Below are positions 1 through 64,000 of a stretch of 64,000 bases of DNA, piece after piece; the stretch's first letter is position 1, and every line of letters begins with the position of its first letter. Made by a program: the position numbers and the translations under genes. The stretch comes from Catellatospora sp. TT07R-123 (lineage in GTDB: Bacteria > Actinomycetota > Actinomycetes > Mycobacteriales > Micromonosporaceae): positions 1,054,001 to 1,118,000 of the forward strand of contig NZ_BNEM01000001.1 in NCBI RefSeq assembly GCF_018327705.1, written 5' to 3'. Below the pieces are notes generated by a model. The model had not been told where the DNA came from and made no database searches. It was given only the letters and a program-made list of their open reading frames with translations.

Positions 1-922
1 CCCGGTACGACTGCGGGCCGGTGCCCACGATCCGCTTGAACCTGTCCCGGAACGCGGTGGGCGACCCGAACCCGACCTGGGCGGCGATCCGGTCCACCGG
101 GTGGGCGGTCGCTTCGAGCAGGTGCTGGGCGCGGCGGATGCGGGCCCGCAGCAGCCACTGGAGCGGCGTGGTCCCCGTCTGCTCGCGAAAGCGCCGGTTC
201 AGCGAGCGGGTGCTCATCCCCGCGCGGGCGGCGATGTCGTCGAGGCTGAGGTCGTCGGCGCAGTTGTCGTCCATCCAGGCCAGGACGGCCTCCAGCTGGG
301 AGCCGCGTGGGGTGGGCGGCAGGTCGTGGACGATGAACTGCGCCTGCCCGCCTTCGCGCTCCAGCGGCATCACCGACAGGCGGGCGGCGTCGGCGGCCAC
401 CGCCGAGCCGTGGTCGCGGCGGATCAGGTGCAGGCACAGGTCCAGCCCCGCCGCCGCGCCCGCCGAGGTGAGCAGCTGGCCGTTGTCGACGTAGAGCACG
501 TCGGGATCGACGTCGATGTCGGGGTGGCGCTCGGCCAGCAGCCCGGCGGCGATCCAGTGGGTGGTGGCGCGCTGCCCGTCGAGCAGTCCGGTGGCGGCGA
601 GGATGAACGCGCCGGAGCAGATGGACGCGATGCGGGTGCCGCGCGCGGCGGCGGCCCGCAGCGCGTCGAGCACCTGTTCGGGTACGTGATCGAGCTCCGT
701 CCGCCCCGGCAGGATGATCGTGTCGGCGGCCGCGAGGGCGTCGAGCCCCCACGGCGCCTGGAGCGTGAACGCACCCGCGTCGACGGTCGGCGTCAACCCG
801 CAGACGCGGACCCGGTACGGGGTGCGGCCGTCGGGCAGCCGGGTGCGGCTGAACACCTCGATCGGCGTGGCCAGGTCGAACGGGATCACGTGCTCCAGCG
901 CGAGCACAGCCACGGTGTGCAT
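1..922 (-). CDS. GlxA-type AraC family regulator with DJ-1/PfpI-like N-terminal domain (C-terminus cut by window edge)
   Basis: Transcriptional regulator. Reading leftward from the ATG at 922 there is an unbroken frame of 307 codons to the window edge. The first ~170 residues form a class I glutamine amidotransferase-like (DJ-1/PfpI) domain, with ASICSGAFILA at the nucleophile elbow and TTHW after it. The last ~100 residues are an AraC-type double helix-turn-helix (LSLDDIAARAGMSTRSLNRRF, then PVDRIAAQVGFGSPTAFRDRF). Family members are about 320 aa, so only a short tail is missing. A TATAGT -10 box lies 7 nt before the ATG, so the mRNA is probably leaderless. It is divergent from a DJ-1/PfpI protein, a common arrangement suggesting local control; the ligand is unknown. 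Confidence 0.88.
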   Translation of the reverse strand, partial: MHTVAVLALEHVIPFDLATPIEVFSRTRLPDGRTPYRVRVCGLTPTVDAGAFTLQAPWGLDALAAADTIILPGRTELDHVPEQVLDALRAAAARGTRIASICSGAFILAATGLLDGQRATTHWIAAGLLAERHPDIDVDPDVLYVDNGQLLTSAGAAAGLDLCLHLIRRDHGSAVAADAARLSVMPLEREGGQAQFIVHDLPPTPRGSQLEAVLAWMDDNCADDLSLDDIAARAGMSTRSLNRRFREQTGTTPLQWLLRARIRRAQHLLEATAHPVDRIAAQVGFGSPTAFRDRFKRIVGTGPQSYR

Positions 923-929
923 GGCCGTA

Positions 930-935
930 ACTATA
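930..935 (-). promoter_or_regulatory. -10 box of leaderless promoter for the GlxA-type regulator
   Basis: On the minus strand TATAGT is followed by 7 nt and the ATG at 922, with no ribosome binding site between. This is the usual geometry of an actinobacterial leaderless transcript. Confidence 0.55.
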
Positions 936-1023
936 GGCACCGAGCCTGTTCCAGCCAACGCCGATGAACAGCACTCTCCTTGCTTCAGCACGCTTGAAAG
1001 CCGTTGGCGAGATTCTGTTGCAA

Positions 1024-1037
1024 GCTGGCAATCCAGC
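1024..1037. promoter_or_regulatory. Palindrome in the GlxA / DJ-1 divergent intergenic region
   Basis: GCTGG-CAAT-CCAGC is a perfect inverted repeat midway between the divergent starts at 922 and 1101. A looser 7-bp inverted pair (GCCAACG ... CGTTGGC) lies just to its left. It could be a site for the adjacent AraC-type regulator, although that family usually binds direct repeats; this is inference. Confidence 0.3.
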
Positions 1038-1100
1038 CACTTCCCGCGATCGGCGCTGCTGGTTAGCGTCAATCCGCACCCCGAGGAGGTCTGATTCACG

Positions 1101-1769
1101 ATGCTTGCACAGTTCGTACTGTTCGACGGATTTGATCCGCTGGACGTCATCGCCCCGTACGAGGTCCTGCGCGCCACCGACGCCGTCGCCGACCACATCA
1201 TCGACGTCGAACTGGTCACCGCCGAAGGCCCCCGCGAAGTGCCCAGCGGCCTCGCGCCGCTGACGCTGCGGGCCACCGCCCGGCTCGACCCGCACCGCGC
1301 CGACCTGGTCGTCGTCCCCGGCGCCGCCGGACGGCTGCCCGACGACACGGAACCCGCCGACACGGAGCCCGCCGACGACGCCATTCCCATGATCCTCAGC
1401 CGGGCCCTCGCCACCGACCTGCCCGCGCTGCTCGCCCAAGCACTCGGCCGCGACGGCACCACCGTCGCCACCGTGTGCGGCGGATCGGCGCTGCTCGCCA
1501 TGGCGGGCCTGCTCGAAGGCCGCCCCGCCACCACCCACCACCTCGGCATGGACCTGCTCGGCGCCACCGGCGCCGTGCCTGTCGACGCCCGCGTCGTCGA
1601 CGACGGCGACCTCGTCACCGCTGCCGGCGTCACCTCCGGCCTCGACCTCGGCCTGTACCTGCTCGAACGCCGGTTCGGCGCGCAGACGGCCCTGGCCGTG
1701 GAACGGCTGCTCGCCTACGAGCGGCGCGGCACCACCTGGCGCCGTCCGACCACCCCGACGGCGGTGTGA
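1101..1769 (+). CDS. DJ-1/PfpI family protein
   Basis: A 222-aa cytoplasmic protein of the DJ-1/PfpI superfamily. It opens with LAQFVLFDGFDPLDVIAPYE, the usual first strand and acidic turn; LVVVPGAAGR is the second conserved strand; VATVCGGSALLAMAGLLEGR is the nucleophile elbow with a Cys near residue 125, followed by TTHH. Such proteins act as isonitrile hydratase-like enzymes, chaperones or glyoxalases; the exact reaction cannot be read. Residues ~75-95 hold a Pro/Asp/Glu-rich insertion (repeated EPADTEPADD). An AGGAGG about 12 nt upstream supports the start. It is divergent from the GlxA-type regulator and followed 1 nt later by another gene. Confidence 0.82.
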   Translation: MLAQFVLFDGFDPLDVIAPYEVLRATDAVADHIIDVELVTAEGPREVPSGLAPLTLRATARLDPHRADLVVVPGAAGRLPDDTEPADTEPADDAIPMILSRALATDLPALLAQALGRDGTTVATVCGGSALLAMAGLLEGRPATTHHLGMDLLGATGAVPVDARVVDDGDLVTAAGVTSGLDLGLYLLERRFGAQTALAVERLLAYERRGTTWRRPTTPTAV

Positions 1770-1770
1770 C

Positions 1771-2103
1771 ATGGCAGAGCCACTGGTCGAAGGCAGCTGG
1801 GAACTGTCGATCCAGACCCCGCTGGGCCGCCAGCACGCGGTCCTCACCCTGACCCGCCAGGGTCCGCACCTGTCCGGGGTGATCCGCGACGTCCGGCACG
1901 GCGAGCAGGTCGACCTCACCGGCCTGCGGCAGGACGGCGCCCGCCTGACCTGGGCCCAGTCGATCACCAAGCCGATGCGGCTGAACCTCGCCTTCGACGT
2001 CACCGTCGACGGCGACACCATGACCGGCCAGGCCAAGGCGGGTCGGCTGCCCTCCTCGGCCGTCACCGGACGGCGCGCGGGCGAGCAGCAGGCGCGGGCG
2101 TGA
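1771..2103 (+). CDS. Small beta-rich hypothetical protein
   Basis: A 110-aa protein whose ATG lies 1 nt after the stop of the DJ-1/PfpI gene, so translation is probably coupled. The sequence alternates hydrophobic and polar residues in short strands (GSWELSIQTPLG, AVLTLTRQGPHLSGVIRDV, LAFDVTVDGDTMTGQAKAG) and resembles a small calycin/lipocalin-like barrel of the kind found in uncharacterised actinobacterial proteins. No catalytic motif, signal peptide or membrane segment is visible. A binding role with the upstream enzyme is conceivable but unproven. Confidence 0.7.
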   Translation: MAEPLVEGSWELSIQTPLGRQHAVLTLTRQGPHLSGVIRDVRHGEQVDLTGLRQDGARLTWAQSITKPMRLNLAFDVTVDGDTMTGQAKAGRLPSSAVTGRRAGEQQARA

Positions 2104-2134
2104 CGGACGACGGGAGCGCGGCGGTCCGAAGCGG

Positions 2135-2170
2135 ACACCCGGGCGGCTGTCGCAACGCGACGGCGGGTGT
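2135..2170 (+). terminator. Hairpin after the DJ-1 operon
   Basis: ACACCC ... GGGTGT encloses GTCGC-AAC-GCGAC, giving a bulged GC-rich stem 32 bases after the stop at 2103. There is no U-run, as is usual for actinobacterial terminators. Confidence 0.4.
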
Positions 2171-2226
2171 CGGCGGGTCGCGCTAACGTACGCGCCGAAG
2201 CGGACGATCACGGGAGGACAGCGGTC

Positions 2227-2670
2227 ATGGGCGCATCCGGCTGGAGTTACTACGTGCCGTACGAGGAGGATCTCAACGCGGCGCTGACGCGGTTGCAGCA
2301 GCGGGTGTTCGCCGAGGGTGACTACTGGTGGGTGCACGGCGGGTTCGGCACGTCGGCCGCCGACTACGCCAACCGCCCGGCCAGCTTCGAGGAGCTGATC
2401 GCCGACGAGGCGGTCCAGGAGTCGGGCACGCACTCGATCCTCGACATGTACCGCGTCCAGGCCGACGGCCAGCGGCCCGACTTCGCCATGGTGCAGCCGG
2501 TGAGCCGCGCGGAGGCGATGGCGCGGACCGGCGTCGAGAAACTCACCCGCGACCACGTCGCCGCGATCGACGGCCTCGCCGACCAGCGCTGGCACGGCCG
2601 CTGCGCGGTCCTCCACGACGCGACCGGGCAGCCCGCGGAGATCTACTTCTGGGGATTCTCCGGCGACTGA
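2227..2670 (+). CDS. Hypothetical protein, conserved actinobacterial type
   Basis: A 147-aa soluble protein of unknown function. An in-frame codon at 2167 exists, but the ATG at 2227 is preceded by GGGAGG at 2212-2217, ideally spaced, and the first recognisable conserved stretch (GASGWSYYVPYEEDL) starts there. It is rich in Trp/Tyr near the N-terminus (YWWVHGGFG) and ends in a likely beta-strand (PAEIYFWGFSGD). I recall similar short proteins in other actinomycetes with no assigned role. A strong bidirectional hairpin follows its stop. Confidence 0.75.
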   Translation: MGASGWSYYVPYEEDLNAALTRLQQRVFAEGDYWWVHGGFGTSAADYANRPASFEELIADEAVQESGTHSILDMYRVQADGQRPDFAMVQPVSRAEAMARTGVEKLTRDHVAAIDGLADQRWHGRCAVLHDATGQPAEIYFWGFSGD

Positions 2671-2672
2671 GC

Positions 2673-2710
2673 CGTGCCGTCCACGCCGCACCGGCGGCGT
2701 GGACGGCACG
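2673..2710. terminator. Bidirectional terminator hairpin
   Basis: A perfect 16-bp stem (arms 2673-2688 and 2695-2710, left arm CGTGCCGTCCACGCCG) with a 6-nt loop sits between the convergent stops at 2670 and 2717. It can end transcription from both sides. Confidence 0.8.
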
Positions 2711-2716
2711 ACGGAG

Positions 2717-3115
2717 TCAGGACCAGGTGCGCGAGCACAGCACCAGGCGGTAGCCGTCCGGGTCGGTGACGGTGACGCCGTGCTCGTCCCAGTACGGGTT
2801 GTGCGCCGGGACGCGGGTGCCGCCGGCCGCCACGAGGCGGCCGATCACCTCCTCGTCGACGGGGCGGCCGAGGTAGAGCACGAACAGGTCGTCGACCGTC
2901 GGGGTCGGTTCCAGCGGGTGCTCCGGGTCGCGGGTCAGTTCGAAGTGCCAGGCGGCGCCGCTGGTGCCGACCATGACCAGGTCGTGCTCGCCGGAGACCC
3001 GCTCGGTGGTGCGCCACAGCACCGCGAGGCCGAGGCCGTCGACGTAGAAGCGTTCGGCGGCGGCGAGGTCCCGGGACGGCCGGGCGATCCGGACGTGGAC
3101 AGCAGGGTCGATCAT
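2717..3115 (-). CDS. VOC family (glyoxalase/dioxygenase-like) protein
   Basis: A 132-aa vicinal oxygen chelate protein. It shows the two paired beta-alpha-beta-beta-beta modules: HVRIARPSRDLAAAERFYVDGLGL at the start and DEHGVTVTDPDGYRLVLC at the end, the latter the classic C-terminal signature. Likely metal ligands are His7 and a late Glu/Asp position, but the set is not obviously complete, so the reaction cannot be named. Its ATG overlaps the cupin stop by 4 nt (ATGA), so the two are cotranscribed and translationally coupled. Substrate unknown. Confidence 0.82.
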   Translation of the reverse strand: MIDPAVHVRIARPSRDLAAAERFYVDGLGLAVLWRTTERVSGEHDLVMVGTSGAAWHFELTRDPEHPLEPTPTVDDLFVLYLGRPVDEEVIGRLVAAGGTRVPAHNPYWDEHGVTVTDPDGYRLVLCSRTWS

Positions 3116-3624
3116 GACGCGGCCTGCAGGGCGGCGCGCCAGACCGGGCTGTCCACATAGTGGTTGTCGAAGCGGTCCGCGGACTCGGCGATCTCCTTCG
3201 CGTCGGCTTCACCGCGCATCACGCGGCCGAGCAGCCGCAGGTAGTCGAACCGGCCCATGCCTGGGGTGAACACGAACAGCACGTCGGCCTCGCAGCCCGC
3301 AGCCGCGGCGAAGGCGTGCGGGGTGCGCGGCGGCACGGCCAGGAAGTCGCCCGCCGCAAGGACCGTGATCTCCTCGCCGACCAGCACCCGCAGCGAGCCG
3401 CTGAGCACGAAGAACAGTTCCGTCGCTCTGGTGTGGAAGTGCGCCGGCGCCCCGACGGCTCCCTCGGCGAACGTGGACCGGTAGCTGGTGAAGCCGTCGG
3501 CCGTGTTGTCGGAGTCGGCCAGCAGCCTGATGACGCTGCTGGGGTCGGCGCAGATCTCCGCCTCGGCGTGGCGGGTCAGGACGGGCGGGAACGGTGCGCC
3601 GACGGCGGGCGTGTCTTCGATCAT
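3112..3624 (-). CDS. Cupin domain protein
   Basis: A 170-aa single-domain cupin. The core covers residues ~55-125: APAHFHTRATELFFVLSG matches motif 1 (G-X5-HXH-X3-4-E-X6-G) with His, His and Glu metal ligands, and AVPPRTPHAFAA matches motif 2 with a further His. Cupins of this length act as small dioxygenases, isomerases or sensors; nothing picks one out. It heads a two-gene operon with the VOC protein. A TATGGT box 6 nt upstream of the ATG suggests a leaderless mRNA. Confidence 0.85.
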   Translation of the reverse strand: MIEDTPAVGAPFPPVLTRHAEAEICADPSSVIRLLADSDNTADGFTSYRSTFAEGAVGAPAHFHTRATELFFVLSGSLRVLVGEEITVLAAGDFLAVPPRTPHAFAAAAGCEADVLFVFTPGMGRFDYLRLLGRVMRGEADAKEIAESADRFDNHYVDSPVWRAALQAAS

Positions 3625-3630
3625 GAATCC

Positions 3631-3636
3631 ACCATA
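3631..3636 (-). promoter_or_regulatory. -10 box of leaderless promoter for cupin-VOC operon
   Basis: TATGGT on the minus strand is separated from the ATG at 3624 by GGATTC only. No other ribosome binding site is present. Confidence 0.55.
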
Positions 3637-3647
3637 CGATCTTGACC

Positions 3648-3693
3648 GGCGCCGGGGGGCGGCCGGGCCGAGGCCCGGCCGGACCCCGGCGCC
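3648..3693 (-). terminator. Long GC hairpin terminator of the MBL-fold gene
   Basis: GGCGCCGGGG pairs with CCCCGGCGCC outside and CGGCCGGGCC pairs with GGCCCGGCCG inside, with one internal mismatch and a GA loop. It lies just downstream of the MBL gene stop at 3712 and insulates the cupin promoter. Confidence 0.7.
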
Positions 3694-3711
3694 GGCGGTG
3701 CGCCCGGCCGG

Positions 3712-4737
3712 TCAGAACAGCATCGGCCGCAGATGCTCGGCCTCGATCACCTCGGTCCGCAGTCTCAGCTGGCGCACGGCGTCCTTCAGCTGCGTGACCG
3801 CCGCCCGGTTCACCGTGTCCGCCAGGTTCGGGTCGTCGAACCCCGTGATCATGTCGTCGTGGTGCACCGGGATGACATAGCGGGGACCGCCCAGGGTCGT
3901 GAGCAGACGCTCCAGGTACCGGTGCAGCGAGCTGTGGTCGGTCATGCATACCGCGACGACGTCCGGGCGCAGCCCGGCCAGCTCGCGTTCGACGAAGTTG
4001 GTGCCGCCGAACAGCAGCACCTTCAGCCGGTCGGCGATGGTGACGTGGTAGGCCAGCGTGCCGCCCTCGACCAGGTCGTTGATGCTGGTCGGCGCGGGAG
4101 GCGGCGCCACCCGCGTGCCGGGGGCGAAGAAGCCGTACCCCAGCGACTGGCTGTGCAGGCTGCGGATCACCTGTACCCGGTAGGCGCCGTCGCCGAAGTC
4201 GAGGTCCTCGCCGCCGGTGGCGACGATGTTGTTCTTGCGGCGGGCGTCGGACACGCCCATGGCCTGCATCAGGTGGCGGTGGGTCTCGGTGCTGACGGTG
4301 CGGATGGTCGTGGCCGCCCAGTCGGGCCGGGCGAGCAGCGACGGCACGTCGGACAGGTGGTCCCAGTGCCCGTGGCTGATCATGATGAGCTCGGGCGGTC
4401 CGGCCAGGCGGCCGGTGGCCAGCAGGCGGTCGACGACGGTCGGGTCCACCGCCAGCGGCCCGCCGGGCAGGCGGTAGTCGAAGCGGCTGAGGAACGGGTC
4501 GAAGTACAGGACCCGGCCGTCGAAGGCGATCTCCCAGCCGGACACGCCCAGCCAGCGCATCGAGACGCCTGCGGCGGGTCCGGACCCGGCCCGCACCGGC
4601 GCCGCCGCGGCTGCCGGAGCCGCGACCGCCGGTAGGCCCGCGGCGGCGGCGCCGACGGCGGCTCCACCTAGGACGGCACGGCGCAGCAGCGCGCGGCGCT
4701 GCATACCGTCGGATCGGTTCTCACAGTTGTGGCACAT
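3712..4737 (-). CDS. Exported MBL-fold metallo-hydrolase
   Basis: A 341-aa metallo-beta-lactamase-fold hydrolase. The ATG at 4737 follows AAGGGA by 11 nt; an alternative ATG at 4704 lacks a site. Residues ~12-45 carry a twin-arginine-like leader (RRALLRRAVLGGA, then an Ala-rich stretch), implying export. The metal-binding signature ISHGHWDHLSD (HxHxDH) lies around residue 130, a later Asp follows VVAVCMTDHSS, and a late His pair is in VIPVHHDD. The spacing is that of the UlaG-like/NAPE-PLD-like branch rather than true beta-lactamases. It diverges from a LysR gene. Substrate unknown. Confidence 0.85.
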   Translation of the reverse strand: MCHNCENRSDGMQRRALLRRAVLGGAAVGAAAAGLPAVAAPAAAAAPVRAGSGPAAGVSMRWLGVSGWEIAFDGRVLYFDPFLSRFDYRLPGGPLAVDPTVVDRLLATGRLAGPPELIMISHGHWDHLSDVPSLLARPDWAATTIRTVSTETHRHLMQAMGVSDARRKNNIVATGGEDLDFGDGAYRVQVIRSLHSQSLGYGFFAPGTRVAPPPAPTSINDLVEGGTLAYHVTIADRLKVLLFGGTNFVERELAGLRPDVVAVCMTDHSSLHRYLERLLTTLGGPRYVIPVHHDDMITGFDDPNLADTVNRAAVTQLKDAVRQLRLRTEVIEAEHLRPMLF

Positions 4738-4839
4738 CGGAACACAGGTCCCTTCTCGTCGGCTGCTGATCACCAGCCAACCCGCGTGCCCGCCCTGCGG
4801 TCCAACATCAATTGGCCCGAGGGCCGATATCGGATCAGG

Positions 4840-4845
4840 TATCGT
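4840..4845 (+). promoter_or_regulatory. -10 box of leaderless promoter for the LysR gene
   Basis: TATCGT precedes the ATG at 4854 by 8 nt. Directly upstream GATA and TATC form a loose inverted pair 10 nt apart, compatible with a LysR T-N11-A site, so autoregulation is possible. Confidence 0.5.
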
Positions 4846-4853
4846 CGCAGCCC

Positions 4854-5822
4854 ATGGACCTCGTGCAGCATCTGCGATATTTCGTCGCAGTCGCCGAGGA
4901 ACTGCACTTCGGCCGCGCGGCGAGCCGCCTGCACATGTCCCAGCCGCCGCTGTCGCAGCGCATCCAGCGGCTGGAACGGGAACTCGGGGCACGGCTGTTC
5001 GACCGCTCGCCGCGCGAGGTGACCCTCACCGAAGCCGGCCGGCTGCTCCTGCCGCAGGCCCGGGACGTGCTGGCCCGGGCGGACGCGATCCTCGACCTCG
5101 CCTCGCGGATCGACTCGTCGGAGGCGGCAGTGCTGCGGGCCGGGCTGCCGCCCGAACTGGAGGGCACGACCGTGGCGGCGCTGCTGGGCGACTTCCGGGC
5201 CCGCCGCCCCCGCACGGCACTGGACCTGCGCGAGAGTGCCACGGCCGGACAGCAGGACGACCTGGCCCGGCGCAGGCTGGACGTGGGCCTGCTGCACCTG
5301 CCGTTCGACCCCGCCGACCTGGTCATCGGCCCGGTCGTGCACCGGCCGCTGGGAGTGCTCGTGGCCGCCGGCGGCCCGCTGGACCTGCCCGACGAGCTGC
5401 TGCTGTCCGACCTGTCCGGCCACGACCTGGTGACGTTCGCCCGAACTGCCGCCCCGGCCCGCTTCGACGAGATCCTGGACACCTGTGCCCGGCACGGCTA
5501 CCACCCGCCGACGGTGCACCAGGCCGACGGGCGCAGCTTCACCGTCGGCCTGGTGCTGGCCGGCACCGCGGTCGCGTTCGATCCGGGCACGGTGCCGCAG
5601 CAGGCCGACGTGGTGTGGCGGCCCCTGGCCGGGCAGCCGCTGGCCGAGCGGATGGCCGTCGTATGGCCGCGCGAGCGCCACCACCCCGAGGTCGGCGCGT
5701 TCGCGCGTACGGTCGTGCGCGTCCTCGGTGCCGCGGCCGCACCGCCCGCCGGGCCGGTCCCGCACACCCGGCCGGCGTCGGAGTTCCTCGCCACACCCTA
5801 TGGAGCAGCCGATGGCTCATGA
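4854..5822 (+). CDS. LysR family transcriptional regulator
   Basis: A 322-aa LysR-type regulator. The winged HTH at residues 1-60 is textbook (MDLVQHLRYFVAVAEELHFG, AASRLHMSQPPLSQRI, LFDR), with TEAGRLLLPQA after it, then a periplasmic-binding-like effector domain from ~90. The ATG at 4854 is chosen over an upstream in-frame codon because the domain starts exactly there and a -10 box sits 8 nt before it. Its 3' end overlaps the beta-lactamase-like gene by 11 nt, so regulator and target-like enzyme share one transcript rather than being divergent. The effector is unknown. Confidence 0.9.
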   Translation: MDLVQHLRYFVAVAEELHFGRAASRLHMSQPPLSQRIQRLERELGARLFDRSPREVTLTEAGRLLLPQARDVLARADAILDLASRIDSSEAAVLRAGLPPELEGTTVAALLGDFRARRPRTALDLRESATAGQQDDLARRRLDVGLLHLPFDPADLVIGPVVHRPLGVLVAAGGPLDLPDELLLSDLSGHDLVTFARTAAPARFDEILDTCARHGYHPPTVHQADGRSFTVGLVLAGTAVAFDPGTVPQQADVVWRPLAGQPLAERMAVVWPRERHHPEVGAFARTVVRVLGAAAAPPAGPVPHTRPASEFLATPYGAADGS

Positions 5823-6708
5823 AGACGTCCGCGAGGTGATCGCCGCGCAGTTCGCCGACGCGGGCGTGGCCGGCCGGATGCACGCGATCGACCTGGCCAG
5901 CGGCCGCGAGGTCGGCGTCGGCGCCGACGCCGCCGTGCTCATGGCCAGCGTGTTCAAGGTCCCGCTGGTGCTGGCCCTGTACCGGGCGGCCGACGCCGGG
6001 CTGGTGGACCCGGCCGAGCAGATCACGCTGACCCCCGGTACGCGCACCGCCGGGCCCACCGGCATCGGCGCCATGGCCGACCCGGTCACCATGTCCCTGC
6101 GCGACCTGGCGCACCTGGCCGTCAGCGTCTCCGACAACGCCGCCGCCGACGCCCTCGCCGACCGGCTGGGCCTGGACGCCGTCGCCGCGGCGGTCGCGGC
6201 GGCGGGGATGGCGGCGACCCGGGTCGTGGAGGTATGCCGCGACGTCGCCGCCCGGACCGTCGCCTCGCTGGGCACGGCCGACCCGAAGCAGCTGGCACGA
6301 CTGCTCACCGACCCGGTGGCGCTGTCACGGCTGTCCACCCTGGACGTCGCCGTGTCGAACCGGACGACGCCGCGCGACTGCACGGTGCTGCTGGCGGGGA
6401 TCTGGGACGATGCGCTCGCCTCGGCGGGCTCCTGCGCCGCGGTGCGCCGCCTGCTGTCGCTTCAGGTCTGGCCGCACCGGCTGGCCTCGGGCTTCCCCTT
6501 CGACGACGTACGCGTGGCCGGTAAGACCGGCACCCTGCCGACGGTCCGCAACGAGATCGGGGTCGTGGAGTATCCCGACGGCGGCCGCTACGCGATCGCC
6601 GTGTTCACCCGCAGCGCGTCGACCGCGCTGATGCTGCCGCGCGCCGACGCGGTCATCGGTACGGTCGCCCGCACCGCCGTCGAGCACCTGCGCCGTCCGC
6701 GCAGATGA
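5812..6708 (+). CDS. Class A beta-lactamase-like serine hydrolase, no signal peptide
   Basis: A 298-aa serine hydrolase of the class A beta-lactamase fold. Visible motifs are SVFK (SxxK, nucleophile Ser and general-base Lys, ~residue 46), SDN (~residue 105) and KTG (~residue 236). Two features argue against an ordinary beta-lactamase: the N-terminus (MAHEDVREVIAAQFADAG) has no export signal, and the omega-loop Glu of the usual ExxLN motif is not visible before NRTTPRDC. GGAG 7 nt before ATG 5812 sets the start inside the LysR gene. It could be a cytoplasmic amidase or esterase, or a slow penicillin-binding hydrolase. Confidence 0.82.
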   Translation: MAHEDVREVIAAQFADAGVAGRMHAIDLASGREVGVGADAAVLMASVFKVPLVLALYRAADAGLVDPAEQITLTPGTRTAGPTGIGAMADPVTMSLRDLAHLAVSVSDNAAADALADRLGLDAVAAAVAAAGMAATRVVEVCRDVAARTVASLGTADPKQLARLLTDPVALSRLSTLDVAVSNRTTPRDCTVLLAGIWDDALASAGSCAAVRRLLSLQVWPHRLASGFPFDDVRVAGKTGTLPTVRNEIGVVEYPDGGRYAIAVFTRSASTALMLPRADAVIGTVARTAVEHLRRPRR

Positions 6709-6721
6709 GCACGGCACCGGG

Positions 6722-8047
6722 TCAGCGGCCGCTGCCTGCCGCGCGGTCCAGGCGCGCGCGGTCGCGCTCGGGATCGACGGTCACGGCCGCCACCAGCCCG
6801 CCCGCGACCAGCAGCAGTCCCGCCACGTCGAACGCGGTGCCGAACCCCGCCGCCGGGCTCGGCGCGAGGTCGATGAGACGGCCGGTCACCGTGGGCGCGA
6901 CCAGGGCCGCGACCGCGGCCAGCGCGTAGGAGGACCCCAGCATCAGGCCCGACCGTCCCGGCGGGCACACGTCGGCGATGGCGGCGTTGTTCAGCGGAGT
7001 CTGCGCGTTGCCCGCCGCGAACCCGACCACCAGCACCGCGATCAGCACCGGTGTCGCGTCGACCCTGGTGACCAGGAGCAGCCCGCAGCCCGCGGCGACG
7101 GCCAGGACGCCGCCGAGCAGCCCCTGCGCCAGCCGACCGCGCACCCGCCGGCGCAGCAGCCACTGCGAGACGGCACCCCCGCCCAGCGCCAGCACGACCG
7201 AACCCGCCATCGGCAGTGCCGCCAGGACACCGATCGCCGCCGTGCCGAGGCCGCGCTGCTGGCCCAGGTACCGGGGCAGCCAGGCCGTCATCAGCGCGAG
7301 TGCCCATTGCACGGTGAACGCCGAGGCGGTGCTGCCCAGCCAGGTGCCGGTCCGCAACATCCGGCGGTACGGCAGCCCGGCGGCCGCCTCCGGCCCTGCC
7401 GCCCGGTGCGGCCCGGTCCCGCCCCAGCGCAGCCACGCCAGCACCCACAGCAGCCCCGCCGCGCCCAGCGCACCCAGCGTGATCCGCCAGCCCCAGCCGT
7501 CGATCGCCAGGGCCAGCAGCGGCAGGCCCACCACGCCGCCGAGGGCGCCACCGGCGACGATCATGGTGGCGGGCAGCGATCGCGCCCGGCGCGGATACCA
7601 GCTGAACGCGGCGTGGGTGGCCAGCGGGATACCCGGCCCTTCACCGGCCCCGAGCACGATCCGGCAGGCCGCCAGCACTGCGACGCCGGCCGTCGGCAGC
7701 AGCATGGGCAGCTGCGCCACCGACCAGGTCACGGCCAGCCCGACCAGCAGGCTGCCGGACGGCAGCCGGTCGCCCAGCCAGCCGGCGGCCGCGGCCGACA
7801 GGCTGAACAGCAGATAGAAGGCACTGGACAGCAGGCCGAACCCGGTGTTGGACAGGCCGAACTCGGCCATGACCGAGCCGCCCGCGAGCCCGAGCACCGC
7901 CTTGTCCGCGAAGTTGACCATCATGAAGACCATGAGCAGCCCAAGCGCCATGGCCCTGCCGGGCGTGTCCGCCACCGCACCGGGTGCGCCGACTCCTGCT
8001 GGCGCGACCGGTCCGCCGCCACGGACCCGCACCGCAGCGGCCTTCAC
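6722..8047 (-). CDS. MFS transporter, anion:cation symporter-like
   Basis: About 441 aa with twelve predicted transmembrane segments, starting at MALGLLMVFMMVNFADKAVL. After segment 2 the loop GWLGDRLPSG is the MFS motif A region, and GAGEGPGIPLATHAAFSWYP resembles the ACS family (tartrate/phthalate/hexuronate permeases). The central loop is around residues 190-220. The GTG at 8047 gives a ~35-residue lead before TM1; a later ATG nearer TM1 is possible because the ribosome site is weak. It converges with the beta-lactamase-like gene 13 bp away and diverges from a Nudix gene. Probably imports or exports a small organic anion; substrate unproven. Confidence 0.85.
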   Translation of the reverse strand: MKAAAVRVRGGGPVAPAGVGAPGAVADTPGRAMALGLLMVFMMVNFADKAVLGLAGGSVMAEFGLSNTGFGLLSSAFYLLFSLSAAAAGWLGDRLPSGSLLVGLAVTWSVAQLPMLLPTAGVAVLAACRIVLGAGEGPGIPLATHAAFSWYPRRARSLPATMIVAGGALGGVVGLPLLALAIDGWGWRITLGALGAAGLLWVLAWLRWGGTGPHRAAGPEAAAGLPYRRMLRTGTWLGSTASAFTVQWALALMTAWLPRYLGQQRGLGTAAIGVLAALPMAGSVVLALGGGAVSQWLLRRRVRGRLAQGLLGGVLAVAAGCGLLLVTRVDATPVLIAVLVVGFAAGNAQTPLNNAAIADVCPPGRSGLMLGSSYALAAVAALVAPTVTGRLIDLAPSPAAGFGTAFDVAGLLLVAGGLVAAVTVDPERDRARLDRAAGSGR

Positions 8048-8189
8048 GAGTGGATCACCGGCACAGCCTGCCACGCACCGCCCCGATCGGCCACCGGGGC
8101 CGCTCCGCGTCGGAACACGGCAACCGGGCGGCGCTGCCGGACAATGTGTCCTGCCGACCCGCGTACCCGACCCGAGATGGTGACCACTG

Positions 8190-8735
8190 ATGGCTGACAG
8201 CCCGCGCCACCACAGCATCGTCGACGGGCAGGTCGTGCACCGGGTGCGGGCGCTGCTGTTCACTCCCGCCGGCCGGATCCTCGCGATCCGGCGCACCAGA
8301 CCGGGCGTCCCGGTGTACTGGACCCTGCCCGGCGGCGGGATCGAACCCGAGGACCCCAGCCTGGAAGCGGCCGCGATCCGGGAGGTCTTCGAGGAGACCG
8401 GGGGCCGACCGGAGCTGCACCGGCTCGTCCACATCGACAGCTTCGCCGATCAGGCCCACGCCATCTTCACCGCCCGGATCCAGACCTGGGACGAGACGGC
8501 CCGCACCGGGCCGGAGTTCGCCGACCCGACCCGGGGCGGCTACGACCTGGAGGAGCTCGACCCGACCGACTCCCGGTTCGTCGACGGACTGGTCCGGCCG
8601 AGGGCCACCGCACGGTGGCTGGCCGAGCACACCGCCGCGGGCACCGACCTGTTCACCCTGCCCGACCTGCGTCGCAGCGGACAGGTGAAATGGGCGCCGC
8701 GCCCGCCGCGGATCGACGAGCTGCCGACGCCATGA
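8190..8735 (+). CDS. Nudix hydrolase
   Basis: A 181-aa Nudix pyrophosphohydrolase. The Nudix box is complete: GGGIEPEDPSLEAAAIREVF followed by EETGG fits GX5EX7REUXEEXGU, with the metal-binding Glu cluster at residues ~66-70. The upstream stretch VRALLFTPAGRILAIRRTR is the usual first strand. The C-terminal third (LPDLRRSGQVKWAPRPP) is an extension of unclear role. Substrates of such single-domain enzymes are nucleoside diphosphate derivatives; none can be assigned. Confidence 0.88.
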   Translation: MADSPRHHSIVDGQVVHRVRALLFTPAGRILAIRRTRPGVPVYWTLPGGGIEPEDPSLEAAAIREVFEETGGRPELHRLVHIDSFADQAHAIFTARIQTWDETARTGPEFADPTRGGYDLEELDPTDSRFVDGLVRPRATARWLAEHTAAGTDLFTLPDLRRSGQVKWAPRPPRIDELPTP

Positions 8736-8822
8736 CCTGCCCGGCGAGCCGGCACCAACACCGGGCCGCGCGGACGCGAATCTCGCTGTCGGTGGCCCGG
8801 CGCGGCTGGTAGGCAGGACGGC

Positions 8823-9560
8823 ATGACCGATCCTTACCGGACGCTGGGCACCGGCTACGCCACGCGCCGCCGCCCCGACCCGCGCGTGGCCGCGATCATC
8901 GAGCAGGCCCTGGGCGGGGCCCGAAGCGTGGTCAACGTCGGTGCGGGGACCGGCTCCTACGAACCGGCCGACCGGACCGTGACAGCGGTCGAGCCGTCAC
9001 CGGTGATGATCGCGCAGCGGCCGCCGGGCAGCGCACCCGTGGTGCAGGCGGTGGCCGAGCACCTGCCGTTCGCCGACGGGAGCTTCGACGCCGCCCTGGC
9101 GATCCTGACCGTGCACCACTGGACCGATCCCGCCCGGGGGCTGGCCGAGCTGCGCCGCGTGTCGCGCCGCCAGGTGGTGCTGACCTGGGATCACGCGGTG
9201 ATGTCGCGGTTCTGGCTGGTGACCGACTACCTGCCGGAGATCGCCGAAGCCGAGCAGGACCTGCCCGACTGCGGCTTCATCGGCCGCGAGCTGGGCCGGG
9301 TACGGGTGGCGGAGCTGCCGGTGCCGCACGACTGCACCGACGGCTTCCTGGCCGCCTACTGGAACCGGCCGCACGCCTACCTCGATCCGGCGGTACGCGC
9401 CTCGATCTCCACCCTGGCCAGGCTCGACCCGGCCCGCGTCGCCGAGGCGACGAGCCGGCTGAGCGCCGACCTCGCCAGCGGGCGCTGGCAGGAGCGCCAC
9501 GGCCGGCCGGACTCCGCGGGCACCGCCGACGTCGGTTACCGGCTCGTGAGCTCGCACTGA
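8823..9560 (+). CDS. Class I SAM-dependent methyltransferase
   Basis: A 245-aa methyltransferase of the Methyltransf_11 type. Motif I is VVNVGAGTGSYEP (~residues 38-50), motif II ends in AVEPSPVMIAQR, and the motif IV region is FDAALAILTVHHWTDPA. The acceptor is unknown. AGGA lies about 6 nt before the ATG. It converges with the aldo/keto reductase gene 23 bp downstream. Confidence 0.88.
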   Translation: MTDPYRTLGTGYATRRRPDPRVAAIIEQALGGARSVVNVGAGTGSYEPADRTVTAVEPSPVMIAQRPPGSAPVVQAVAEHLPFADGSFDAALAILTVHHWTDPARGLAELRRVSRRQVVLTWDHAVMSRFWLVTDYLPEIAEAEQDLPDCGFIGRELGRVRVAELPVPHDCTDGFLAAYWNRPHAYLDPAVRASISTLARLDPARVAEATSRLSADLASGRWQERHGRPDSAGTADVGYRLVSSH

Positions 9561-9583
9561 TCGCGCGGTTGCCGGGCCTGTGC

Positions 9584-10588
9584 TCAGGTGGCGTGGTGCC
9601 GGCCGTCGACTGCCGGCGCGGCCAGGAACCGGGTCGCGTCCTGCAAGCGGGCCGCGACCGCCTCCGGCAGGCCGGACGCCAGCGCGGCCAGGTTCGCCGC
9701 GAGTTGCTCGGCGGAGCGGGGGCCGAGGATCACCGAGGTGAGGCCGGGCCGGCCCGCGAGCCAGGCGAGAGCGACCGCCGGGGTGGACACGCCCAGCTCG
9801 GCGGCGATCGCTGCGACTTCGACGGCGATGTCGAAGTGGCGGTCGGCGAGCAGGCCGGTGACGTAGGCGCGGGCGACCGGGCTGGGCATGGCCGCCCACT
9901 GCGCCAGCCTCGACCCGGGCTCCGGGTCGGTGCCGCGCTGGTATCGCCCGGCCAGCAGGCCGCCGCCGAGCGGGCTGTAGGCGAGCACGCCCAGGCCGAG
10001 CTGCTGGCAGGTGGGCACGATCTCCGCCTCGATCGCGCGGGCGATGAGCGAGTAGTTGGCCTGGAGGCTGATGAACGGCGTCCCGCCGCCGCGCTGCGCC
10101 GCCCACTGGGCACTGACGATTCCCGCTGCGGTGAAGTTGGAGCAGCCGAGGTAGCGCACTTTCCCGGAGCGTACGAAACCGTCGAGGGTCGCCATGGTCT
10201 CCTCGACCGGGGTGCCCGCGTCGGGCATGTGGCACTGGTACAGGTCGATGTGATCGGTGTTCAGCCGCCGCAGGCTCGCCTCCAGCGCCCGGGTCAGGTG
10301 GATCCGGGACAGGCCCCGCTGGTTCGGCCCGGCCCCCTGCGGCGCGGCACCCTTCGTGGCCAGCACGACGTCGTCGCGGCGATGGGCGATGGCGCGACCG
10401 GTGACCTCCTCGCTCGTGCCGCCGCGGTAGGTGTCCGCCGTGTCGATGAAGTTGTGCCCGGCGTCCAGGAACTCGCCCACGATGCGGCGCGCCTCCGCTT
10501 CGGGCGTCGGCGCCGAGGGGTCGGTGCCGAAGTTCATGGTGCCCAGGCAGGCCTGGGAGACGCGCAGGCCGGAGCGGCCCAATGTCAC
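9584..10588 (-). CDS. Aldo/keto reductase
   Basis: A 334-aa NADPH-dependent aldo/keto reductase, (beta/alpha)8 barrel. FIDTADTYRGGTSEE holds the catalytic Asp and Tyr, ATKGAA the Lys, and DLYQCHMPD the His region; VRYLGCSNFTAA and LAYSPLGGGLLAGRY are further family signatures, and SVILGPRSAEQL binds the cofactor phosphate. The GTG at 10588 is chosen because GGGGGAG lies 11 nt before it; another GTG at 10597 is only 2 nt from that site. The gene diverges from a TetR regulator across two near-identical palindromes, so it is very probably its target. It likely reduces or detoxifies an aldehyde or ketone. Confidence 0.9.
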   Translation of the reverse strand: MTLGRSGLRVSQACLGTMNFGTDPSAPTPEAEARRIVGEFLDAGHNFIDTADTYRGGTSEEVTGRAIAHRRDDVVLATKGAAPQGAGPNQRGLSRIHLTRALEASLRRLNTDHIDLYQCHMPDAGTPVEETMATLDGFVRSGKVRYLGCSNFTAAGIVSAQWAAQRGGGTPFISLQANYSLIARAIEAEIVPTCQQLGLGVLAYSPLGGGLLAGRYQRGTDPEPGSRLAQWAAMPSPVARAYVTGLLADRHFDIAVEVAAIAAELGVSTPAVALAWLAGRPGLTSVILGPRSAEQLAANLAALASGLPEAVAARLQDATRFLAAPAVDGRHHAT

Positions 10589-10613
10589 GTGTTGCACTGC
10601 TCCCCCGTAGAAT

Positions 10614-10629
10614 CGGAACCGTGATTCCG
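10614..10629. promoter_or_regulatory. TetR-type operator 1
   Basis: CGGAACCGTGATTCCG is a 16-bp inverted repeat (CGGAA ... TTCCG) beside the aldo/keto reductase start. A second copy differing at two central bases lies 26 bp away. Confidence 0.65.
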
Positions 10630-10639
10630 CTTGAATATA

Positions 10640-10655
10640 CGGAACCTCGATTCCG
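10640..10655. promoter_or_regulatory. TetR-type operator 2
   Basis: CGGAACCTCGATTCCG repeats the first operator, and the flank GATTCCGCTTG is shared by both copies. It lies 24 bp before the TetR start, consistent with autoregulation and control of the divergent reductase. Confidence 0.65.
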
Positions 10656-10679
10656 CTTGTCAAAGCCGACGGTCGCCGC

Positions 10680-11234
10680 ATGATCCGCTCGGACGCGGTC
10701 CGCAACCGCACGAAGGTGCTGGAGGCGGCAGAAGCGGTGCTCGGCGAGCAGGGGCTGTCGGCCCGCATGGACGAGATCGCGCGCCGGGCCGGGGTCGGCG
10801 TCGGCACGCTGTACCGCCATTTCGCCACCAAGGAGGCCCTCTACCAGGCCATCGTCACGGCCCGGACCGACCTGCTGCTGGCGGAGGCACAGCGGCTGAT
10901 CTCGGATGCCGCGCCGGAGACCGCGCTCTACGTCTTCTTCGCGCGGATCGTCGCCGACGCCGGGCGCAAGAAGCCCCTCACCGACGCGCTGCACACCGCC
11001 GGGATCGACATCAAGGCCGCCCAGACCGGCCAGGCGGCGCAGATGCGGGCGGCGATACACCGGCTCCTGCACGACGCCCAGCATGCCGGCGCGGTGCGCC
11101 GGGACCTCGACCTGCCGGAACTGCTCGCCCTGCTGCGGGCCGCCTGCCTGGCCGCCGAGACCGGCGACTACCCCGAGCCGGTGGTCGAACGCATGCTCAC
11201 CGTCCTGTTCGACGGCCTGGGCCGGGTTCCATGA
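10680..11234 (+). CDS. TetR family transcriptional regulator
   Basis: A 184-aa repressor. The N-terminal HTH (residues ~8-55) reads NRTKVLEAAEAVLGEQGL, MDEIARRAGVGVGTLYRHF and KEALYQAIV, closely matching the TetR_N pattern. The C-terminal helices (~75-180) look like the SbtR-type ligand domain. It diverges from the aldo/keto reductase, and the 90-bp gap holds two copies of a 16-bp palindrome, so I infer it represses itself and the reductase until an aldehyde-type or other inducer binds. Confidence 0.9.
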   Translation: MIRSDAVRNRTKVLEAAEAVLGEQGLSARMDEIARRAGVGVGTLYRHFATKEALYQAIVTARTDLLLAEAQRLISDAAPETALYVFFARIVADAGRKKPLTDALHTAGIDIKAAQTGQAAQMRAAIHRLLHDAQHAGAVRRDLDLPELLALLRAACLAAETGDYPEPVVERMLTVLFDGLGRVP

Positions 11235-11259
11235 CGGTTCCCAGGTCAGCGGTTGCCGG

Positions 11260-12066
11260 TCAGCCCTGGCCCGCCTTGAAGTAGGCGCCCGGAGTCGTGC
11301 CCGTGCGCTGGCGGAACATGGCGACGAACGCGCTGGCGTTGGCGAACCCGACCCGACCCGCGACGGCCGTCACCGGCTGGCCGGCGGCGAGCAGTGCCAG
11401 CGCCGCCCGCAGCCGCGCCTGGGCGCGCCATTCGGCGAAGCTCAGCCCGGTCTCGTCGCGGAACAACCGGGCCAGCGTACGGGAACTCGCCCCGGCCACC
11501 CGGGCGTGCGCGTGCAGCGGACGGTTGTCGGCGGGGTCGGCCAGCAGCGCGTCGGCCACCCGCAGGGCGCGGTCGTCGGCGGGCATCGGCACGGCCACCG
11601 TCGTCACCGACACCGGCCGCAGGACGTCGTAGAACACGGCCTCGGCGCGGGCCCGCGCCTGCGGGGTGAGGTCGGACCGGCCGAGGTGGACGCTCAGCGA
11701 GCGGAGCAGGTCGTCGACCGCCACGACGGTGGGGGCGGCCCAGTCGACGGGGCAGGTCGCGGCGGGCAGGTACAGGCCGTACATGGTGCCGCCGGTGGCC
11801 GACACGATCGCGTGCGGCATCCCGGCGGGCATCCACAGGGCCAGGCTGCTCGGCAGCACCCAGCTGCGGCCGTCGGCGTGGACGGTCAGCACGCCGGTGG
11901 CCGCCCAGGTGAGCTGGTGCTCGGCGTGCGTGTGCGCGGGGAAGCCCGAGCCCGTGCTCAGCCCGAAAGAGGCCACCGCCAGCGCGGCGGACCCCGCGAT
12001 CCGGTCGGCGCTGAAGCCGGGGCGTACGTGGCCGGGCTCGTACCCGACCTGTCCGTGTCGCGACAT
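11260..12066 (-). CDS. AraC family regulator with cupin-like sensor domain
   Basis: A 268-aa regulator. The N-terminal half is an AraC-ligand-binding cupin (FPAHTHAEHQLTWAATGVLT, HADGRSWVLPSSLALWMPAG). The C-terminal half has two HTH units: LHAHARVAGASSRTLARLF and PVTAVAGRVGFANASAFVAM, ending RQRTGTTPGAYF. The ATG at 12066 is favoured over upstream in-frame codons because a TACCGT box is 8 nt before it. It diverges from a methyltransferase gene only 55 bp away, with both promoters interlaced in the gap, so coordinated control is likely. Confidence 0.87.
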   Translation of the reverse strand: MSRHGQVGYEPGHVRPGFSADRIAGSAALAVASFGLSTGSGFPAHTHAEHQLTWAATGVLTVHADGRSWVLPSSLALWMPAGMPHAIVSATGGTMYGLYLPAATCPVDWAAPTVVAVDDLLRSLSVHLGRSDLTPQARARAEAVFYDVLRPVSVTTVAVPMPADDRALRVADALLADPADNRPLHAHARVAGASSRTLARLFRDETGLSFAEWRAQARLRAALALLAAGQPVTAVAGRVGFANASAFVAMFRQRTGTTPGAYFKAGQG

Positions 12067-12074
12067 GACCTGGC

Positions 12075-12080
12075 ACGGTA
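12075..12080 (-). promoter_or_regulatory. -10 box of leaderless promoter for the AraC gene
   Basis: TACCGT on the minus strand lies 8 nt before the ATG at 12066. The divergent methyltransferase promoter is only ~30 bp away, so the two promoters must compete for the same DNA. Confidence 0.5.
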
Positions 12081-12108
12081 GCTCATTTCGGCCACCGGCG
12101 CGGGCGCC

Positions 12109-12114
12109 TAGCGT
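12109..12114 (+). promoter_or_regulatory. -10 box of leaderless promoter for the methyltransferase gene
   Basis: TAGCGT is followed by 7 nt and the ATG at 12122, with no ribosome binding site. Confidence 0.5.
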
Positions 12115-12121
12115 CGAGCCC

Positions 12122-12682
12122 ATGAACCGCATACATCATCGGATCTGCCAGTCCGCCGACTGGTTCGCCAAGGTCGAACAGCAGACCCTGCCGTGGGCAC
12201 TCGACGGCCTGGACCTCGGCTCGAAGGTGCTCGAGATCGGGCCGGGGTTCGGGGCGACCACCAGGGTGCTGGCCCGGACCGTGCCCGACCTGACCGCGGT
12301 GGAGATCGACGTGCTGCTCGCGCGGCGGCTGCGCGAGCAGCACGGTGACCGGGTGGCGGTGGTCCACGGCGACGGGACCCGGCTGCCGTTCGACGACGAG
12401 AGCTTCGACAGCGTCGTGTGCTTCACGATGCTGCACCACGTGCCGTCGGCGCGATTGCAGGACAGGCTGTTCGGCGAGGCGTTCCGGGTGCTGCGCGGCG
12501 GCGGCGTCTTCGCGGGGTGCGACAGCCGGCCCACGCTGCGCTGGCGGATCCTGCACGTCGGCGACATCGGGGTGCCGGTGAACCCGGCCACCCTGCCGGG
12601 ACGGCTGGAGGCGGCCGGGTTCGCGCAGGCGTCCGTCGCCACCGCCCGGACCGCCCTGAAGTTCCAAGCCGCCAAACCCTAG
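12122..12682 (+). CDS. Class I SAM-dependent methyltransferase
   Basis: A 186-aa methyltransferase. Motif I VLEIGPGFGATTRVLA (~residues 37-52), acidic residue of motif II in TAVEIDVLLARRL, and the motif IV-like FDSVVCFTMLHHVP are clear; FRVLRGGGVFAGCD is the post-IV strand. The short length and N-terminal MNRIHHRICQSADWF suggest a small-molecule acceptor. It diverges from the AraC gene. Right after its stop lies a 94-bp nested inverted repeat. Confidence 0.87.
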   Translation: MNRIHHRICQSADWFAKVEQQTLPWALDGLDLGSKVLEIGPGFGATTRVLARTVPDLTAVEIDVLLARRLREQHGDRVAVVHGDGTRLPFDDESFDSVVCFTMLHHVPSARLQDRLFGEAFRVLRGGGVFAGCDSRPTLRWRILHVGDIGVPVNPATLPGRLEAAGFAQASVATARTALKFQAAKP

Positions 12683-12686
12683 GCGC

Positions 12687-12780
12687 CGAGAGTCCCCCAA
12701 GATCAGCCGAGTTGCCGGGCAACTGTGCGTATCTTGGGCCGCCGAACGCCCGATTGCCCGGCAACTCGGCGGGGCTCTCG
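12687..12780. repeat. 94-bp nested inverted-repeat element
   Basis: The outer arms CGAGAGtCCCC (12687-12697) and GGGGCTCTCG (12771-12780) pair with one bulged base. They are continued by a perfect 17-bp inverted repeat, GCCGAGTTGCCGGGCAA (12706-12722) with 12754-12770. A second pair, CCCAAGAT (12696-12703) and ATCTTGGG (12731-12738), crosses the first. It starts 5 nt after a stop codon, so it may act as a terminator, but its size and the near-palindromic AGTTGCC-GGCAACT core resemble a dispersed REP/MITE-like element. Confidence 0.65.
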
Positions 12781-12878
12781 CGGTGCGAGCTGTCCGCCAG
12801 ATATGGCATGTGGATGTCGCGACAACACGGCCGCGGCGGCCAAGATTGCCCCTATGCTGCACAAACAGGAGGTGTGCC

Positions 12879-13082
12879 ATGTCCGGCAACGGTACGCAGG
12901 GCAACGGGATGTCGGTGGGTGCCCGGGTGGCGATCCTCACGGTGCTCGCGGGCGTCGCCGCGGCCGGGGTGGCGGCCGCGCTGCGACGCCGCAACCGCCG
13001 CGACGCCGTCATCGCGGAGAAGGACCTCGGCCCCAAGAGCGTGGATGCCGCGCCGGCGGACCTGCACGCCGCCCGCCGATAG
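12879..13082 (+). CDS. Small single-span membrane protein
   Basis: A 67-aa protein. AGGAGG at 12867-12872, 6 nt before the ATG, is the best ribosome binding site in the region and fixes the start. After a Gly/Asn-rich N-terminus (MSGNGTQGNG) one hydrophobic helix (VGARVAILTVLAGVAAAGVA) spans the membrane, followed by a strongly basic stop-transfer segment (RRRNRRD) and an acidic/Ala-rich cytoplasmic tail. Function unknown. Confidence 0.75.
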   Translation: MSGNGTQGNGMSVGARVAILTVLAGVAAAGVAAALRRRNRRDAVIAEKDLGPKSVDAAPADLHAARR

Positions 13083-13170
13083 GCGGTAGGCCGGGCGGCC
13101 GCCGACAAGGTGCGTGAGCTCAGGTAAGGCATGGCCAGACGGGCGCAGCGCCCGACCGGTCGGCGTCCCG

Positions 13171-13176
13171 TATCCT
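13171..13176 (+). promoter_or_regulatory. -10 box of leaderless promoter for the Ino1-type gene
   Basis: TATCCT precedes the ATG at 13184 by 7 nt, with no Shine-Dalgarno sequence between. Confidence 0.5.
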
Positions 13177-13183
13177 CCTTTCC

Positions 13184-14128
13184 ATGATCGAAAAGGTGCG
13201 GGTCGCGGTCGTCGGAGTCGGCAACAACACGTCGGCCCTGGTCCAGGGGATCGCCTTCTACCGCCAGACCGGCAGCCTCGTCGGCATCAACCGGCCCGCG
13301 ATCGACGGCATCGGCGTCGGCGACATCGACTTCACCGCCGCGTTCGCGATGTCCGAGGCGAAGATCGGCAGCGACCTCACCGACGCGATCTTCATGCCGC
13401 CCAACAACTTCCCCCGGCTTCGCTGCGACCTGCCCAAGGCTGACGTCCCGGTCACCAGGGGCCTCGTCGACGCGTCGGAAGTGGACCGGGTGGCGGCGGC
13501 ACTGGCAGGCGCGGAGGTGGTGCTCTACTCGGCACCCAGCGGCCGCCCCGCGACGGCCCGGGCGTACGCCGAGGCAGCCCGCCGTGCCGGGGTCGCGTTC
13601 GTCAACACGACCTCCGACCCGGTGGCTCGCGACCGGACGGTGGTGGAGCAGTTCGAGGCGGCGGGTCTGCCGTTGATCGGCGACGACCTGGCCAGCCAGT
13701 TCGGCACCTCGGTGGTGCACAAGGCGCTGCTGCGGCTGCTGGAGGAGCGCGGCCTGACGCTGGTCAGCTCGTACCAGGTGAATCTGGGCGGCACCGAGGA
13801 CTTCCGCAACCTGGTCGAGAACCCCGACACCAAGAAGCAGTCCAAGCTCAACGCGCTGCCGTCGACCGACAAGGTCCAGATGGCCCCGCTGGGCTACCTG
13901 TCGCAGCTCGGCTCGGTGAAGGTGGCCCACCTCAACCTCGAAGCGCAGAGCTGGGGCGAGATGGCGGTCAGCCTCGACGTGAAGCTGAAGGTCCACGACC
14001 CGAGCGGCGCCGCCGGGGTCAACATCGACCTCATCCGGATGGCGGCCAGTGCCCGACGCAGCGGACGCGGCGGCTTCCTGGCCGACGCCGCGGCACTGCT
14101 GAAGTCCCCGCCCGGCACCGCCGGCTGA
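13184..14128 (+). CDS. Inositol-3-phosphate synthase (Ino1) family protein
   Basis: A 314-aa member of the myo-inositol-1-phosphate synthase family, which converts glucose 6-phosphate to inositol 3-phosphate with bound NAD. The N-terminal Rossmann motif is VRVAVVGVGNNTSALVQG; the conserved core contains GDDLASQFGTSVVHKALL, NLGGTEDFRNL and KKQSKLNAL, covering NAD and substrate contacts and the catalytic Lys region. It is ~45 residues shorter than typical actinobacterial Ino1 (~360 aa), mainly through shorter internal loops, so it may be a second or specialised copy. In actinomycetes the product feeds phosphatidylinositol and mycothiol. A TATCCT box supports the start. Confidence 0.82.
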   Translation: MIEKVRVAVVGVGNNTSALVQGIAFYRQTGSLVGINRPAIDGIGVGDIDFTAAFAMSEAKIGSDLTDAIFMPPNNFPRLRCDLPKADVPVTRGLVDASEVDRVAAALAGAEVVLYSAPSGRPATARAYAEAARRAGVAFVNTTSDPVARDRTVVEQFEAAGLPLIGDDLASQFGTSVVHKALLRLLEERGLTLVSSYQVNLGGTEDFRNLVENPDTKKQSKLNALPSTDKVQMAPLGYLSQLGSVKVAHLNLEAQSWGEMAVSLDVKLKVHDPSGAAGVNIDLIRMAASARRSGRGGFLADAAALLKSPPGTAG

Positions 14129-14140
14129 GCGCGTATCCCG

Positions 14141-15652
14141 TCAGCCGAGACCGTCGGCGAAGAGGCGTTCGAGCTGCTCGACCGGCAGGGCCGGGTTGCT
14201 CGCCGCAGCCTCGCGCAGCGTGGCATCGGGGTCGGTGAGCAGCCGTTGCAACGCCTCGTCGGGCAGAGCCGGGTTGGCCGCCGCCGCCGTGCGTACGTGC
14301 AGCACCGGGTCGGCCAGCAATCGTTGCAGGACCTCGACCGGCGCATCCGGGCGCGAGGCGACCGCCGCCCGGTCACGAGGACTGTCACCGGCGGCGTAGC
14401 CGGCCATGGCCGCCGTCGGCAGTGCAGGGTGTCGCAGCAGCTTCTCGCGGCTGTGACCCTTCCAGCGAGCCAGGACCTCCACCAGCGCCTGCGGCGGCAC
14501 GTCGCGGTACCGCTCGCAGATCAGCAGCCGGGTGGAGAAGTCGGAGTCGGTGGCCAGACGCGCCACGGCGTCGGCCGGAAGATCCGACGAGAAGGCGAGG
14601 GTACGGCGGAACGCGCGGTGCGGATGGTCGAGGTAGGACAGCCGCTCCGCCAGGCTCGCATGTTCTGGCAGCAGTGAGCTGACCAGGGGCATCGGCCATC
14701 TGCGCTCGTCGGCTTCGACCAGGCGGCGCAGCAGCCGCGGTGGCAGGTCCACCCGTTCCAGCAGCTCGCGATGGACCTGGGGCCAGCCGGTGTCGACAAG
14801 TTCGTCCAGCAGCGCGGCAGGCAGGGCCGGATTGCCGGCGAGTTCGGCGGCCAGGTCGGCATCGGCCAGGCAGGCGCGCATCTGCTCGACCGGCAGGCTC
14901 GTGTTGGCGGCCAGCCCGCCGCGCAGGTCCGGCTGCGCCCACAGCCGGTCGAGCAGCGCGGGGGTCAGTATGACCAGCGTGGCGGCGGACTGGCGGGTGT
15001 AGGCGGAACCGGCGGCGAACCTGTCGAACAGGTCCTGCGGAAAGCGTGCGTGCGGCGAACAGACCACCGCCGTCATCAGCGCGGTCTGCCGCACCTGGGC
15101 GGCGCTGTCGTGCATCAGCCGGTACAGCGCCGCGTCCGGCAGCGCCCGGAGCGCGACGCAGCGGCGCACTTCGGGGTCCGGGTCCTCGACGAGGGTGGCC
15201 CTGATGTCGGCCGGAACCCCGTGGTTCCTGGCGATCTCGGCGCGCACCTGCGGTGACACGTCTCGCGCGAGGCGGCCGAGGACGTCGGCTGTCGAGGGAT
15301 CCACGACATTCTCGGAGCTTGCCTGATCGGCGGCGCCGGTGATCGTGAACGACGCCGCAGCCTGCGCTCGCACGATGGCCTCGGGGTCCTCGGCCAGGAT
15401 CAGCAGCACACGGGCGGGGAGCGGCCTGTGCCCGGCGAGCCGCCGCCTGATCTCGGGGTGGGGATGCCTCAGCAGTGCCTCGGCCACCGGTGCGGGCAGG
15501 TGCTCGCGTTCGAGCAGAGCGACGGTCGGCCCGAGCAGGCCGCCGTCCGGCAGGGCGGCGAGGCGCACCAGCAGCTGCTCCGGCGTGACCGGATTGGCGG
15601 CGAGCCCACACAGCACCGCCAGGTTCGTCTTCACCGCGCCATGATGGCGCAT
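14141..15652 (-). CDS. LRV (leucine-rich repeat variant) solenoid protein
   Basis: About 503 aa made of ~24-residue alpha-helical repeats of the LRV/HEAT type, e.g. ANPALPDEALQRLLTDPDAT, SNPALPVEQLERLFADG, HRPLPARVLLILAEDPEA and DVSPQVRAEIARNHGVPADI. The recurring N-P-x-L-P, D-P and V-R positions are diagnostic. There is no signal peptide, membrane helix or catalytic domain, so it looks like a protein-protein scaffold. The ATG at 15652 lies before VKTNLAVLCGLAANP; a GTG at 15634 is possible. It lies 79 bp downstream of the STAND ATPase gene on the same strand, suggesting the two work together. Confidence 0.78.
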   Translation of the reverse strand: MRHHGAVKTNLAVLCGLAANPVTPEQLLVRLAALPDGGLLGPTVALLEREHLPAPVAEALLRHPHPEIRRRLAGHRPLPARVLLILAEDPEAIVRAQAAASFTITGAADQASSENVVDPSTADVLGRLARDVSPQVRAEIARNHGVPADIRATLVEDPDPEVRRCVALRALPDAALYRLMHDSAAQVRQTALMTAVVCSPHARFPQDLFDRFAAGSAYTRQSAATLVILTPALLDRLWAQPDLRGGLAANTSLPVEQMRACLADADLAAELAGNPALPAALLDELVDTGWPQVHRELLERVDLPPRLLRRLVEADERRWPMPLVSSLLPEHASLAERLSYLDHPHRAFRRTLAFSSDLPADAVARLATDSDFSTRLLICERYRDVPPQALVEVLARWKGHSREKLLRHPALPTAAMAGYAAGDSPRDRAAVASRPDAPVEVLQRLLADPVLHVRTAAAANPALPDEALQRLLTDPDATLREAAASNPALPVEQLERLFADGLG

Positions 15653-15731
15653 CCGCGATCCGGCACCGCGTACACCCTTGCTGCCGGGACTTCCGTCATG
15701 CAGAGCCGTCCGATCGCACCCGATGCGGCTG

Positions 15732-18700
15732 TCATGTCTGCGATGACGGGCTCGGGATGTGCAGCTCGAAGAGATAGGCGCCTCGATTGGTGCCGACGCA
15801 GATGCGGCCGTCGGCACGGACCGCACACCCAGTGAGGTGTGAGTCGGTCCGCAGCATTGTCACCTTGGTCCCGTCCGGCAGCCAGATCCGGACCGTGTTG
15901 TCGTCACCGATGCTGACCAGCCATGAGGAATCCGGCGCGATCGCAATGCCGGTGACCGGGCTGCCGTGACCCGACAGGACAGACAGTTCCCGACCGAGCA
16001 TCCGATCATAGATGCAGATGTCGTCGCCTCTCCCGACCGCCAGCCAGCTGCTGTCAGGAGCGAACGCGACTGCTCGCGCAAACTTGGTGTCATCGCCGAA
16101 CTCCACAGGTACCTTCTCGCCAGTGCGCGCATCCCATAGCAATAGCGGGTGCTCGTCAGCAACCGCCAGCACCTCGCCCGTGGCAGACCACGCGACGTAC
16201 GACGTATAGATCATGCCGCTGGCCGCAGCCCGCACCTGGCGCTCGGTTCCGTCCAGCGTGTCCCACACGGTCACCGATCCGTTGGCCCCGCCGGCGAGCC
16301 AGCGCCCGTCGGGAGAGAACTCGAAATGCGACGGCCGCCCGGTGCCGCCAAGTCGAGCGAGGTTGGGAAGCTGTTCGCCCGTCGCCAGACTGACAACGCT
16401 TGTGCTGCTCCAGCCCGCAAGGACGACCCGCTCGCCCGCGCTGTCGACTGTCATGGCGACGGTTCCGAGCGAACCTGGCGGTTCCCGCAGCCGGCTGAAT
16501 TCGTCGGTGACGGTGTTCCTAATCCACACCTGGTCATCCTTGCGAAGCACGAGGTGTCGGCCGTCGGGAGCGACGGCGACCACCTCGGCTTGTTCGAGGG
16601 TGTCCTCAGGTTCTCCGTCAGGTGACGTCTGACCCACGTTCCATATCCGCACCGTGTCGTCATCGACGCTGGCCAGCCAACTGCCGGTCGACGCGATCGC
16701 CACTGCCTGAACCGCGGCAGTGTGGCCGGTCAGAGTGGAACGCAGGGCGCCTGAGCCTACGTCCCACACGCGCACGGTTCTGTCGCCGGCTCCGCTCACC
16801 AGCCAGGTGCCGTCCGGTGCGATCGCCACCGCGTTCACCCAGGTCCTGCGGTCGGCGAGCACGGACCGAAGTTCACACGTGGCGATATCCCACAGCTCCA
16901 CCTCGCCTCCCATGGCGCCAACAGCCAGCCAGGTGCCGTCCGGCGAAATGGCCAGCGCAGTTGCGCCTCCCTCGCTGTACATCGTTGCGCGCCTTGCTCC
17001 GGTCGAAGCGTTCCAGGTCACGATCTGACCATCGTTGTCGGCGCCGGCAAGCCAGGTGCCGTCGGCGGCGATGACGATGGTGGTCAAGCGGTCGGCTCTG
17101 CTGCGGCGCAGAACCCATCGCACACCCCGCAAGATCAATGAGACCTTCTCGGCCAGCGCTCGATTACCGATGAACATCGGATGCCTGAGCCTGCGGATCT
17201 TTTTTGTGCCGACTTGCCACAGAACGATCGTCGTGTCGCCACAGGTCGCTGTCCAGGAGCCATCGGGGCTGATCGCAACGGCGTTGACTCCGCCTCGATG
17301 CTTGTACGGAGCCTGGCGCACGCGACCGGTCCTCATGTCGCGGATGGTCACGATGCCTTCGAAGTTGCCGCTGAGCACCCACGTGCCGTCCGGAGAGATC
17401 GCCACGGCCGTCGCCCAGGTGGAGTCATTTCCGCGCAGGACCCGTGGCTCATCACCGACGGCCGTGTCCCAGATCTCCACCTCGTCGACCACGTTGCCGG
17501 TGACGAGCCGCATACCATCCTGCGAGATCGCCACGCCGCACAATGACCCGGACCTGCTGGTCAGGACCCGCCGTAGCGAGGGGTGAGGGGCGTCGACCAT
17601 CGGCCAGAGCGGCTCGAGCCGGGGGACATCGCGGTTGGCCAGGAACGCGGCGACTGGCGCTGACCAGCAGTCATGCGACGCCAGTCGCCGCACCAGCACA
17701 TCGGCCACAGCCCAGGGCGGATCGGCGTGTGACAGGAGGTGCGCGGACTGCTCCAGCACCTGCCGTAGTAGCGCGGCACGTTCGCCTTGGACACCGGTCA
17801 GATCGGCGGCCAGTGAAGCAGCCCCGACGAGTTCGAGTTTGCGGCTGATCCACCGCAGGTCGAGGGTGAGCGCGCCATGCGCGTCGGACCGGCCAGCCTG
17901 GGCGAGATGCCAGGTCAGGTGCCGCCAGAGGTAAGTCTGCTCAGTCGGCAGAGCCCACCAGGCAGGTGCACCACCCGGTGCCGGAAGCGATGCGGCCAGG
18001 CTGTCCAGCAGCGCGCTGTTGGTGCGGCGCAGGCCCTCGGGGGTGAGCTCGGAGCGGAAGTGGTGCAGGACGACGTCGTGCAACCGCAGTGTCCGGGCGC
18101 GGACGTCGAAGCGGAACAGTGATCTGCCAGCAGCCCGTTCGATCAACTTCCTGCACTCTTCGGCGGTCATGGGGTCGCCGGTGATCTGGCTGGTCGCGGC
18201 CCACAACTGGATCACCACATCGAGCGGGATCGGCGTATCCTCGGCGAACACTCCCAGCTCGCGCAGCCGATCGTGGTCGAGTGGGGGTTGCATGTCAATA
18301 CCGGCATCGATGGTGGCCTTCACCGCACGGCGACGCTGTCCCATGTCAGCGACGTCGAAGACGGCAGGCCCGTGCTCACGCAGCCGACGTAGCACCTCAC
18401 CGCCGACATCGACCAGATCTGAGGCTTCCTGCGCGGCAGCAGTGCGCAGCTGACCGTTGACGTTCTCGAGAAGCAGCGCCCAGCGGCCGCAGGCTTTCAC
18501 CAGTTGTGCGGCGAGCGCGACGGGCAGGCCGGGTGTTCTCCGAGTCAGCAGTGCGAGAGCCTGGTCTTCGGTCATCTGGTCGACCTTGACCTGTTCGGCT
18601 TCGGGAAGCAGGCTCGGCACGCGAGTGGTGACTAGGATCTGCCACCGGCTGTTGCCATACCGGAACGGCCTGAGCTGGTCGGGAAACCACACGTCGTCCA

Positions 18701-19280
18701 GCAGGAGGACGCAGTCCGAATCCTGGTCGAGTGCCCGGCACAGCGCCTTTCCGGCCTCCTCGGCGCTCTTGAAATTGAGCTGCTGGCCGGTGACTTGGGC
18801 GACGACGTCGGACAGTTCCGCAGCCAGGGCTTGGCCGCGTTTCTCCTGACCGATCTCGATGCGTACGGTGCGGCCGGGAAACTCCTTCCGGATGCGCGGG
18901 TCGTCGCAGACCATATGGGCGAGCATCGTCTTGCCGAAGCCGCCCTCACCGTGCAGGGCGGTCGTAATGGCGACGCCGTTCCTGGGTTTGCCCAGCAGCA
19001 GGCGCACTACTTCGTCGAGCTTCTCCGGGCGCGGGACGGCTTCGGCTACGAGCTGGTCGACGCTGGTGCCGGGTCTTGTGGTGCGACGGTGTGACCACTG
19101 CCAGACGAGTCGGATCCCGGAGGCGGCCGCGAGCGCCACTGCCACGAGCAGAGCCAGTACGCTCGCGGTCTGATCTGCGGCCTCGCGTCCCTGACCGACC
19201 AGCCACCAGGACAAAGCCGCCAGCAGTGCCGCCGCCGCCACGGCGACGGCTGTCGTCGTTCCCCACCCCCGCCACCGCAT
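15732..19280 (-). CDS. Membrane-anchored NB-ARC/WD40 STAND ATPase
   Basis: About 1182 aa. Two transmembrane helices at residues ~8-60 (TAVAVAAAALLAALSWWLVG and SVLALLVAVALAAASGIRLV) precede an NB-ARC NTPase (~85-370): Walker A GEGGFGKTMLA, Walker B CVLLLDDVW, sensor QILVTTR, GLPVALA, and LHDVV at the MHD position. An all-helical linker follows to ~570, then 14 WD40-type blades such as VAISPDGTWVLSGN and VAIAPDGTWLVSGAGD, enough for two seven-bladed propellers. The layout is APAF-1-like, a switch that oligomerises on ligand binding. The effector is not obvious unless it is the membrane segment or the LRV partner. Codon usage is visibly less GC-biased than in its neighbours. Confidence 0.88.
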   Translation of the reverse strand: MRWRGWGTTTAVAVAAAALLAALSWWLVGQGREAADQTASVLALLVAVALAAASGIRLVWQWSHRRTTRPGTSVDQLVAEAVPRPEKLDEVVRLLLGKPRNGVAITTALHGEGGFGKTMLAHMVCDDPRIRKEFPGRTVRIEIGQEKRGQALAAELSDVVAQVTGQQLNFKSAEEAGKALCRALDQDSDCVLLLDDVWFPDQLRPFRYGNSRWQILVTTRVPSLLPEAEQVKVDQMTEDQALALLTRRTPGLPVALAAQLVKACGRWALLLENVNGQLRTAAAQEASDLVDVGGEVLRRLREHGPAVFDVADMGQRRRAVKATIDAGIDMQPPLDHDRLRELGVFAEDTPIPLDVVIQLWAATSQITGDPMTAEECRKLIERAAGRSLFRFDVRARTLRLHDVVLHHFRSELTPEGLRRTNSALLDSLAASLPAPGGAPAWWALPTEQTYLWRHLTWHLAQAGRSDAHGALTLDLRWISRKLELVGAASLAADLTGVQGERAALLRQVLEQSAHLLSHADPPWAVADVLVRRLASHDCWSAPVAAFLANRDVPRLEPLWPMVDAPHPSLRRVLTSRSGSLCGVAISQDGMRLVTGNVVDEVEIWDTAVGDEPRVLRGNDSTWATAVAISPDGTWVLSGNFEGIVTIRDMRTGRVRQAPYKHRGGVNAVAISPDGSWTATCGDTTIVLWQVGTKKIRRLRHPMFIGNRALAEKVSLILRGVRWVLRRSRADRLTTIVIAADGTWLAGADNDGQIVTWNASTGARRATMYSEGGATALAISPDGTWLAVGAMGGEVELWDIATCELRSVLADRRTWVNAVAIAPDGTWLVSGAGDRTVRVWDVGSGALRSTLTGHTAAVQAVAIASTGSWLASVDDDTVRIWNVGQTSPDGEPEDTLEQAEVVAVAPDGRHLVLRKDDQVWIRNTVTDEFSRLREPPGSLGTVAMTVDSAGERVVLAGWSSTSVVSLATGEQLPNLARLGGTGRPSHFEFSPDGRWLAGGANGSVTVWDTLDGTERQVRAAASGMIYTSYVAWSATGEVLAVADEHPLLLWDARTGEKVPVEFGDDTKFARAVAFAPDSSWLAVGRGDDICIYDRMLGRELSVLSGHGSPVTGIAIAPDSSWLVSIGDDNTVRIWLPDGTKVTMLRTDSHLTGCAVRADGRICVGTNRGAYLFELHIPSPSSQT

Positions 19281-19380
19281 TGGTACATCATGGCAAGCCG
19301 CCACTTGCGACAACAGGTCCTACATGGACTGTCGGCCGAGCCCTTCGGCACGGCCGCCCAGCCTGACGGAGGAATCCCGC

Positions 19381-19403
19381 CCGGCGCCGAGTGGCGGCGC
19401 CGG
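19381..19403 (-). terminator. Terminator of the secreted M15-like gene
   Basis: CCGGCGCCG-AGTGG-CGGCGCCGG, a perfect 9-bp stem with a 5-nt loop, begins 16 bases beyond the stop at 19420. Confidence 0.6.
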
Positions 19404-19419
19404 ACGAGGCGGGCAGTGG

Positions 19420-19917
19420 TCAGCAGCCGCCGCAGTTGTAGTAGGTGATGTCCCAGTGGTTGCCTTCGTCGGTGTAGAGGTTGCCGGCGCCGGACTTCCA
19501 CTGGTAGCCCCAGCCGGAGATGTATCCGACGTAGGTGAACGTGTTCTGGATGTAGCTGCCGATGCAGCTGTACTTGCTGATGTCGACCTTGTAGCCGTTC
19601 CAGTGGCTGTAGGTGCCGCCGGCGTGGCCGGTCTCGGTGCCGGCGGTGATGTTGATGGCGCAGCCGCTGGCGGATTTGAGGGTCTTGACGCCGCTGATGG
19701 TGGTCTGGCGGATCTGGTCGAAGGAGGTGCAGCTGGCGACGTTGCGGTTGGAGCAGCCGCCGCTGGAGGACCAGGTGATGCCGGCGGCGCTGAGCTGGGA
19801 GGCGGCCTGGGCGTGGGTGAGGAACGTGGCGGCGTGGGCGGGGCTGGCGAACGCGAGGACCACGGCGACGGCGGTGGCGCCGAGGACGGTGATCCCGCGG
19901 CGGACGGTACGGAGCAT
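19420..19917 (-). CDS. Secreted M15-like zinc peptidase domain protein
   Basis: A 165-aa secreted protein. The signal peptide is residues ~1-29 (basic start, hydrophobic VLGATAVAVVLAFA, cleavage after AHA). The mature part has four or more Cys, probably disulfide-bonded. GTYSHWNGYKVDI resembles the HxxGxxxD metal site of M15 (D-Ala-D-Ala peptidase) folds, and EGNHWDI supplies an ExxH. I therefore suggest a small M15-type peptidoglycan peptidase, with moderate confidence. GGGAG 5 nt before the ATG fixes the start. Two short palindromes, CCGTTC-TG-GAACGG at 19952-19965 and GGAAG-A-CTTCC at 19967-19977, sit in the promoter region. Confidence 0.7.
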   Translation of the reverse strand: MLRTVRRGITVLGATAVAVVLAFASPAHAATFLTHAQAASQLSAAGITWSSSGGCSNRNVASCTSFDQIRQTTISGVKTLKSASGCAINITAGTETGHAGGTYSHWNGYKVDISKYSCIGSYIQNTFTYVGYISGWGYQWKSGAGNLYTDEGNHWDITYYNCGGC

Positions 19918-19951
19918 GGGGGTCTCCCGGGGGGCTGGAGTTAATTGCCAT

Positions 19952-19977
19952 CCGTTCTGGAACGGAGGAAGACTTCC
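19952..19977. promoter_or_regulatory. Twin short palindromes upstream of the secreted M15-like gene
   Basis: CCGTTC-TG-GAACGG (19952-19965) and GGAAG-A-CTTCC (19967-19977) lie 35-60 bp upstream of the start at 19917 in a comparatively AT-rich patch. This suggests operator sites of an unidentified regulator. Confidence 0.35.
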
Positions 19978-20037
19978 TACCACACAATCGACGTATGTCG
20001 CTAGATGCCCGACACCCACCACGTCGGCACACGACGC

Positions 20038-20080
20038 GTGAGTGCGCCGATCCGCAGGCCGCGCGGATCGGCGCACTCAC
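20038..20080 (-). terminator. Terminator of the GH12 gene
   Basis: A perfect 18-bp stem (left arm GTGAGTGCGCCGATCCGC, 20038-20055; right arm 20063-20080) with a 7-nt loop starts 10 bases beyond the stop at 20090. Confidence 0.85.
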
Positions 20081-20089
20081 GTGCGGGCG

Positions 20090-21277
20090 TCAGCCCAGGC
20101 GCCACTGCTGGTTGCCGCCCAGCGGGTTGCCGCAGTCCCAGATCTGCAGCCGGGTGCCGTTGGCGGTGCCGAGCTCGACGGCGTCCAGGCACTTGCCGGA
20201 GTTCGGGTTGACGATGGAGCCGTTGCTGTTGACCACCCACTGCTGGGCGCCGTTGTTCAGGCAGGTCCACAGCTGCACGACGCTGCCGTTGGCGGTGCGG
20301 CCGCCGGAGACGTCCAGGCACTTGCCCGAGTCGACGCTGACGAACGTGTTCCCGACGCGGCGCCACTGCTGGTTGCCGTTGTTGGGGAAGCAGTCGTACA
20401 GCTGCACCGGGGTGCCGTCGGTCTTGCCCCAGCCGGCCACGTCGACGCACCGGTTGGACGCGACGCCGCGGATCACCGAGACGCCGCCGCTGCCGCCGCC
20501 GGCGGCGTTGCCGTTGACGTTGAAGTCGAACAGGTTCACGGCCAGGCCCGCTCCCCCGATCCACGGCTCGAAGCCCGCCTGCACGCTGGTCATGTACCAG
20601 GCGGTGCTGATCTTCCCGCGGGACACGGAGTCGTCGATGAACGCCTTGAGGCTGAAGTTCGGGAACGCGTTGTTCGGCACGGTGCGCACGTACGAGATGA
20701 CGTTCCAGCCGATGTTGCCGAACCAGACGTCCCAGGTGCCGCCTTCGAGGTTGACGGTGGCGATCCTGCTGCCGATCGGCTGCGGGCGGCCGCGGTGGTT
20801 CGTCCAGATCATGACCTCGGCGCCGTAGTTCTGGCCGGGCGGGTTCGGGCTGGCGTCGAACCAGATGTCGAAGGCGGTGTCCCACTCGCCGGAGTTCGGG
20901 GTGCTGATGTTGAAGGTGGCGCGGGGGTTGCTCAGCGCGCTGACCCGGGCGGGCAGGCCACTGTTGACCGTGCAGGCGCCGTAGTGGCAGCCGGCGTAGA
21001 TCGACGGGTACGAGGCCGGCGGCCCGTTGGTCGCGTTGTTGTGGTCGGCCTGTGTGACGGTGAACCCGGCGTTGGAAACGTCGATGCACTGGGTGGTGCT
21101 GGCACCCCAGCGGTTGTTCTGCACGATGTACTTGCCGCCCTGGACCGTGGCGGTGCCGTACTGGTCGCAGATGACCGGGGCGGCGGCGGCCGGGCTGGCT
21201 GCCACGGTCAGCAGGCAGGCCGCCGCGGCGGTGCCTAGCGCGGCCGCCAGGGCGAGTGGGCGGAGTCGCCACTGCAT
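20090..21277 (-). CDS. Secreted GH12 endoglucanase/xyloglucanase with CBM13 lectin domain
   Basis: A 395-aa secreted retaining beta-glucanase. Residues ~1-33 are a signal peptide. The GH12 domain (~34-255) includes YIVQNNRWG, GEWDTAFDIWFD, the nucleophile Glu in GAEVMIWTN and the acid/base Glu in QAGFEPWIGG. A Gly/Ser linker follows, then a ricin-B/CBM13 trefoil (~270-395) with three repeats ending in QQW (GNQQW, GAQQW, GNQQW) and CxDV/CLDV motifs. It would hydrolyse beta-1,4-glucan or xyloglucan outside the cell. A CebR-like operator 54 bp upstream predicts induction by cello-oligosaccharides. Confidence 0.92.
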   Translation of the reverse strand: MQWRLRPLALAAALGTAAAACLLTVAASPAAAAPVICDQYGTATVQGGKYIVQNNRWGASTTQCIDVSNAGFTVTQADHNNATNGPPASYPSIYAGCHYGACTVNSGLPARVSALSNPRATFNISTPNSGEWDTAFDIWFDASPNPPGQNYGAEVMIWTNHRGRPQPIGSRIATVNLEGGTWDVWFGNIGWNVISYVRTVPNNAFPNFSLKAFIDDSVSRGKISTAWYMTSVQAGFEPWIGGAGLAVNLFDFNVNGNAAGGGSGGVSVIRGVASNRCVDVAGWGKTDGTPVQLYDCFPNNGNQQWRRVGNTFVSVDSGKCLDVSGGRTANGSVVQLWTCLNNGAQQWVVNSNGSIVNPNSGKCLDAVELGTANGTRLQIWDCGNPLGGNQQWRLG

Positions 21278-21330
21278 AGGTGTACTCCCTAGGAGCGGAG
21301 GAATGCGCCGCGGGCAACGGCGCGCCCGTA

Positions 21331-21344
21331 TGGGAGGGCTCCCA
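21331..21344. promoter_or_regulatory. CebR-like operator
   Basis: TGGGAGGGCTCCCA differs by one central base from the Streptomyces CebR box TGGGAGCGCTCCCA. It lies ~15 bp downstream of the predicted transcription start of the GH12 gene, the expected position for a repressor. Confidence 0.7.
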
Positions 21345-21359
21345 TGGGCTCATCCTGGC

Positions 21360-21387
21360 AGCGTACGCACGTGTCGACATACCTCAA
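21360..21387 (-). promoter_or_regulatory. Promoter of the GH12 gene
   Basis: On the minus strand TTGAGG (21387-21382) and TACGCT (21365-21360) are 16 bp apart. The CebR-like box follows immediately downstream. Confidence 0.5.
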
Positions 21388-21432
21388 TTGATTTCGAAAC
21401 CCGTTGCCCGATCGCCGGGTCGCGAAAGGACG

Positions 21433-21461
21433 CGGGGCGGCACCGCGATGGTGCCGCCCCG
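21433..21461 (-). terminator. Terminator of the GH26-like gene
   Basis: CGGGGCGGCACC-GCGAT-GGTGCCGCCCCG is a perfect 12-bp stem with a 5-nt loop, 22 bases beyond the stop at 21484. It insulates the GH12 promoter. Confidence 0.8.
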
Positions 21462-21483
21462 TCGTCCGCCGATCCCGGTGCGG

Positions 21484-23094
21484 CTACCGCCAGTTCTGGT
21501 TGGACTGGACCGGGCTGCCGCAGGTCCAGATGATCATCTGGGTGCCGTTGGCGGTGCCCCAGCCGTCGGCGTCCAGGCACTTGCCCGACGCCGGGTTCAC
21601 GATGTTGCCGTTGCCGTTGATGGTCCACTTCTGCGCGCCGTTGCCCAGGCAGGTCCAGAGCTGCACGAGCGTGCCGTTGGGGGTGCCGCCGCCCGCGACG
21701 TCCAGGCACTTGCCCGAGTTCGTGTTGACCAGCGAACCGTCGGACGCCACGCGCCACTGCTGCGCCGTGTTGCCCAGGCAGTCCCACAGCTGCACCTTGG
21801 TGCCGTCGGCGGTGCGGCCGCCCGACACGTCCAGGCAGCGGTTCGACCCCACGTTGACGAACGTGCGCACCGGCACCGCGCCGCAGCCCGTCGTGAAGCC
21901 GCGATCGGCCAGGCCCTGGCAGAACGAGGTCCTCGCCCCGCTGTAGTGCGACAGCTTGCCGTCGACGAACCAGGTCGAGTTGACCGGGAAGTCGAAGCTG
22001 CCGTCGTCGACGCCGTCCCAGCCGTACCGGAAGTCGAGGTTGATGTAGACGGCCGCCTTGATCACGTTGGACAGGTCGTAGCTGCCCGACAGGTTCGGGA
22101 TCGGGCCGTTGTAGCTCATCAGGCTGAACAGGCGCCGCACCCAGGTGTCGCCGCGCGACGCCTCCAGGCCGGAGGTGTTGCCGCCGTCGTCGGTGAAGTT
22201 CATCATCCCCGACTCCGACACGATCATCGGCTTGCCGTGGTCCTTGGCGAACTTCATCATCTTCAGCACGTTGCCGTCGTGGTCCCAGTTGCGCCAGACC
22301 GCGGCGTCGTTGCCGTTGGCGTCCTTGCCGATGTACGCGTTGCGGCACTGTAGGGCACCGGTGTCGTAGTTCTGCGGCGGCGTGCCGTTGTACAGGTAGC
22401 CGTTGTCGTAGATCGGCATGCACAGCTCGTGCGCGAAGACCGACACCCCGATCCAGTCGACCACCGCGACACCCGGGTAGAGCTTCTCGTACTCGCCCCG
22501 GACCGGGTGGAAGACGTAGGTCACGTTGTCGGCGGCCTTCGCCCCGTTGATCAGGCTGCGCAGCCGGGCGAACGCGTTCTTGTACGACGAGCAGGTGCTG
22601 TCGGTGCAGTGGTAGAAGCTGGACACCTCGTAGTCCAGGCGCAGGAAGAACTTCGCCTGCGGGTACGCGTTCATGAAGTTGATCAGGGTCGTGAACTGCG
22701 ACGCGTACTGCCCGTTGGCGAGCTCCTGGGTGACCGCGCGGGACCGGGCCGCCTTGGCGTTCTCATCGCCACCGGTGAAGCCGGGCGGGTTGTCCTTCCA
22801 GCTGATGCCGACCTGGATCATCTTGCCCTGCTGGGCCAGCGCGGTCGCGTAGTCGCGGTGGCCGTTGTTGACCCAGGTGCCGGACTTGACCTCGTAGTAG
22901 ACCGAGCCGCCCTCCGGCGGGGCGGCGAACGACGTGTAGTCGTTCCAGGAGGACTGGGTGGACTGCCCGATGAACAGCAGCCTGCCGTTGGCGGGTGCGA
23001 AGGTCGCGGCACCGGCCGACGCGGCGGGACCGGCCACGACGAGGGCACCGGCGACCAGCAGCGCGCTGGCCAGGTGGATGGCGAGACGTCTCAT
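21484..23094 (-). CDS. Secreted GH26-like (clan GH-A) mannanase with CBM13 domain
   Basis: A 536-aa secreted glycosidase. Signal peptide ~1-29. The catalytic domain (~30-395) starts ANGRLLFIGQSTQSSW and has the clan GH-A pair: an acid/base Glu in FFLRLDYEVSSF and a nucleophile Glu in MIVSESGMM, matching the GH26 pattern best; beta-1,4-mannanase is most likely, but other GH-A families cannot be excluded. A CBM13 ricin-B trefoil (~405-536) with repeats AQQWRV, AQKWTI and NQNWR binds sugar. It lies directly upstream of the GH12 gene, same strand, with its own promoter region and terminator, forming a hemicellulose/cellulose-degrading pair. Confidence 0.85.
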   Translation of the reverse strand: MRRLAIHLASALLVAGALVVAGPAASAGAATFAPANGRLLFIGQSTQSSWNDYTSFAAPPEGGSVYYEVKSGTWVNNGHRDYATALAQQGKMIQVGISWKDNPPGFTGGDENAKAARSRAVTQELANGQYASQFTTLINFMNAYPQAKFFLRLDYEVSSFYHCTDSTCSSYKNAFARLRSLINGAKAADNVTYVFHPVRGEYEKLYPGVAVVDWIGVSVFAHELCMPIYDNGYLYNGTPPQNYDTGALQCRNAYIGKDANGNDAAVWRNWDHDGNVLKMMKFAKDHGKPMIVSESGMMNFTDDGGNTSGLEASRGDTWVRRLFSLMSYNGPIPNLSGSYDLSNVIKAAVYINLDFRYGWDGVDDGSFDFPVNSTWFVDGKLSHYSGARTSFCQGLADRGFTTGCGAVPVRTFVNVGSNRCLDVSGGRTADGTKVQLWDCLGNTAQQWRVASDGSLVNTNSGKCLDVAGGGTPNGTLVQLWTCLGNGAQKWTINGNGNIVNPASGKCLDADGWGTANGTQMIIWTCGSPVQSNQNWR

Positions 23095-23152
23095 GGGAAC
23101 CTTCCGAGCGGGAGCGTGGATGGTGCCGCCAGGTTAAGAACGCACATCCTGA

Positions 23153-23179
23153 AAAACCGCCGGTTTTCGATACATCGAA
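23153..23179. promoter_or_regulatory. Two abutting palindromes upstream of the GH26-like gene
   Basis: AAAACCG-C-CGGTTTT (23153-23167) and TTCGAT-AC-ATCGAA (23166-23179) overlap by two bases in an AT-rich patch ~60-85 bp before the start at 23094. The shape fits LacI-type or similar sugar-responsive operators. Confidence 0.5.
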
Positions 23180-23233
23180 TCGTCGGCGCGCACGGGGCAG
23201 CGGCGTTCGGGATCCGGGCCCAGAATGTGCGCC

Positions 23234-23809
23234 ATGGACTCGGCTTCACTAAACCTGCTCCCCGGCGAGCAGGTCCTGTGGCAGGGCAGCCCGATCCGGC
23301 ACCGCCTCGTGTGGCCGCCGGACGCCCTCCTCATCCCGTTCAGCATCGTCTGGTGCGGCTTCGCCGTGTTCATGGAGGCGTCGGCGGTGGCAGACGGCGC
23401 CCCGGGCTTCTTCGCGATCTGGGGCGCGATGTTCGTCGCGGTCGGCGGCTACCTGGTGGTCGGCCGCTTCGTCGTGCGCGCCGTGGTCTCCCGGCGTATC
23501 CGCTTCGCGGTCACCGAGCACCGGGTGATCGTGATCGGCGGGCTGACCGGCGGGCGGGCCGAATCCACCTATCTGGACGCGCTGCCCCCGCCGGTCATCA
23601 GCGAGCGCCCCGACGGCAGCGGCACCCTCGCCTTCGGCGCGATGCCGAGCATCGGCGACATGTTCTCGGGCGCCATGAGCCGCCGGCAGTCGTGGCGGAT
23701 GTGGTCTCCCCACCCGAGCGCCACCCCGCTGCTGGCCGACGTCCCCGACGTACGCCGGGCGCGCGACCTGATCGCCCACGCCCAGCTCCAGTCCCGGCGC
23801 GGAAAATGA
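23234..23809 (+). CDS. Membrane protein with PH-like domain
   Basis: About 191 aa. After LLPGEQVLWQGSP, the typical opening of bacterial PH/YdbT-like proteins, there are two adjacent membrane helices (ALLIPFSIVWCGFAVFMEAS, IWGAMFVAVGGYLVVGRF). A cytoplasmic PH-like strand set follows (RIRFAVTEHRVIVIGGLTGG, LPPPVISERPDGSGTLAFG). The start is the ATG at 23234, or one three codons earlier; neither has a clear ribosome site. Role unknown; such proteins are thought to sense or organise membranes. A bidirectional terminator follows the gene. Confidence 0.75.
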   Translation: MDSASLNLLPGEQVLWQGSPIRHRLVWPPDALLIPFSIVWCGFAVFMEASAVADGAPGFFAIWGAMFVAVGGYLVVGRFVVRAVVSRRIRFAVTEHRVIVIGGLTGGRAESTYLDALPPPVISERPDGSGTLAFGAMPSIGDMFSGAMSRRQSWRMWSPHPSATPLLADVPDVRRARDLIAHAQLQSRRGK

Positions 23810-23813
23810 CGAT

Positions 23814-23849
23814 GCGTCGTCCCGGCCGCAGCAGCGGCCGGGACGACGC
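23814..23849. terminator. Bidirectional terminator hairpin
   Basis: A perfect 16-bp stem (left arm GCGTCGTCCCGGCCGC) with a 4-nt loop lies between the convergent stops at 23809 and 23871. Confidence 0.85.
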
Positions 23850-23870
23850 CGATCCGGCTCAGCGCCGTGC

Positions 23871-24314
23871 TCAGTGCCAGTCGCTGATCTGCAGGTCCAC
23901 CGGGGAGGGCGCGCCCTGCCCGGTCTCCAGCAGCTGCTTGAGGCTGAGCAGGTACGTCGCCCACTTGGTGCTGCAGTGGTACATGAACTCGACCTGGTCA
24001 GCCCAGCCCCGGTGCTCGAACAGCACGATGGTGTAGTCGCCGTCCTGGCGCAGGTCAAAGCTGACGTGCGTGCCGATCCACTCGGCCGGGCCGTCGACGA
24101 CCTCCCACTTCACCCGCTTACCGGGCACCAGCTCGACCACCTTCATGTCGAAGCCGCCGGGCGGGAAGCGGAACGCGATCACGCCGCCGGTCTCGGTGTC
24201 CCCCGTGGTGTCGCGAGTCCACCACGCCGAGAGTCCGTCGATCGTGGTCAGGGCCTGGTAGACGTCGTCCGGCGACGCCTTCTCGACCCCGATGCGGTGC
24301 AGGATGTCCGCCAT
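23871..24314 (-). CDS. SRPBCC/AHSA1 domain protein
   Basis: A 147-aa START-like protein of the AHSA1 (Aha1 C-terminal) type. ASPDDVYQALTTIDGLSAWW is the conserved first helix-strand element, and WATYLLSLKQLLETG is the long C-terminal helix that closes the hydrophobic cavity. It binds a small hydrophobic ligand; no reaction is implied. AAGGA 8 nt before the ATG supports the start. It follows an ArsR gene and another AHSA1 gene on the same strand, but a hairpin at 24334-24361 separates them. Confidence 0.85.
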   Translation of the reverse strand: MADILHRIGVEKASPDDVYQALTTIDGLSAWWTRDTTGDTETGGVIAFRFPPGGFDMKVVELVPGKRVKWEVVDGPAEWIGTHVSFDLRQDGDYTIVLFEHRGWADQVEFMYHCSTKWATYLLSLKQLLETGQGAPSPVDLQISDWH

Positions 24315-24333
24315 TCGCCTGTCCTTCCCCCGT

Positions 24334-24361
24334 GTGCGCCCTCGACTTGCCCAGGGCGCAC
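24334..24361 (-). terminator. Hairpin after the ArsR gene
   Basis: GTGCGCCC (24334-24341) pairs with GGGCGCAC (24354-24361) across a 12-nt loop between the ArsR stop (24416) and the next gene. It may attenuate rather than fully stop read-through. Confidence 0.45.
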
Positions 24362-24415
24362 GGATTTCTCCCACCGCGCGGTGCGCGGCGAGCTCTGCGG
24401 TGTTTCAGCGGGCGC

Positions 24416-24757
24416 TCAGGCGTCGCGCTGGCGCTGGATCGCCTCGGCGATCCGCTTGATGCGCTGAAGACGTGCGTCCCAGCTCGAACCGACCGCGGCC
24501 AGCTGCGCCACGGCGCGGGCCAGCTGCGCCTGGTCGACCTGGTAGCGGCGCTCCCGCCCGGCCGTGGTCCCGCGGACGAGCCCGACCTGGTCCAGCACGA
24601 GCAGGTGCTTGGCCACGGCCTGCCGGGTCACCGGCAGCTGCTCGCTGAGCGAGGTGGCGGTGCCCCCGCCGGCGGCCAGCAGCAGGTCGAGCATCCGCCG
24701 CCGGGTGGGGTCGCCGATCGCCGACCAGAGATCGTCGTCGACCTCGGTCGCGGTCAT
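24416..24757 (-). CDS. ArsR-type HTH repressor
   Basis: A 113-aa winged-helix regulator of the ArsR/HTH_20 type that usually accompanies AHSA1 proteins. WSAIGDPTRRRMLDLLLAAG opens the domain, LSEQLPVTRQAVAKHLLVLD is the recognition HTH and GRERRYQVD the wing. No metal-binding Cys pair is present, so it is not an arsenic sensor. Its ATG overlaps the preceding AHSA1 stop by one base (TGATG), giving coupled translation. Two palindromic operators precede the operon, so autoregulation is likely. Confidence 0.87.
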   Translation of the reverse strand: MTATEVDDDLWSAIGDPTRRRMLDLLLAAGGGTATSLSEQLPVTRQAVAKHLLVLDQVGLVRGTTAGRERRYQVDQAQLARAVAQLAAVGSSWDARLQRIKRIAEAIQRQRDA

Positions 24758-25218
24758 CACGTCGTCGCCAGCCTGGTGATGTAGTCCGCCAGCCGGGGCA
24801 CGAACCGGTTCCAGCCCTCGATGTGCTCGTTGTAGGCCGCCTCCAGTACGGCGATCTCCCAGCCCCGTTCCCGGAACCCGGTCTCGGTCATCCGCACGGT
24901 CGTGCCGTTGTCGGTCGGCACGAGGTCGAAGGTGACCAGGAACGAGTTCGACTCGTCGGGTACGGCGTCGGCGTCGTACACCCAGCGGAACGAGAACCGC
25001 CGCGGCGGCTCCGCCTCGACCACCGTCATCGGGACGACCATTGCCGGAACCCCGTCGTCGCCGTGCCAGATCAGCTCCCCCACCGCGCCGGGCACGGGGT
25101 CGAGCTTGACGTCGTCGGGCCACCACTCGCGCAGGTGCTCCGGGCGGCTGACGACGTCGTAGACGATGTCCGGTGACGCCTCCACGTGGATCTCGCGCTC
25201 GATGATGCCGTACTCCAT
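24757..25218 (-). CDS. SRPBCC/AHSA1 domain protein, first gene of ArsR operon
   Basis: A 153-aa AHSA1-type protein: IIEREIHVEASPDIVYDVVS and REWWPDDVKLDP form the N-terminal signature, and GWEIAVLEAAYNEHIEGWNR the C-terminal helix. It probably binds a hydrophobic small molecule that may also be the signal read by the neighbouring ArsR repressor (inference from the common pairing). GGGGCGAC precedes the ATG. First gene of the operon, with two 15-bp palindromes 20-80 bp upstream. Confidence 0.85.
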   Translation of the reverse strand: MEYGIIEREIHVEASPDIVYDVVSRPEHLREWWPDDVKLDPVPGAVGELIWHGDDGVPAMVVPMTVVEAEPPRRFSFRWVYDADAVPDESNSFLVTFDLVPTDNGTTVRMTETGFRERGWEIAVLEAAYNEHIEGWNRFVPRLADYITRLATT

Positions 25219-25237
25219 GTCGCCCCACTCTCATCGC

Positions 25238-25252
25238 GCAACCATCGGTTGC
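25238..25252. promoter_or_regulatory. ArsR operator 1
   Basis: GCAACC-ATC-GGTTGC, a perfect 6-bp inverted repeat, lies 20 bp before the AHSA1 start. On the minus strand it reads GCAACCGATGGTTGCGCG, nearly repeated 45 bp upstream. Confidence 0.65.
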
Positions 25253-25282
25253 TCATAAGCCTAGATCGAGTCGGCCCAACAC

Positions 25283-25297
25283 GCAACCATAAGTTGC
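25283..25297. promoter_or_regulatory. ArsR operator 2
   Basis: GCAAC-CATAA-GTTGC. On the minus strand GCAACTTATGGTTGCGTG matches operator 1 at 15 of 18 positions, so the pair probably flanks the promoter. Confidence 0.65.
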
Positions 25298-25320
25298 ACG
25301 AGGGTGGTCCGCCCGGTCCG

Positions 25321-26835
25321 TCACCCGTTCCGGGGGCGGCGGGCGATCGTCAGGATGTGGGTGGTCGGCCAGTCCAGCGGGGTGCCGTCGCTGTCAGCCA
25401 GGGCCGCGACCGGGGCAAGCCGGTTGTCGATCAGCCAGTCGTTGCGGATCGGCGCCGAGGCGGCGTCGATCTCGAAGCCCGCCTCGGCCAGCAGGTCGGC
25501 CCACTCGGTGAACCCGAGGCCGCAGAACTGCTCCTTCGTCTCCGACAGCCAGTTGTCGGTGTAGTCCTTGCGGGTCAGGTAGTCCATCGCCGAGCCGAGC
25601 TCAAGCCGCACGGACCCGTCCGCGAGCGCCTCGTACGGGAACGGGAACGCGAAGTCGACCGCGAACTGGTCCAGCCGCGCCCGCGTGGACAGCGCGCCGA
25701 CGTGCTCGGCGACCTCGGCGGAGGTGAGCTCGGCGAGGTCGTGCCGGGGCGAGCCGGGGTTGTCGCCGTCGTCGTCGGCCAGCCGCAGGAGCACCGGGCG
25801 GCGGCGGTCGGCGGGGCCGCACACGTCGCTGTTGATCCATACGCCGCCGGGGACGGTGTGGTCGTGGATGCGGCGGGCGAACTGGAGCAGCGACTCGCGC
25901 TGCCGGCCGTACGACCAGATCTCGTGGGTCAGGGCGAAGGTGAGCGTGGTGTCCACCGACCGGTCCTTGAAGATCGCGCCACCGAGCACGTTGCGCTGGA
26001 AGAAGTAGACGTTGGCGTTGCTGAAGAAACCCTGCGCCTTCTTGTGGACGCACTCCTGGTAGAGGTGGCGGGCGACCTCGACGCCGATGAGGTCGCTCTC
26101 GCGCAGGCCCGCTTCGCGGTCGGCCAGTTCCAGGACGGCCCCCGCACCGCAGCCGATGTCGACGATGCGGCCGGGCTGCACGTACTGGCGCACGGCCGCC
26201 CACTTGCGCTCGGCGGCGTCGGCGAACGCCTCCGCGTAGGTCCGGTAGTCGCGGGTGGCGGTGAGGCCGCCCTCGTCCCCGACGACGGGGTCGTTGACGA
26301 CCGATCGAACCGTGTCGACCAGGCAGTATCGCTCGTACACGTCGATCGTGGCCGGGTGGGCCAGGTCGCGCCAGCTCTCGTCGCCCTCGGCCAGGCGCAG
26401 CAGCACGTCCCACGGCCGTTCGGGGGCGGCGGGCAGGTCGGGGTCCGCTTCCACCTGGGCGATCGCGAAGCCGAGCTGCTCGTAGAGCTTGGCGACCTGC
26501 GGGGTGGAGCAGGCGACCAGGGTGTCGTCGGGGGTCAGTTCGAGCCCGGTGGCGACCGTGATCGTCTTCAGCGTGACCTCGGCGAAGGCGTCGGTGGGCG
26601 CGGTGTCGAAGATCGGCACGACCATCGAGCGGAGCCCGCTCAGCACGCTGAGCCGCTCGATCGCTGCCTCGCGGCGGTGGTACGGCACCGGGTTGCGCTT
26701 GGTGTTCTCGTGGTTGGCCGAGGTCACCGCCCAGATGATCGTGGCGCCGTCGGCGGCGAGCCGGTGCAGGTAGTCGGCCTGGAAGCGGGTCAGCAGGTGG
26801 TGGCGGCCGGGGAAGAGCACGAAGCGGTACATCAT
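25321..26835 (-). CDS. Nucleotidylyltransferase-like / SAM-dependent methyltransferase fusion
   Basis: A 504-aa two-domain protein. The N-terminal ~170 residues resemble the HxGH nucleotidylyltransferase fold (NMNAT/NadM type): RFVLFPGRHHLLTRFQADYL, then IIWAVTSANHENTKRNPVPY followed by HRREAAIERL, corresponding to the phosphate-binding and ISTxxxR-like parts, but with the HxGH His pair rearranged. The second half is a class I methyltransferase with GRIVDIGCGAGAVLELA and an acidic residue in LIGVEVARHLYQE, then a beta strand series ending HILTIARRP. GGAAGG 5 nt before ATG 26835 fixes the start. Substrate unknown; joining nucleotidyl and methyl transfer suggests modification of a nucleotide, cofactor or RNA end. 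Confidence 0.75.
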   Translation of the reverse strand: MMYRFVLFPGRHHLLTRFQADYLHRLAADGATIIWAVTSANHENTKRNPVPYHRREAAIERLSVLSGLRSMVVPIFDTAPTDAFAEVTLKTITVATGLELTPDDTLVACSTPQVAKLYEQLGFAIAQVEADPDLPAAPERPWDVLLRLAEGDESWRDLAHPATIDVYERYCLVDTVRSVVNDPVVGDEGGLTATRDYRTYAEAFADAAERKWAAVRQYVQPGRIVDIGCGAGAVLELADREAGLRESDLIGVEVARHLYQECVHKKAQGFFSNANVYFFQRNVLGGAIFKDRSVDTTLTFALTHEIWSYGRQRESLLQFARRIHDHTVPGGVWINSDVCGPADRRRPVLLRLADDDGDNPGSPRHDLAELTSAEVAEHVGALSTRARLDQFAVDFAFPFPYEALADGSVRLELGSAMDYLTRKDYTDNWLSETKEQFCGLGFTEWADLLAEAGFEIDAASAPIRNDWLIDNRLAPVAALADSDGTPLDWPTTHILTIARRPRNG

Positions 26836-26933
26836 GATCACCTTCCACGCGGCGCCGGCCCCCGGCGCGAGCCGCGATCATACCCGCGCCGCCGAGCAGG
26901 TCCAGCCACTCGCGCGGCGGGACGGGCCGGCAC

Positions 26934-26957
26934 CGTCCTGGTGGGCGGCACCGGCCC
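26934..26957 (-). terminator. Weak hairpin after the VanX-like gene
   Basis: GGGCCGG and CCGGCCC enclose a short loop region just beyond the stop at 26967. Confidence 0.35.
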
Positions 26958-26966
26958 GCCGCCCCC

Positions 26967-27422
26967 CTAGACCCCCGGCCCGGCGAGGTCCGCGACCGGG
27001 CCGTACCGGGTGTACGCGGCACCCCGGTGGCGGGCCCAGGCCAGGTCGCCGTACGACCAGTGCCACGGCCGGTCCGGGTCGCCGACCAGGCCCGCCGCCA
27101 CCAGTGCGGCGCCCAGCCGCGCGGCCGTAGCGGCGTCCATCACCACGGTGGCACCGTCGCCGGTGCACATCCGCAGGTCGGCGGCGGCTCCGGTGTGGTG
27201 CAGCCAGACCGGGCAGCGACCGGACACGACCAGCAGCCGCATCCCGATCGGCAGCAGGGTCTGGGCGGTGACCAGGCGATCGGCTACCCCGACCCGGACC
27301 AGTGCGGCGGCGACAGCCGGGTCCACCAGCAGCGCCTCCTGGTGCCGCAGGTCGACCAGCGGCTCACCGCACTCGCGCACCTCGACGGCCGGGCCCTGGT
27401 CGTCCTGTGACGGTTGCGTCAT
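26967..27422 (-). CDS. VanX-like (M15D) protein with altered catalytic residue
   Basis: A 151-aa cytoplasmic protein resembling D-Ala-D-Ala dipeptidases. CGEPLVDLRH is the conserved N-terminal strand. LHHTGAAADL fits the metal motif HxxGxAxD, and PWHWSYGDLAWA fits the C-terminal WWHxSxGD block with the third zinc His. The catalytic Glu three residues before that His (ExxH) is Arg here, and the protein is ~50 residues shorter than VanX, with no recognisable arginine (GYRP) motif. It is thus likely an inactive or re-purposed family member. GGAGG 4 nt before the ATG supports the start. Confidence 0.65.
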   Translation of the reverse strand: MTQPSQDDQGPAVEVRECGEPLVDLRHQEALLVDPAVAAALVRVGVADRLVTAQTLLPIGMRLLVVSGRCPVWLHHTGAAADLRMCTGDGATVVMDAATAARLGAALVAAGLVGDPDRPWHWSYGDLAWARHRGAAYTRYGPVADLAGPGV

Positions 27423-27454
27423 CTTGCCTCCATATCTGCTCCTTCCGGACCACG

Positions 27455-27491
27455 GCGGCGGTGCCGGTGACGAGGTCACCGGCACCGCCGC
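27455..27491 (-). terminator. Terminator of the NlpC/P60 gene
   Basis: A perfect 17-bp stem (left arm GCGGCGGTGCCGGTGAC) with a GAG loop, between the stop at 27539 and the VanX-like start at 27422. Confidence 0.85.
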
Positions 27492-27538
27492 GTTCTCCGT
27501 ACTCCTCCGGGTCGGTCCCGGAAGACCTGCGCCCGCCG

Positions 27539-28810
27539 TCAGACGACGACGGCCTGGCTGTCCTGACCGTTGCCGTCCCAGTCGCCGATCACCGGCACCT
27601 CGTTGGCGCCGTCGCCGTAGCCGATCGACTCGGTGTTCTCGATGGCGCTGGTCACGGCGCCGGTCCGGAAGTAGAACGTGCCGCCCATACGCACCCCGAT
27701 GTTGTCCTTGCCGTCGCCGTCCCAGTCGCCGACCAGCGGGACCGAGTACGGGTCGCCGTACACGACGGTGGCGTTGGGCAGGTAGAACGTCATGTTCGAG
27801 GGGCGGTACACGGCGACGTCGTCGCGGCCGTCGCCGTCGAAGTCACCGATGATCGGCGTGTCGTTGCCGTTGCCGTACACGATCACCGCGGTGGTCTCGG
27901 TGGCGCTGGTCACCGGGCTGGTACGCAGCGCGAAGTTGCCGCCCATGCGCACCCCGACGTTGTCCTTGCCGTCGCCGTCCCAGTCACCGACCACCGGCAC
28001 CGAGTAGGCGTTGCCGTAGACGAACTGGTACTGCGCCGCGCCCGTCTGCGGGGTGTTGCTGATGTAGAACCTGCCGGTGGAGGGGTCGTACGAGCTGGGG
28101 GTGTCGATGCCGTCACCGTCCCAGTCGCCCGCGATCGGGATCATCGGGCTGTTGCCGTAGGCGATGACCGGCCTGGTGTTGACGTGCGACGTCCGGCTGT
28201 CCGACTCCAGGAAGCTCAGGACCCCGAGGTTCGCGCCGCCCAGGTCGTCGATGATGTTCTTGTAGCGGAAGGCGCTGTAGTTGACGGCGGTGTGGCTGTC
28301 GATGGTGCCCGAGGTGAGGCTCGCCGAGTTGTACTTGATGTTGTCACTGCCGAACGAGTAGTACTCGAAGTTCGGGTAGGACGGCGCCCACTGGACGAAC
28401 AGCACCACGTGGCCGCTCGAACCGGAGCCGCCCCAGGTGAGGATGTCGCCCGGCTGGAGCTTGTTCTTCGCGATCGGCACCGAGTAGCCCGAACTGCCGA
28501 GGTTGACCGAGTCGGGGTCGGAGTTCAGGTGCCACGCCATGTCGATCAGACCGGAGCAGTCGCGCCGGTACTGCCGGCTGTGGGCCTGGTCCCACTTGTC
28601 CCGCATGGTGGTGTCGTAGTCGACCGGGTTGGTGCTCTTCCAGTACGCGGCGCGGCTGATCACCTCCGATCGGGTGATGGGGCTGCCGAGGGTGGAGGCC
28701 GCGTGGGCCGCGGTCGGGGTGGTGGCCGAGCCGGCCACGGCCGCCGCCGCGCCGACCGCCGCCGCCACGGCCACCGCGAGTGAACCGGAGATCAGACGGT
28801 GGAGTTTCAT
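27539..28810 (-). CDS. Secreted NlpC/P60-type hydrolase with FG-GAP/VCBS repeats
   Basis: A 423-aa secreted protein. Signal peptide ~1-38 (long Ala/Val-rich core, AHA cleavage). Residues ~40-200 are a papain-like NlpC/P60 or amidase_6-type domain: RDCSGLIDMAWHLN carries the catalytic Cys and SSGHVVLFVQWAP the His; KLQPGDILTWGG is the conserved strand between. Five FG-GAP-like repeats follow, each with GDWDGDG or GDFDGDG, which bind Ca2+ and fold as a propeller. It probably cuts cell-wall peptide or amide bonds and docks through the repeats. AAGGGA 5 nt before the ATG supports the start. Confidence 0.87.
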   Translation of the reverse strand: MKLHRLISGSLAVAVAAAVGAAAAVAGSATTPTAAHAASTLGSPITRSEVISRAAYWKSTNPVDYDTTMRDKWDQAHSRQYRRDCSGLIDMAWHLNSDPDSVNLGSSGYSVPIAKNKLQPGDILTWGGSGSSGHVVLFVQWAPSYPNFEYYSFGSDNIKYNSASLTSGTIDSHTAVNYSAFRYKNIIDDLGGANLGVLSFLESDSRTSHVNTRPVIAYGNSPMIPIAGDWDGDGIDTPSSYDPSTGRFYISNTPQTGAAQYQFVYGNAYSVPVVGDWDGDGKDNVGVRMGGNFALRTSPVTSATETTAVIVYGNGNDTPIIGDFDGDGRDDVAVYRPSNMTFYLPNATVVYGDPYSVPLVGDWDGDGKDNIGVRMGGTFYFRTGAVTSAIENTESIGYGDGANEVPVIGDWDGNGQDSQAVVV

Positions 28811-28913
28811 GGTGTTCCCTTCATCGCCGGGAGGTGCTCGCCCTTGCGATGAAAGATTCGAACGGACCGATGAAACTGCTCTGAAAACTCGCTGCGGCGC
28901 CCTTTCAGCGCAC

Positions 28914-29657
28914 CTATATCTCGGCCGTGAGCTCGTCGAACTCCCGTGCGCCGTGGTCCCGGAAGGTCTTGACCGCCTTCGCCCGCAGGGCCGCGGCCAC
29001 ATCGGACTCGCCGCGGGCCTCGTGCAGCAGTGCCAGGTCGCGTTCGGTGCGCCCCTGCCACAGCGGCACGTCCATCTGCTCGCACTGCCTCAGCGCCGCC
29101 GCCAGCAGCAGGTATGCCTCGTCCAGGCGGCCTTCGGCCAGGTGCAGCTCACCGACGGTGCGCAGCGTGACGGCGTGGCCCAACCGGTCACCCATGGCGT
29201 CGCAGACCGTCAGCACATGCTCCAGCTGCGCCAGCACCCCGTCGGACTCGCCCCGGCGCAACCGGGCCTTGGCCAGCGCCCGGACGGCATACGCCTCCAT
29301 CAGGGCGTCGCCCAGCCCGCCGAGGATCGCGCGCGCCCGCAGCGCCGTCGCCACGGCCTGGTCGTAGTCGCCCACCGCCCGGTGGTACATGCTCATCGTG
29401 CGCAGCGTCAGCGCCTCGCCCCGCTGGCTGCCCGCCCGCTCGTACGCGGCCAGCGCCTCGTGCAGATCCGACCGCACCCGGGGGTAGTCGCCGCGTTCCA
29501 GCCGCACCGAACCGGCCAGCCGGTGCAGGTGGCCGACGGCCACGTCGTCGCCGAGCTCACGCACCAGGTCGCCACCCTGGTCGAGGAAGTGCAGCGCCTC
29601 CACCAGGCGGCCGGCCTCCCGGCATCCGGCGCCCAGCCCGATCAGCGCCACCGCCAT
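28914..29657 (-). CDS. TPR C-terminal part of the AfsR-like regulator, out of frame
   Basis: This 247-codon stretch continues the protein encoded upstream but in a shifted frame. It is composed of tetratricopeptide-type helices (ALIGLGAGCREAGRLVEALH, AVGHLHRLAGSVRLERGDY, RGEALTLRTMSMYHRAVGDY, HAVTLRTVGELHLAEGRLDE), exactly what is expected to end an AfsR/SARP protein. The ATG at 29657 could allow separate translation, since it overlaps the upstream stop by 16 nt, but a single-base loss near 29670 (genuine or assembly error) is the simpler explanation. Confidence 0.7.
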   Translation of the reverse strand: MAVALIGLGAGCREAGRLVEALHFLDQGGDLVRELGDDVAVGHLHRLAGSVRLERGDYPRVRSDLHEALAAYERAGSQRGEALTLRTMSMYHRAVGDYDQAVATALRARAILGGLGDALMEAYAVRALAKARLRRGESDGVLAQLEHVLTVCDAMGDRLGHAVTLRTVGELHLAEGRLDEAYLLLAAALRQCEQMDVPLWQGRTERDLALLHEARGESDVAAALRAKAVKTFRDHGAREFDELTAEI

Positions 29658-31912
29658 GCCGCGCCCGTCCGGCGGTCCCGGAAGACCGCCAGCGCCTCGG
29701 TGAACTGCTGCCGGGCCTCCGGGAACCGGTCCTGCAGGTAGCGCAGGTGCCCGAGCTCCGCCAGCATGACCGCCTCGCCGTGCCGGTCCCCCGCGCGCAC
29801 GGCCGCGGCCAGCGCCGCCTGGTTGATCCGCTCCCGGGCCGCGAACCGGTTGACGCCGAGGAACGACGGCCCCAGCCGGGCCGAGGCGAACTGGCAGACC
29901 AGGTCGTGCAGACCGAGCACCGCCGCTCGCTCCAACCCCACCACCAGCGCGGTGTGCTCCAGATCGAACCACGTGTGCGGCGCGGACCGCACCTGTGCCA
30001 GCAGCCGCGCCGCCATCGGCCTTGCCTGCACCACCGGCCGCAGCCAGCCGATCGCATCCGACGGCGCGTCGGTCGTGACCTGGTCGGCCAGCATGAGCCA
30101 GCCGCCCAGCACCCGGCTCACCGCCGCCGACAGGTCCTCGGCCGGTTCCTCGGCCTCGGCGCGCTCGCGCGCGAACACCCGCACCAGCCCGTGCAGCCGG
30201 TATCGCAGCTGCCCCAGCTCGTCGACGTGGCTGAAGTCCACCAGGTGCGCGTCCACCAGCTGCTCGACCACGTCCTCGGCAGCAGACTCCGCCGTATCGG
30301 TCAGCCACGCCGCAATCCACGACGAGAACTCCGGCACGCCCAGGTGACCCAGCCGCCGCAGCGTCCGCCGCGCCGCCTCCCCCAGGCTGCGGTAACTCAG
30401 TTCGAACCCGGCCCGGACCTGGAGGTCGGCGATGGTCAGCTCGTCCAGGCGGCGCTGCTCGTCGGCCAGCCGGTCGGCCAGCAGCCCCAGCGGCCAGCGC
30501 TGCCGGGTGGCCAGCCGGGCACCGGCGATGCAGATCGCCAGCGGCAGGTGACCGCACAGGTCGGCGATCGCCAGCGCCGCGTCGGGCTCGGCCACCACCC
30601 GGTCCGCGCCCGCGATCCGGCCCAGCAGTTCGAGCGCCTCTCCCGGATCGAGCACGTCGAGGTCGATCCGCCGGGCCCCGGACAGGCCGCCGAGCCGGTT
30701 GCGGGCGGTGACCAGCACCGCGCAGCCCGGCTCGCCCGGCAGCAGCGGCCGGATCTGTTGCTCGTCGGCGGCGTCGTCCAGCACCAGCAGCACCCGCCGC
30801 CCGGCCAGCAGCCCGCGGAACAGCTCCGCCCGTTCCGCGGCCGACGCGGGCACGGCCGTGAAGTCGACCCCGAGCGCGCGCAGCATCCGCCCCAGCACCT
30901 CGCCGGGCTCAGCCGGGGTGTCGCTCATCCCGCGCAGCTCGGCATACAGCTGGCCGTCGGGAAAGGACGCCTTCACCTGGTGGGCGACGTGCACGGCCAG
31001 GGCCGACTTGCCGCTGCCGCCCCGCCCGGCGATGACCTGGACGCCGGGCCCCGCGGCCGGCGCGAGGGCGGCGAGCAGGGCCTCGGTCTGGTCCGCGCGT
31101 CCGGTGAAGTCCGCCGGGGCGACCGGCAGCTGCGCGGGCGCCGCCTTCGGCGCCCGCTCCGGTGGGGACGCGGACACCAGCGACGGGTCGCCGCGCAGGA
31201 TCGCGCGGTGCAGCGCGGCCAGCTCCGGGCCGGGATCGACGCCGAGCTCCTCGCTCAGGGCGTCGCGGCCCTGCTGGTACGCCGCCAGCGCGTCGGACTG
31301 GCGGCCGGCCGCGTACAGGGCGGTCATGTACTGGCCGCGCAGCCGCTCGTTGGTCGGGTGGCGGGCCACCAGGGCGGCCAGCTCGGCCACGACCTGGCCG
31401 TGCCGCCCCAGCACGAGATCGGCGGCGACCCGCTGCTCGGTCGCCGCCGTGCGCAGCTGCTCCAGCCGGTCGGCCTCACCGGCCAGCAGCGAGGCGCCCA
31501 GACCCGCCAGGGCCGGGCCCCGCCACAGCGCCAGCGCGGCCGTCAGCAGCTCGGAGACCTCCTCGGCGGCGTCGGTCCGGCGGGCCTCGGCCAGCAGCCG
31601 CTCGAACGTGTAGGCGTCCAGCGACTCGGGCACGACCTCGGCCAGGTAGCCCGGCGCCCTCGTGACGATCACCGCGTCGCCGCCGTGGCCGGCCAGCGCC
31701 TGGCGCAGCGATCGGACGTAGGTGTGGATCGCGGCTTTGGCGGTCTCGGGCGGGTCCTCCGGCCACAGGATGTCGATCAGCCGCGTCAGGGGCACGACCC
31801 GCCCGTGTTCCAGCAGCAGCGCGGCCAGCAGCGTCTGCGGCTTGGTGCCGCCCAGCGGCACCTGGGCCCCGTCGGCCGAGACCTCGACCGGTCCGAGCAG
31901 CCGGTATTCCAT
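29642..31912 (-). CDS. SARP/AfsR-like regulator (BTAD, NB-ARC, start of TPR), frameshifted
   Basis: 756 aa in this frame. Domains: OmpR-type winged HTH (~1-90; MEYRLLGPVEVSADGAQVPL, IHTYVRSLRQAL), BTAD (~95-245; RLRGQYMTALYAAGRQSDAL, EELGVDPGPELAALHRAIL), then NB-ARC ATPase (~285-520) with Walker A AGRGGSGKSALAVH, Walker B VLLVLDDA and sensor VLVTARNRLGG, then the first TPR helices. It ends abruptly at 29642 after AVFRDRR, while the expected continuation is in another frame. AfsR-type proteins activate secondary metabolism or morphological genes. GGGGGAA 5 nt before ATG 31912 sets the start. Targets are not visible here. Confidence 0.85.
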   Translation of the reverse strand: MEYRLLGPVEVSADGAQVPLGGTKPQTLLAALLLEHGRVVPLTRLIDILWPEDPPETAKAAIHTYVRSLRQALAGHGGDAVIVTRAPGYLAEVVPESLDAYTFERLLAEARRTDAAEEVSELLTAALALWRGPALAGLGASLLAGEADRLEQLRTAATEQRVAADLVLGRHGQVVAELAALVARHPTNERLRGQYMTALYAAGRQSDALAAYQQGRDALSEELGVDPGPELAALHRAILRGDPSLVSASPPERAPKAAPAQLPVAPADFTGRADQTEALLAALAPAAGPGVQVIAGRGGSGKSALAVHVAHQVKASFPDGQLYAELRGMSDTPAEPGEVLGRMLRALGVDFTAVPASAAERAELFRGLLAGRRVLLVLDDAADEQQIRPLLPGEPGCAVLVTARNRLGGLSGARRIDLDVLDPGEALELLGRIAGADRVVAEPDAALAIADLCGHLPLAICIAGARLATRQRWPLGLLADRLADEQRRLDELTIADLQVRAGFELSYRSLGEAARRTLRRLGHLGVPEFSSWIAAWLTDTAESAAEDVVEQLVDAHLVDFSHVDELGQLRYRLHGLVRVFARERAEAEEPAEDLSAAVSRVLGGWLMLADQVTTDAPSDAIGWLRPVVQARPMAARLLAQVRSAPHTWFDLEHTALVVGLERAAVLGLHDLVCQFASARLGPSFLGVNRFAARERINQAALAAAVRAGDRHGEAVMLAELGHLRYLQDRFPEARQQFTEALAVFRDRRTGAAWRWR

Positions 31913-32230
31913 CGCATTCCCCCGTCCGCGACATGTCATCGACGCTCACCTCACGACGAGCGAAGATCACACGGCAGCACGCGGGCCGGGCCGTCCCCTC
32001 GTGACGACGCCCGTCGACGGCACCCGGCCCCAGTGGCCGGACGCGTCACACCGGTTGCCTTGCCATGCAGTTGTTACATCCCCCGTCGCGACACCACCGT
32101 ACCCGACGATCGCCCAATATGGACTGTGCGGCGTACAGCCCGCCGAACTCGGCATATCGACCATCGTGGAACGCGCGCGCTCGCGATCCGACGCGGTCAG
32201 GCAGGACGGGCCGGGGTGTGCCCATCGGTC

Positions 32231-32347
32231 TGGCAGCGTCGGCGCGCGCGTACGCGCCCAGCTGCGCGCGAGCCCGATCAGCCCGCCCAGCAGCGGCGGA
32301 TACATGCCCAGGTAGAAGAGGTCCGCCGCCGACCCCCGCCTTGCCAT
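32231..32347 (-). pseudogene. Possible relic of a membrane GGDEF/sensor protein
   Basis: The 557-bp gap between the AfsR-like gene and the next gene has no intact gene. One short frame encodes GSAADLFYLGMYPPLLGGLI followed by GLARSWART, which resembles the transmembrane repeat start seen in actinobacterial multi-span GGDEF/EAL or sensor proteins. It is bounded upstream by a stop and has no continuation, so I read it as a decayed fragment; chance similarity is possible. Confidence 0.3.
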
Positions 32348-32407
32348 CCGCCCGGCCGTGCTCGCTCAGCCAGTTCGGTACACTGCGTTCACCTGGACAA
32401 ACCCCAA

Positions 32408-32427
32408 ATGATCATAACTTGGATCAT
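32408..32427. promoter_or_regulatory. Palindrome upstream of the GNAT gene
   Basis: ATGATC-ATAACTTG-GATCAT, in a strikingly AT-rich patch of an otherwise GC-rich gap, 43 bp before the GTG at 32470. It includes a possible -10 (TAACTT) and could be an operator. Confidence 0.35.
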
Positions 32428-32469
32428 GGCGACTTCCCTGCAGATACCAGCCCCCGAAAGGCGAGTGGC

Positions 32470-33462
32470 GTGCTCCCCGACCCCAAGACGGCCGTACGTT
32501 TTCACCCGCTGCTCGCAGGTGACGCCGACCTCGACCGGGTCCTGAGCCTGACCTCACGCGAGCCGGTGTGGCGGCTGCCCGCCGACCGCTACCGGGCCGA
32601 GGCGGCCGAGCGCCAGTACCGCCCCGAGTGGACATGGATCGCCCAGGACGGCGAAGGCCGTGTGCTCGCGCGTGCGCTGTGGTGGGGCCAGGGCGACAGT
32701 ACGCATCCGCTGGCCCTGGACTGCCTGACGGCCGCGGACGAGGTGCCCGCCGACGACCGCGCCGCCCTGGCGGCCGGGCTGCTGGACGCCGCGCACGCCG
32801 CCTTCCGCGAGGCTGGTGCACCGCAGCCGCCGCTGTACAACCTCATGCAGCTGCCACGTGACTGGCGCCAGGACCCGGCACACGCGGCGGCGGTCGCCTG
32901 GCGGCAGGAATCCGCCCGCCGGGCGGGACTGACCGTCGAGGTGGAGCGGCTCCAGTACGCGTGGACGCCCGAGGCTGGCGTGCCGGACGCGCCCCAGCGG
33001 CTGGTGTTCGCCCCTGAACCGGACGACGATGCGTTCCTGGCGGCGATGCTGCGGGTGGCCGAGGGCTCCCTCGACGCGAACACCCGCGAGAACGAGAACG
33101 CCCACGGGGCGCTGGCCACCGCCCGCGAGGCGTTGGCGTTCTACCGCGACCGGCCCGGCCTGCGGGAGTGGTGGCGCCTGGCGTACACCCAGGACGGCGC
33201 CCTGGTTGGGCTGGCCATCCCGTCCGCGACGCCCTACCACCGCAACGTCGGCTACCTCGGCGTGGTGCCGGAGCTGCGCGGCCGCGGCTACGTGGGCGAG
33301 ATCCTGGCCGCCATCACCCGACAGCACGCCGCCGACGGAGCCGACCGCATCACCGCCACCACCGACCTGGGCAACCGTCCGATGGCGGCGGCGTTCGACC
33401 GGGCCGGCTACCGCAACACCGAGGTCCGCCTCATCTTCTCCGCTCCGGCGGGCAGTCGGTAG
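32470..33462 (+). CDS. GNAT family N-acetyltransferase (tandem-domain)
   Basis: A 330-aa acetyltransferase with two GNAT folds. The second (~170-325) is typical: NVGYLGVVPELRGRGYVGEI is motif A with the R/Q-x-x-G-x-G/A acetyl-CoA loop (RGRGYVG), and RITATTDLGNRPMAAAFDRA, then GYRN, is motif B. The N-terminal part (FHPLLAGDADLDRVLSL) is a degenerate copy. The GTG at 32470 fits because AAAGG lies ~8 nt upstream and the homologous region starts there; no ATG is close. Acyl acceptor unknown. Confidence 0.82.
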   Translation: MLPDPKTAVRFHPLLAGDADLDRVLSLTSREPVWRLPADRYRAEAAERQYRPEWTWIAQDGEGRVLARALWWGQGDSTHPLALDCLTAADEVPADDRAALAAGLLDAAHAAFREAGAPQPPLYNLMQLPRDWRQDPAHAAAVAWRQESARRAGLTVEVERLQYAWTPEAGVPDAPQRLVFAPEPDDDAFLAAMLRVAEGSLDANTRENENAHGALATAREALAFYRDRPGLREWWRLAYTQDGALVGLAIPSATPYHRNVGYLGVVPELRGRGYVGEILAAITRQHAADGADRITATTDLGNRPMAAAFDRAGYRNTEVRLIFSAPAGSR

Positions 33463-33552
33463 CACCTCCCACCTGCCGACATGTCCGCATTGATGGATAT
33501 CTCACAGCAGCCGTGCTTGTAGCGCCACCGGGAAAGCTGTTGGGTCGACGGT

Positions 33553-34284
33553 ATGGCCCGTATCGCCTACGACGACACCGACGCGGCGGCGTACGCCACC
33601 AGCCGCCACCTGCGCAGCGAGGACCTGGCCGCCTGGCGTGAGGCCGTCGCGCGGCACCTCGCACCGCGCCCCGGCACCCGCCTGCTCGACCTGGGTGCGG
33701 GCACCGGCATCTGGGCGCAGGCCTTCACCTCCTGGTACGACGGCATCGAGGTGGTCGCCGTCGAACCGTCCGCCGCGATGCGGGACCGTTGCCGCCACCA
33801 GCCCGTGCTGGCGGGCGACGCCGAGGCGGTCCCGCTGCCCGACGGCCACGTCGACGCGGCCTGGCTGTCCACCGTCGTCCACCACATCCCGGACCTGGCC
33901 GCCGCCGCCCGGGAGCTGCGCCGCGTCGTACGCCCCGGCGGCCCGGTGCTGATCCGGTCCGCCTTCCCGGGCCGCCTAGACGGGCTGAACCTGGTCCGGT
34001 ATTTCCCCGAGGCTGCTGCCGTCCTGGACACCTTCCCCAGCGTTGCGCAGGTCGAAGCCGCGTTCGCCACGGCCGGTCTCACGCTGGCGGCCTGCGAGCC
34101 GGTTCCCCAGGTCACCGCGTCGTCGCTGCGCGAACTGGCGGCCAACCTGCGCCGCGAGGCGCACACGCCGCTACAGCTGATCAGCGACGACGCGTACGCC
34201 GCCGGAACGGCCCGGCTCCAGCGGGCCGCCGAGACCGACAGCGGCCCGGTGGTCGACCTGCTCGACCTGCTGGTGCTGCGCTGA
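33553..34284 (+). CDS. Class I SAM-dependent methyltransferase
   Basis: A 243-aa methyltransferase. Motif I RLLDLGAGTGIWAQAF (~residues 43-58), motif II end VVAVEPSAAMRDR, motif IV VDAAWLSTVVHHIPD and motif VI-like VRPGGPVLIRSAFPG are all present. Similar proteins act on small molecules. It follows the GNAT gene after 90 bp on the same strand. Confidence 0.88.
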   Translation: MARIAYDDTDAAAYATSRHLRSEDLAAWREAVARHLAPRPGTRLLDLGAGTGIWAQAFTSWYDGIEVVAVEPSAAMRDRCRHQPVLAGDAEAVPLPDGHVDAAWLSTVVHHIPDLAAAARELRRVVRPGGPVLIRSAFPGRLDGLNLVRYFPEAAAVLDTFPSVAQVEAAFATAGLTLAACEPVPQVTASSLRELAANLRREAHTPLQLISDDAYAAGTARLQRAAETDSGPVVDLLDLLVLR

Positions 34285-34298
34285 CGCCCGCAGCGGCG

Positions 34299-34397
34299 CT
34301 ACGCCGCAGCGCCGGGCCGACGGTCCTCGACGTGGACGACCTCCAGTTCGCGTCCGTCCTGGTCGCGCAGTAGTCCGACATGGGCAGGCGGGATCAT
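34299..34397 (-). CDS. Possible 32-aa small protein coupled to GNAT gene
   Basis: A 32-codon frame whose ATG overlaps the GNAT stop in an ATGA arrangement. Its sequence (IPPAHVGLLRDQDGRELEVV, HVEDRR) has a plausible composition and resembles the C-terminal strand of VOC proteins (DPDG-EL pattern). It could be a true short peptide, a relic or chance; the only positive sign is the tight overlap. Confidence 0.3.
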   Translation of the reverse strand: MIPPAHVGLLRDQDGRELEVVHVEDRRPGAAA

Positions 34398-35323
34398 GCC
34401 ACGGCGTGCTGTGAGTGAGCTATGACGAGGTTGGCCGTGTCCATGACGGGCCGGAAGCCCAGCGCCGCGTAGACCCGGTTGGACGTCGGGTTGGCCTGGT
34501 CGGTGAACAGGCACGCCCGTACTCCCGCCGCCTGGAGCCGACGCGACACCTCGGCCACCGCGTTGCTGGCCCAGCCGCGGCCGCGCTGCTCGGGCGGGGT
34601 GTAGACCGGCCCGATGCGCGCCACCCCGAACGACGGCGGGTTGGCGCCGGTCAGGTGCACCCGGCGGCCGGACTCGTCGGTCCAGAACCAGTACTGGCCG
34701 CTGCGGATGCGGCGCAGCAGCTCGCCCTGGTCGGGCAGCTCGTGCTCGCCCGCGCCGCGCGGCCGCCCCGCCTGCTCGTCGGCGTCGGTCACGAACGCGT
34801 GGAACCACGCGGTGACCAGGTCGAGGTCCTGCTCGACGGCGGCGACCAGGGTGCCGGGCACGGGCCGCGGCGGCACCAGCTCCGTGAGTTCGTGCAGCCG
34901 GGTCCGGCGGTTCACCAGGACCTCGCCGCCGCTCAGCCGCGCCAGCTCGTCGGCGCACAGCCGCACCGCCGGCAGCGCCCCGTTGACCGCGAGCGCCTGC
35001 TCGCCGCGCGCGTGCAGCGCCCTGGCGACGCCGACGGCCGCCTCGTCGGGCATCGGCAGCAGGAACAGCGGGTACGGCTCGGCGGTGGCCGAGCGCATCC
35101 CGGTCCCGATGACCGTGCCCGAGCCGTCCCGGACCACCAGCCACCAGTCCGGGCCGGGCGGGGTGATCCCGACGGCCTGCTGGGTCAGCCTGCGGTGGGC
35201 GCCCGTGGCCACGACGGTGCTGAGCACGGGTTCGGCGGCCAGGTGCCCGCCCGCCGCGGCCAGGAAGTCGCCTGGGTCGGCGAGGAACTCCAGCCACGGG
35301 CCTGCCTGCCGGATTGCACTCAT
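34394..35323 (-). CDS. GNAT family N-acetyltransferase
   Basis: A 309-aa acetyltransferase of a two-lobed type. The C-terminal half holds the acetyl-CoA site: RIGPVYTPPEQRGRGWASNA (Q-x-x-G-x-G/A) and ACLFTDQANPTSNRVYAALG, then FRPV. The N-terminal half (residues ~1-150) is a degenerate lobe that may shape the acceptor pocket. Tail: DTANLVIAHS. A TAGCCT box 6 nt before the ATG predicts a leaderless mRNA. Acceptor unknown. Confidence 0.87.
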   Translation of the reverse strand: MSAIRQAGPWLEFLADPGDFLAAAGGHLAAEPVLSTVVATGAHRRLTQQAVGITPPGPDWWLVVRDGSGTVIGTGMRSATAEPYPLFLLPMPDEAAVGVARALHARGEQALAVNGALPAVRLCADELARLSGGEVLVNRRTRLHELTELVPPRPVPGTLVAAVEQDLDLVTAWFHAFVTDADEQAGRPRGAGEHELPDQGELLRRIRSGQYWFWTDESGRRVHLTGANPPSFGVARIGPVYTPPEQRGRGWASNAVAEVSRRLQAAGVRACLFTDQANPTSNRVYAALGFRPVMDTANLVIAHSQHAVA

Positions 35324-35329
35324 TTGCGT

Positions 35330-35335
35330 AGGCTA
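35330..35335 (-). promoter_or_regulatory. -10 box of leaderless promoter for GNAT gene
   Basis: TAGCCT on the minus strand, 6 nt before the ATG at 35323, the same hexamer and spacing as two promoters at 42909 and 43811. Confidence 0.55.
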
Positions 35336-35342
35336 ACGAGCT

Positions 35343-35381
35343 CGTTCCGGCGCTGCCAACGGAATTGGCGGCGCCGGAACG
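35343..35381 (-). terminator. Terminator of the SGNH hydrolase gene
   Basis: CGTTCCGGCGCTGCCAA pairs with 35365-35381 over 17 positions with one G-U type mismatch and a 5-nt loop, 23 bases beyond the stop at 35404. Confidence 0.8.
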
Positions 35382-35403
35382 CGTTCGGGGGACGGCGTCC
35401 AGC

Positions 35404-36222
35404 TCAGGCGCGCAGCGCGGCCTCGACGATCGCGGCGTATCCGGTGTGGCCGGTGCGGTTGGGGTGATAGGACTCCCCTGTCGGCCAGGACGTGCCGTTG
35501 AGCCATTCGACATCGTCGCAGACGGCGTGGCCGGTGAACGGGCCCCGGGCGTCGACGAAGCCGAAGCCGTGCGCGGCGGCCCGGCCGCCGATGGTGGTCG
35601 CGAGCAGGTCGGCGGCGGCGTTCAGCTCCGCCTGCTCGCCAGGAGAGATCCGGGCGATGGCGTTGCACTCCTCGCCGTTGAACAGGCGGGGGTAGCCGAC
35701 CACGGCCACGGTGGCGCCGGGCGCCAGGGCGCGGATGCGGTTGTAGAGCTCGTCGAGCTTGCCGGGCAGCGTGTTGCGGATGTAGGTCTCGGCCTTGTCG
35801 ATGTCGCCCCAGCAGGTGTACGGCCACGGTTTGGCGCACTGCACGATCACCGACGACCAGCCGATGTCGTTGCCGCCCGCGCTGACGGTGACGTACCGGG
35901 TCTGGGCGTTGAGGCTGCCCAGCTGGCCGTTGAGCACGTCGGGGATCTTCGCCCCGGCGCAGGCGGCGAAGGTGAGCGTGGCGCCCAGCCGGGCGGCGTC
36001 GAGCACCGGATAGGCGTAGTTGGAGCGCTGGCAGCCGGTGTCGAAATACTCGCGGGTGCCGGTGCCGGAGGCGTAGGAGTCGCCGAGGGCGGTGTAGCCG
36101 GGTCCGGCGGCATGGGCGGGGGTCGGGAGCAGCAGCAGGATCAGCGCCGCCAGCAGGGGTAGGGCGGCACGGCGTGGAGGAGGCAAGGCGGGCTCCGTCC
36201 GGAGTGCGGGTGGGGTGCGCAC
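35404..36222 (-). CDS. Secreted SGNH/GDSL hydrolase
   Basis: About 272 aa. The N-terminus (RTPPALRTEPALPPPRRAAL, then PLLAALILLLLPTPAHA) is a signal peptide. Block I YTALGDSYASGTG holds the nucleophile Ser, VSAGGNDIGWS the block III Asn, and SYHPNRTGHTGYA the block V His with its Asp-equivalent Asn. Several Cys pairs and the length match the Streptomyces secreted lipase/esterase type (SCO1725-like). It would hydrolyse esters or lipids outside the cell. The GTG at 36222 is the only start before the signal peptide; its ribosome site is weak. Confidence 0.85.
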   Translation of the reverse strand: MRTPPALRTEPALPPPRRAALPLLAALILLLLPTPAHAAGPGYTALGDSYASGTGTREYFDTGCQRSNYAYPVLDAARLGATLTFAACAGAKIPDVLNGQLGSLNAQTRYVTVSAGGNDIGWSSVIVQCAKPWPYTCWGDIDKAETYIRNTLPGKLDELYNRIRALAPGATVAVVGYPRLFNGEECNAIARISPGEQAELNAAADLLATTIGGRAAAHGFGFVDARGPFTGHAVCDDVEWLNGTSWPTGESYHPNRTGHTGYAAIVEAALRA

Positions 36223-36269
36223 ATGCTGCCATAAATATTCATCAATATGAAGATGGCCGGAGGAATCCT

Positions 36270-39200
36270 TCAGCCCTGCCGCAGCCGCAGCGTGACCAGC
36301 TCGAAGGGGCGCAGGCGCAGGTGGACGACCCCGTCGGCGAGTTCGACGCCGGGGGCGGTGCCCGTGCCGAGCGGGCGTTCCAGCAGGTCGCACACGGTGA
36401 CGGCGGCGACGTCGAAGGACGCGGTCAGGCGGGCGCTGGCGCGGCCGCCGTGCGACTCGTACACCCGCACCACGACGTCGCCGCCGCGGTCGTCGGCCAG
36501 CTTCACCGCGGAGGCGACCACGGCCTCGGCGTCGAGGCTGATCAGCGCCGCCACGTCGGCACCGCCGGGCACGCGGCGTTCGGGCAGGTTGACGCCGTAG
36601 CCCTCGCGTACGGCGTCACCGATGCGCGCGCCGGGCACCAGGGCGTAGCTGAAGCGATGCAGACCCTGGTCGGTGTGCGGGTCGGGGAAGCGCGGGGCGC
36701 GCAGCAGCGACAGCCGTACCGTGGTGGTCGTGCCCCCGTCGGGGCGCACGGTGCGGGTGACGTCGTGGCCGTAGGTGGACCCGGTCACCAGCGCGACGCC
36801 CCAGTCCGGCTCCTGCAGGTGCACGAAGCGGTGGTTGCACGCCTCGAACTTCGCCGCCTCCCAGCTCGTGTTGGTGTGCGTCGGCCGGAACAGGTGCCCG
36901 AACTGCGTCTCGGCGGCGTACCGGTCGGTGTGGACGTCCAGCGGGAACGCGGCCTTGAGGAACTTCTCCCGCTCATGCCAGTCGACCTCGGTCTCGACGT
37001 CCAGGCGGTTGCCGCCAGCGGCGAGGGTGAGCGTCTGCACGACCCGTGACGCGCCGAACGAGCGGACCACCCGCACCGCCACCGCACCGGGTCCGTCGGC
37101 GGCGACCGCGAGCTCGTCCAGGCCGGTCAGGTCGACGACGGTGTTGCGGTAGAACTGGTCGACGTCCCAGGCGTCCCACTTGTTCGGGAAGTCCGGATGC
37201 AGTTGCAGCAGGTTCGCGGCGGCACCGGGCGGGAGCGCCTCCCGGTCGGCGGCGACGTCGTACACGGACACGACCAGGCCGCGCGCGTCGACGCGTACCC
37301 GCAGCAGGCCGTTGTCCAGCAGCCACCCGCCGTCCGGCGCACCGGTGACCGAGCAGCCGCCGCCGGTGCCGGCCGCGACCCGGCCCGACCGGGCGGGCAC
37401 GCCCGCGCGGGCGTGCGGCGCGGCGTTGAAGACCACCTCGCGGCCGCCCGCCGGGTCCCCGGCCAGCGCCCGCTGGGCCCGGTCGACGATCGCCGACAGC
37501 TCCGCGGTGACGGCCGCGTACGTGGCCTCGGCCTCGCGGTGCACCCACGCGATCGACGAGCCGGGCAGGATGTCGTGGAACTGGTGCAGCAGCACCGTCT
37601 TCCACAACCGGTCCAGCTCTTCATGGGGGTACGGCAGACCGGCCCGCACCGCCGCGGTCGCCGACCACAGCTCGGCCTCGTACAGCAGGTGCTCGCTGCG
37701 GCGGTTGCCCTGCTTGGTCCGGGCCTGGCTGGTCAGCGTAGCCCGGTGCAGCTCCAGGTACAGCTCCCCCACCCACACCGGCGGCTCGGGATACTCGGCC
37801 TGGGCTTCGGCGAAGAAGTCCGCCGGGCGCTGCCACCGCACGACCGCCGAACCCTCCAGGTCGCGCAGCCGGGCCGCCTTCGCGATCATCTCGCGGGTGG
37901 TGCCGCCACCGCCGTCGCCGTAGCCGGTCGGCGCCAGCGAGCGGCTGGCCCGCCCCTTGTCCTTGAAGTTGCGGGCGGCGTGGGCGACCTCCCGCCCGAG
38001 CATCGCGCAGTTGTACGTGTCGACCGGCGGGAAGTGCGTGAAGATCCGGGTGCCGTCGATGCCCTCCCACTGGAACGTGTGGTGCGGGAACCTGTTCACC
38101 TGGCTCCACGAGATCTTCTGCGTCAGCAGCCACTTCGACCCCGCCGCCTTGATGATCTGCGGCAGGCCCCCGGCGAACCCGAACGTGTCGGGCAGCCACG
38201 CCTCCTCGTTCTCGACGCCGAACTCCTCCAGGAAGAACCGCTTGCCGTGGACGAACTGGCGGGCCATCGCCTCCGAGCCGGGCATGTTCGTGTCGGACTC
38301 GACCCACATGCCGCCCGCGGGCACGAACCGGCCCTCGGCGACCGCCTGCTTGACCAGGGCGTACACCTCGGGCCGGTGCTCCTTGACCCAGGCGTACTGC
38401 TGGGCCTGGGACATGGCGTAGACGAACTCGGGCTCGGCGCGCAGCAGCGCCGTCATGTTCGCCGTCGTCCGGGCCACCTTGCGTACGGTCTCGCGCAGCG
38501 GCCACAGCCACGCCGAGTCGATGTGCGCGTGCCCGACCGCGCTGATCCGGTGCGCCGACGGCTCGGCCGGGGCCGCGAGCACCTCGGCCAGCTGCTCGCG
38601 CGCGGCCGCGGCGGTGGCGTTGACGTCCTGCAGGTCCAGCACGTCCAGCGCCCGGTCCACGGCGCGCACGATGTTCCAGCGGCGGGCGCCGTCGGTCGGC
38701 AGCTCGGCCAGCAGCTCGCCGAGGACCTCCAGGTCCTGGACCAGCTCCCACACCGTGGTGTCGAACACGGCCAGGTCCATCCGCTCCAGCCGGTACAGCG
38801 GCTTGTCCCCCGCCGTGGCGAGGTCGCCCAGGTCGGTGGGCCGGAACGGCTGGTAGTCCAGGATCATCGGGTTGGACGCGGCCTCGACGTGCAGCAGCAC
38901 CTGCTCGCCGCCCGCTGCGGGTGCGCCGATGCGGACCCACTGGTTGCGCGGGTGCAGGCCCTTCACCGGGGTGCCGTCGGGGCGGTAGACCAGGCCCTCG
39001 CACTGGAAGCCGGACCGGTTGGGGTCGAAGCCGAGGTCGAGCAGGGCCTCGACGGTGCGGCCCGCCCAGGCGGCGGGCACGGTGCCGGAGACGGTCAGCC
39101 AGCTGGTGCCCCAGGGCGCTCCCCACTGGTCGCCGACGGCGATCGGGATGCCCGTCGCGGCCAGGCCCTCGGCGACGGGGACGGGCTCGCCCGGGGCGGT

Positions 39201-39308
39201 CCAGATCGTCACCGCCAGCGGCACCGACTCCGGGTAGACCGCCGGGCGGATCCGCTCCTCCAGGACGCGCTTGAGCCGCGCCTCGACCAGCAGCCGGTCG
39301 TCGTGCAT
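36270..39308 (-). CDS. GH38 alpha-mannosidase
   Basis: A 1012-aa cytoplasmic class II alpha-mannosidase. After an N-terminal beta region (~1-250), the GH38 catalytic domain (~255-540) begins ISAVGHAHIDSAWLWPLRET, where His and Asp bind Zn2+. The nucleophile Asp is in WLPDTFGFAGGLPQI. HQFHDILPGSSI is a further conserved zinc-binding block. The middle and C-terminal beta domains (~620-1012) carry RLDVETEVDWHEREKFLKA and HRFVHLQEPDWGVAL. No signal peptide, so it probably trims imported alpha-mannosides. GGAGG 5 nt before the ATG sets the start. It diverges from a phosphatase gene. Confidence 0.93.
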   Translation of the reverse strand: MHDDRLLVEARLKRVLEERIRPAVYPESVPLAVTIWTAPGEPVPVAEGLAATGIPIAVGDQWGAPWGTSWLTVSGTVPAAWAGRTVEALLDLGFDPNRSGFQCEGLVYRPDGTPVKGLHPRNQWVRIGAPAAGGEQVLLHVEAASNPMILDYQPFRPTDLGDLATAGDKPLYRLERMDLAVFDTTVWELVQDLEVLGELLAELPTDGARRWNIVRAVDRALDVLDLQDVNATAAAAREQLAEVLAAPAEPSAHRISAVGHAHIDSAWLWPLRETVRKVARTTANMTALLRAEPEFVYAMSQAQQYAWVKEHRPEVYALVKQAVAEGRFVPAGGMWVESDTNMPGSEAMARQFVHGKRFFLEEFGVENEEAWLPDTFGFAGGLPQIIKAAGSKWLLTQKISWSQVNRFPHHTFQWEGIDGTRIFTHFPPVDTYNCAMLGREVAHAARNFKDKGRASRSLAPTGYGDGGGGTTREMIAKAARLRDLEGSAVVRWQRPADFFAEAQAEYPEPPVWVGELYLELHRATLTSQARTKQGNRRSEHLLYEAELWSATAAVRAGLPYPHEELDRLWKTVLLHQFHDILPGSSIAWVHREAEATYAAVTAELSAIVDRAQRALAGDPAGGREVVFNAAPHARAGVPARSGRVAAGTGGGCSVTGAPDGGWLLDNGLLRVRVDARGLVVSVYDVAADREALPPGAAANLLQLHPDFPNKWDAWDVDQFYRNTVVDLTGLDELAVAADGPGAVAVRVVRSFGASRVVQTLTLAAGGNRLDVETEVDWHEREKFLKAAFPLDVHTDRYAAETQFGHLFRPTHTNTSWEAAKFEACNHRFVHLQEPDWGVALVTGSTYGHDVTRTVRPDGGTTTTVRLSLLRAPRFPDPHTDQGLHRFSYALVPGARIGDAVREGYGVNLPERRVPGGADVAALISLDAEAVVASAVKLADDRGGDVVVRVYESHGGRASARLTASFDVAAVTVCDLLERPLGTGTAPGVELADGVVHLRLRPFELVTLRLRQG

Positions 39309-39470
39309 GAGACCTCCAGCGTCGCGGGGGTGCGGTCCGGGCAGACCACGGACTTGATCCTTCTCTTCGTACCAGGCATCGGCCGCCTGGCGGAAGTGCG
39401 CGGGGCCGAGCCGGTGGCCGGCGACCCGGGCGGTGTCCTACCAGGACCCACGGATCCGGCTCGGATCGCT

Positions 39471-39476
39471 TAGAGT
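39471..39476 (+). promoter_or_regulatory. -10 box of leaderless promoter for phosphatase gene
   Basis: TAGAGT precedes GTG 39484 by 7 nt. This spacing favours the GTG over upstream or downstream in-frame codons. Confidence 0.5.
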
Positions 39477-39483
39477 CTTGGCC

Positions 39484-40116
39484 GTGCGTACCCGGATGGT
39501 GCTGGTCAGGCATGGCGACTCGATGCACAGGGCCGACGGGGTGGTCGGCGGTCCGCGCGGCTGCGGCGGCCTCACCGAGCGCGGGTTCGAGCAGGCCCGG
39601 ACGGTCGCGGCGACGCTCGCCGTGCGGGCGCACCGCGACGGCTGGGAGGGGCCGGTGTCGGTGTACACCTCGACCCGGCTGCGGGCGGTGCAGACCGCCG
39701 ACGCGGTGGCCGCGGCCTTCGGGGCGCAGGCGGTCCAGGAATGCGGGCTGTGCACCTGGCACGTGCCGGACTACGCCGACGGCATGCTGCTTGAGCAGTT
39801 CCTGCGCGAGCACGACGCGCCGGGCGGCGGGGTGTTCCGGCCGTTCCAGGACGGCAACGAGTCCCCGGCAGAGCTGCTCACGCGGATCAGCCGGGCACTG
39901 GTGGAGATCGCGGCCCGGCATCGCGGGTCGACCGCGGTGGTGGTCGCGCACGCCGAGACGGTCGCCGCGTCGTTCACCGCGCTCGGCCTGCTCGGCCACT
40001 GGCACCCGTTCGACCTGACCACCGTCGGCAACGCCGCGGTGACCGAGTGGCTGACCGACGCCGACCCGGCCGCGTTCCCGCCACCGCGCTGGACCCTGGC
40101 CCGGTTCAACGCCTGA
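39484..40116 (+). CDS. Histidine phosphatase (phosphoglycerate mutase-like) family protein
   Basis: A 210-aa histidine phosphatase. MVLVRHGDSMHR carries the RHG motif with the phospho-accepting His at ~residue 11; VYTSTRLRAVQTADAV contributes the second Arg, and VVVAHAETVAASF the second catalytic His. TERGFEQARTVAATL is also typical. Substrate could be a sugar phosphate or other phosphomonoester. It converges with the ABC-2-like gene, both stops lying in one small hairpin. Confidence 0.88.
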   Translation: MRTRMVLVRHGDSMHRADGVVGGPRGCGGLTERGFEQARTVAATLAVRAHRDGWEGPVSVYTSTRLRAVQTADAVAAAFGAQAVQECGLCTWHVPDYADGMLLEQFLREHDAPGGGVFRPFQDGNESPAELLTRISRALVEIAARHRGSTAVVVAHAETVAASFTALGLLGHWHPFDLTTVGNAAVTEWLTDADPAAFPPPRWTLARFNA

Positions 40117-40129
40117 GCCCGGCTCAGGC
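40111..40129. terminator. Symmetric hairpin containing both convergent stop codons
   Basis: GCCTGAGCC-C-GGCTCAGGC. The TGA of the phosphatase lies in one arm and that of the membrane protein in the other. It may serve as a minimal bidirectional terminator. Confidence 0.45.
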
Positions 40130-41200
40130 CGGTCGCGCCGCCCCACCCGACGCGACGCCGCGGCGCGGGCCGCGGGCGCGGGCCGCGAGCAGCAGCCCGG
40201 TCGCCGCCACCCACGCGGCCAGGGTGAGCAGCGGCAGGGCCAGGTGCGCGCCGTGGAAGTAGGTCAGGTCGGTGATGGCCCGCACCGCGGCGCCCGGCGG
40301 CAGCAGCGCCGACACCGCCCGCGCCGCCCCGGGCAGCAGGTCGGGTCCGACGGTCGCGCCGCTGGTCGCGTTGCCCACGGTGAGCAGCAGCACCGTGGCG
40401 ACGGGTATCCCGATCGGCCCGAGGTAGGTGCCCAGGAGCTTGGTGGTCAACCCGACGGCCGCCGTCAGCAGGCTCAGGGCGAGGGCGAGCGGCAGCAGCG
40501 GCGCGGGCACGGCGCCGAGCACCGGGCCGGCCAGGACCGCCGCGACGAGCCCGGCCGCTGGGGCGAAACCCAACAGCAGGGTCAGCCGATGCCGCAGCCG
40601 CAGCTGGGCGGTCAGCCCGAGTGCACTCTGGGCCAGCACGAACCCGGCCAGGCTCACGCCGAAGGCCAGGTAGAACCCGGCCAGCCCGTTGGCGTCGTGG
40701 CCCGCCAGCGGCACCGCGTCGGTCACGGCGACGGTGCGGCCGGTGCCCGCGGCATAGGCGCCGACCAGGCGCTGGACCGCGCCGGTGGTGGAGCGGCCGT
40801 TGGCCCCGGCGACCTGGAGGGTGAGGCCGCCGCCGTCGGCGCTGACGGCCGCGACGACATCCCGGCCGGTCAGCGCCGACCGGGCGGCGGCCACGGTCGC
40901 CACGGGGTGGACCTCGGCGCTGTCGCCGAGCGCGGTGCGCAGGTCGGCGGCCAGGCTGTCACCGACGACGGCGATCGGGACGCGGTGTGGCCGCGGGTCG
41001 CGTTGCAGACCGACGTAGCAGGTGATGAACGCGGCGACGAGCACCAGCCCGATGACGGCCGGTTGCAGCCACGGCCGGATCGGGCGGCGGGGCGCCGCGT
41101 GCCGGCCGCCGCTCGGCGCCGGGGCGGGCGGGGCCGCCGACGGCTGCGTGCCGCCGCTGTCGGCGGGCGCGTACGCGGCCGGGCTGGTGATGGTGAGCAT
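40124..41200 (-). CDS. ABC-2-like (YhgE/Pip-type) membrane protein
   Basis: A 358-aa membrane protein. A Pro/Ala-rich cytoplasmic N-terminus precedes TM1 (LQPAVIGLVLVAAFITCYVG), followed by an extracytoplasmic domain (~70-180; VPIAVVGDSLAADLRTALGD), then about five more helices (LAGFYLAFGVSLAGFVLAQS through PLLTLAAWVAATGLLLAARA). This one-plus-five topology with a large outer loop is typical of ABC-2 permease-type and YhgE/Pip proteins; no ATPase partner is adjacent. AAAGGG 7 nt before the ATG sets the start. It is divergent from an HxlR regulator that may control it. Confidence 0.75.
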   Translation of the reverse strand: MLTITSPAAYAPADSGGTQPSAAPPAPAPSGGRHAAPRRPIRPWLQPAVIGLVLVAAFITCYVGLQRDPRPHRVPIAVVGDSLAADLRTALGDSAEVHPVATVAAARSALTGRDVVAAVSADGGGLTLQVAGANGRSTTGAVQRLVGAYAAGTGRTVAVTDAVPLAGHDANGLAGFYLAFGVSLAGFVLAQSALGLTAQLRLRHRLTLLLGFAPAAGLVAAVLAGPVLGAVPAPLLPLALALSLLTAAVGLTTKLLGTYLGPIGIPVATVLLLTVGNATSGATVGPDLLPGAARAVSALLPPGAAVRAITDLTYFHGAHLALPLLTLAAWVAATGLLLAARARGPRRGVASGGAARPA

Positions 41201-41360
41201 TCGCGGGCCCTTTCGACGGGTGGGGTGCGGCGCGGCGCGGCCGCTGCCGACCTCGCCTGACCTTGCACGGGGCTCAAGCCGGGACCGGACCGCTGACTTC
41301 CCTGATACCCAGTCAGAGTGACGCGGTGCACACCTGACCAGGAAAAAGGGAAGCCAGGGG

Positions 41361-41366
41361 TACGCT
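41361..41366 (+). promoter_or_regulatory. -10 box of leaderless promoter for HxlR gene
   Basis: TACGCT precedes GTG 41373 by 6 nt, supporting that GTG over the ATG five codons later. Confidence 0.5.
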
Positions 41367-41372
41367 CGTCCC

Positions 41373-41861
41373 GTGGCTGCCCCGACGATGACCCTTACCG
41401 GCAGGCTCGCCGACCGGGACTCCTGGACGGCGGAGCGCTGCTCGATCGACCTCGCGCTCGGCGTGGTCGGGCCCCGGTCGGGCATGCTGATCATGCGGGA
41501 GGCCCACTACGGCACCACCCGCTTCGACGACTTCGTCAACCGGGTCGGCATCACCGAGAAGGTCGCCGCCGGACGGCTGCGCGAGCTGGTCGAGGCGGGC
41601 CTGCTCGAACGCCGCCCCTACCGCGAGCCCGGCGCCCGCACCCGCCACGAGTACGTGCTGACCCCCGCCGGAGCCGACCTGGCGCCCGTACTGCTGGCGC
41701 TGATGCAGTGGGGCGACCGGCACCGCACCGGTGAGCGCGGCCCCGCGCTGCACGCCGAGCACCGCGGCTGCGGCGCCCCGGTGACCGTCCAGCCCGTCTG
41801 CGCCCGGGGCCACACCGTGCCCGAGGACGAGATCGCGCTCAGCCCGGCCCCGCCGCGCTGA
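41373..41861 (+). CDS. HxlR family transcriptional regulator
   Basis: A 162-aa winged-helix regulator. WTAERCSIDLALGVVGPRSG has the conserved HxlR Cys, FDDFVNRVGITEKVAAGRLR the HTH and RHEYVLTPAGADLAPVLLAL the wing plus dimerisation helix. An unusual C-terminal tail (HRGCGAPVTVQPVCARGH) contains two Cys and two or more His and could bind a metal; the N-terminal Cys could sense electrophiles. It diverges from the membrane protein and converges with an SDR, both possible targets. Confidence 0.87.
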   Translation: MAAPTMTLTGRLADRDSWTAERCSIDLALGVVGPRSGMLIMREAHYGTTRFDDFVNRVGITEKVAAGRLRELVEAGLLERRPYREPGARTRHEYVLTPAGADLAPVLLALMQWGDRHRTGERGPALHAEHRGCGAPVTVQPVCARGHTVPEDEIALSPAPPR

Positions 41862-41871
41862 CCGGCGGCGG

Positions 41872-42618
41872 TCAGACCAGCTGCTGCCCGCCGTCGATGT
41901 CGTACGTCGCGCCCGTCAGCGCCGTGTTGGTCATCAGCTCCAGCGCCAGCGCGGCGACGTCGGCGGGCCCGACCACGCGCCCGATCGGCAGCGTCGCCCG
42001 CAGCTGCTCGCGGCGGTGCTCCAGGTCGTCGCCGAGCAGCCGGGCCGACAGCGGCGTGTCCACGAACCCGGCCGCGATCAGGTTGACCCGCACCGGCGCG
42101 AGCTCCAGCGCCAGATTGGCCACCAGCGCGGGCCCCGCCGCGGTGAGCGCCCCGGACACCAGCTGCCCGAGCGCGGGCCGCCGCCCGCCGGTCCCGCCCA
42201 TGAACAGCAGCGACCCCGACGGCCGCATCTTCTCCCGCGTGGCGCGGGCCAGCCGCAGCGGCAGGATCAGATGGTCGTCGACCAGGCCGTGGACCTGCGC
42301 GAAGTCCACGTCGGCCAGTCGCGTGTAGTAGTTGCCGCCGACGGTGGCCAGCACGTGGTCGATCGGGCCCGCCAGCTGCGCGAAGAACCCGTCCAGGCGC
42401 TCGCCGTCGGTCGCGTCGAACACCGCGCTGCCGGTCGCGCCCACCTCGGCGGCGGCCTGCTGGACCCGCCCGGCGTCCCGTCCCACCAGCACCACGTCGG
42501 CGCCCTCGGCACGGGCCAGCCGCGCCGTCTCCAGCCCGATGCCGGCGCTGCCACCGAGCAGGACCACGGTCTGCCCGGCCAGTCTCGGTGCACGCGCCCC
42601 CGGTGTCGCGGTACCCAT
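41872..42618 (-). CDS. Short-chain dehydrogenase/reductase
   Basis: A 248-aa SDR. VVLLGGSAGIGLETARLA is the TGxxxGIG cofactor motif, DHVLATVGGNYY replaces NNAG, and the C-terminal NLIAAGFVDTPLSARL and GATYDIDGGQQLV are typical. The catalytic YxxxK is not evident: the expected position reads GQLVSGALTAAGPALVANLA, lacking Tyr and Lys, so this may be an atypical or non-canonical SDR. GGAGG 8 nt before ATG 42618 sets the start, so upstream in-frame codons are not needed. Confidence 0.85.
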   Translation of the reverse strand: MGTATPGARAPRLAGQTVVLLGGSAGIGLETARLARAEGADVVLVGRDAGRVQQAAAEVGATGSAVFDATDGERLDGFFAQLAGPIDHVLATVGGNYYTRLADVDFAQVHGLVDDHLILPLRLARATREKMRPSGSLLFMGGTGGRRPALGQLVSGALTAAGPALVANLALELAPVRVNLIAAGFVDTPLSARLLGDDLEHRREQLRATLPIGRVVGPADVAALALELMTNTALTGATYDIDGGQQLV

Positions 42619-42771
42619 CGGATCGCCTCCGTCGCCAGGCGCGACGACGAACCCGGACGGGCCGCGGTGCCTGGCTTCCTCCGACGCTACTGCCGACCCG
42701 GCGCCGACAGGCGGCTTTCGACGGACCCACGACCGGCTCCCCGCCGATGCCCGGCCCCAGCCTGACCGGCC

Positions 42772-42827
42772 GCGCGGGCTCACACGTGTGGGGGTGTACG
42801 TACACCTCCACACGTGTGAGCCCGCGC
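42772..42827. repeat. 56-bp near-perfect palindrome
   Basis: The two 28-bp arms pair at every position but one (42792 G with 42807 T), with no loop. Nested inside are CACACGTGTG in each arm and the central TGTACGTACA. It lies between the divergent starts of the SDR (42618) and EF-G domain IV-like (42921) genes. It is too symmetric for a normal terminator and more like a high-affinity multi-dimer operator or a cruciform-forming site. Confidence 0.85.
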
Positions 42828-42908
42828 AGTAGTTGCTCAACGGCTGAGGAGAACGTCAGGGCAGTACCGGCCGTCGCACGTGGCCGCCGCACCGGTGCGG
42901 CCGGGTTC

Positions 42909-42914
42909 TAGCCT
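42909..42914 (+). promoter_or_regulatory. -10 box of leaderless promoter for EF-G domain IV-like gene
   Basis: TAGCCT, then GGCGCC and the ATG at 42921. The arrangement is nearly identical to that of the ABC gene at 43811. Confidence 0.55.
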
Positions 42915-42920
42915 GGCGCC

Positions 42921-43760
42921 ATGCCCCGATCTCGCGACCTCCCGCACCGCCTGGCCGAGCCGGTGCGCGGCGTGCAGGCGTACCTGTCCGCTCAGGGCGG
43001 GACCCGGCCCTACGCCATGGCCGTCGCCGACTTCGAGCCGCCCGGCGACACCGGGTCCGAGCTGCTGGCCTTCGTCAACGAGGTGCCCGCCGACCGGCTG
43101 CCGTCGGCGTACGCCGACGCCTTCGGCGCCGGCGCCCTCGACCAGTTGCGCTCCTGGACGTACCGGGACGTGCCCGTCTACTCGCTGCTGGTGCGGCTGC
43201 GCGACGGGTGCCACGCGGAGGGGTCGACCGAGGCCGGGTTCGCGTGGGCGGGGCGGCGGGCCGTCCACGAGGCGGTCCGCTGCGTCGAGGACGGCGGCCG
43301 CCCGCGCCGGTACACCCGCCGCCCAGGCGAAGGGGCGGGCGGCACGGCGGCGGTGGGCCTCGCGTTCCAGCCGGTCCACGACGTCCGGGTCCGCCTGGTC
43401 ACCGCCGCCGCCTGCGGCGTGTACGCCGTCGCCACCACCGACTTCGAGCCGCTGCCCGCGACCTCGGACCTGCTGTTCGAGTTCGCCTGCGAGCTGCCCG
43501 ACAGCAGGCTGCCCTGGCAGTTGGCCGAGGCGTTCGAACGCGGCGTCCACGAGCAGCTCTGCGCCGCCGGGGCCGACGGCGCACCGCCCGCGCCGGTACG
43601 GGTGCGCCTGCGCGACGCGCGGTGGCACGAGGTCGACTCCACCGAATCGATCTTCACCGAGGCGGGCCGCCGGGCCGCCGCCGAGGCGCTGCGCTGCCAG
43701 GCCGAGGGAGCCGTGCCCGCTGCGATAGACCCGTGGCCCCGCCGTGTCACGTCCACGTAG
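42921..43760 (+). CDS. Stand-alone tandem EF-G domain IV-like protein
   Basis: A 279-aa protein made of two copies of a domain resembling EF-G/Tet(M) domain IV (ribosomal S5 domain 2-like fold). Copy A (~30-130): AVADFEPPGDTGSELLAFVN, EVPADRLPSAYADAFGAG and GSTEAGFAWAGRRAVHEAVR. Copy B (~145-262): DLLFEFACELPDSRLPWQLA, EAFERGVHEQL and HEVDSTESIFTEAGRRAAAE. In EF-G the matching parts are FEF-V-x-V-GG-IP and YHEVDSSExAFxxAGxxAF. There is no GTPase or other EF-G domain. It could contact the ribosomal A site or mimic tRNA. Leaderless promoter. Confidence 0.75.
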   Translation: MPRSRDLPHRLAEPVRGVQAYLSAQGGTRPYAMAVADFEPPGDTGSELLAFVNEVPADRLPSAYADAFGAGALDQLRSWTYRDVPVYSLLVRLRDGCHAEGSTEAGFAWAGRRAVHEAVRCVEDGGRPRRYTRRPGEGAGGTAAVGLAFQPVHDVRVRLVTAAACGVYAVATTDFEPLPATSDLLFEFACELPDSRLPWQLAEAFERGVHEQLCAAGADGAPPAPVRVRLRDARWHEVDSTESIFTEAGRRAAAEALRCQAEGAVPAAIDPWPRRVTST

Positions 43761-43810
43761 GAGTGATTCTTTCGCCCATAAACGGCAAGCCAGGGCGATG
43801 GGCGCGTCGG

Positions 43811-43816
43811 TAGCCT
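43811..43816 (+). promoter_or_regulatory. -10 box of leaderless promoter for ABC exporter operon
   Basis: TAGCCT, then GGCGGC and the ATG at 43823. Confidence 0.55.
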
Positions 43817-43822
43817 GGCGGC

Positions 43823-45562
43823 ATGCCCCCGCAGTTGCCCCACCCCGATCCCGGCGTTCCGGACACGAGAGGCCCCGTGCGGTATCTCTGGTGGCTCGTA
43901 CGCTGCCAGTGGCCGCGCGCACTGCGCGGCAGCGCCGTCGGCACGGCCTGGATGATCGGGCTCACGGTGCGGCCGTACCTGATCGCGCGGGCGATCGACG
44001 ACGGGCTGCGCACCGGCGACACGGCCGCCCTGCTGACCTGGGTCGGCGCGATCCTGCTCACCGGCGTCGTCGTGGCGTCGCTGGGAATCCACCGGCACCG
44101 CACGATGACCTTCCTGCGCGAGGACGCCACGGCGCGCTCGTCGCAGGTGCTGCTGCGGCACATCGCCCGGCTGGGCGCCGCGCTGCCGCGCAAGGTCGCT
44201 GCCGGCGAGGTCGCGACCGTCACCGGCAGCGACGTGACGCAGGCGTCCTGGGCGCTGACCATGACCGGGCCGGGCGTCGGCGCGATCATGGCGTACAGCA
44301 CCGCGGCCGTGGTGCTGTGGCGGGTCGACCCGATGCTGGCCCTGTGCGTGCTGCTCGGCGTTCCGGTGATCGCGCTGTCGATCGGGCCGCTGCTCAACCG
44401 GCTCCAGAACGCCGACACCAGCTTCCGGCAGGAGCTCGGCGTGCTGACCACCCGCGCCGGTGACATCGTCGCCGGGCTGCGCGTGCTCGCCGGGGTCGGC
44501 GGCCGGGACCTGTTCGCCCGCCGCTACGCCGACCGGTCGCAGAGCCTGCTGCGCCAGGGCTACCGCGTCGGCTCGATCACCAGCTGGGTCCAGGCGCTGA
44601 GCGTGGGCGTGCCCGCCCTGTTCCTGTCCGCGATCGTGTGGCTGTCGGCGCGGATGGCAGCCGAGGGGCAGATCACCGTCGGCGAGCTCGTCGCCGTGTA
44701 CGGCTACGTCGCGATCCTCTCCGTCCCGGTCTTCTTCCTGCTCGAAGGCGGCTACCTGACCGTACGCGGCCTGGTCGCCGCCCGCCGGATCATCGCCGTG
44801 CTGCGCATCCGGCCCGACACCGACACCCCCGGCGGACCCGGCCCCGAGGGCCACGCCGAACTGCACGACCCGCGGTCGGGGCTGACCGTCCCGGCCGGAC
44901 GGATGATCGGCGTCGCCGCCGATGACCCCGCCGACGCCATCGCGCTGGCCGACCGGCTCGGCCGCTACGTGCCCAGCGACGTCACCTGGGGCGGGCAGCC
45001 GATCACCGGGGTCGACCCCGCCGAGGTCCGCGCACGCATCCTGGTCGCCGACCACGACTCGCACCTGTTCGCCGGGCCGCTGCGCGATCTGCTGCGGCTG
45101 CGCGCGGGCACGACCGACGCGCAGATCGCGGCCGCCGTGCACACCGCCTCGGCCGACGACGTCGTCGCATCGCTGCCGGGCGGCCTGGACGCACCGGTCG
45201 AGGCCCGCGGCCGCAACCTGTCCGGCGGCCAGCGCCAGCGGATCCGGCTGGCGCAGCACCTGCTGGCCGAACCGGACGTGCTGATCCTCATCGACCCGAC
45301 CTCGGCCGTCGACTCCCACACCGAGGCCCGGATCGCCGACCGCCTGCACACCCACCGCTCCGGCCGGACCACCGTCGTGCTGGCCACCTCCCCGCTGCTG
45401 CTGCACCGCACCGACACCGTGGCCTACCTGCGCGAAGGGCAGGTCGTCGCCGTCGGCACCCACGACGAGCTGCTGGACACCGAACCCGGCTACCGGGCGC
45501 TGGTCGCCCGCCACGCCGACGAGTCCGACACCGACGCCGCGCCGCTGGGAGCACTGCGATGA
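43823..45562 (+). CDS. ABC exporter half-transporter with degenerate Walker A/B
   Basis: A 579-aa type IV ABC half-transporter: six transmembrane helices (~20-310), then a nucleotide-binding domain. The signature RNLSGGQRQRIRLAQHLLAE is intact, but the P-loop is replaced by GRMIGVAADDPADAIALADR (no GxxGxGK[ST]), and the Walker B/Glu region reads LILIDPTSAVD, with Asp-Glu changed to Ile-Asp. It therefore cannot bind ATP normally at its own Walker site but supplies LSGGQ to its partner. Its stop overlaps the partner start in ATGA. Together they form a heterodimeric exporter; cargo unknown. Confidence 0.9.
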   Translation: MPPQLPHPDPGVPDTRGPVRYLWWLVRCQWPRALRGSAVGTAWMIGLTVRPYLIARAIDDGLRTGDTAALLTWVGAILLTGVVVASLGIHRHRTMTFLREDATARSSQVLLRHIARLGAALPRKVAAGEVATVTGSDVTQASWALTMTGPGVGAIMAYSTAAVVLWRVDPMLALCVLLGVPVIALSIGPLLNRLQNADTSFRQELGVLTTRAGDIVAGLRVLAGVGGRDLFARRYADRSQSLLRQGYRVGSITSWVQALSVGVPALFLSAIVWLSARMAAEGQITVGELVAVYGYVAILSVPVFFLLEGGYLTVRGLVAARRIIAVLRIRPDTDTPGGPGPEGHAELHDPRSGLTVPAGRMIGVAADDPADAIALADRLGRYVPSDVTWGGQPITGVDPAEVRARILVADHDSHLFAGPLRDLLRLRAGTTDAQIAAAVHTASADDVVASLPGGLDAPVEARGRNLSGGQRQRIRLAQHLLAEPDVLILIDPTSAVDSHTEARIADRLHTHRSGRTTVVLATSPLLLHRTDTVAYLREGQVVAVGTHDELLDTEPGYRALVARHADESDTDAAPLGALR

Positions 45563-47301
45563 AGGCGCTGCCCGTCGCCGATCCGGCCACCGTCCGCCGC
45601 TCCGTGGCCGAACTGGCCCGCGCCGAGAAGCGGGCGCTGGGCCTGGCGCTGCTGCTGCACATCGCGGCCGCGGTCGCCGGGCTCGCCGCGCCGTGGCTGG
45701 TGGGGCGCATCGTCGACCGGGTCGGCGGCGGCGCCACCGCCGCCGACGTGGACCGGCTCGCCCTGGCCATCGGCGCCTGTGTCCTGGTCCAGATCCTGCT
45801 GTCGCGCACCGCGCAGAACGTCGGCAACCGGATCAGCGAACGCGCCAACGCCCGGCTGCGCGAGGACTTCGTCAGCCGTACCCTCGGACTGCCGATCTCG
45901 GTCGTGGAGCGGGCCGGCACCGGCGACCTGGCCACGCGCAGCTCCGTCGACGTGGCCACCGTCGGCAACACCGTCCGCGAGGTCGTCCCGACCGTGTTGA
46001 TCTCCGCCATCCAGCTGGTGCTGATCATCGGTGCGGTGCTGCTGCTGCAACCGCTGCTCGGCATCGCGGTCCTGGCCGGAGTCCCGACCACCGCCGCCGT
46101 CGGCCGCTGGTACCTGCGCCGCGCTCCGCAGGCGTACCTGGCCGAGGGCGAGGCCACCTCCGAGCTGACCGAGTCGCTGACCGCGACCGCCGAGGGCGCC
46201 CGCACCGTCGAGGCGCTGCGGCTGGCCGACGAGCGCATCCGGCACGGCACCGAACGGATCGCGCGGCAGTGGGCGACCCGGCGCGCGACCCTGGCGCTGC
46301 GCACCGTCTTCTTCCCGGTGGTCGAGTCCTCGTACGCGCTGCCCGCCGCGGCGATGCTGCTCGCGGGCGGGTTCTTCCTGGCCCACGGCTGGGTCACCCT
46401 GGGCGCGGTCGTCGCGGCGACCCTGTACGCCCAGCAGACGATCGATCCGGTCGACCGGATCATGATATTCATGGAGCAGGCCCAGCGCGGCATCGCGTCG
46501 CTGGCCCGCGTCCTGGGCATCGGCCTGGTCCCGCCGGAGCCGCGCGGGGTCGCCGCCGCCCCGCCCGGCCAGCAGCTGGTCGTGCGCGGCGCCCGGTTCT
46601 CCTACCCTGGCGGCCACGACGTGCTGCACGGCATCGATCTGGAGATCCAGCCGGGTGAGCGGCTCGCCGTCGTCGGGCCGTCCGGGGCGGGCAAGTCGAC
46701 GCTGGCCCGGCTGCTGGCCGGGATCGACGCGCCCCGCGAGGGCGCCGTCAGCCTCGGCGGCGTCGCGGTGACCGCGCTGGAACCGGCCGAGCGGCGCCGC
46801 CGCATCGCGCTGGTGACCCAGGAGCACCACGTCTTCATCGGTACGCTGCGCGACAACCTCGCCTTCGCGGCGCCTGGCGCCACCGAGCCGGAGATGCTGT
46901 CGGCGCTGCTCGCCGTCGGCGCCGACTGGTACGCCGACCTGCCCGACGGCCTGGACACCGAACTCGGCGACGGTGCCCGCCAGCTCAACCCGGCCGACGC
47001 GCAGCAGCTCGCGCTGGCCCGGCTGGTCCTGGCCGACCCGCACACGCTGATCCTCGACGAGGCGACCGCCGCGCTCGACCCGACGACCGCCCGCCGCACC
47101 GAGCGGTCCCTGGCCGCCGTCCTGCAGGGACGGACCGTGATCGCGATCGCGCACCGGCTCTACACCGCCCACGACGCCGACCGGGTCGCCGTCCTGGCCG
47201 ACGGCCGGATCAGCGAGCTGGGCAGCCACGACGAGCTGGTGCGGGCCGGTGGGGCGTACGCGGCGCTGTGGCGCTCCTGGCACGGCGACAAGAGCAGCTG
47301 A
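45559..47301 (+). CDS. ABC exporter half-transporter with canonical Walker motifs, degenerate signature
   Basis: A 580-aa ABC half-transporter. Six transmembrane helices (~25-310), then an NBD with a complete Walker A (AVVGPSGAGKSTLARLLAG), Q-loop (LVTQEHHVF), Walker B with catalytic Glu (HTLILDEATAALD) and H-loop His (IAIAHRL). The signature is RQLNPADAQQLALARL instead of LSGGQ. With the upstream gene, one composite site has all motifs and the other has none: an extreme form of exporter asymmetry. Overlap ATGA with the first subunit gives 1:1 translation. Confidence 0.92.
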   Translation: MKALPVADPATVRRSVAELARAEKRALGLALLLHIAAAVAGLAAPWLVGRIVDRVGGGATAADVDRLALAIGACVLVQILLSRTAQNVGNRISERANARLREDFVSRTLGLPISVVERAGTGDLATRSSVDVATVGNTVREVVPTVLISAIQLVLIIGAVLLLQPLLGIAVLAGVPTTAAVGRWYLRRAPQAYLAEGEATSELTESLTATAEGARTVEALRLADERIRHGTERIARQWATRRATLALRTVFFPVVESSYALPAAAMLLAGGFFLAHGWVTLGAVVAATLYAQQTIDPVDRIMIFMEQAQRGIASLARVLGIGLVPPEPRGVAAAPPGQQLVVRGARFSYPGGHDVLHGIDLEIQPGERLAVVGPSGAGKSTLARLLAGIDAPREGAVSLGGVAVTALEPAERRRRIALVTQEHHVFIGTLRDNLAFAAPGATEPEMLSALLAVGADWYADLPDGLDTELGDGARQLNPADAQQLALARLVLADPHTLILDEATAALDPTTARRTERSLAAVLQGRTVIAIAHRLYTAHDADRVAVLADGRISELGSHDELVRAGGAYAALWRSWHGDKSS

Positions 47302-47304
47302 CCG

Positions 47305-48282
47305 TCAGCCGCCGCGGTCGACGTCGACGACCGCGGCGGCGAACGCCCCGGGTGCCTCCTGCGGCACGTTGTGGCCGATCCCGCGCAGGGTCCGGTGCTC
47401 ATACCTGCCCGAGAACCTCGCCCGGTACGCCGCGCCGTCGCCGGGCGGGGTGAACGGGTCGGCCTCGCCGTCGAGCGTGATCGTCGGGACGGTGATCACC
47501 GGGCCCTGCGCCAGCTGGTTCTCCAGGTCGTCGTGGCGGGGGTCGCCGGGTGCCAGGCCCAGCCGCCACCGGTAGTTGTCGATCACGATGGCCACGTAGT
47601 CCGGGTTGTCGAACGACGCGGCGGTGCGGTCGAACACGGCGTCGGTGAACTTCCACGTCGGGGAGTTGAACGCCCAGATCAGCTTCGCCAGGTCGTGCCG
47701 GTTGCGGTCCAGGCCCAGCCGGCCCCGCTCGGTGGCGAAGTAGTACTGGTACCACCAGGCCCACTCCGCGCGCGGCGGCAGCGGCTGCTTGTTGGCCTCC
47801 CGGTTGGTGATCAGGTAGCCGGTCACCGAGACCAGGGCCTTGCAGCGCTGCGGCCACAGCGCGGCGACGATGTCGGCGGTGCGCGAGCCCCAGTCGTACC
47901 CGGCCAGGACCGGCCGGTCGATGCCGAGGGCGTCCATCAGCGCGATGAGGTCGAGGGCGAACACCGACTGCTGGGCGCCCCGGCGGGTGTCGGCGGACAG
48001 GAAGCGGGTCGTGCCGTGGCCGCGCAGGTGCGGCACGACCACCCGGTATCCCCTGGCCGCGAGCGCGGGCGCGACGTCTTCGTAGCTGTGGATGTCGTAG
48101 GGCCAGCCGTGCAGCAGCACGACCGCCTGCCCGTCGCGCGGACCGGCGTCGATGTAGCCGACGTCCAGCTCACCTGCGTGGATCTGCCGCACCGGGCCGA
48201 AGGGCGCCGGGGCGGGACGGGCCAGCCCGAAGGCGGCCGCCGCACCCGCGACCGTGGCCCTGCCGAAGGTTCGTCTGTCCAT
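47305..48282 (-). CDS. Exported alpha/beta hydrolase, epoxide hydrolase/dehalogenase type
   Basis: A 325-aa alpha/beta hydrolase. MDRRTFGRATVAGAAAAFGL is a short twin-arginine-like leader. AVVLLHGWPYDIHSYEDV carries the HGxP oxyanion loop, VLAGYDWGSRTADIVA places Asp (not Ser) at the nucleophile elbow, and GIGHNVPQEAP holds the catalytic His. Asp nucleophile plus HGWP is the epoxide hydrolase/haloalkane dehalogenase pattern. GGGGGAG 11 nt before the ATG supports the start. It converges with the ABC operon with only 3 nt between stops, and diverges from poxB. Confidence 0.87.
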   Translation of the reverse strand: MDRRTFGRATVAGAAAAFGLARPAPAPFGPVRQIHAGELDVGYIDAGPRDGQAVVLLHGWPYDIHSYEDVAPALAARGYRVVVPHLRGHGTTRFLSADTRRGAQQSVFALDLIALMDALGIDRPVLAGYDWGSRTADIVAALWPQRCKALVSVTGYLITNREANKQPLPPRAEWAWWYQYYFATERGRLGLDRNRHDLAKLIWAFNSPTWKFTDAVFDRTAASFDNPDYVAIVIDNYRWRLGLAPGDPRHDDLENQLAQGPVITVPTITLDGEADPFTPPGDGAAYRARFSGRYEHRTLRGIGHNVPQEAPGAFAAAVVDVDRGG

Positions 48283-48486
48283 CACGACTGCTTCTCCCCC
48301 GACCAGTATCCGGCGGCGCGGCCCCGCGCTGTGCCGAAACCGCCGATCACCGCACGGCCCGTTCCCGGCCCCGGCAGCGGCTTTGCCCCGTCCGCCCGGC
48401 GCGGGCGGGCGATAATCGGTCGGGGGCCGGGCGGTGCCGATGGACTCACCCGGGCACGCCGCGGCCGCCCGGACGGGGGCCGACCC

Positions 48487-50223
48487 ATGGCACGCACGGT
48501 GGCCGATCTGATGGTCGCGACGTTGAAGGCGTCCGGGGTGCGCCGGGTGTACGGGGTGCCCGGCGACTCGCTGAACGGGCTGACCGACGCGCTGCGCCGC
48601 GACGGCACGGTCAGCTGGCAGCTGATGCGGCACGAGGAGGCGGGCGCGTTCGCCGCGGCCGGGGAGGCGGCGGTCACCGGCGGGCTGGCCGTCTGCGTGG
48701 GCAGCTGCGGTCCCGGCAACCTGCACCTGATCAACGGGCTGTTCGACGCCAACCGCAGCCGGGTCCCGGTGCTGGCGGTGGCCGCGCAGATCCCCCGCGA
48801 CGAGATCGGCTCCGGGTACTTCCAGGAGACCCACCCGCACGAGCTGTTCCGCGAGTGCTCGGTCTACGCCGAGCTGGTGAGCGTTCCCAGCCAGCTGCCG
48901 CGCACGCTGGAGATCGCGATGCGCACGGCGCTGGCGCGCAGCGGCGTCGCCGTGATCGTGGTGCCGGGCGAGGTGTTCCTCGCCGACGCGCCGTCCGGTG
49001 CCGCGCCGGTGGCGGTGCGGGCGGTGACCCCGATCGTACGGCCGGACGAGGCGTCGCTGGCCACGGCGGCGCAGGTGCTGAACGCGGCCGAGCGGGTGAC
49101 CATCCTCGCCGGGGCGGGCTGCGCCGGGGCGCACGGGCAGCTGCTCGACGTCGCCGAGGCGTTGCAGGCCCCGGTCGTGCACGCGATGCGCGGCAAGGAG
49201 TTCGTCGAGTACGACAACCCGTACGACGTCGGCATGACGGGGCTGATCGGGTTCAGTTCGGGCTACCGCGCGATGGAGCACTGCGACGCGCTGCTGATGC
49301 TGGGCACCGACTTCCCGTACCGGCAGTTCTATCCCGAGGGGGTGCCGGTGGTGCAGGTCGACGTGCGCGGCGAGCAGATCGGGCGCCGTACGCGGGTGGA
49401 CGTGCCGCTGGTGGGGACCGTCCGCGACACCGTCGACGCGCTGATGCCGTACCTGGTCACCAAGAAGCAGTCGGCGCACCTGCACCAGATGCTCGACCAC
49501 TACGGGCGGGCCCGCCGCCGCCTGGACAAGCTCACCCAGAGCGGCGCCGCCGACTCGCCGCTGCACCCGCAGTACGTCGCCGCGATGATCAACAAGATCG
49601 CGGCCGAGGACGCGGTGTTCACCGCCGACGTGGGCACGCCCTGCATCTGGGCCGCCCGCTACCTGCGGATGAACGGGCGGCGGCGGCTGATCGGCTCGTT
49701 CAACCACGGGTCGATGGCCAACGCGCTGCCGCAGGCCATCGGGGTGCAGGCCGCCCAGCCCGGTCGCCAGGTGGTGACGCTGTCGGGCGACGGCGGCCTG
49801 GCGATGCTGCTCGGCGAGCTGATCACGCTGCACCAGCAGCGGCTGCCGGTGAAGGTGGTGGTCTTCGACAACGGCGCGCTGTCGTTCGTGGAGCTGGAGA
49901 TGAAGGCCGCCGGGATCGTCACGTACGCCACCGGGCTCGACAACCCCGACTTCGCGCAGGTGGCCAAGGCGATCGGCCTGTTCGGCGTACGAGTCGACAC
50001 TGCCGGCGAGCTGGGGGACGCGCTGCGTGCGGCGTTCGCGCACGACGGTCCCGCCCTGGTCGACGTCCGCACCGCCCGGCAGGAGCTGTCCCTGCCGCCG
50101 AAGGTCACGCTGGCGCAGCTCAAGGGCTTCACCCTGTACGCCACCAGGACCATCCTGTCCGGCAACGCCGAGGAGATCGTGGAACTGGCCAAGACCAACC
50201 TGCGCGACCTCACCGGGGAGTGA
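48487..50223 (+). CDS. poxB: Pyruvate dehydrogenase (quinone) / pyruvate oxidase
   Basis: A 578-aa thiamine diphosphate flavoenzyme that oxidises pyruvate to acetate and CO2 and passes electrons to quinone. The PYR domain (~1-180) has GVRRVYGVPGDSLNGLTDAL and the catalytic Glu in MRHEEAGAFAAAG; the FAD-binding middle domain follows; the PP domain (~375-550) has the TPP motif SGDGGLAMLLGELITLHQQR and a downstream Asn in FDNGAL. The C-terminal AEEIVELAKTNLRDLTGE is the amphipathic membrane-binding helix of PoxB. ATG 48487 is directly before ARTVADLMVATL. It could work under carbon overflow or in stationary phase. A perfect terminator follows. Confidence 0.92.
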   Translation: MARTVADLMVATLKASGVRRVYGVPGDSLNGLTDALRRDGTVSWQLMRHEEAGAFAAAGEAAVTGGLAVCVGSCGPGNLHLINGLFDANRSRVPVLAVAAQIPRDEIGSGYFQETHPHELFRECSVYAELVSVPSQLPRTLEIAMRTALARSGVAVIVVPGEVFLADAPSGAAPVAVRAVTPIVRPDEASLATAAQVLNAAERVTILAGAGCAGAHGQLLDVAEALQAPVVHAMRGKEFVEYDNPYDVGMTGLIGFSSGYRAMEHCDALLMLGTDFPYRQFYPEGVPVVQVDVRGEQIGRRTRVDVPLVGTVRDTVDALMPYLVTKKQSAHLHQMLDHYGRARRRLDKLTQSGAADSPLHPQYVAAMINKIAAEDAVFTADVGTPCIWAARYLRMNGRRRLIGSFNHGSMANALPQAIGVQAAQPGRQVVTLSGDGGLAMLLGELITLHQQRLPVKVVVFDNGALSFVELEMKAAGIVTYATGLDNPDFAQVAKAIGLFGVRVDTAGELGDALRAAFAHDGPALVDVRTARQELSLPPKVTLAQLKGFTLYATRTILSGNAEEIVELAKTNLRDLTGE

Positions 50224-50257
50224 TCCGTGGCGGGCCCGCCGGCGGGCCCGCCACGGA
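50224..50257. terminator. Perfect 34-bp palindromic bidirectional terminator
   Basis: TCCGTGGCGGGCCCGCC and its exact reverse complement abut with no loop directly after the poxB stop and just before the stop (50263) of the giant-gene operon. It ends both transcripts. Confidence 0.88.
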
Positions 50258-50262
50258 ACGGT

Positions 50263-51975
50263 CTACGAGCCGGTGTTCGCGCGCGACAGCACGTCGTGGC
50301 GCAGCCCGCTGGACGCCTCGCCGCGACCGGTCTGCTTGCGCCGCGACAGCCACAGGTGGGTGGAGCCGTCGCTCCACCGGGCCAGCTGCCAGGCGCGGGT
50401 GATCCGGGCGCCCTCGCGCGGCACCTCCTGGGCCGCGATCCACGGCGCCGCCGCGAGCAGCTCCCCCAGCGGCGGGATCGGCTCCCCGGTGCCCGGCCGG
50501 GTCAGCGCGTCGCGGCGCAGCCGCAGCCCGTCGGCGTCGGCCTGCGGGATCAGCGGGATCCAGTGCTCGGGCGGCTGCCCGGTCCGCAGCCGGTAGTCGA
50601 AGTCGACCCCGCTCGGGACGACGGGGGCGGCCGGGTCCCCGGCCGCGCGCAGCTGGGCCAGGTACTGCTCGTGCCGGTCGGCCGGGCGCCCGGTCGCGCT
50701 CTGCACCAGCCGCTCCACCGCCCAGGCCACGTTGGCGGCCTCGTCGCGCAGCAGCACGACCTCCTCGACCGGGTCGCCGTCGAGGCTGTGCGGCAGCGTC
50801 GGCGGCAGCACGAACAGGGCCTGGTCGGCACCGGCGGCGCGCAGCCGGTACATGTCCCAGTCGCCGTGGGCCGACGGCCCGATCAGCGTGCTCACCCCGA
50901 ACGTGTCGGTCACCACCAGCGACGTCACCTTCGCGACGGTGCCGACCGGCAGCTCGACCGGGATGACGAACCAGTCGTCGGAGTAGAGGATCGCGAACTC
51001 GGCCAGCAGCATCCGCCCGAGGTCGGTCCGGCCCGCCTCGACGCCGCCGAGGTAGACGCGGGCGTCCTCGAACTCCCAGAACCGGCCGGCGGGCATGCCC
51101 GGGTAGCGGACCTGGGTCGGCAGCCCCGTGTGGACGATCTCCCGGCCGGGATCGGGCGCGTAGACCCAGGTGCCGTCGGTGGCGACGTCGAGGTCGTACC
51201 AGTCCAGCGTGCCGCCCGGGTATTCGGCCGCGACCAGGTTCACCTGGTCGTTGCCCGGCCCGATCCGCGCGCCCACCCCGAAGGCGTGCTCCATCCGGGT
51301 CGGCACCCACGCCTGCCCGCCGAGGCCGGGACGGTCCGCGAACGACGTCCACCACGCCAGGTATTCGGTGACCGCGGCTAGCACCGCCGGCCGGTCGGCC
51401 GCCGCCACCGCCGGGGTCGCCGGCAGCACCGCCTGCCCGGCGGGCGAGGTGCAGGCGGCGGCCAGGGTCTGCCCGTCGGCCAGGCGCCCGGCCAGCACCG
51501 CCAGCAGGGCGGCGCTGTCGGCGTGAGCGGGGGCGCCCGGCACCGCGGCGGGCAGCTTGTACGCGTCGACGAACGCCTGCCGGTACGCACCGGCCCCATG
51601 CTTGGCCAGCAGCCGGGCGAACCGGCGCCCGCCGTCGGCGCGCAGGCTGAGGTCGACCGCCCCGGCCGGTTCCCGCTCCACCAGCACCTCCAGCGGCATC
51701 GCCTGCTGGGCGTAGCGCTCCGCCCGGTCGGTGTCGCCGTCGATGCCCTTGCCCTGGTAGCCGGACATGGTCCCGGCGTGCATGCGCATCCGCGCCGACG
51801 CCGGGGAGCCGCCGTCGCTGCCGGTGAACTCGCCGAACTGCCACTGCCGGGCCAGCAGCCAGGCCGGGTCGGCGATCCGGGCGGCCGCGCCGAGGCGCTC
51901 GTCGGCCGCCGCGTGCTGCGGTTCCAGCCGCGTCCAGGTGGTCGCCGACGGGGTCGGCTGCTCGGGGGTGGTCAT
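50263..51975 (-). CDS. Uncharacterised 570-aa protein, last gene of the giant operon
   Basis: A 570-aa soluble protein. The N-terminus WTRLEPQHAAADERLGAAAR, then IADPAWLLARQWQFGEFTG and GGSPASARMRMH, matches an uncharacterised family I recall from several phyla (RLEPRPR ... DPLWLLTRQWQxGEF). The rest is rich in Trp and beta-turns (AEYPGGTLDWYDLDVATDGT, DDWFVIPVELPVGTVAKV) and ends with ARITRAWQLARWSDGSTHLW. No signal peptide, membrane segment, Cys clusters or enzyme motif. Its ATG overlaps the preceding gene's stop by 4 nt. A structural or assembly role is inferred from the operon only. Confidence 0.85.
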   Translation of the reverse strand: MTTPEQPTPSATTWTRLEPQHAAADERLGAAARIADPAWLLARQWQFGEFTGSDGGSPASARMRMHAGTMSGYQGKGIDGDTDRAERYAQQAMPLEVLVEREPAGAVDLSLRADGGRRFARLLAKHGAGAYRQAFVDAYKLPAAVPGAPAHADSAALLAVLAGRLADGQTLAAACTSPAGQAVLPATPAVAAADRPAVLAAVTEYLAWWTSFADRPGLGGQAWVPTRMEHAFGVGARIGPGNDQVNLVAAEYPGGTLDWYDLDVATDGTWVYAPDPGREIVHTGLPTQVRYPGMPAGRFWEFEDARVYLGGVEAGRTDLGRMLLAEFAILYSDDWFVIPVELPVGTVAKVTSLVVTDTFGVSTLIGPSAHGDWDMYRLRAAGADQALFVLPPTLPHSLDGDPVEEVVLLRDEAANVAWAVERLVQSATGRPADRHEQYLAQLRAAGDPAAPVVPSGVDFDYRLRTGQPPEHWIPLIPQADADGLRLRRDALTRPGTGEPIPPLGELLAAAPWIAAQEVPREGARITRAWQLARWSDGSTHLWLSRRKQTGRGEASSGLRHDVLSRANTGS

Positions 51976-54900
51976 CGGGTTGCTCCTTCGAGTCCGGCCG
52001 CGCCGGTCAGGTCGGTCGAGACGGTCGCGCCCGCGTCGTTGAGGCCCAGGTAGACCGCGGGCAGGAAGTGGCCGTACTGGTCGAGGGTCGGCAGGGTCAC
52101 CGCACGGGCACGGGCCAGGTCGAACGCCTCGGCGACGGTGTCGCGCAGCTGCTCGGCGGTCCACCGGCCGTCGGCCGCGGGCGGCACCGCCAGCAGCACC
52201 GCCTGCGGCGCCCGCGAGTTCGGGGCGTCGTAGTGGAACGTGAGCCCGGCGACCTCGGACTCGCCGGGCACCATCTCCGTCCACTCGTCGAACACCAGCC
52301 CGGCCAGGGACGCGGCCGCGTCGACGGGCCGGATCACGTGCACGGCCAGCGCCGTACGCCCGGTCGCGGGTGCGCCCGGCAGGGCCGCCCACTTCTCGCC
52401 GTCGCGGTAGGGCAGCTGGGCGACGACCAGGTCGGTGGAGACGGCCGCGCCGGTCGCCTCGGCCAGCCCGAACACCGACTGGAGCCGGGCCGGTGCCCTG
52501 CGGACCCGGGCCAGCCGGTCCAGCCAGGTCCCCGGGGCGAGCACGTCGCCGCCGGTCAGCGCCGCCGAGTGGGCGAACAGGTCGCGCAGGCCCGCCTGGT
52601 CGGTGACCCGGAACGTCGGCGCCACCGGGAAGTCCTGGCCGAGCAGGCTGCGCAGCCGGGCGGTGTGGTGCTCGATCCGCTGCTCGTCGGTGGCGGTGGC
52701 GTCGGTGAACGCCGCCCGCAGCCGGGCCTCCTCGGCCAGGCGCCGGTCCACTTCGGCCAGCACGCCGCGGGCCTTGGTGCGCAGCTCGTCGCGCCACGCG
52801 TCGGTCCACGCGTGGCCGGTCTGCGGGTAGGCGCCGGGCAGGCCCCGGAACGCCAACGTCACCAGGTGGCCGCCCATGCCGCCGATGTCGCCGGCCTCGA
52901 CCGCGGTGGCCAGCAGGCTCCGGGTCTGGGTGAACCCGACCAGGGTCGCGGTGACGCGGTTGGCCATGTCGGCCACGCCCCACTGGACCTGCCGGGTGCC
53001 ACCGGGACCGGCCAGGTCCTCGGCCCGCACCGGCCGCGCCCCGGCCAGGGTCGCCCGGACGGCGCCGACGAGCTGGAGGAACTCCTCGACGCTGAGGGTC
53101 TGCGCGGTCCAGCCGGGCTGCCAGCCGAAGTCGGGCTCCGGCATGATCTCGTCGGGCACCGTCGGCGGGCGCAGCAGCCGCAGCCGGTCGATGAAGCGCT
53201 GCTTCAGCTCGTACAGGCCGCCGGAGCGGTCCTCGCCGACCAGCGCGATCAGGTCCAGCGGCGAGATCGCCAGCTGGTCCAGGGTGGTCTCGCCGGTGAA
53301 CAGGACCGCGCCGTCGGCGCCGTGCCAGACGCCCTTGCAGCGCACCCGCGCCGGGTCGCCGAGCAGGCGCCCGGCCCACCCGTTGACCGTCGGCTCGATG
53401 TCGGCGCGCAGCTGGCGGCCGTCGGTCGGCCACACCTTGTGATCGGCGGCGATGTCGACGGTGCCGAGGAACATCAGCCGGTGGGTGTGCACGGCCCCGC
53501 TGCGCGGGGTGCGTACGACGTCGAGCTCCGGCGGCGGCGTCTCGCCCTTGGCCAGGGCGTCCAGGACGGCACCGGCCCGGGTCGGGTTGCCCGCCGCCAG
53601 GTGGTGCACGCCTTCGGCCAGGGTCGCGTCGGCCAGCGCGTCGAGGGCGTCGGCGGCCGACTCCAGGGCGGCCAGGCAGGCGTCGTACACCGGGGTGCCC
53701 TTGGCGGGCAGCTTCACGGTCGGCTGCGCCGGGTCGGGGGCACTGCCCCACGGGATCGTCCCGGCGTGCAGGCGGCGGACCAGCTCGACCCCGTCGGCGA
53801 CGGCTCCGGCGAGGCTGCCGGGCCGGGTCACCTCGGTCGCGGTGCCGTCGGCGGTGAGGACCTGGGCCGTGTACGGCGCCAGCACCCGGAACGGCAGGAT
53901 CATCGCCGGTGCGCCCGCGGTGCCGCCCTCGGTCAGCGCCCGCTCGAACCGGTACCCGATCAGGCTGGACAGCGGCTGACCGGCGCTGATGCCCTCGGTC
54001 AGGTGCTGCACCAGGCGGACCCGGTCGGCGTTGAGGTTGACCGCGACCGCACCGGGCCGCCCGGCCCGCCCGCCTCGGGCCACGTAGCCCGCGTGCAGGA
54101 TCGCCGCGGTCGTGGCGTGCTGGAGCGACGGGGCCAGCACGTGCCCGGCGTTGGCCGCGTCGGTGTACAGCGGGCCCGCCTCGTTCGGCGGCAGGGTCGC
54201 GACCTCGGTCAGCTTCGCCGGGCCGACGTTGCTGAGCCAGCCGAACCCGCCGACGGCCAGCCCGCCGGGCTGCCGGGTGCGCACGTGCGCCAGCCGCCGG
54301 TTCGCGAACGACCCGACCCAGGCGTCGATGCGGTGCGCGGCCAGGTCCAGCCCGCCGCGCACCAGTCCGTCGAGCGCGTCGGCGGGCAGGTGGCCCTTGG
54401 TGATCTCGTCGGCCAGGTGCCGGGTGCGGGTGGTGAACTCGCGCAGGTCGGCCACGTTCGGGTCGGTGGCGGGCGCACCGGTCAGGTACTGCTCGACCGT
54501 CTGCCCGGGGTGGCCCGGTGCCTGCTGGGCCAGGCCGCGCCACAGCGTCAGCGTCGGCGGGGCGAGCGGGTCGACGTCGACCAGCTCCTTCTCCAGCAGC
54601 GCGCGGCTGCCGCCGTACGCGGCCACGGCGGCGTTCCACCATTCCAGCAGCGCCGAGTGGCGGGCCAGCCGGTACAGCAGCGGGGTCTGCCCCCGCTCCC
54701 GGGCCGCTTTGAGCCGCGCCGGGGTCATGTCCAGCAGCTCGGCCAGGTAGGTGGCCGGGTCGGCGCCGGTCAGGGCACCGGGCACCGCGTAGGACTCGCC
54801 CGCGAACACCGCGCCGGTGTGGCGCTGGTCGACGGGCAGGCCCAGCGCGGTCAGCACCTCGTTGGCCTGCTGGCGCGGCGCCTGCCGCCACGCGGAGTCG

Positions 54901-56327
54901 AAGTCCAGCCGCAGGAACCGCCACAGGTCCCCGACGTACTCCGGGCCCAGCGCGCTGCGGCCCACGTAGTCGACGGCCTGCGGCTGGGTGGCCAGCAGCC
55001 GGTGGTAGCGGTCGACGGGGTCGACGCCGGGCTGGCCCTCCCACCGCTTGACGACCGTGGCCTTCCAGCTCGCCTCGGTGAACGTGGGCAGGACCTGCCG
55101 CATGGTGCGGACCATGGTGGTGTGCGCGGCGGTGCCGCCCTCGCGGTCGGCCCAGTGCTTGAGCGACATCACCGGCAGCACACCGTACGGCTGGTCGCCC
55201 ACGCGCAGCGTCGGCAGCGCCCCGCCCGCCCGGACGAAGTCGATGAAGTGGCGCCGCACCTGCCGGACGCTGGGCTGGTCGATCCCGTCGAGCACGTGCA
55301 GCAGGAAGTAGCCCCACGTCGACGGCCACAGCAGCGCGTTCGCGTCGGCCTGGAGGTCGGTCCGGCGGCTGGCCGGGTCGCGGCCGAGCACCGCCGCCGC
55401 GGCGGCGTCGAAGCCCAGCGCCGCGGCCAGCTGCCCGCCGACCGCCTCGCCCGGCACCGCCGCCGGCGCGGTACGCGTGCCGTCGGCCAGCCGGTACCGC
55501 TCGCTGACCTGCTCGGATCGCGCGTCCAGCCCGGAGCGGGCCAGCTCGGTGTTGTTGGTGGGCGTGCCGGGGTCGGCGAACCCGAGCCCGTCGGTGTAGT
55601 GGTGCGCCTCCAGCAGCCCGGCCAGGCGGCCCGCGCCGGTGACGGTCTGGCCCTCCTCGTCCACCCCGTACACGATCAGCCGGGTCAGGGTCATGCCGAT
55701 GTTGGCGTCCTCGGCCCGGGTGATGGTGATCGCCATCCCGGCCTCGACGGCCGCCTGGTAGTCGACCATCCAGCGCATGCCGGGCGTGACCAGCGCCTGC
55801 TCGTCGGAGTCGGCGGCGTCGGCGAGCGCCCGCGGGTCCGGGCCGACCGCGAGGTCGCGGGCGATGTCCTTGCCCGCGACGTCGAAGTGCAGCGTCGACT
55901 GGCCCGGACTCCACTCGCGGTAGCCGGCCACCCGCCACCGCGTCGGCAGCAGCCGGGCCAGCGGGGCCCGGTTCCAGGTGCCGGTCGCCGGGGTCCCGGC
56001 CGGGGCGCCGTTGCGGGTGCGACGAGCGATCCAGGCGGCGCGCTCGATGCCGTACTCGGCGGTCAGCGCCTGCCAGGCGCCGAGCAGCCGGTCGGTGTCG
56101 GTGCCCGCCGCGGTCACCTCGGCCCAGTAGCGCACCCCGTGGTCGGTCTCGGCCGCGGTCAGGTCGGTCTCGTGCGTGTCGACGTGCAGCACGTCGGGGT
56201 AGATCCGGATCAGCAGCTTGCCGTCGTGGTAGCGGGTCTCCAGCCGCACCGGCAGCAGCGCGATCGGGACGTCGGCGGGCAGCGCCAGCGGCGGCGCGGC
56301 GGCGGTCGGGGTGGCGGGGGCGGTCAC
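51972..56327 (-). CDS. Uncharacterised 1451-aa protein
   Basis: A 1451-aa soluble protein. GTG 56327 overlaps the previous stop (GTGA). The start, ADVPIALLPVRLETRYHDGK followed by LLIRIYPDVLHVDTHETDL, matches a conserved uncharacterised N-terminal domain. Further recognisable blocks are ALPTLRVGDQPYGVLPVMSL (~residue 340), ILPFRVLAPYTAQVL (~800) and HTHRLMFLGTVDIAADHKVW (~945). A helix-rich segment at ~1135-1210 (RVTATLVGFTQTRSLLATAV to RRLAEEARLRAAF) could be a coiled coil. The end (LDQYGHFLPAVYLGLNDAGA) is a likely strand pair. No signal, membrane segment or catalytic motif was seen. Confidence 0.85.
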   Translation of the reverse strand: MTAPATPTAAAPPLALPADVPIALLPVRLETRYHDGKLLIRIYPDVLHVDTHETDLTAAETDHGVRYWAEVTAAGTDTDRLLGAWQALTAEYGIERAAWIARRTRNGAPAGTPATGTWNRAPLARLLPTRWRVAGYREWSPGQSTLHFDVAGKDIARDLAVGPDPRALADAADSDEQALVTPGMRWMVDYQAAVEAGMAITITRAEDANIGMTLTRLIVYGVDEEGQTVTGAGRLAGLLEAHHYTDGLGFADPGTPTNNTELARSGLDARSEQVSERYRLADGTRTAPAAVPGEAVGGQLAAALGFDAAAAAVLGRDPASRRTDLQADANALLWPSTWGYFLLHVLDGIDQPSVRQVRRHFIDFVRAGGALPTLRVGDQPYGVLPVMSLKHWADREGGTAAHTTMVRTMRQVLPTFTEASWKATVVKRWEGQPGVDPVDRYHRLLATQPQAVDYVGRSALGPEYVGDLWRFLRLDFDSAWRQAPRQQANEVLTALGLPVDQRHTGAVFAGESYAVPGALTGADPATYLAELLDMTPARLKAARERGQTPLLYRLARHSALLEWWNAAVAAYGGSRALLEKELVDVDPLAPPTLTLWRGLAQQAPGHPGQTVEQYLTGAPATDPNVADLREFTTRTRHLADEITKGHLPADALDGLVRGGLDLAAHRIDAWVGSFANRRLAHVRTRQPGGLAVGGFGWLSNVGPAKLTEVATLPPNEAGPLYTDAANAGHVLAPSLQHATTAAILHAGYVARGGRAGRPGAVAVNLNADRVRLVQHLTEGISAGQPLSSLIGYRFERALTEGGTAGAPAMILPFRVLAPYTAQVLTADGTATEVTRPGSLAGAVADGVELVRRLHAGTIPWGSAPDPAQPTVKLPAKGTPVYDACLAALESAADALDALADATLAEGVHHLAAGNPTRAGAVLDALAKGETPPPELDVVRTPRSGAVHTHRLMFLGTVDIAADHKVWPTDGRQLRADIEPTVNGWAGRLLGDPARVRCKGVWHGADGAVLFTGETTLDQLAISPLDLIALVGEDRSGGLYELKQRFIDRLRLLRPPTVPDEIMPEPDFGWQPGWTAQTLSVEEFLQLVGAVRATLAGARPVRAEDLAGPGGTRQVQWGVADMANRVTATLVGFTQTRSLLATAVEAGDIGGMGGHLVTLAFRGLPGAYPQTGHAWTDAWRDELRTKARGVLAEVDRRLAEEARLRAAFTDATATDEQRIEHHTARLRSLLGQDFPVAPTFRVTDQAGLRDLFAHSAALTGGDVLAPGTWLDRLARVRRAPARLQSVFGLAEATGAAVSTDLVVAQLPYRDGEKWAALPGAPATGRTALAVHVIRPVDAAASLAGLVFDEWTEMVPGESEVAGLTFHYDAPNSRAPQAVLLAVPPAADGRWTAEQLRDTVAEAFDLARARAVTLPTLDQYGHFLPAVYLGLNDAGATVSTDLTGAAGLEGATR

Positions 56328-59300
56328 TTCTCGGCTCCAGGCGTGAGGGCGGCGGTCGTCGGATCGATCAGGTCGGAGGCGTGTACGGCGACCCGGAACG
56401 GCATGCGCAGCAGCGACGCCGCCGTGTGCGCGCCCGCCTGGGTCCAGTCGGAGGTCCCGGCGAAGCGGGGTTCGGTCGGCGGTTCGGCGAAGATGAAGAA
56501 CCAGCCCGGCTGGGTGCTGTCGCCGCGCACCCTGCCCGACGCGATGTTGAAGCTGAACAGCGTCACGTCGGCCCCGGCCCGGCCGGTGAAGACCGGCAGC
56601 TGCACCGCGGTGTCGTCGGGGCGGCGGCCCTGCGCGGTCGTGATCGCGGGCGCGGCCTGGACGACCACGTCCGGGTACCGGCGCAGCAGCTCGCCGCGGA
56701 CCAGCAGGATGACGCTGTCGGTGGCGGCCGGGCCGACCACCTTCGCGCCGAGCCCGCCGGTGGTGCCCCAGGTCGCGATGTCGGTGATGTCGCCGGGCGC
56801 GGCCGCCGGGTCGGCCGCCGAGGCGTCGAAGAACCGGCGGAACCAGGTGGCCCGCCCGCCCGACGGGAAGCCGCGCCACAGCAGCTCCCGCCCGAACTCG
56901 TGGTTGAGTCCGGCGAGATAGGCCGCGATCAGCGGGCCGTTGCCGGCCATCAGCGCGACGCTGTCGTCGGGCAGCCCGTCGGCACCCGGGAAGACCAGGT
57001 CGGGGAACAGCTCGCGCAGCGGTTCGGCCATCGCCTGGGCGAAGTCGGGTTCGTACAGGCGGGGGCGCAGCGGGTCGGGGGTGCCGGTCGCGGCCAGCGA
57101 CGTCTTCGAGGTCGGCAGGGGGCCGATCCGGTCGGCGACGGCCGCCGGGATCGTCGCGGCCGGGTTCACCGAGTCGCTGACGTACGCCGCGACGCTGCCG
57201 ATCTCGTACGCGGCCCGCATCGGCGGGTCGACGCCCCGGGTCGCGTCGCGGATCAGCAGCCTCTGGTGCGCCTCGGCGATCCGCTGGAACGTGTCGCCGA
57301 TGCCCTTGACCCGGCCCAGCCGCTGGTTGTCCAGGTCGCCGAAGAACACCGCCACGGTCGAGTCCGGGGCCAGCGAGGTGATCGGCAGGTCGATCGGCGC
57401 CTCCCAGTGCTCGACCGTCCCGTCGGGGTGCAGCCCGAACCCGATGCGCTGGCGGTGCACCCGCCGCGCCGGGCCGGTGGCCTGCCGCTCGTCGAAGGTC
57501 AGGTGCACCACCAGCTCGGGGTCGCCGTCGCCGTCGAGATCGGTCACCGACAGGCTGAGCTGCCCGCTGGTGGTGTCGTCGTCGACGCGGTCGCCGAGGG
57601 TGAGCGAGCGCTTGTCGGTCCAGCTCTCCTGCGCGGTGCCGAAGTTGCGGCCGACGACCCAGTCGATCTCCCAGATCGGCTTGACGATCGGGCCGCCGGG
57701 GCCCTGCTCCGACGAGTACGTGGCGTTGAGGAACGCCACGGCCACGTCGGTGGGCTCGGCGTAGGGCTGCCCGGCCCGCACCGTGATCGGGATCAGGTCG
57801 GCGGCCAGATCGGACGGGACGTACCCGGTGAAGACCCGGATGTTGCGCTGCGGGCGCAGCACGGCCCGGGTGTCGAGCTGGTAGCTGCACGTGCTGATCG
57901 CCCCGGCGCCGTCCGGGTCGGCGCCGCTCCACAGCAGCACGAGCTCGGCGGCGGTGTCGGGCTGCCCGGCGCGGCGGCGCAGCGTCACGTCGGCGCCGTA
58001 CAGGCCGCGGCTGCGGAAGAACGGCAGCACCGTGTACGGCGTCGGGGCGGGCGTCCCGCTGTCGTCGAACGGCATGGCGCGGATGCACGGGTCCCAGGTG
58101 TCCATCGAGACCCCGGGCCGGACGCCGAGCAGCATCGTCACCGGCCGGGTGCGTTCGATCCGGTGCACCACGCCGCCGACGAGCTTGACCGCGGGCAGCG
58201 CGGTGTCCGCCGGAACAGGGAACGGGAAGCTCTGCTGTCGCGCCCGCCCGTCGAAGTCGACCGTGCGCAGCAGCGTCGCCGTGACCTGGCTGTGCGCGGC
58301 GTTCTCCTGCATCACCACCAGGTCCGTCAGGTACCCCAGCGGGCCGGGGGTGACCAGCGGCAGCGCGGAGGCGTACGGGTCGGTCCACCACTTCGGGGCG
58401 GCCGCGGCCACCTCGGCGGTGATGTCGCGGTAGCGGGCGGCACCGCCGGTGTACCGGTCGAGCACGCCCGCGTCCGAGCTGGCCTGCACCGGCGGCGCGG
58501 GCACGATCGTGCCCGCCGCGGCCGGGCTCAGTCCCGAGGCCAGCGGCGACAGCGGGGTGGCACCGGCGGCACGGGCCGTGGGGCCGGTCGGGCGGACCAC
58601 CCGCTGCACGTCGGCCGAGGCGATGGCGGCGGTCGACTCGTGTGTGTCCACCTGCGCCGCCACGGTGCCCTGCGCGCTGGGGATGCGGCCCAGCGCCCGC
58701 GCGGTGCGCGCCACGACCGTGTCGGCCCGTTCGGCGGCGGCGGCGAGCTGGGCCGCACCGTCGGCGGCGAGCCCGGCCGCCGAAGCGGTGCCGGCCGGGG
58801 TGAAGTAGCGGCGGTGCAGGCTCTCGCTGACCGCGCGGCCGACCTGGCCCTGGTGCAGCTCCCGGTTGACCTCGGCGAGCTCGGCGGCCTGCTGCCAGGC
58901 TGCCGACATCAGCGGCTCCTGGTGGATGCGGATCACCTCGGCGCCGAGCCCGGCCGCGGCGCGCAGCCGCGGGTCGGTGTTGAGCTGGCGCAGCCACTGC
59001 GGTTCGGTGCCGGTCCAGCCGGATCCGTGTCCGATGTGGGCGCCGAGGTACAGCGGTGCGGTGACGGTGCTGGTCCGGCCGAGGATGGTGGCCATCGCCG
59101 GGGCGAAGCCGGGGGCGATGGGGCCGGTCATGGCCGCACCGGGGGCGGTGAGGGCGGGCAGGGTGTCGGCGATGCCGGGGTCGGCGCCGACGGCCTTGGC
59201 CAGCTCGGGGTCGGCGTCGCGGTAGTACAGCTTCTTCCAGCCGGGGTCGACGACGGCCGGGCGCAGCCGCTTGGCCAGGGCGGTGAAGTCGCCGTCGGCG

Positions 59301-60070
59301 CCGGTGGAGAAGGTCCAGTGGTGGTACACCGGCAGCCGGACGCTGCCGGTGGTGCCAGTCCAGGCCGGGTCGGTCAGCTCGGTGGCGGGCACCGGGTCGC
59401 CGAGCCCGGCCAGGCGCCCGTGCTCGAACGCGGGCACGACGCAGGCCAGGTAGGTGTGCCCGTCGGCCAGCGTGCGCGGTGAGATCAGCCGCGACACTGT
59501 CCGCTCCGGACGTTCGGCCAGCAGCTTGGCGATGTCCTCGCCCTCGGCGGCGACGACCTCGGCGTGCGCCCAGGACGCGGCGTGGGACAGGTCCGGCAGC
59601 TCCGCCAGCGGCGTGTTCAGCACCGGCAGCGGGCGGCGCGGGTCGGTCTCCAGGCTCACCCCGGCCGCGGCGGTGTCGACGACGACCAGGACCAGCCAGG
59701 GCCGCAGTCCCTTCTGCGGGTGCGCGGCGGCCGGGGTGAGCCGCCACGGCAGCCCGGGGTCGTCGAACTCGACCAGCGCGAAGTGGGTGGACTCGAAGTG
59801 TTTCGCGCCGGGCGCCGGGTCGCTGCGCACGATCTGGCGCGGGTCGACGCCGGTGACGTCGCCGGGGCCGTGCAGGGCCAGCTTCGGCCCGGTCACGGCG
59901 GCGCCGTTGACGGTCAGGCCGGTGGCCAGGGTGGCCCGGGCCCGGATCGGGCCGCTGCCCGGGTCGGTCTCGGTGAGCCGCCCGGCAAGGCCGTCGCGGA
60001 CCCAGGAGAGCAGGTGCCGCTGCGCGACGGCGGGCGCGGGCGCGGCGGCGAGGTCGGTCTGGCTGGTCAT
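56324..60070 (-). CDS. Uncharacterised 1248-aa protein with FG-GAP-like segment
   Basis: A 1248-aa soluble protein. Its ATG overlaps the DUF6603 gene stop by 4 nt. The N-terminal domain includes RPWLVLVVVDTAAAGVSLET and VYHHWTFSTGADGDFTALAK. Around residue 850 LSVTDLDGDGDPELVVHLTF is an FG-GAP/VCBS-type Ca2+-binding loop. The C-terminal third carries GLNHEFGRELLWRGFPSGGR, ILLVRGELLRRYPDVVVQA and PGWFFIFAEPPTEPRF, blocks I recall from a widespread uncharacterised family (ELLWREYPTDQRG; LLRRYPNAVVYA). No signal peptide or enzyme motif. It is expected to act with the neighbouring giants. Confidence 0.85.
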   Translation of the reverse strand: MTSQTDLAAAPAPAVAQRHLLSWVRDGLAGRLTETDPGSGPIRARATLATGLTVNGAAVTGPKLALHGPGDVTGVDPRQIVRSDPAPGAKHFESTHFALVEFDDPGLPWRLTPAAAHPQKGLRPWLVLVVVDTAAAGVSLETDPRRPLPVLNTPLAELPDLSHAASWAHAEVVAAEGEDIAKLLAERPERTVSRLISPRTLADGHTYLACVVPAFEHGRLAGLGDPVPATELTDPAWTGTTGSVRLPVYHHWTFSTGADGDFTALAKRLRPAVVDPGWKKLYYRDADPELAKAVGADPGIADTLPALTAPGAAMTGPIAPGFAPAMATILGRTSTVTAPLYLGAHIGHGSGWTGTEPQWLRQLNTDPRLRAAAGLGAEVIRIHQEPLMSAAWQQAAELAEVNRELHQGQVGRAVSESLHRRYFTPAGTASAAGLAADGAAQLAAAAERADTVVARTARALGRIPSAQGTVAAQVDTHESTAAIASADVQRVVRPTGPTARAAGATPLSPLASGLSPAAAGTIVPAPPVQASSDAGVLDRYTGGAARYRDITAEVAAAAPKWWTDPYASALPLVTPGPLGYLTDLVVMQENAAHSQVTATLLRTVDFDGRARQQSFPFPVPADTALPAVKLVGGVVHRIERTRPVTMLLGVRPGVSMDTWDPCIRAMPFDDSGTPAPTPYTVLPFFRSRGLYGADVTLRRRAGQPDTAAELVLLWSGADPDGAGAISTCSYQLDTRAVLRPQRNIRVFTGYVPSDLAADLIPITVRAGQPYAEPTDVAVAFLNATYSSEQGPGGPIVKPIWEIDWVVGRNFGTAQESWTDKRSLTLGDRVDDDTTSGQLSLSVTDLDGDGDPELVVHLTFDERQATGPARRVHRQRIGFGLHPDGTVEHWEAPIDLPITSLAPDSTVAVFFGDLDNQRLGRVKGIGDTFQRIAEAHQRLLIRDATRGVDPPMRAAYEIGSVAAYVSDSVNPAATIPAAVADRIGPLPTSKTSLAATGTPDPLRPRLYEPDFAQAMAEPLRELFPDLVFPGADGLPDDSVALMAGNGPLIAAYLAGLNHEFGRELLWRGFPSGGRATWFRRFFDASAADPAAAPGDITDIATWGTTGGLGAKVVGPAATDSVILLVRGELLRRYPDVVVQAAPAITTAQGRRPDDTAVQLPVFTGRAGADVTLFSFNIASGRVRGDSTQPGWFFIFAEPPTEPRFAGTSDWTQAGAHTAASLLRMPFRVAVHASDLIDPTTAALTPGAEK

Positions 60071-63000
60071 GCGGACACCGTGCTTCCGGTGACGGCCTCG
60101 TGGGCCGGAACGATCATCAGGGCGTGGTCGGGGTGGGCGGTCGCCCAGCGGCGCAGCCGGTCGGCGGCCTCGCTGCGGCTCCACCGCTCGCCGGTCGCCG
60201 GGACGGGCCCGGCCTGGCGCAGCGTGTCCTTGGCGACGATCACGAAGCCGGGGTCGCGGACGGTGAGCTTGAGGCCGGGTCCGGCGAACCGGGCCAGGCC
60301 GGTGGCCCGGGTGGCGGCCCGCCCGGCGGCGCCGCCGTAGGCGAGCCGGTTCAGGTGCGCGCCGCCCAGGACCCAGGTCGGGTCCGGTTTGGGCAGGCCG
60401 ACCGCGGCCAGTCCGGCCGCCACCGGGTCGGGCTCGTCGATCACCTTCGTCTGGTACGTGATGACGACGGCCGACGGCCCCGCGTGGTCGTAGCCGACCG
60501 TGTCGGTGGCGGTGAAGCTGACCCCGGAGGGCAGCAGGTCGAACGCGTTCCCGGTCAGCTTCTGGTCGTCGCTGAGCTCGAAGAACTGCGCCGGGGCGAA
60601 CTCGTCCTTCACATCGGCAAGCTGCGCGAGCGCCCCGCCCAGGGTGGCCGAGTCGATGCGCAGCTCGGCGGCGCCGTCGATGGGCGCCTGGCCGTAGTGG
60701 TCCAGCCGCATGCCGCCGACCGGGGCGATCTTCTGCCGTACGCTGACCCGCGCCGAAGGCGACACCAGCAGCTCCGACAGGGTGATCCCGGCCCGCATGG
60801 TCAGGGCGGGCAGCGCGGCGCGCTCCTCGACCTGCCACGCGCCGGGTTCGGCCAGCGCGGCCCGGACCAGCGCCGACACGTCCTCCGGCGGGGCCGGGGG
60901 CAGCGCGGCCTGCTGCCCGAAGGCCGCCTTGAACCGCACGGTGGCGCTGAGGAACAGCAGCTTGATCTCGGCGTGCCCGCGCACCTGCCAGCGGCCCGGC
61001 CCGGTGACGTACAGGTCGGCGGTGATGCCCAGCAGCAGCTTGCCCTTCCACCGGATCGCCACCGCCAGGGTCAGGTCGAGCTCGAACCCGAACGGCGAGA
61101 ACCGCACCAGCGCGTCGAAGGTGAAGTGCCCGTCGGCGGTGAAGTCGCCGGTCTCGGCGTGGAAGTCCACCCGGGCGCCGAACTGGAGCGTGTTGGAGGT
61201 CAGCGCGAGGTATGCCTGCAACCGCAGCCAGAACTTCTCCTCGCCGATCTCCATCGTCATCCGCCGCAGCGCCGGGAACCCGACCGGCGGCGTGAACCGG
61301 GGGTGGAACCCGCCCGCGCTCATCACGAACTCGCTGCGGCCGCTCCACCGCGCCCGCAGCGCCATGTCGCCGGACAGGCGCCACCCGGCCAGCTGCGAGT
61401 CGTACAGGGTCGCGTCCAGCGACAGCGTGCCCTCGCCGGTGTCCAGGACACCGAGCGCGTCCATGTTGATGACCGCGACGGCCTTGCGCTCGTCGGGCAG
61501 CAGCGTGCGGACCCGGCCCGCGGCGATGAACCGCAGCGGTTTCGGCAGCTCCAGCGCCAGCGCGAGGTCGATGGTGACCACGGTCGGCACGCCCCAGGTG
61601 AGCCGGGCCGTCGGGCCGAACAGATGCCGGCCCGGGGTGACCGGGAACAGCGCGTCGAGGTCGTCGAGCAGGCGCCGCTCGTTGCCCAGCACGTCGCCGG
61701 GCGCCAGGATCGCGCCCAGCGACCCCGACCGCAGGCCCGAGCGCATCCGGTCGACGTTGACGGCCCGGTTGACGCCCACGATGCCGCCGACGGCGGCCAG
61801 GTTGAAGCCGAACCCGAGCGGGATCGGCTTGGGGAACTGCGCGTTGATGACGACCAGCAGCGAGAACCCGGGGCGCCCGTCGGGCATCCGGGTGGCCAGC
61901 AGGCCCAGCGCGGACAGGCGCAGCTTGGCGAACTCCAGGTCGATGCCGCCGGCGTACTTGGCGGCCTCGGCGTCGTAGGACAGGAACCCGGCCCCGGTGA
62001 CCGCGCCGCCGTCGATGCGCAGCGCCACCCCGTGCGGGGGCTGGAACCCGAGGTCCAGGTCGGCGGGGCCGAGGTTGCCGCCGCCGTCGGGGAAGCTGAG
62101 CTTCGCGCTCATGCCGACGCCCTGCACGGTCACCCCGACCGGGCCCAGGCGCACCTGACCGGACGCGACCGCCCGCAGGACCAGAGCCTTGACGGCGGCG
62201 TCCTTGGGCGACGGCACCAGGTCGACGTCGAGGGAGTCGAGTCTGGCCACGTCGCCGAGCACGGCGCGGACGTCGAAGTGCGCCTTGAGGGCCGCGCCGC
62301 CGGTCAGGAACAGCCCGCGCCGCCGCGACCAGCCGATGCCGAGGTCGAACTCCAGCTTCGCGTCGTCGGGCAGCACCTTGCCGAGGAAGCCGTCGCCGTC
62401 GCCGCCCGACACGATCAGCCGGGCCTTGCCGCAGCCGAACTCGACCCCGAAGTCCTGATAGTCGCGGGTGAGCTCGGCGAAGGCGGTCACCTGGACTGGG
62501 CCGTCGATCTCCAGCCGGGTGCCGGTGGTGCCACCGATGCGGATCATCTCGCCGGTGCGGACCAGGCCGAGGTCGGCGCGCAGGTTGAGGGCGGTCGCGT
62601 CGGGCAGGTCGGTGACCAGCCCGTCGGGGCCGACCGCGATCACGCTCGCCGACTGGAGCGCCGCGGTGACCGTCGCGGTCCAGTCGCCGAACGTGTCCTG
62701 GAACGCCACCGTGCCCTTGGGCGCGAGCATCAGGCCGAGGCCGCCGTCCTGCTCGCCGGCCAGGCCGACGACCAGCTCGAACCCGGCCTGCCCGTCGGCG
62801 AAGGCACCTTCGGCGGTACGCACGAACACGTGCAGCAGGTGCTCGGCCGCCGCGGCGCTGTCCCCGAGGTCGGGGATGTCGCTGCCGTACACGGCGGTGA
62901 TCGGGCTGCCGAGCCGGTTCAGGATGCCGCCGAGGGCGGGCAGCAGCAGGTCGGCGACGGCGTCGGTGGCCTCCCGGGTCGCCAGGCCCTCCTTGGTGAG

Positions 63001-63630
63001 GTAGTGCTCGCGCAGCTGGCCGACCGGGTCGCCGACGAGCGCGGGCAGCCGGTCCAGCCGTACCCGGGCGGTGTCGGACGAGAAGCGGACCAGCTTGCCG
63101 GTGGCCGGGTCCACGACGGGGTCGATCTGCGGCGCCGGGCCGTCGACCAGCGCCAGCGCCCACAGCACCGCGCCCAGCACCGGCCGGTGCCGCTGGAGGT
63201 ATGTGACGACCAGCAGGTTCACCAGGTCGGTGCCCAGCGCCGGGGCGTCGGGCAGGTTGATCCCGCCCCAGCCGTCGAACGCGGTCTTGAGCGCCCGCAC
63301 CGCGTCGAAGCACCGCTTGAGCGCCGCGAACGCCGGCTTGTACGCCTTGAGGTCGGTGGTCGGCGTCTCGATCAGCGGCTTGAGCGCGTCGACGGCCGCG
63401 CGCACCGCGCCGAACAGGGTCTCCAGCTTCGCGGTCGGGAACCCGGCGATCCCGTCGAGGTTCCACCCGATCTTCGCGAGCAGCTCGGCCCGCCAGATCG
63501 GATCGTCGGCGGCCGCCCGCAGCGGCGCCAGCAGCAGGCTGACCTCGCGGATCAGCTCGGCCCGGACGTCGACCGCGGTGGCGGTCGGGGCGGGCATGGT
63601 GTCCAGCGCGGAGGAAGGCTGGCTAGTCAT
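60067..63630 (-). CDS. DUF6603-like 1187-aa protein
   Basis: A 1187-aa protein. Residues ~1-250 are helical (REVSLLLAPLRAAADD, LLAKIGWNLDGIAGFPTAKL). From ~450 to 960 it is a long beta-rich repeat array with DUF6603 landmarks: LGFGFNLAAVGGIVGVNRAV, DRMRSGLRSGSLGAILAPGD, GRHLFGPTARLTWGVPTVVT, GGFHPRFTPPVGFPALRR, ALTSNTLQFGARVDFHAETG and GHFTFDALVRFSPFGFELDL. Alternating hydrophobic strands suggest an elongated beta-solenoid or groove. No signal peptide or membrane helix. ATG 63630 has GGAG ~10 nt upstream and overlaps the upstream gene's stop by 8 nt. Function unknown. Confidence 0.87.
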   Translation of the reverse strand: MTSQPSSALDTMPAPTATAVDVRAELIREVSLLLAPLRAAADDPIWRAELLAKIGWNLDGIAGFPTAKLETLFGAVRAAVDALKPLIETPTTDLKAYKPAFAALKRCFDAVRALKTAFDGWGGINLPDAPALGTDLVNLLVVTYLQRHRPVLGAVLWALALVDGPAPQIDPVVDPATGKLVRFSSDTARVRLDRLPALVGDPVGQLREHYLTKEGLATREATDAVADLLLPALGGILNRLGSPITAVYGSDIPDLGDSAAAAEHLLHVFVRTAEGAFADGQAGFELVVGLAGEQDGGLGLMLAPKGTVAFQDTFGDWTATVTAALQSASVIAVGPDGLVTDLPDATALNLRADLGLVRTGEMIRIGGTTGTRLEIDGPVQVTAFAELTRDYQDFGVEFGCGKARLIVSGGDGDGFLGKVLPDDAKLEFDLGIGWSRRRGLFLTGGAALKAHFDVRAVLGDVARLDSLDVDLVPSPKDAAVKALVLRAVASGQVRLGPVGVTVQGVGMSAKLSFPDGGGNLGPADLDLGFQPPHGVALRIDGGAVTGAGFLSYDAEAAKYAGGIDLEFAKLRLSALGLLATRMPDGRPGFSLLVVINAQFPKPIPLGFGFNLAAVGGIVGVNRAVNVDRMRSGLRSGSLGAILAPGDVLGNERRLLDDLDALFPVTPGRHLFGPTARLTWGVPTVVTIDLALALELPKPLRFIAAGRVRTLLPDERKAVAVINMDALGVLDTGEGTLSLDATLYDSQLAGWRLSGDMALRARWSGRSEFVMSAGGFHPRFTPPVGFPALRRMTMEIGEEKFWLRLQAYLALTSNTLQFGARVDFHAETGDFTADGHFTFDALVRFSPFGFELDLTLAVAIRWKGKLLLGITADLYVTGPGRWQVRGHAEIKLLFLSATVRFKAAFGQQAALPPAPPEDVSALVRAALAEPGAWQVEERAALPALTMRAGITLSELLVSPSARVSVRQKIAPVGGMRLDHYGQAPIDGAAELRIDSATLGGALAQLADVKDEFAPAQFFELSDDQKLTGNAFDLLPSGVSFTATDTVGYDHAGPSAVVITYQTKVIDEPDPVAAGLAAVGLPKPDPTWVLGGAHLNRLAYGGAAGRAATRATGLARFAGPGLKLTVRDPGFVIVAKDTLRQAGPVPATGERWSRSEAADRLRRWATAHPDHALMIVPAHEAVTGSTVSA

Positions 63631-64000
63631 TGGGGCGGCGCTCCACATGGGTCGGCGGGACGGCGTCGGCGTCCTCGGGGTTGAGGGTCACGTCGAAGGT
63701 GGTGCAGTAGGCGGGCTGCCCGGTCGTGGTGATCTGCCACCAGATCCGGTGCTGCGCGGCCAGGGCGGCCTTGCTCGGCGAGCTGCCCGCGGCGAAGCGG
63801 ACCTCGCCGAGGTTGTTGTTGCCGACCAGCTCGGTGCCGTCGTCGCCGCGCTTGAAGTCGACGACCGCGCTGCCCACGCTGTGGAACCAGGCCGCGACCG
63901 CGCCCTTGGGCGCCCCGGGCGCGGGCCGGGTCAGCGGGGTCGTCTTGGGCCGGGCACCGCTGCGCTTGCCGATGCCGTAGCGGGTCCGGTGCCGCCAGTG
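63623..64000 (-). CDS. Partial beta-rich protein, upstream member of the giant operon
   Basis: An open frame runs from the window edge to TAG at 63623; 125 residues are visible and the N-terminus is missing. The visible part has a basic stretch (HWRHRTRYGIGKRSGARPKT), then a beta-rich ending (AVAAWFHSVGSAVVDFKRGD, GTELVGNNNLGEVRFAAGSS, HRIWWQITTTGQPAYCTTFD) that looks like an immunoglobulin- or jelly-roll-like fold. No known family recognised. Overlaps the DUF6603-like gene by 8 nt. Confidence 0.7.
   Translation of the reverse strand, partial: HWRHRTRYGIGKRSGARPKTTPLTRPAPGAPKGAVAAWFHSVGSAVVDFKRGDDGTELVGNNNLGEVRFAAGSSPSKAALAAQHRIWWQITTTGQPAYCTTFDVTLNPEDADAVPPTHVERRPND

What the first reader, a model, noticed from the sequence alone, without database searches (positions are those of the whole stretch)
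50263..64000. Operon of giant, fully overlapping genes of unknown function
Five consecutive leftward genes (>=125, 1187, 1248, 1451 and 570 aa) are linked by ATGACTAG, ATGA, GTGA and ATGA overlaps. All lack export signals, membrane segments and recognisable enzyme motifs. Over 13 kb of coupled translation of very large proteins implies co-assembly at fixed ratios: a particle, a scaffold or a delivery/defence machine. The operon enters from beyond the right edge, so its regulator and first genes are unseen. Several blocks match uncharacterised families I recall in other phyla, so the module may be conserved and mobile.
Basis: partly seen in the sequence, partly recalled or inferred. Interest (0 to 1): 0.88.

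Follow-up and report, generated by a model that had tools for sequence, protein, structure and literature searches.

The report
Giant-protein scaffold with swappable enzyme gene
Five translationally coupled genes in this actinobacterium belong to an apparently undescribed module, found from actinobacteria to archaea, in which four huge unfamiliar proteins travel together with one exchangeable enzyme, as if they built a particle that carries that enzyme.

Summary
In detail: five leftward genes with exactly the stated overlaps. The unseen first gene encodes an 817-aa PhoD-like phosphodiesterase without export signal; the next has Pfam domain DUF6603 (P1); the other three (P2-P4) match no family. 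Relatives of P3 lie in 408 confirmed stretches of 84,980 species genomes. Of the 80 best loci, 63 hold all four families, 62 in the order P1-P2-P3-P4; the other 17 meet contig ends or contain fusions. P1, P3 and P4 coincide on 12 plasmids of 72,556. Carriers span about eleven phyla, archaea included, patchily. New here: the gene just upstream of P1 is a swappable hydrolase slot (PhoD, phospholipase D, trypsin-like, subtilase, M64-like), changing at least nine times on the P4 tree; the subtilase and trypsin-like versions share a ~120-aa C-terminal domain. P1 is predicted as more than 30 amphipathic strands. P4 is confidently predicted, without convincing PDB or viral match; its most conserved segment is poorly ordered alone, as expected of a partner-binding surface. 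Most likely: an enzyme-carrying multiprotein particle, neither a contractile injection system nor a Tc toxin. Assembly, release and target are inferred.

The parts
63623..64000 (-). 3' end of the first gene of the operon (complete gene runs to 66076, beyond the window): 817-aa PhoD-like phosphodiesterase without signal peptide, the enzyme of the 'slot'
   Evidence: Pfam PhoD 32.2 bits, E 8e-8; metal-site motifs invariant in 17 slot homologues; no Tat or signal sequence
60067..63630 (-). P1, 1187 aa, DUF6603 (PF20248): helical N-terminus, then more than 30 consecutive amphipathic strands (283-904)
56324..60070 (-). P2, 1248 aa; conserved N-terminal ~500 and C-terminal ~250 residues, variable middle with a sub-threshold FG-GAP match
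51972..56327 (-). P3, 1451 aa, no Pfam, NCBIfam or PHROGs match; conserved LPVRLETR and VGxQPYGxLP motifs
50263..51975 (-). P4, 570 aa, no family; confident model without convincing PDB counterpart; conserved DPLWLLARQWQxGEFxGEDxGSP segment
63623..63630 (-). ATGACTAG overlap, PhoD stop and P1 start
60067..60070 (-). ATGA overlap P1/P2
56324..56327 (-). GTGA overlap P2/P3
51972..51975 (-). ATGA overlap P3/P4
50224..50257 (.). 34-nt perfect palindrome between the convergent stops, possible bidirectional terminator
   Evidence: sequence printed; the T-run terminator scan does not list it

Best explanation
The operon encodes a self-contained, enzyme-carrying protein complex. P1-P4 form an obligate multiprotein scaffold or particle, translated in coupled fashion in the cytoplasm without export signals. 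The first gene supplies a hydrolase payload (here a PhoD-type phosphodiesterase, possibly a phospholipase), which docks on the scaffold; in the protease-type versions docking would use a shared C-terminal ~120-aa domain. P1 contributes a long amphipathic beta-sheet that I expect to touch lipid or membrane. The particle most likely acts on other cells' envelopes or on extracellular material after release by lysis of the producer. Shown: the operon, its conservation and order, the swapping hydrolase slot, the shared domain, absence of signals. Predicted: the folds. Inferred: assembly, docking, release and target.
For: Conserved order and coupling. Independent co-occurrence: 12 plasmids with P1, P3 and P4 on one record, side by side in the nine of these that I opened; in 296 Actinomycetota, the window's genome included, P4 in 7, P3 in 6, P1 in 9 (three of the nine only distant partial matches), all three next to each other in five. 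Slot: 51 of 59 called upstream genes are of hydrolase type, some by weak Pfam scores or by homology to the others only, six seen only by their C-terminal part; at least 9 changes on the P4 tree over 51 labelled tips. C-terminal domain shared by subtilase and trypsin-like proteins (a model built without L047 still finds L047 at E 3e-25), also on tandem upstream genes; a tblastn of 72,556 plasmids finds it in 2 records, both of which carry the operon with two such genes in tandem upstream of P1. Extracellular-style decorations: PG_binding domain in slot genes, lamin-tail and 'BGTF surface' labels in haloarchaeal P4/P3, VCBS label in P2. P1-P4 poor in Cys: 0.21-0.33% against 0.81% in soluble neighbours. 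P1 strand amphipathicity 3.05 against 1.23 +/- 0.16 shuffled, 34 of 38 strands.
Against: No particle has been seen and no multimer was modelled. I saw no recurrent release or immunity gene beside the operon (maps; 27 same-strand downstream genes listed, 21 of them scanned). The PhoD slot proteins do not carry the protease-type C-terminal domain. Five of 74 P2 homologues, four of them from protease-type loci, have a membrane-like stretch, and 34 of 67 P1 homologues have a hydrophobic 19-residue window of 1.8 or more, so some versions may sit in the producer's own membrane instead of being released. Low Cys is indirect: secreted-like neighbours were not low (0.77%). The P1 fold matches are porins at rmsd 10-15 A, so a closed barrel or pore is not shown.
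Confidence: 0.42

Rival explanations
1. Intracellular conflict or suicide system: P1-P4 sense an invader or damage and unleash the slot hydrolase on the cell's own membranes or proteins; the shared C-terminal domain works like an effector-associated adaptor.
For: No signals on any window component. Trypsin-like, subtilase and PLD-type effectors with a common adaptor resemble the design described for NTP-dependent conflict systems (PMC7159879, passages). Two slot enzymes ring in PADLOC: the L047 subtilase (E 2.8e-26) and, weakly, the L061 PLD (DrmC, E 1.4e-4). A sub-threshold EAD2 match in P1 (E 0.042). Patchy and plasmid-borne. No immunity gene needed.
Against: No NTPase in P1-P4 by Pfam; no PADLOC match for P1-P4. 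PG-binding, lamin-tail and BGTF-labelled parts are extracellular in style. P1-P4 are about 4.5 kaa without a recognisable sensor.
Confidence: 0.25
2. Extracellular digestive scaffold, like a cellulosome: hydrolases for phosphate and peptide scavenging are clustered on a surface scaffold, and the C-terminal domain is a dockerin analogue.
For: PhoD, PLD and proteases are classic scavenging enzymes; a shared docking-like domain, on two tandem enzymes in some loci; surface-type domain labels in haloarchaea.
Against: 0 of 28 PhoD-slot and 0 of 75 P4 proteins have a hydrophobic N-terminal stretch or Tat motif, whereas ordinary PhoD is exported by Tat (PMC4223295, passages). Usually one enzyme per locus. 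No cohesin or dockerin match in P1-P4.
Confidence: 0.15
3. Component of, or cargo carrier for, a contractile injection system (eCIS or T6SS-like).
For: A distant DUF6603 operon (L102) has Hcp-family genes a few genes upstream. Hcp in 4 of 24 carriers against 0 of 23 non-carriers (p 0.11). Streptomyces and haloarchaea are known for such systems (recalled; haloarchaeal ones also in an abstract listed).
Against: Hcp absent from the window genome and from 20 of 24 carriers; gp19-type tube genes not associated (p 0.39); no PHROGs match.
Confidence: 0.07
4. Four functionally linked but not physically associated proteins, for example a metabolic or envelope-maintenance pathway.
For: Gene order alone does not prove a complex; correlated divergence is expected of any co-inherited genes.
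Against: No enzyme family recognised in P1-P4; P3-P4 fusion as called in L032; conserved, disordered, interface-like segment in P4.
Confidence: 0.11

Closest known systems
Tc toxin complexes (TcA/TcB/TcC)
   Same: Several giant subunits, one variable enzymatic part, patchy distribution
   Different: No SpvB, RHS or TcdB domain in P1-P4; the enzyme is a separate upstream gene; present in haloarchaea and many environmental phyla
NTP-dependent conflict systems with effector-associated domains (PMC7159879, passages)
   Same: Swappable proteases and hydrolases sharing an adaptor domain; actinobacteria, cyanobacteria and others
   Different: No NTPase found in P1-P4; scaffold of four giant proteins; no PADLOC match for them
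PhoD family (Bacillus subtilis PhoD, Streptomyces chromofuscus PLD)
   Same: The first gene scores above the Pfam PhoD cut-off and has the metal-site motifs
   Different: Distant (32 bits); no Tat signal; fixed genetic linkage to P1-P4; PG-binding fusion in some relatives
DUF6603 (PF20248)
   Same: P1 is a clear member
   Different: Function unknown by Pfam's own description; 0 papers of the held library hold the term
Extracellular contractile injection systems
   Same: Large operons of proteins without signals, variable cargo (recalled)
   Different: No tube gene in the operon; not genomically associated

Membership tests
DUF6603 (PF20248) | Score above the Pfam gathering cut-off | tested here: met
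   418 bits against 27; single match in the genome
PhoD phosphodiesterases | Score above the Pfam gathering cut-off | tested here: met
   Window gene 32.2 bits against 27; L018, L055 and L008 slot genes 40-50 bits; the L005 fusion matched only PG_binding in Pfam but matches the slot PhoD profile at E 1.5e-98
PhoD phosphodiesterases | Conserved metal-binding motifs | tested here: met
   GDQIYAD, DDHxxxDD and GDxH positions invariant in 17 slot homologues; a stricter pattern DDHExxD matched 13 of 25
PhoD phosphodiesterases | Tat export signal | tested here: not met
   0 of 28 slot PhoD proteins
Tc toxin | SpvB/TcdB and RHS core domains | tested here: not met
   Pfam and NCBIfam scans of P1-P4 at E up to 1
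Extracellular contractile injection system | gp19-type tube gene linked to the operon | tested here: not met
   Carriers 15 of 24, non-carriers 11 of 23; none of the window genome's four matches lies in the operon
Type VI secretion system | Hcp tube protein | tested here: not met
   PF05638 absent from the window genome; 4 of 24 carriers
Phage-derived particle | Match to phage structural families | tested here: not met
   PHROGs no match; IMG/VR none confirmed; the only phage-collection hit of P3 is an unverified contig in which I saw no phage gene
Conflict systems with effector-associated domains | NTPase core | tested here: not met
   No NTPase family in P1-P4 or in the window PhoD gene
Conflict systems with effector-associated domains | One adaptor domain shared by different effectors | tested here: met
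   C-terminal domain on subtilase and trypsin-like slot genes; the PhoD type lacks it
Cellulosome-like scaffold | Secretion signals on scaffold and enzymes | tested here: not met
   Hydropathy and Tat-motif test only, no dedicated predictor
Membrane beta-barrel | Closed transmembrane barrel in P1 | tested here: inconclusive

The most novel reading that the evidence does not exclude
A previously undescribed, domain-spanning class of non-contractile protein nanomachine: four giant proteins assemble a lipid- or membrane-engaging particle that is loaded with an interchangeable hydrolase through a dedicated docking domain and is deployed outside the producing cell.
Probability: 0.33. Interest if true: 0.95.

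Novelty: categorically new. Interest (0 to 1): 0.82.

Why it matters
Its swappable, tagged enzyme would be a natural cargo-loading system. Even if the mechanism is different, four co-inherited giant families and a fold without a convincing PDB counterpart are a concrete and testable target.

Full report
WHAT IS THERE. The window is part of a 9.17-Mb, two-contig genome; its nearest relative in the P4 tree is Hamadaea tsunoensis (P4 86% identical). Five leftward genes overlap by ATGACTAG, ATGA, GTGA and ATGA. Extending to the right shows the first gene complete: 817 aa, 66076-63623, PhoD-like (Pfam 32.2 bits against a cut-off of 27; motifs invariant among slot homologues), without Tat or signal sequence. 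153 nt further upstream lies a same-strand GGDEF gene. P1 carries DUF6603; P2, P3 and P4 match no Pfam, NCBIfam or PHROGs family above cut-off. None of P1-P4 has a credible sequence relative in the PDB, and P2, P3 and P4 do not convincingly resemble each other.

CONSERVATION. A P3 alignment pattern found 420 stretches in 84,980 species genomes, 408 confirmed; the best 80 were kept. Gene calls with profiles show all four families in 63 of 80 loci, 62 in the order P1-P2-P3-P4 on one strand; the exception, a Leptolyngbya, has P2-P3-P4-PhoD-P1. Of the other 17, L040 and L032 contain P1-P2 and P3-P4 read as one ORF, the rest end at contig ends; among them the archaeal L068 also departs from the order (P3-P4-unknown-P1, P2 not seen). 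Overlaps or gaps of at most 50 nt: 28 of 28 PhoD-P1 junctions, 46 of 60 P1-P2, 59 of 73 P2-P3, 65 of 75 P3-P4; exact 4-nt overlaps 15, 26, 28 and 15. Checks that do not start from the operon: in PLSDB (72,556 plasmids) P4 hits 14 records, P1 15 and P3 12, and all 12 P3 records also have P1 and P4; three of the 12 are near-identical Streptomyces longwoodensis plasmids. In the nine of these 12 that I opened the genes are neighbours. One record has P4 alone, Paraburkholderia shows P3 only by profile, two Embleya records have only weak P1 matches. In 296 Actinomycetota, the window's genome included: P4 7, P3 6, P1 9, five genomes with all three side by side; two further carriers are highly fragmented assemblies, three P1-only hits are distant partial matches; P2 was not searched. 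In 150 genomes of the window's family P4 occurs in 21, some only partial. The P4 tree holds ten NCBI phyla and needs 21 label changes where 9 would be the least (paralogues and binning can inflate this); a Gemmatimonadota plasmid adds another. Three relatives of the same genus without a P4 match (G133, G016, G129), and one with P4 elsewhere (G118), have no operon after the conserved TPP-enzyme gene at 48499-50223; in G133 and G016 the next gene is the homologue of the window genome's gene at 86.2-87.9 kb, so roughly 36 kb here is a variable stretch.

THE SLOT. Of 66 loci with P1, 59 show a called gene directly upstream. 29 are PhoD; 6 are C-terminal parts of PhoD-PG-binding fusions cut by the locus edge; 9 are serine proteases (8 trypsin-like, 1 subtilase); 4 M64-like metallopeptidases; 2 phospholipase D; 1 beta-lactamase-like; 1 Het-C; 1 (archaeal) with metallophosphoesterase-like motifs only; 6 others (one unknown, three on the opposite strand, one tiny, one 231 nt away). 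The first 51 I count as hydrolase type. Active-site motifs (recalled) are present in 7 of 8 trypsin-like, 4 of 4 M64-like, 1 of 1 S8 and 2 of 2 PLD proteins. On the P4 tree the slot label changes at least 9 times over 51 labelled tips, against a mean of 16 for shuffled labels: inherited, but exchanged. Well-supported sister scaffolds carry different enzymes: L053 Het-C and L061 PLD; L065 M64-like and L078 trypsin-like. The subtilase L047 shares its last ~120 residues with the trypsin-like proteins (pairwise E down to 1.8e-17; found at E 3e-25 by a model without it). The same domain sits on further upstream genes in L078, L085 and L041, there once almost alone. A tblastn of 72,556 plasmids finds it in two records, two places each; both carry the operon, with two such genes in tandem upstream of P1.

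MECHANISM. The pattern (fixed giant scaffold, exchangeable hydrolase, common docking-like domain, no export signals, envelope-type decorations, low Cys) fits an enzyme-carrying complex best. S. chromofuscus PLD, a PhoD-family member, cleaves phospholipid head groups (PMC4223295, passages), so PhoD and PLD versions may share a lipid target; this is inference. An intracellular conflict system remains the main rival. Contractile systems are unlikely.

DISTANT COUSINS. Three Actinomycetota genomes with only partial P1 matches carry another type of operon with a DUF6603-type protein of 1015-3233 aa. L101 and L103 share two further large families, L102 one of them, split in two. A metallo-beta-lactamase-like gene lies upstream in L101 (Pfam E 0.005, below cut-off), Hcp-family genes lie upstream in L102, the nearer one two genes away. 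The 588-aa protein of L102 matches the P2 profile (E 3e-13).

LITERATURE. 'DUF6603' occurs in 0 papers of the open-licence PMC library; a combined search listed ten of 24 papers, none with DUF6603 or PF20248; three further searches listed nothing that I recognised as this module. Papers under other licences and preprints were not searched. Of PMC7159879, PMC4223295 and PMC7861908 I saw passages only.

Noticed in passing
L102:3592-14391 and L101:3510-16377, L103:1246-10365: A second type of DUF6603 operon (giant DUF6603-type protein, a P2-like protein in L102, other large families), with Hcp-family tube genes a few genes upstream in one case and a metallo-beta-lactamase-like gene in another.
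   Followed up: partly
window 15732-19313 (-): 1193-aa NB-ARC plus WD40 protein (NLR-like) in a stretch of lower GC (0.667) that my codon-usage gene caller skipped.
   Followed up: partly
L002:5230-6705 (genome C1:1120233-1121705), just right of the window: GGDEF gene on the same strand 153 nt upstream of the PhoD gene; its best relatives in the genus are at most about 60% identical, as is a second copy in the same genome.
   Followed up: partly
L006:19944-21749: Orphan P4 homologue on a Streptomyces anthocyanicus plasmid that has no P1 or P3 match.
   Followed up: no
L082, L089, L090, L094 between P1 and P2: A Kelch beta-propeller gene is inserted between P1 and P2 in four actinobacterial loci.
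   Followed up: no
P2 of L047, L074, L078, L088, L092: Membrane-like stretch (19-residue hydropathy 2.5-3.6) in P2, mostly in protease-type loci: these versions may be membrane-anchored.
   Followed up: no
L064:5-1879: Fragment with alpha-2-macroglobulin TED and bMG10 domains lies upstream of the slot gene in a Goldiibacteriota bin.
   Followed up: no
MT835531.1 (L105): Record filed as 'Bacteriophage sp.' looks like an actinobacterial chromosome piece (76% GC, LexA-like and sirtuin-like genes by eye) and carries P1-P4.
   Followed up: yes
L091 and L092: P4 of a Bacteroidetes bin and a Chloroflexi bin are near-identical, possibly a binning error.
   Followed up: no
L008, L009, L010: Haloarchaeal P3 homologues reach 2300-3100 aa with large insertions, and P4 homologues are annotated with lamin-tail domains.
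   Followed up: partly
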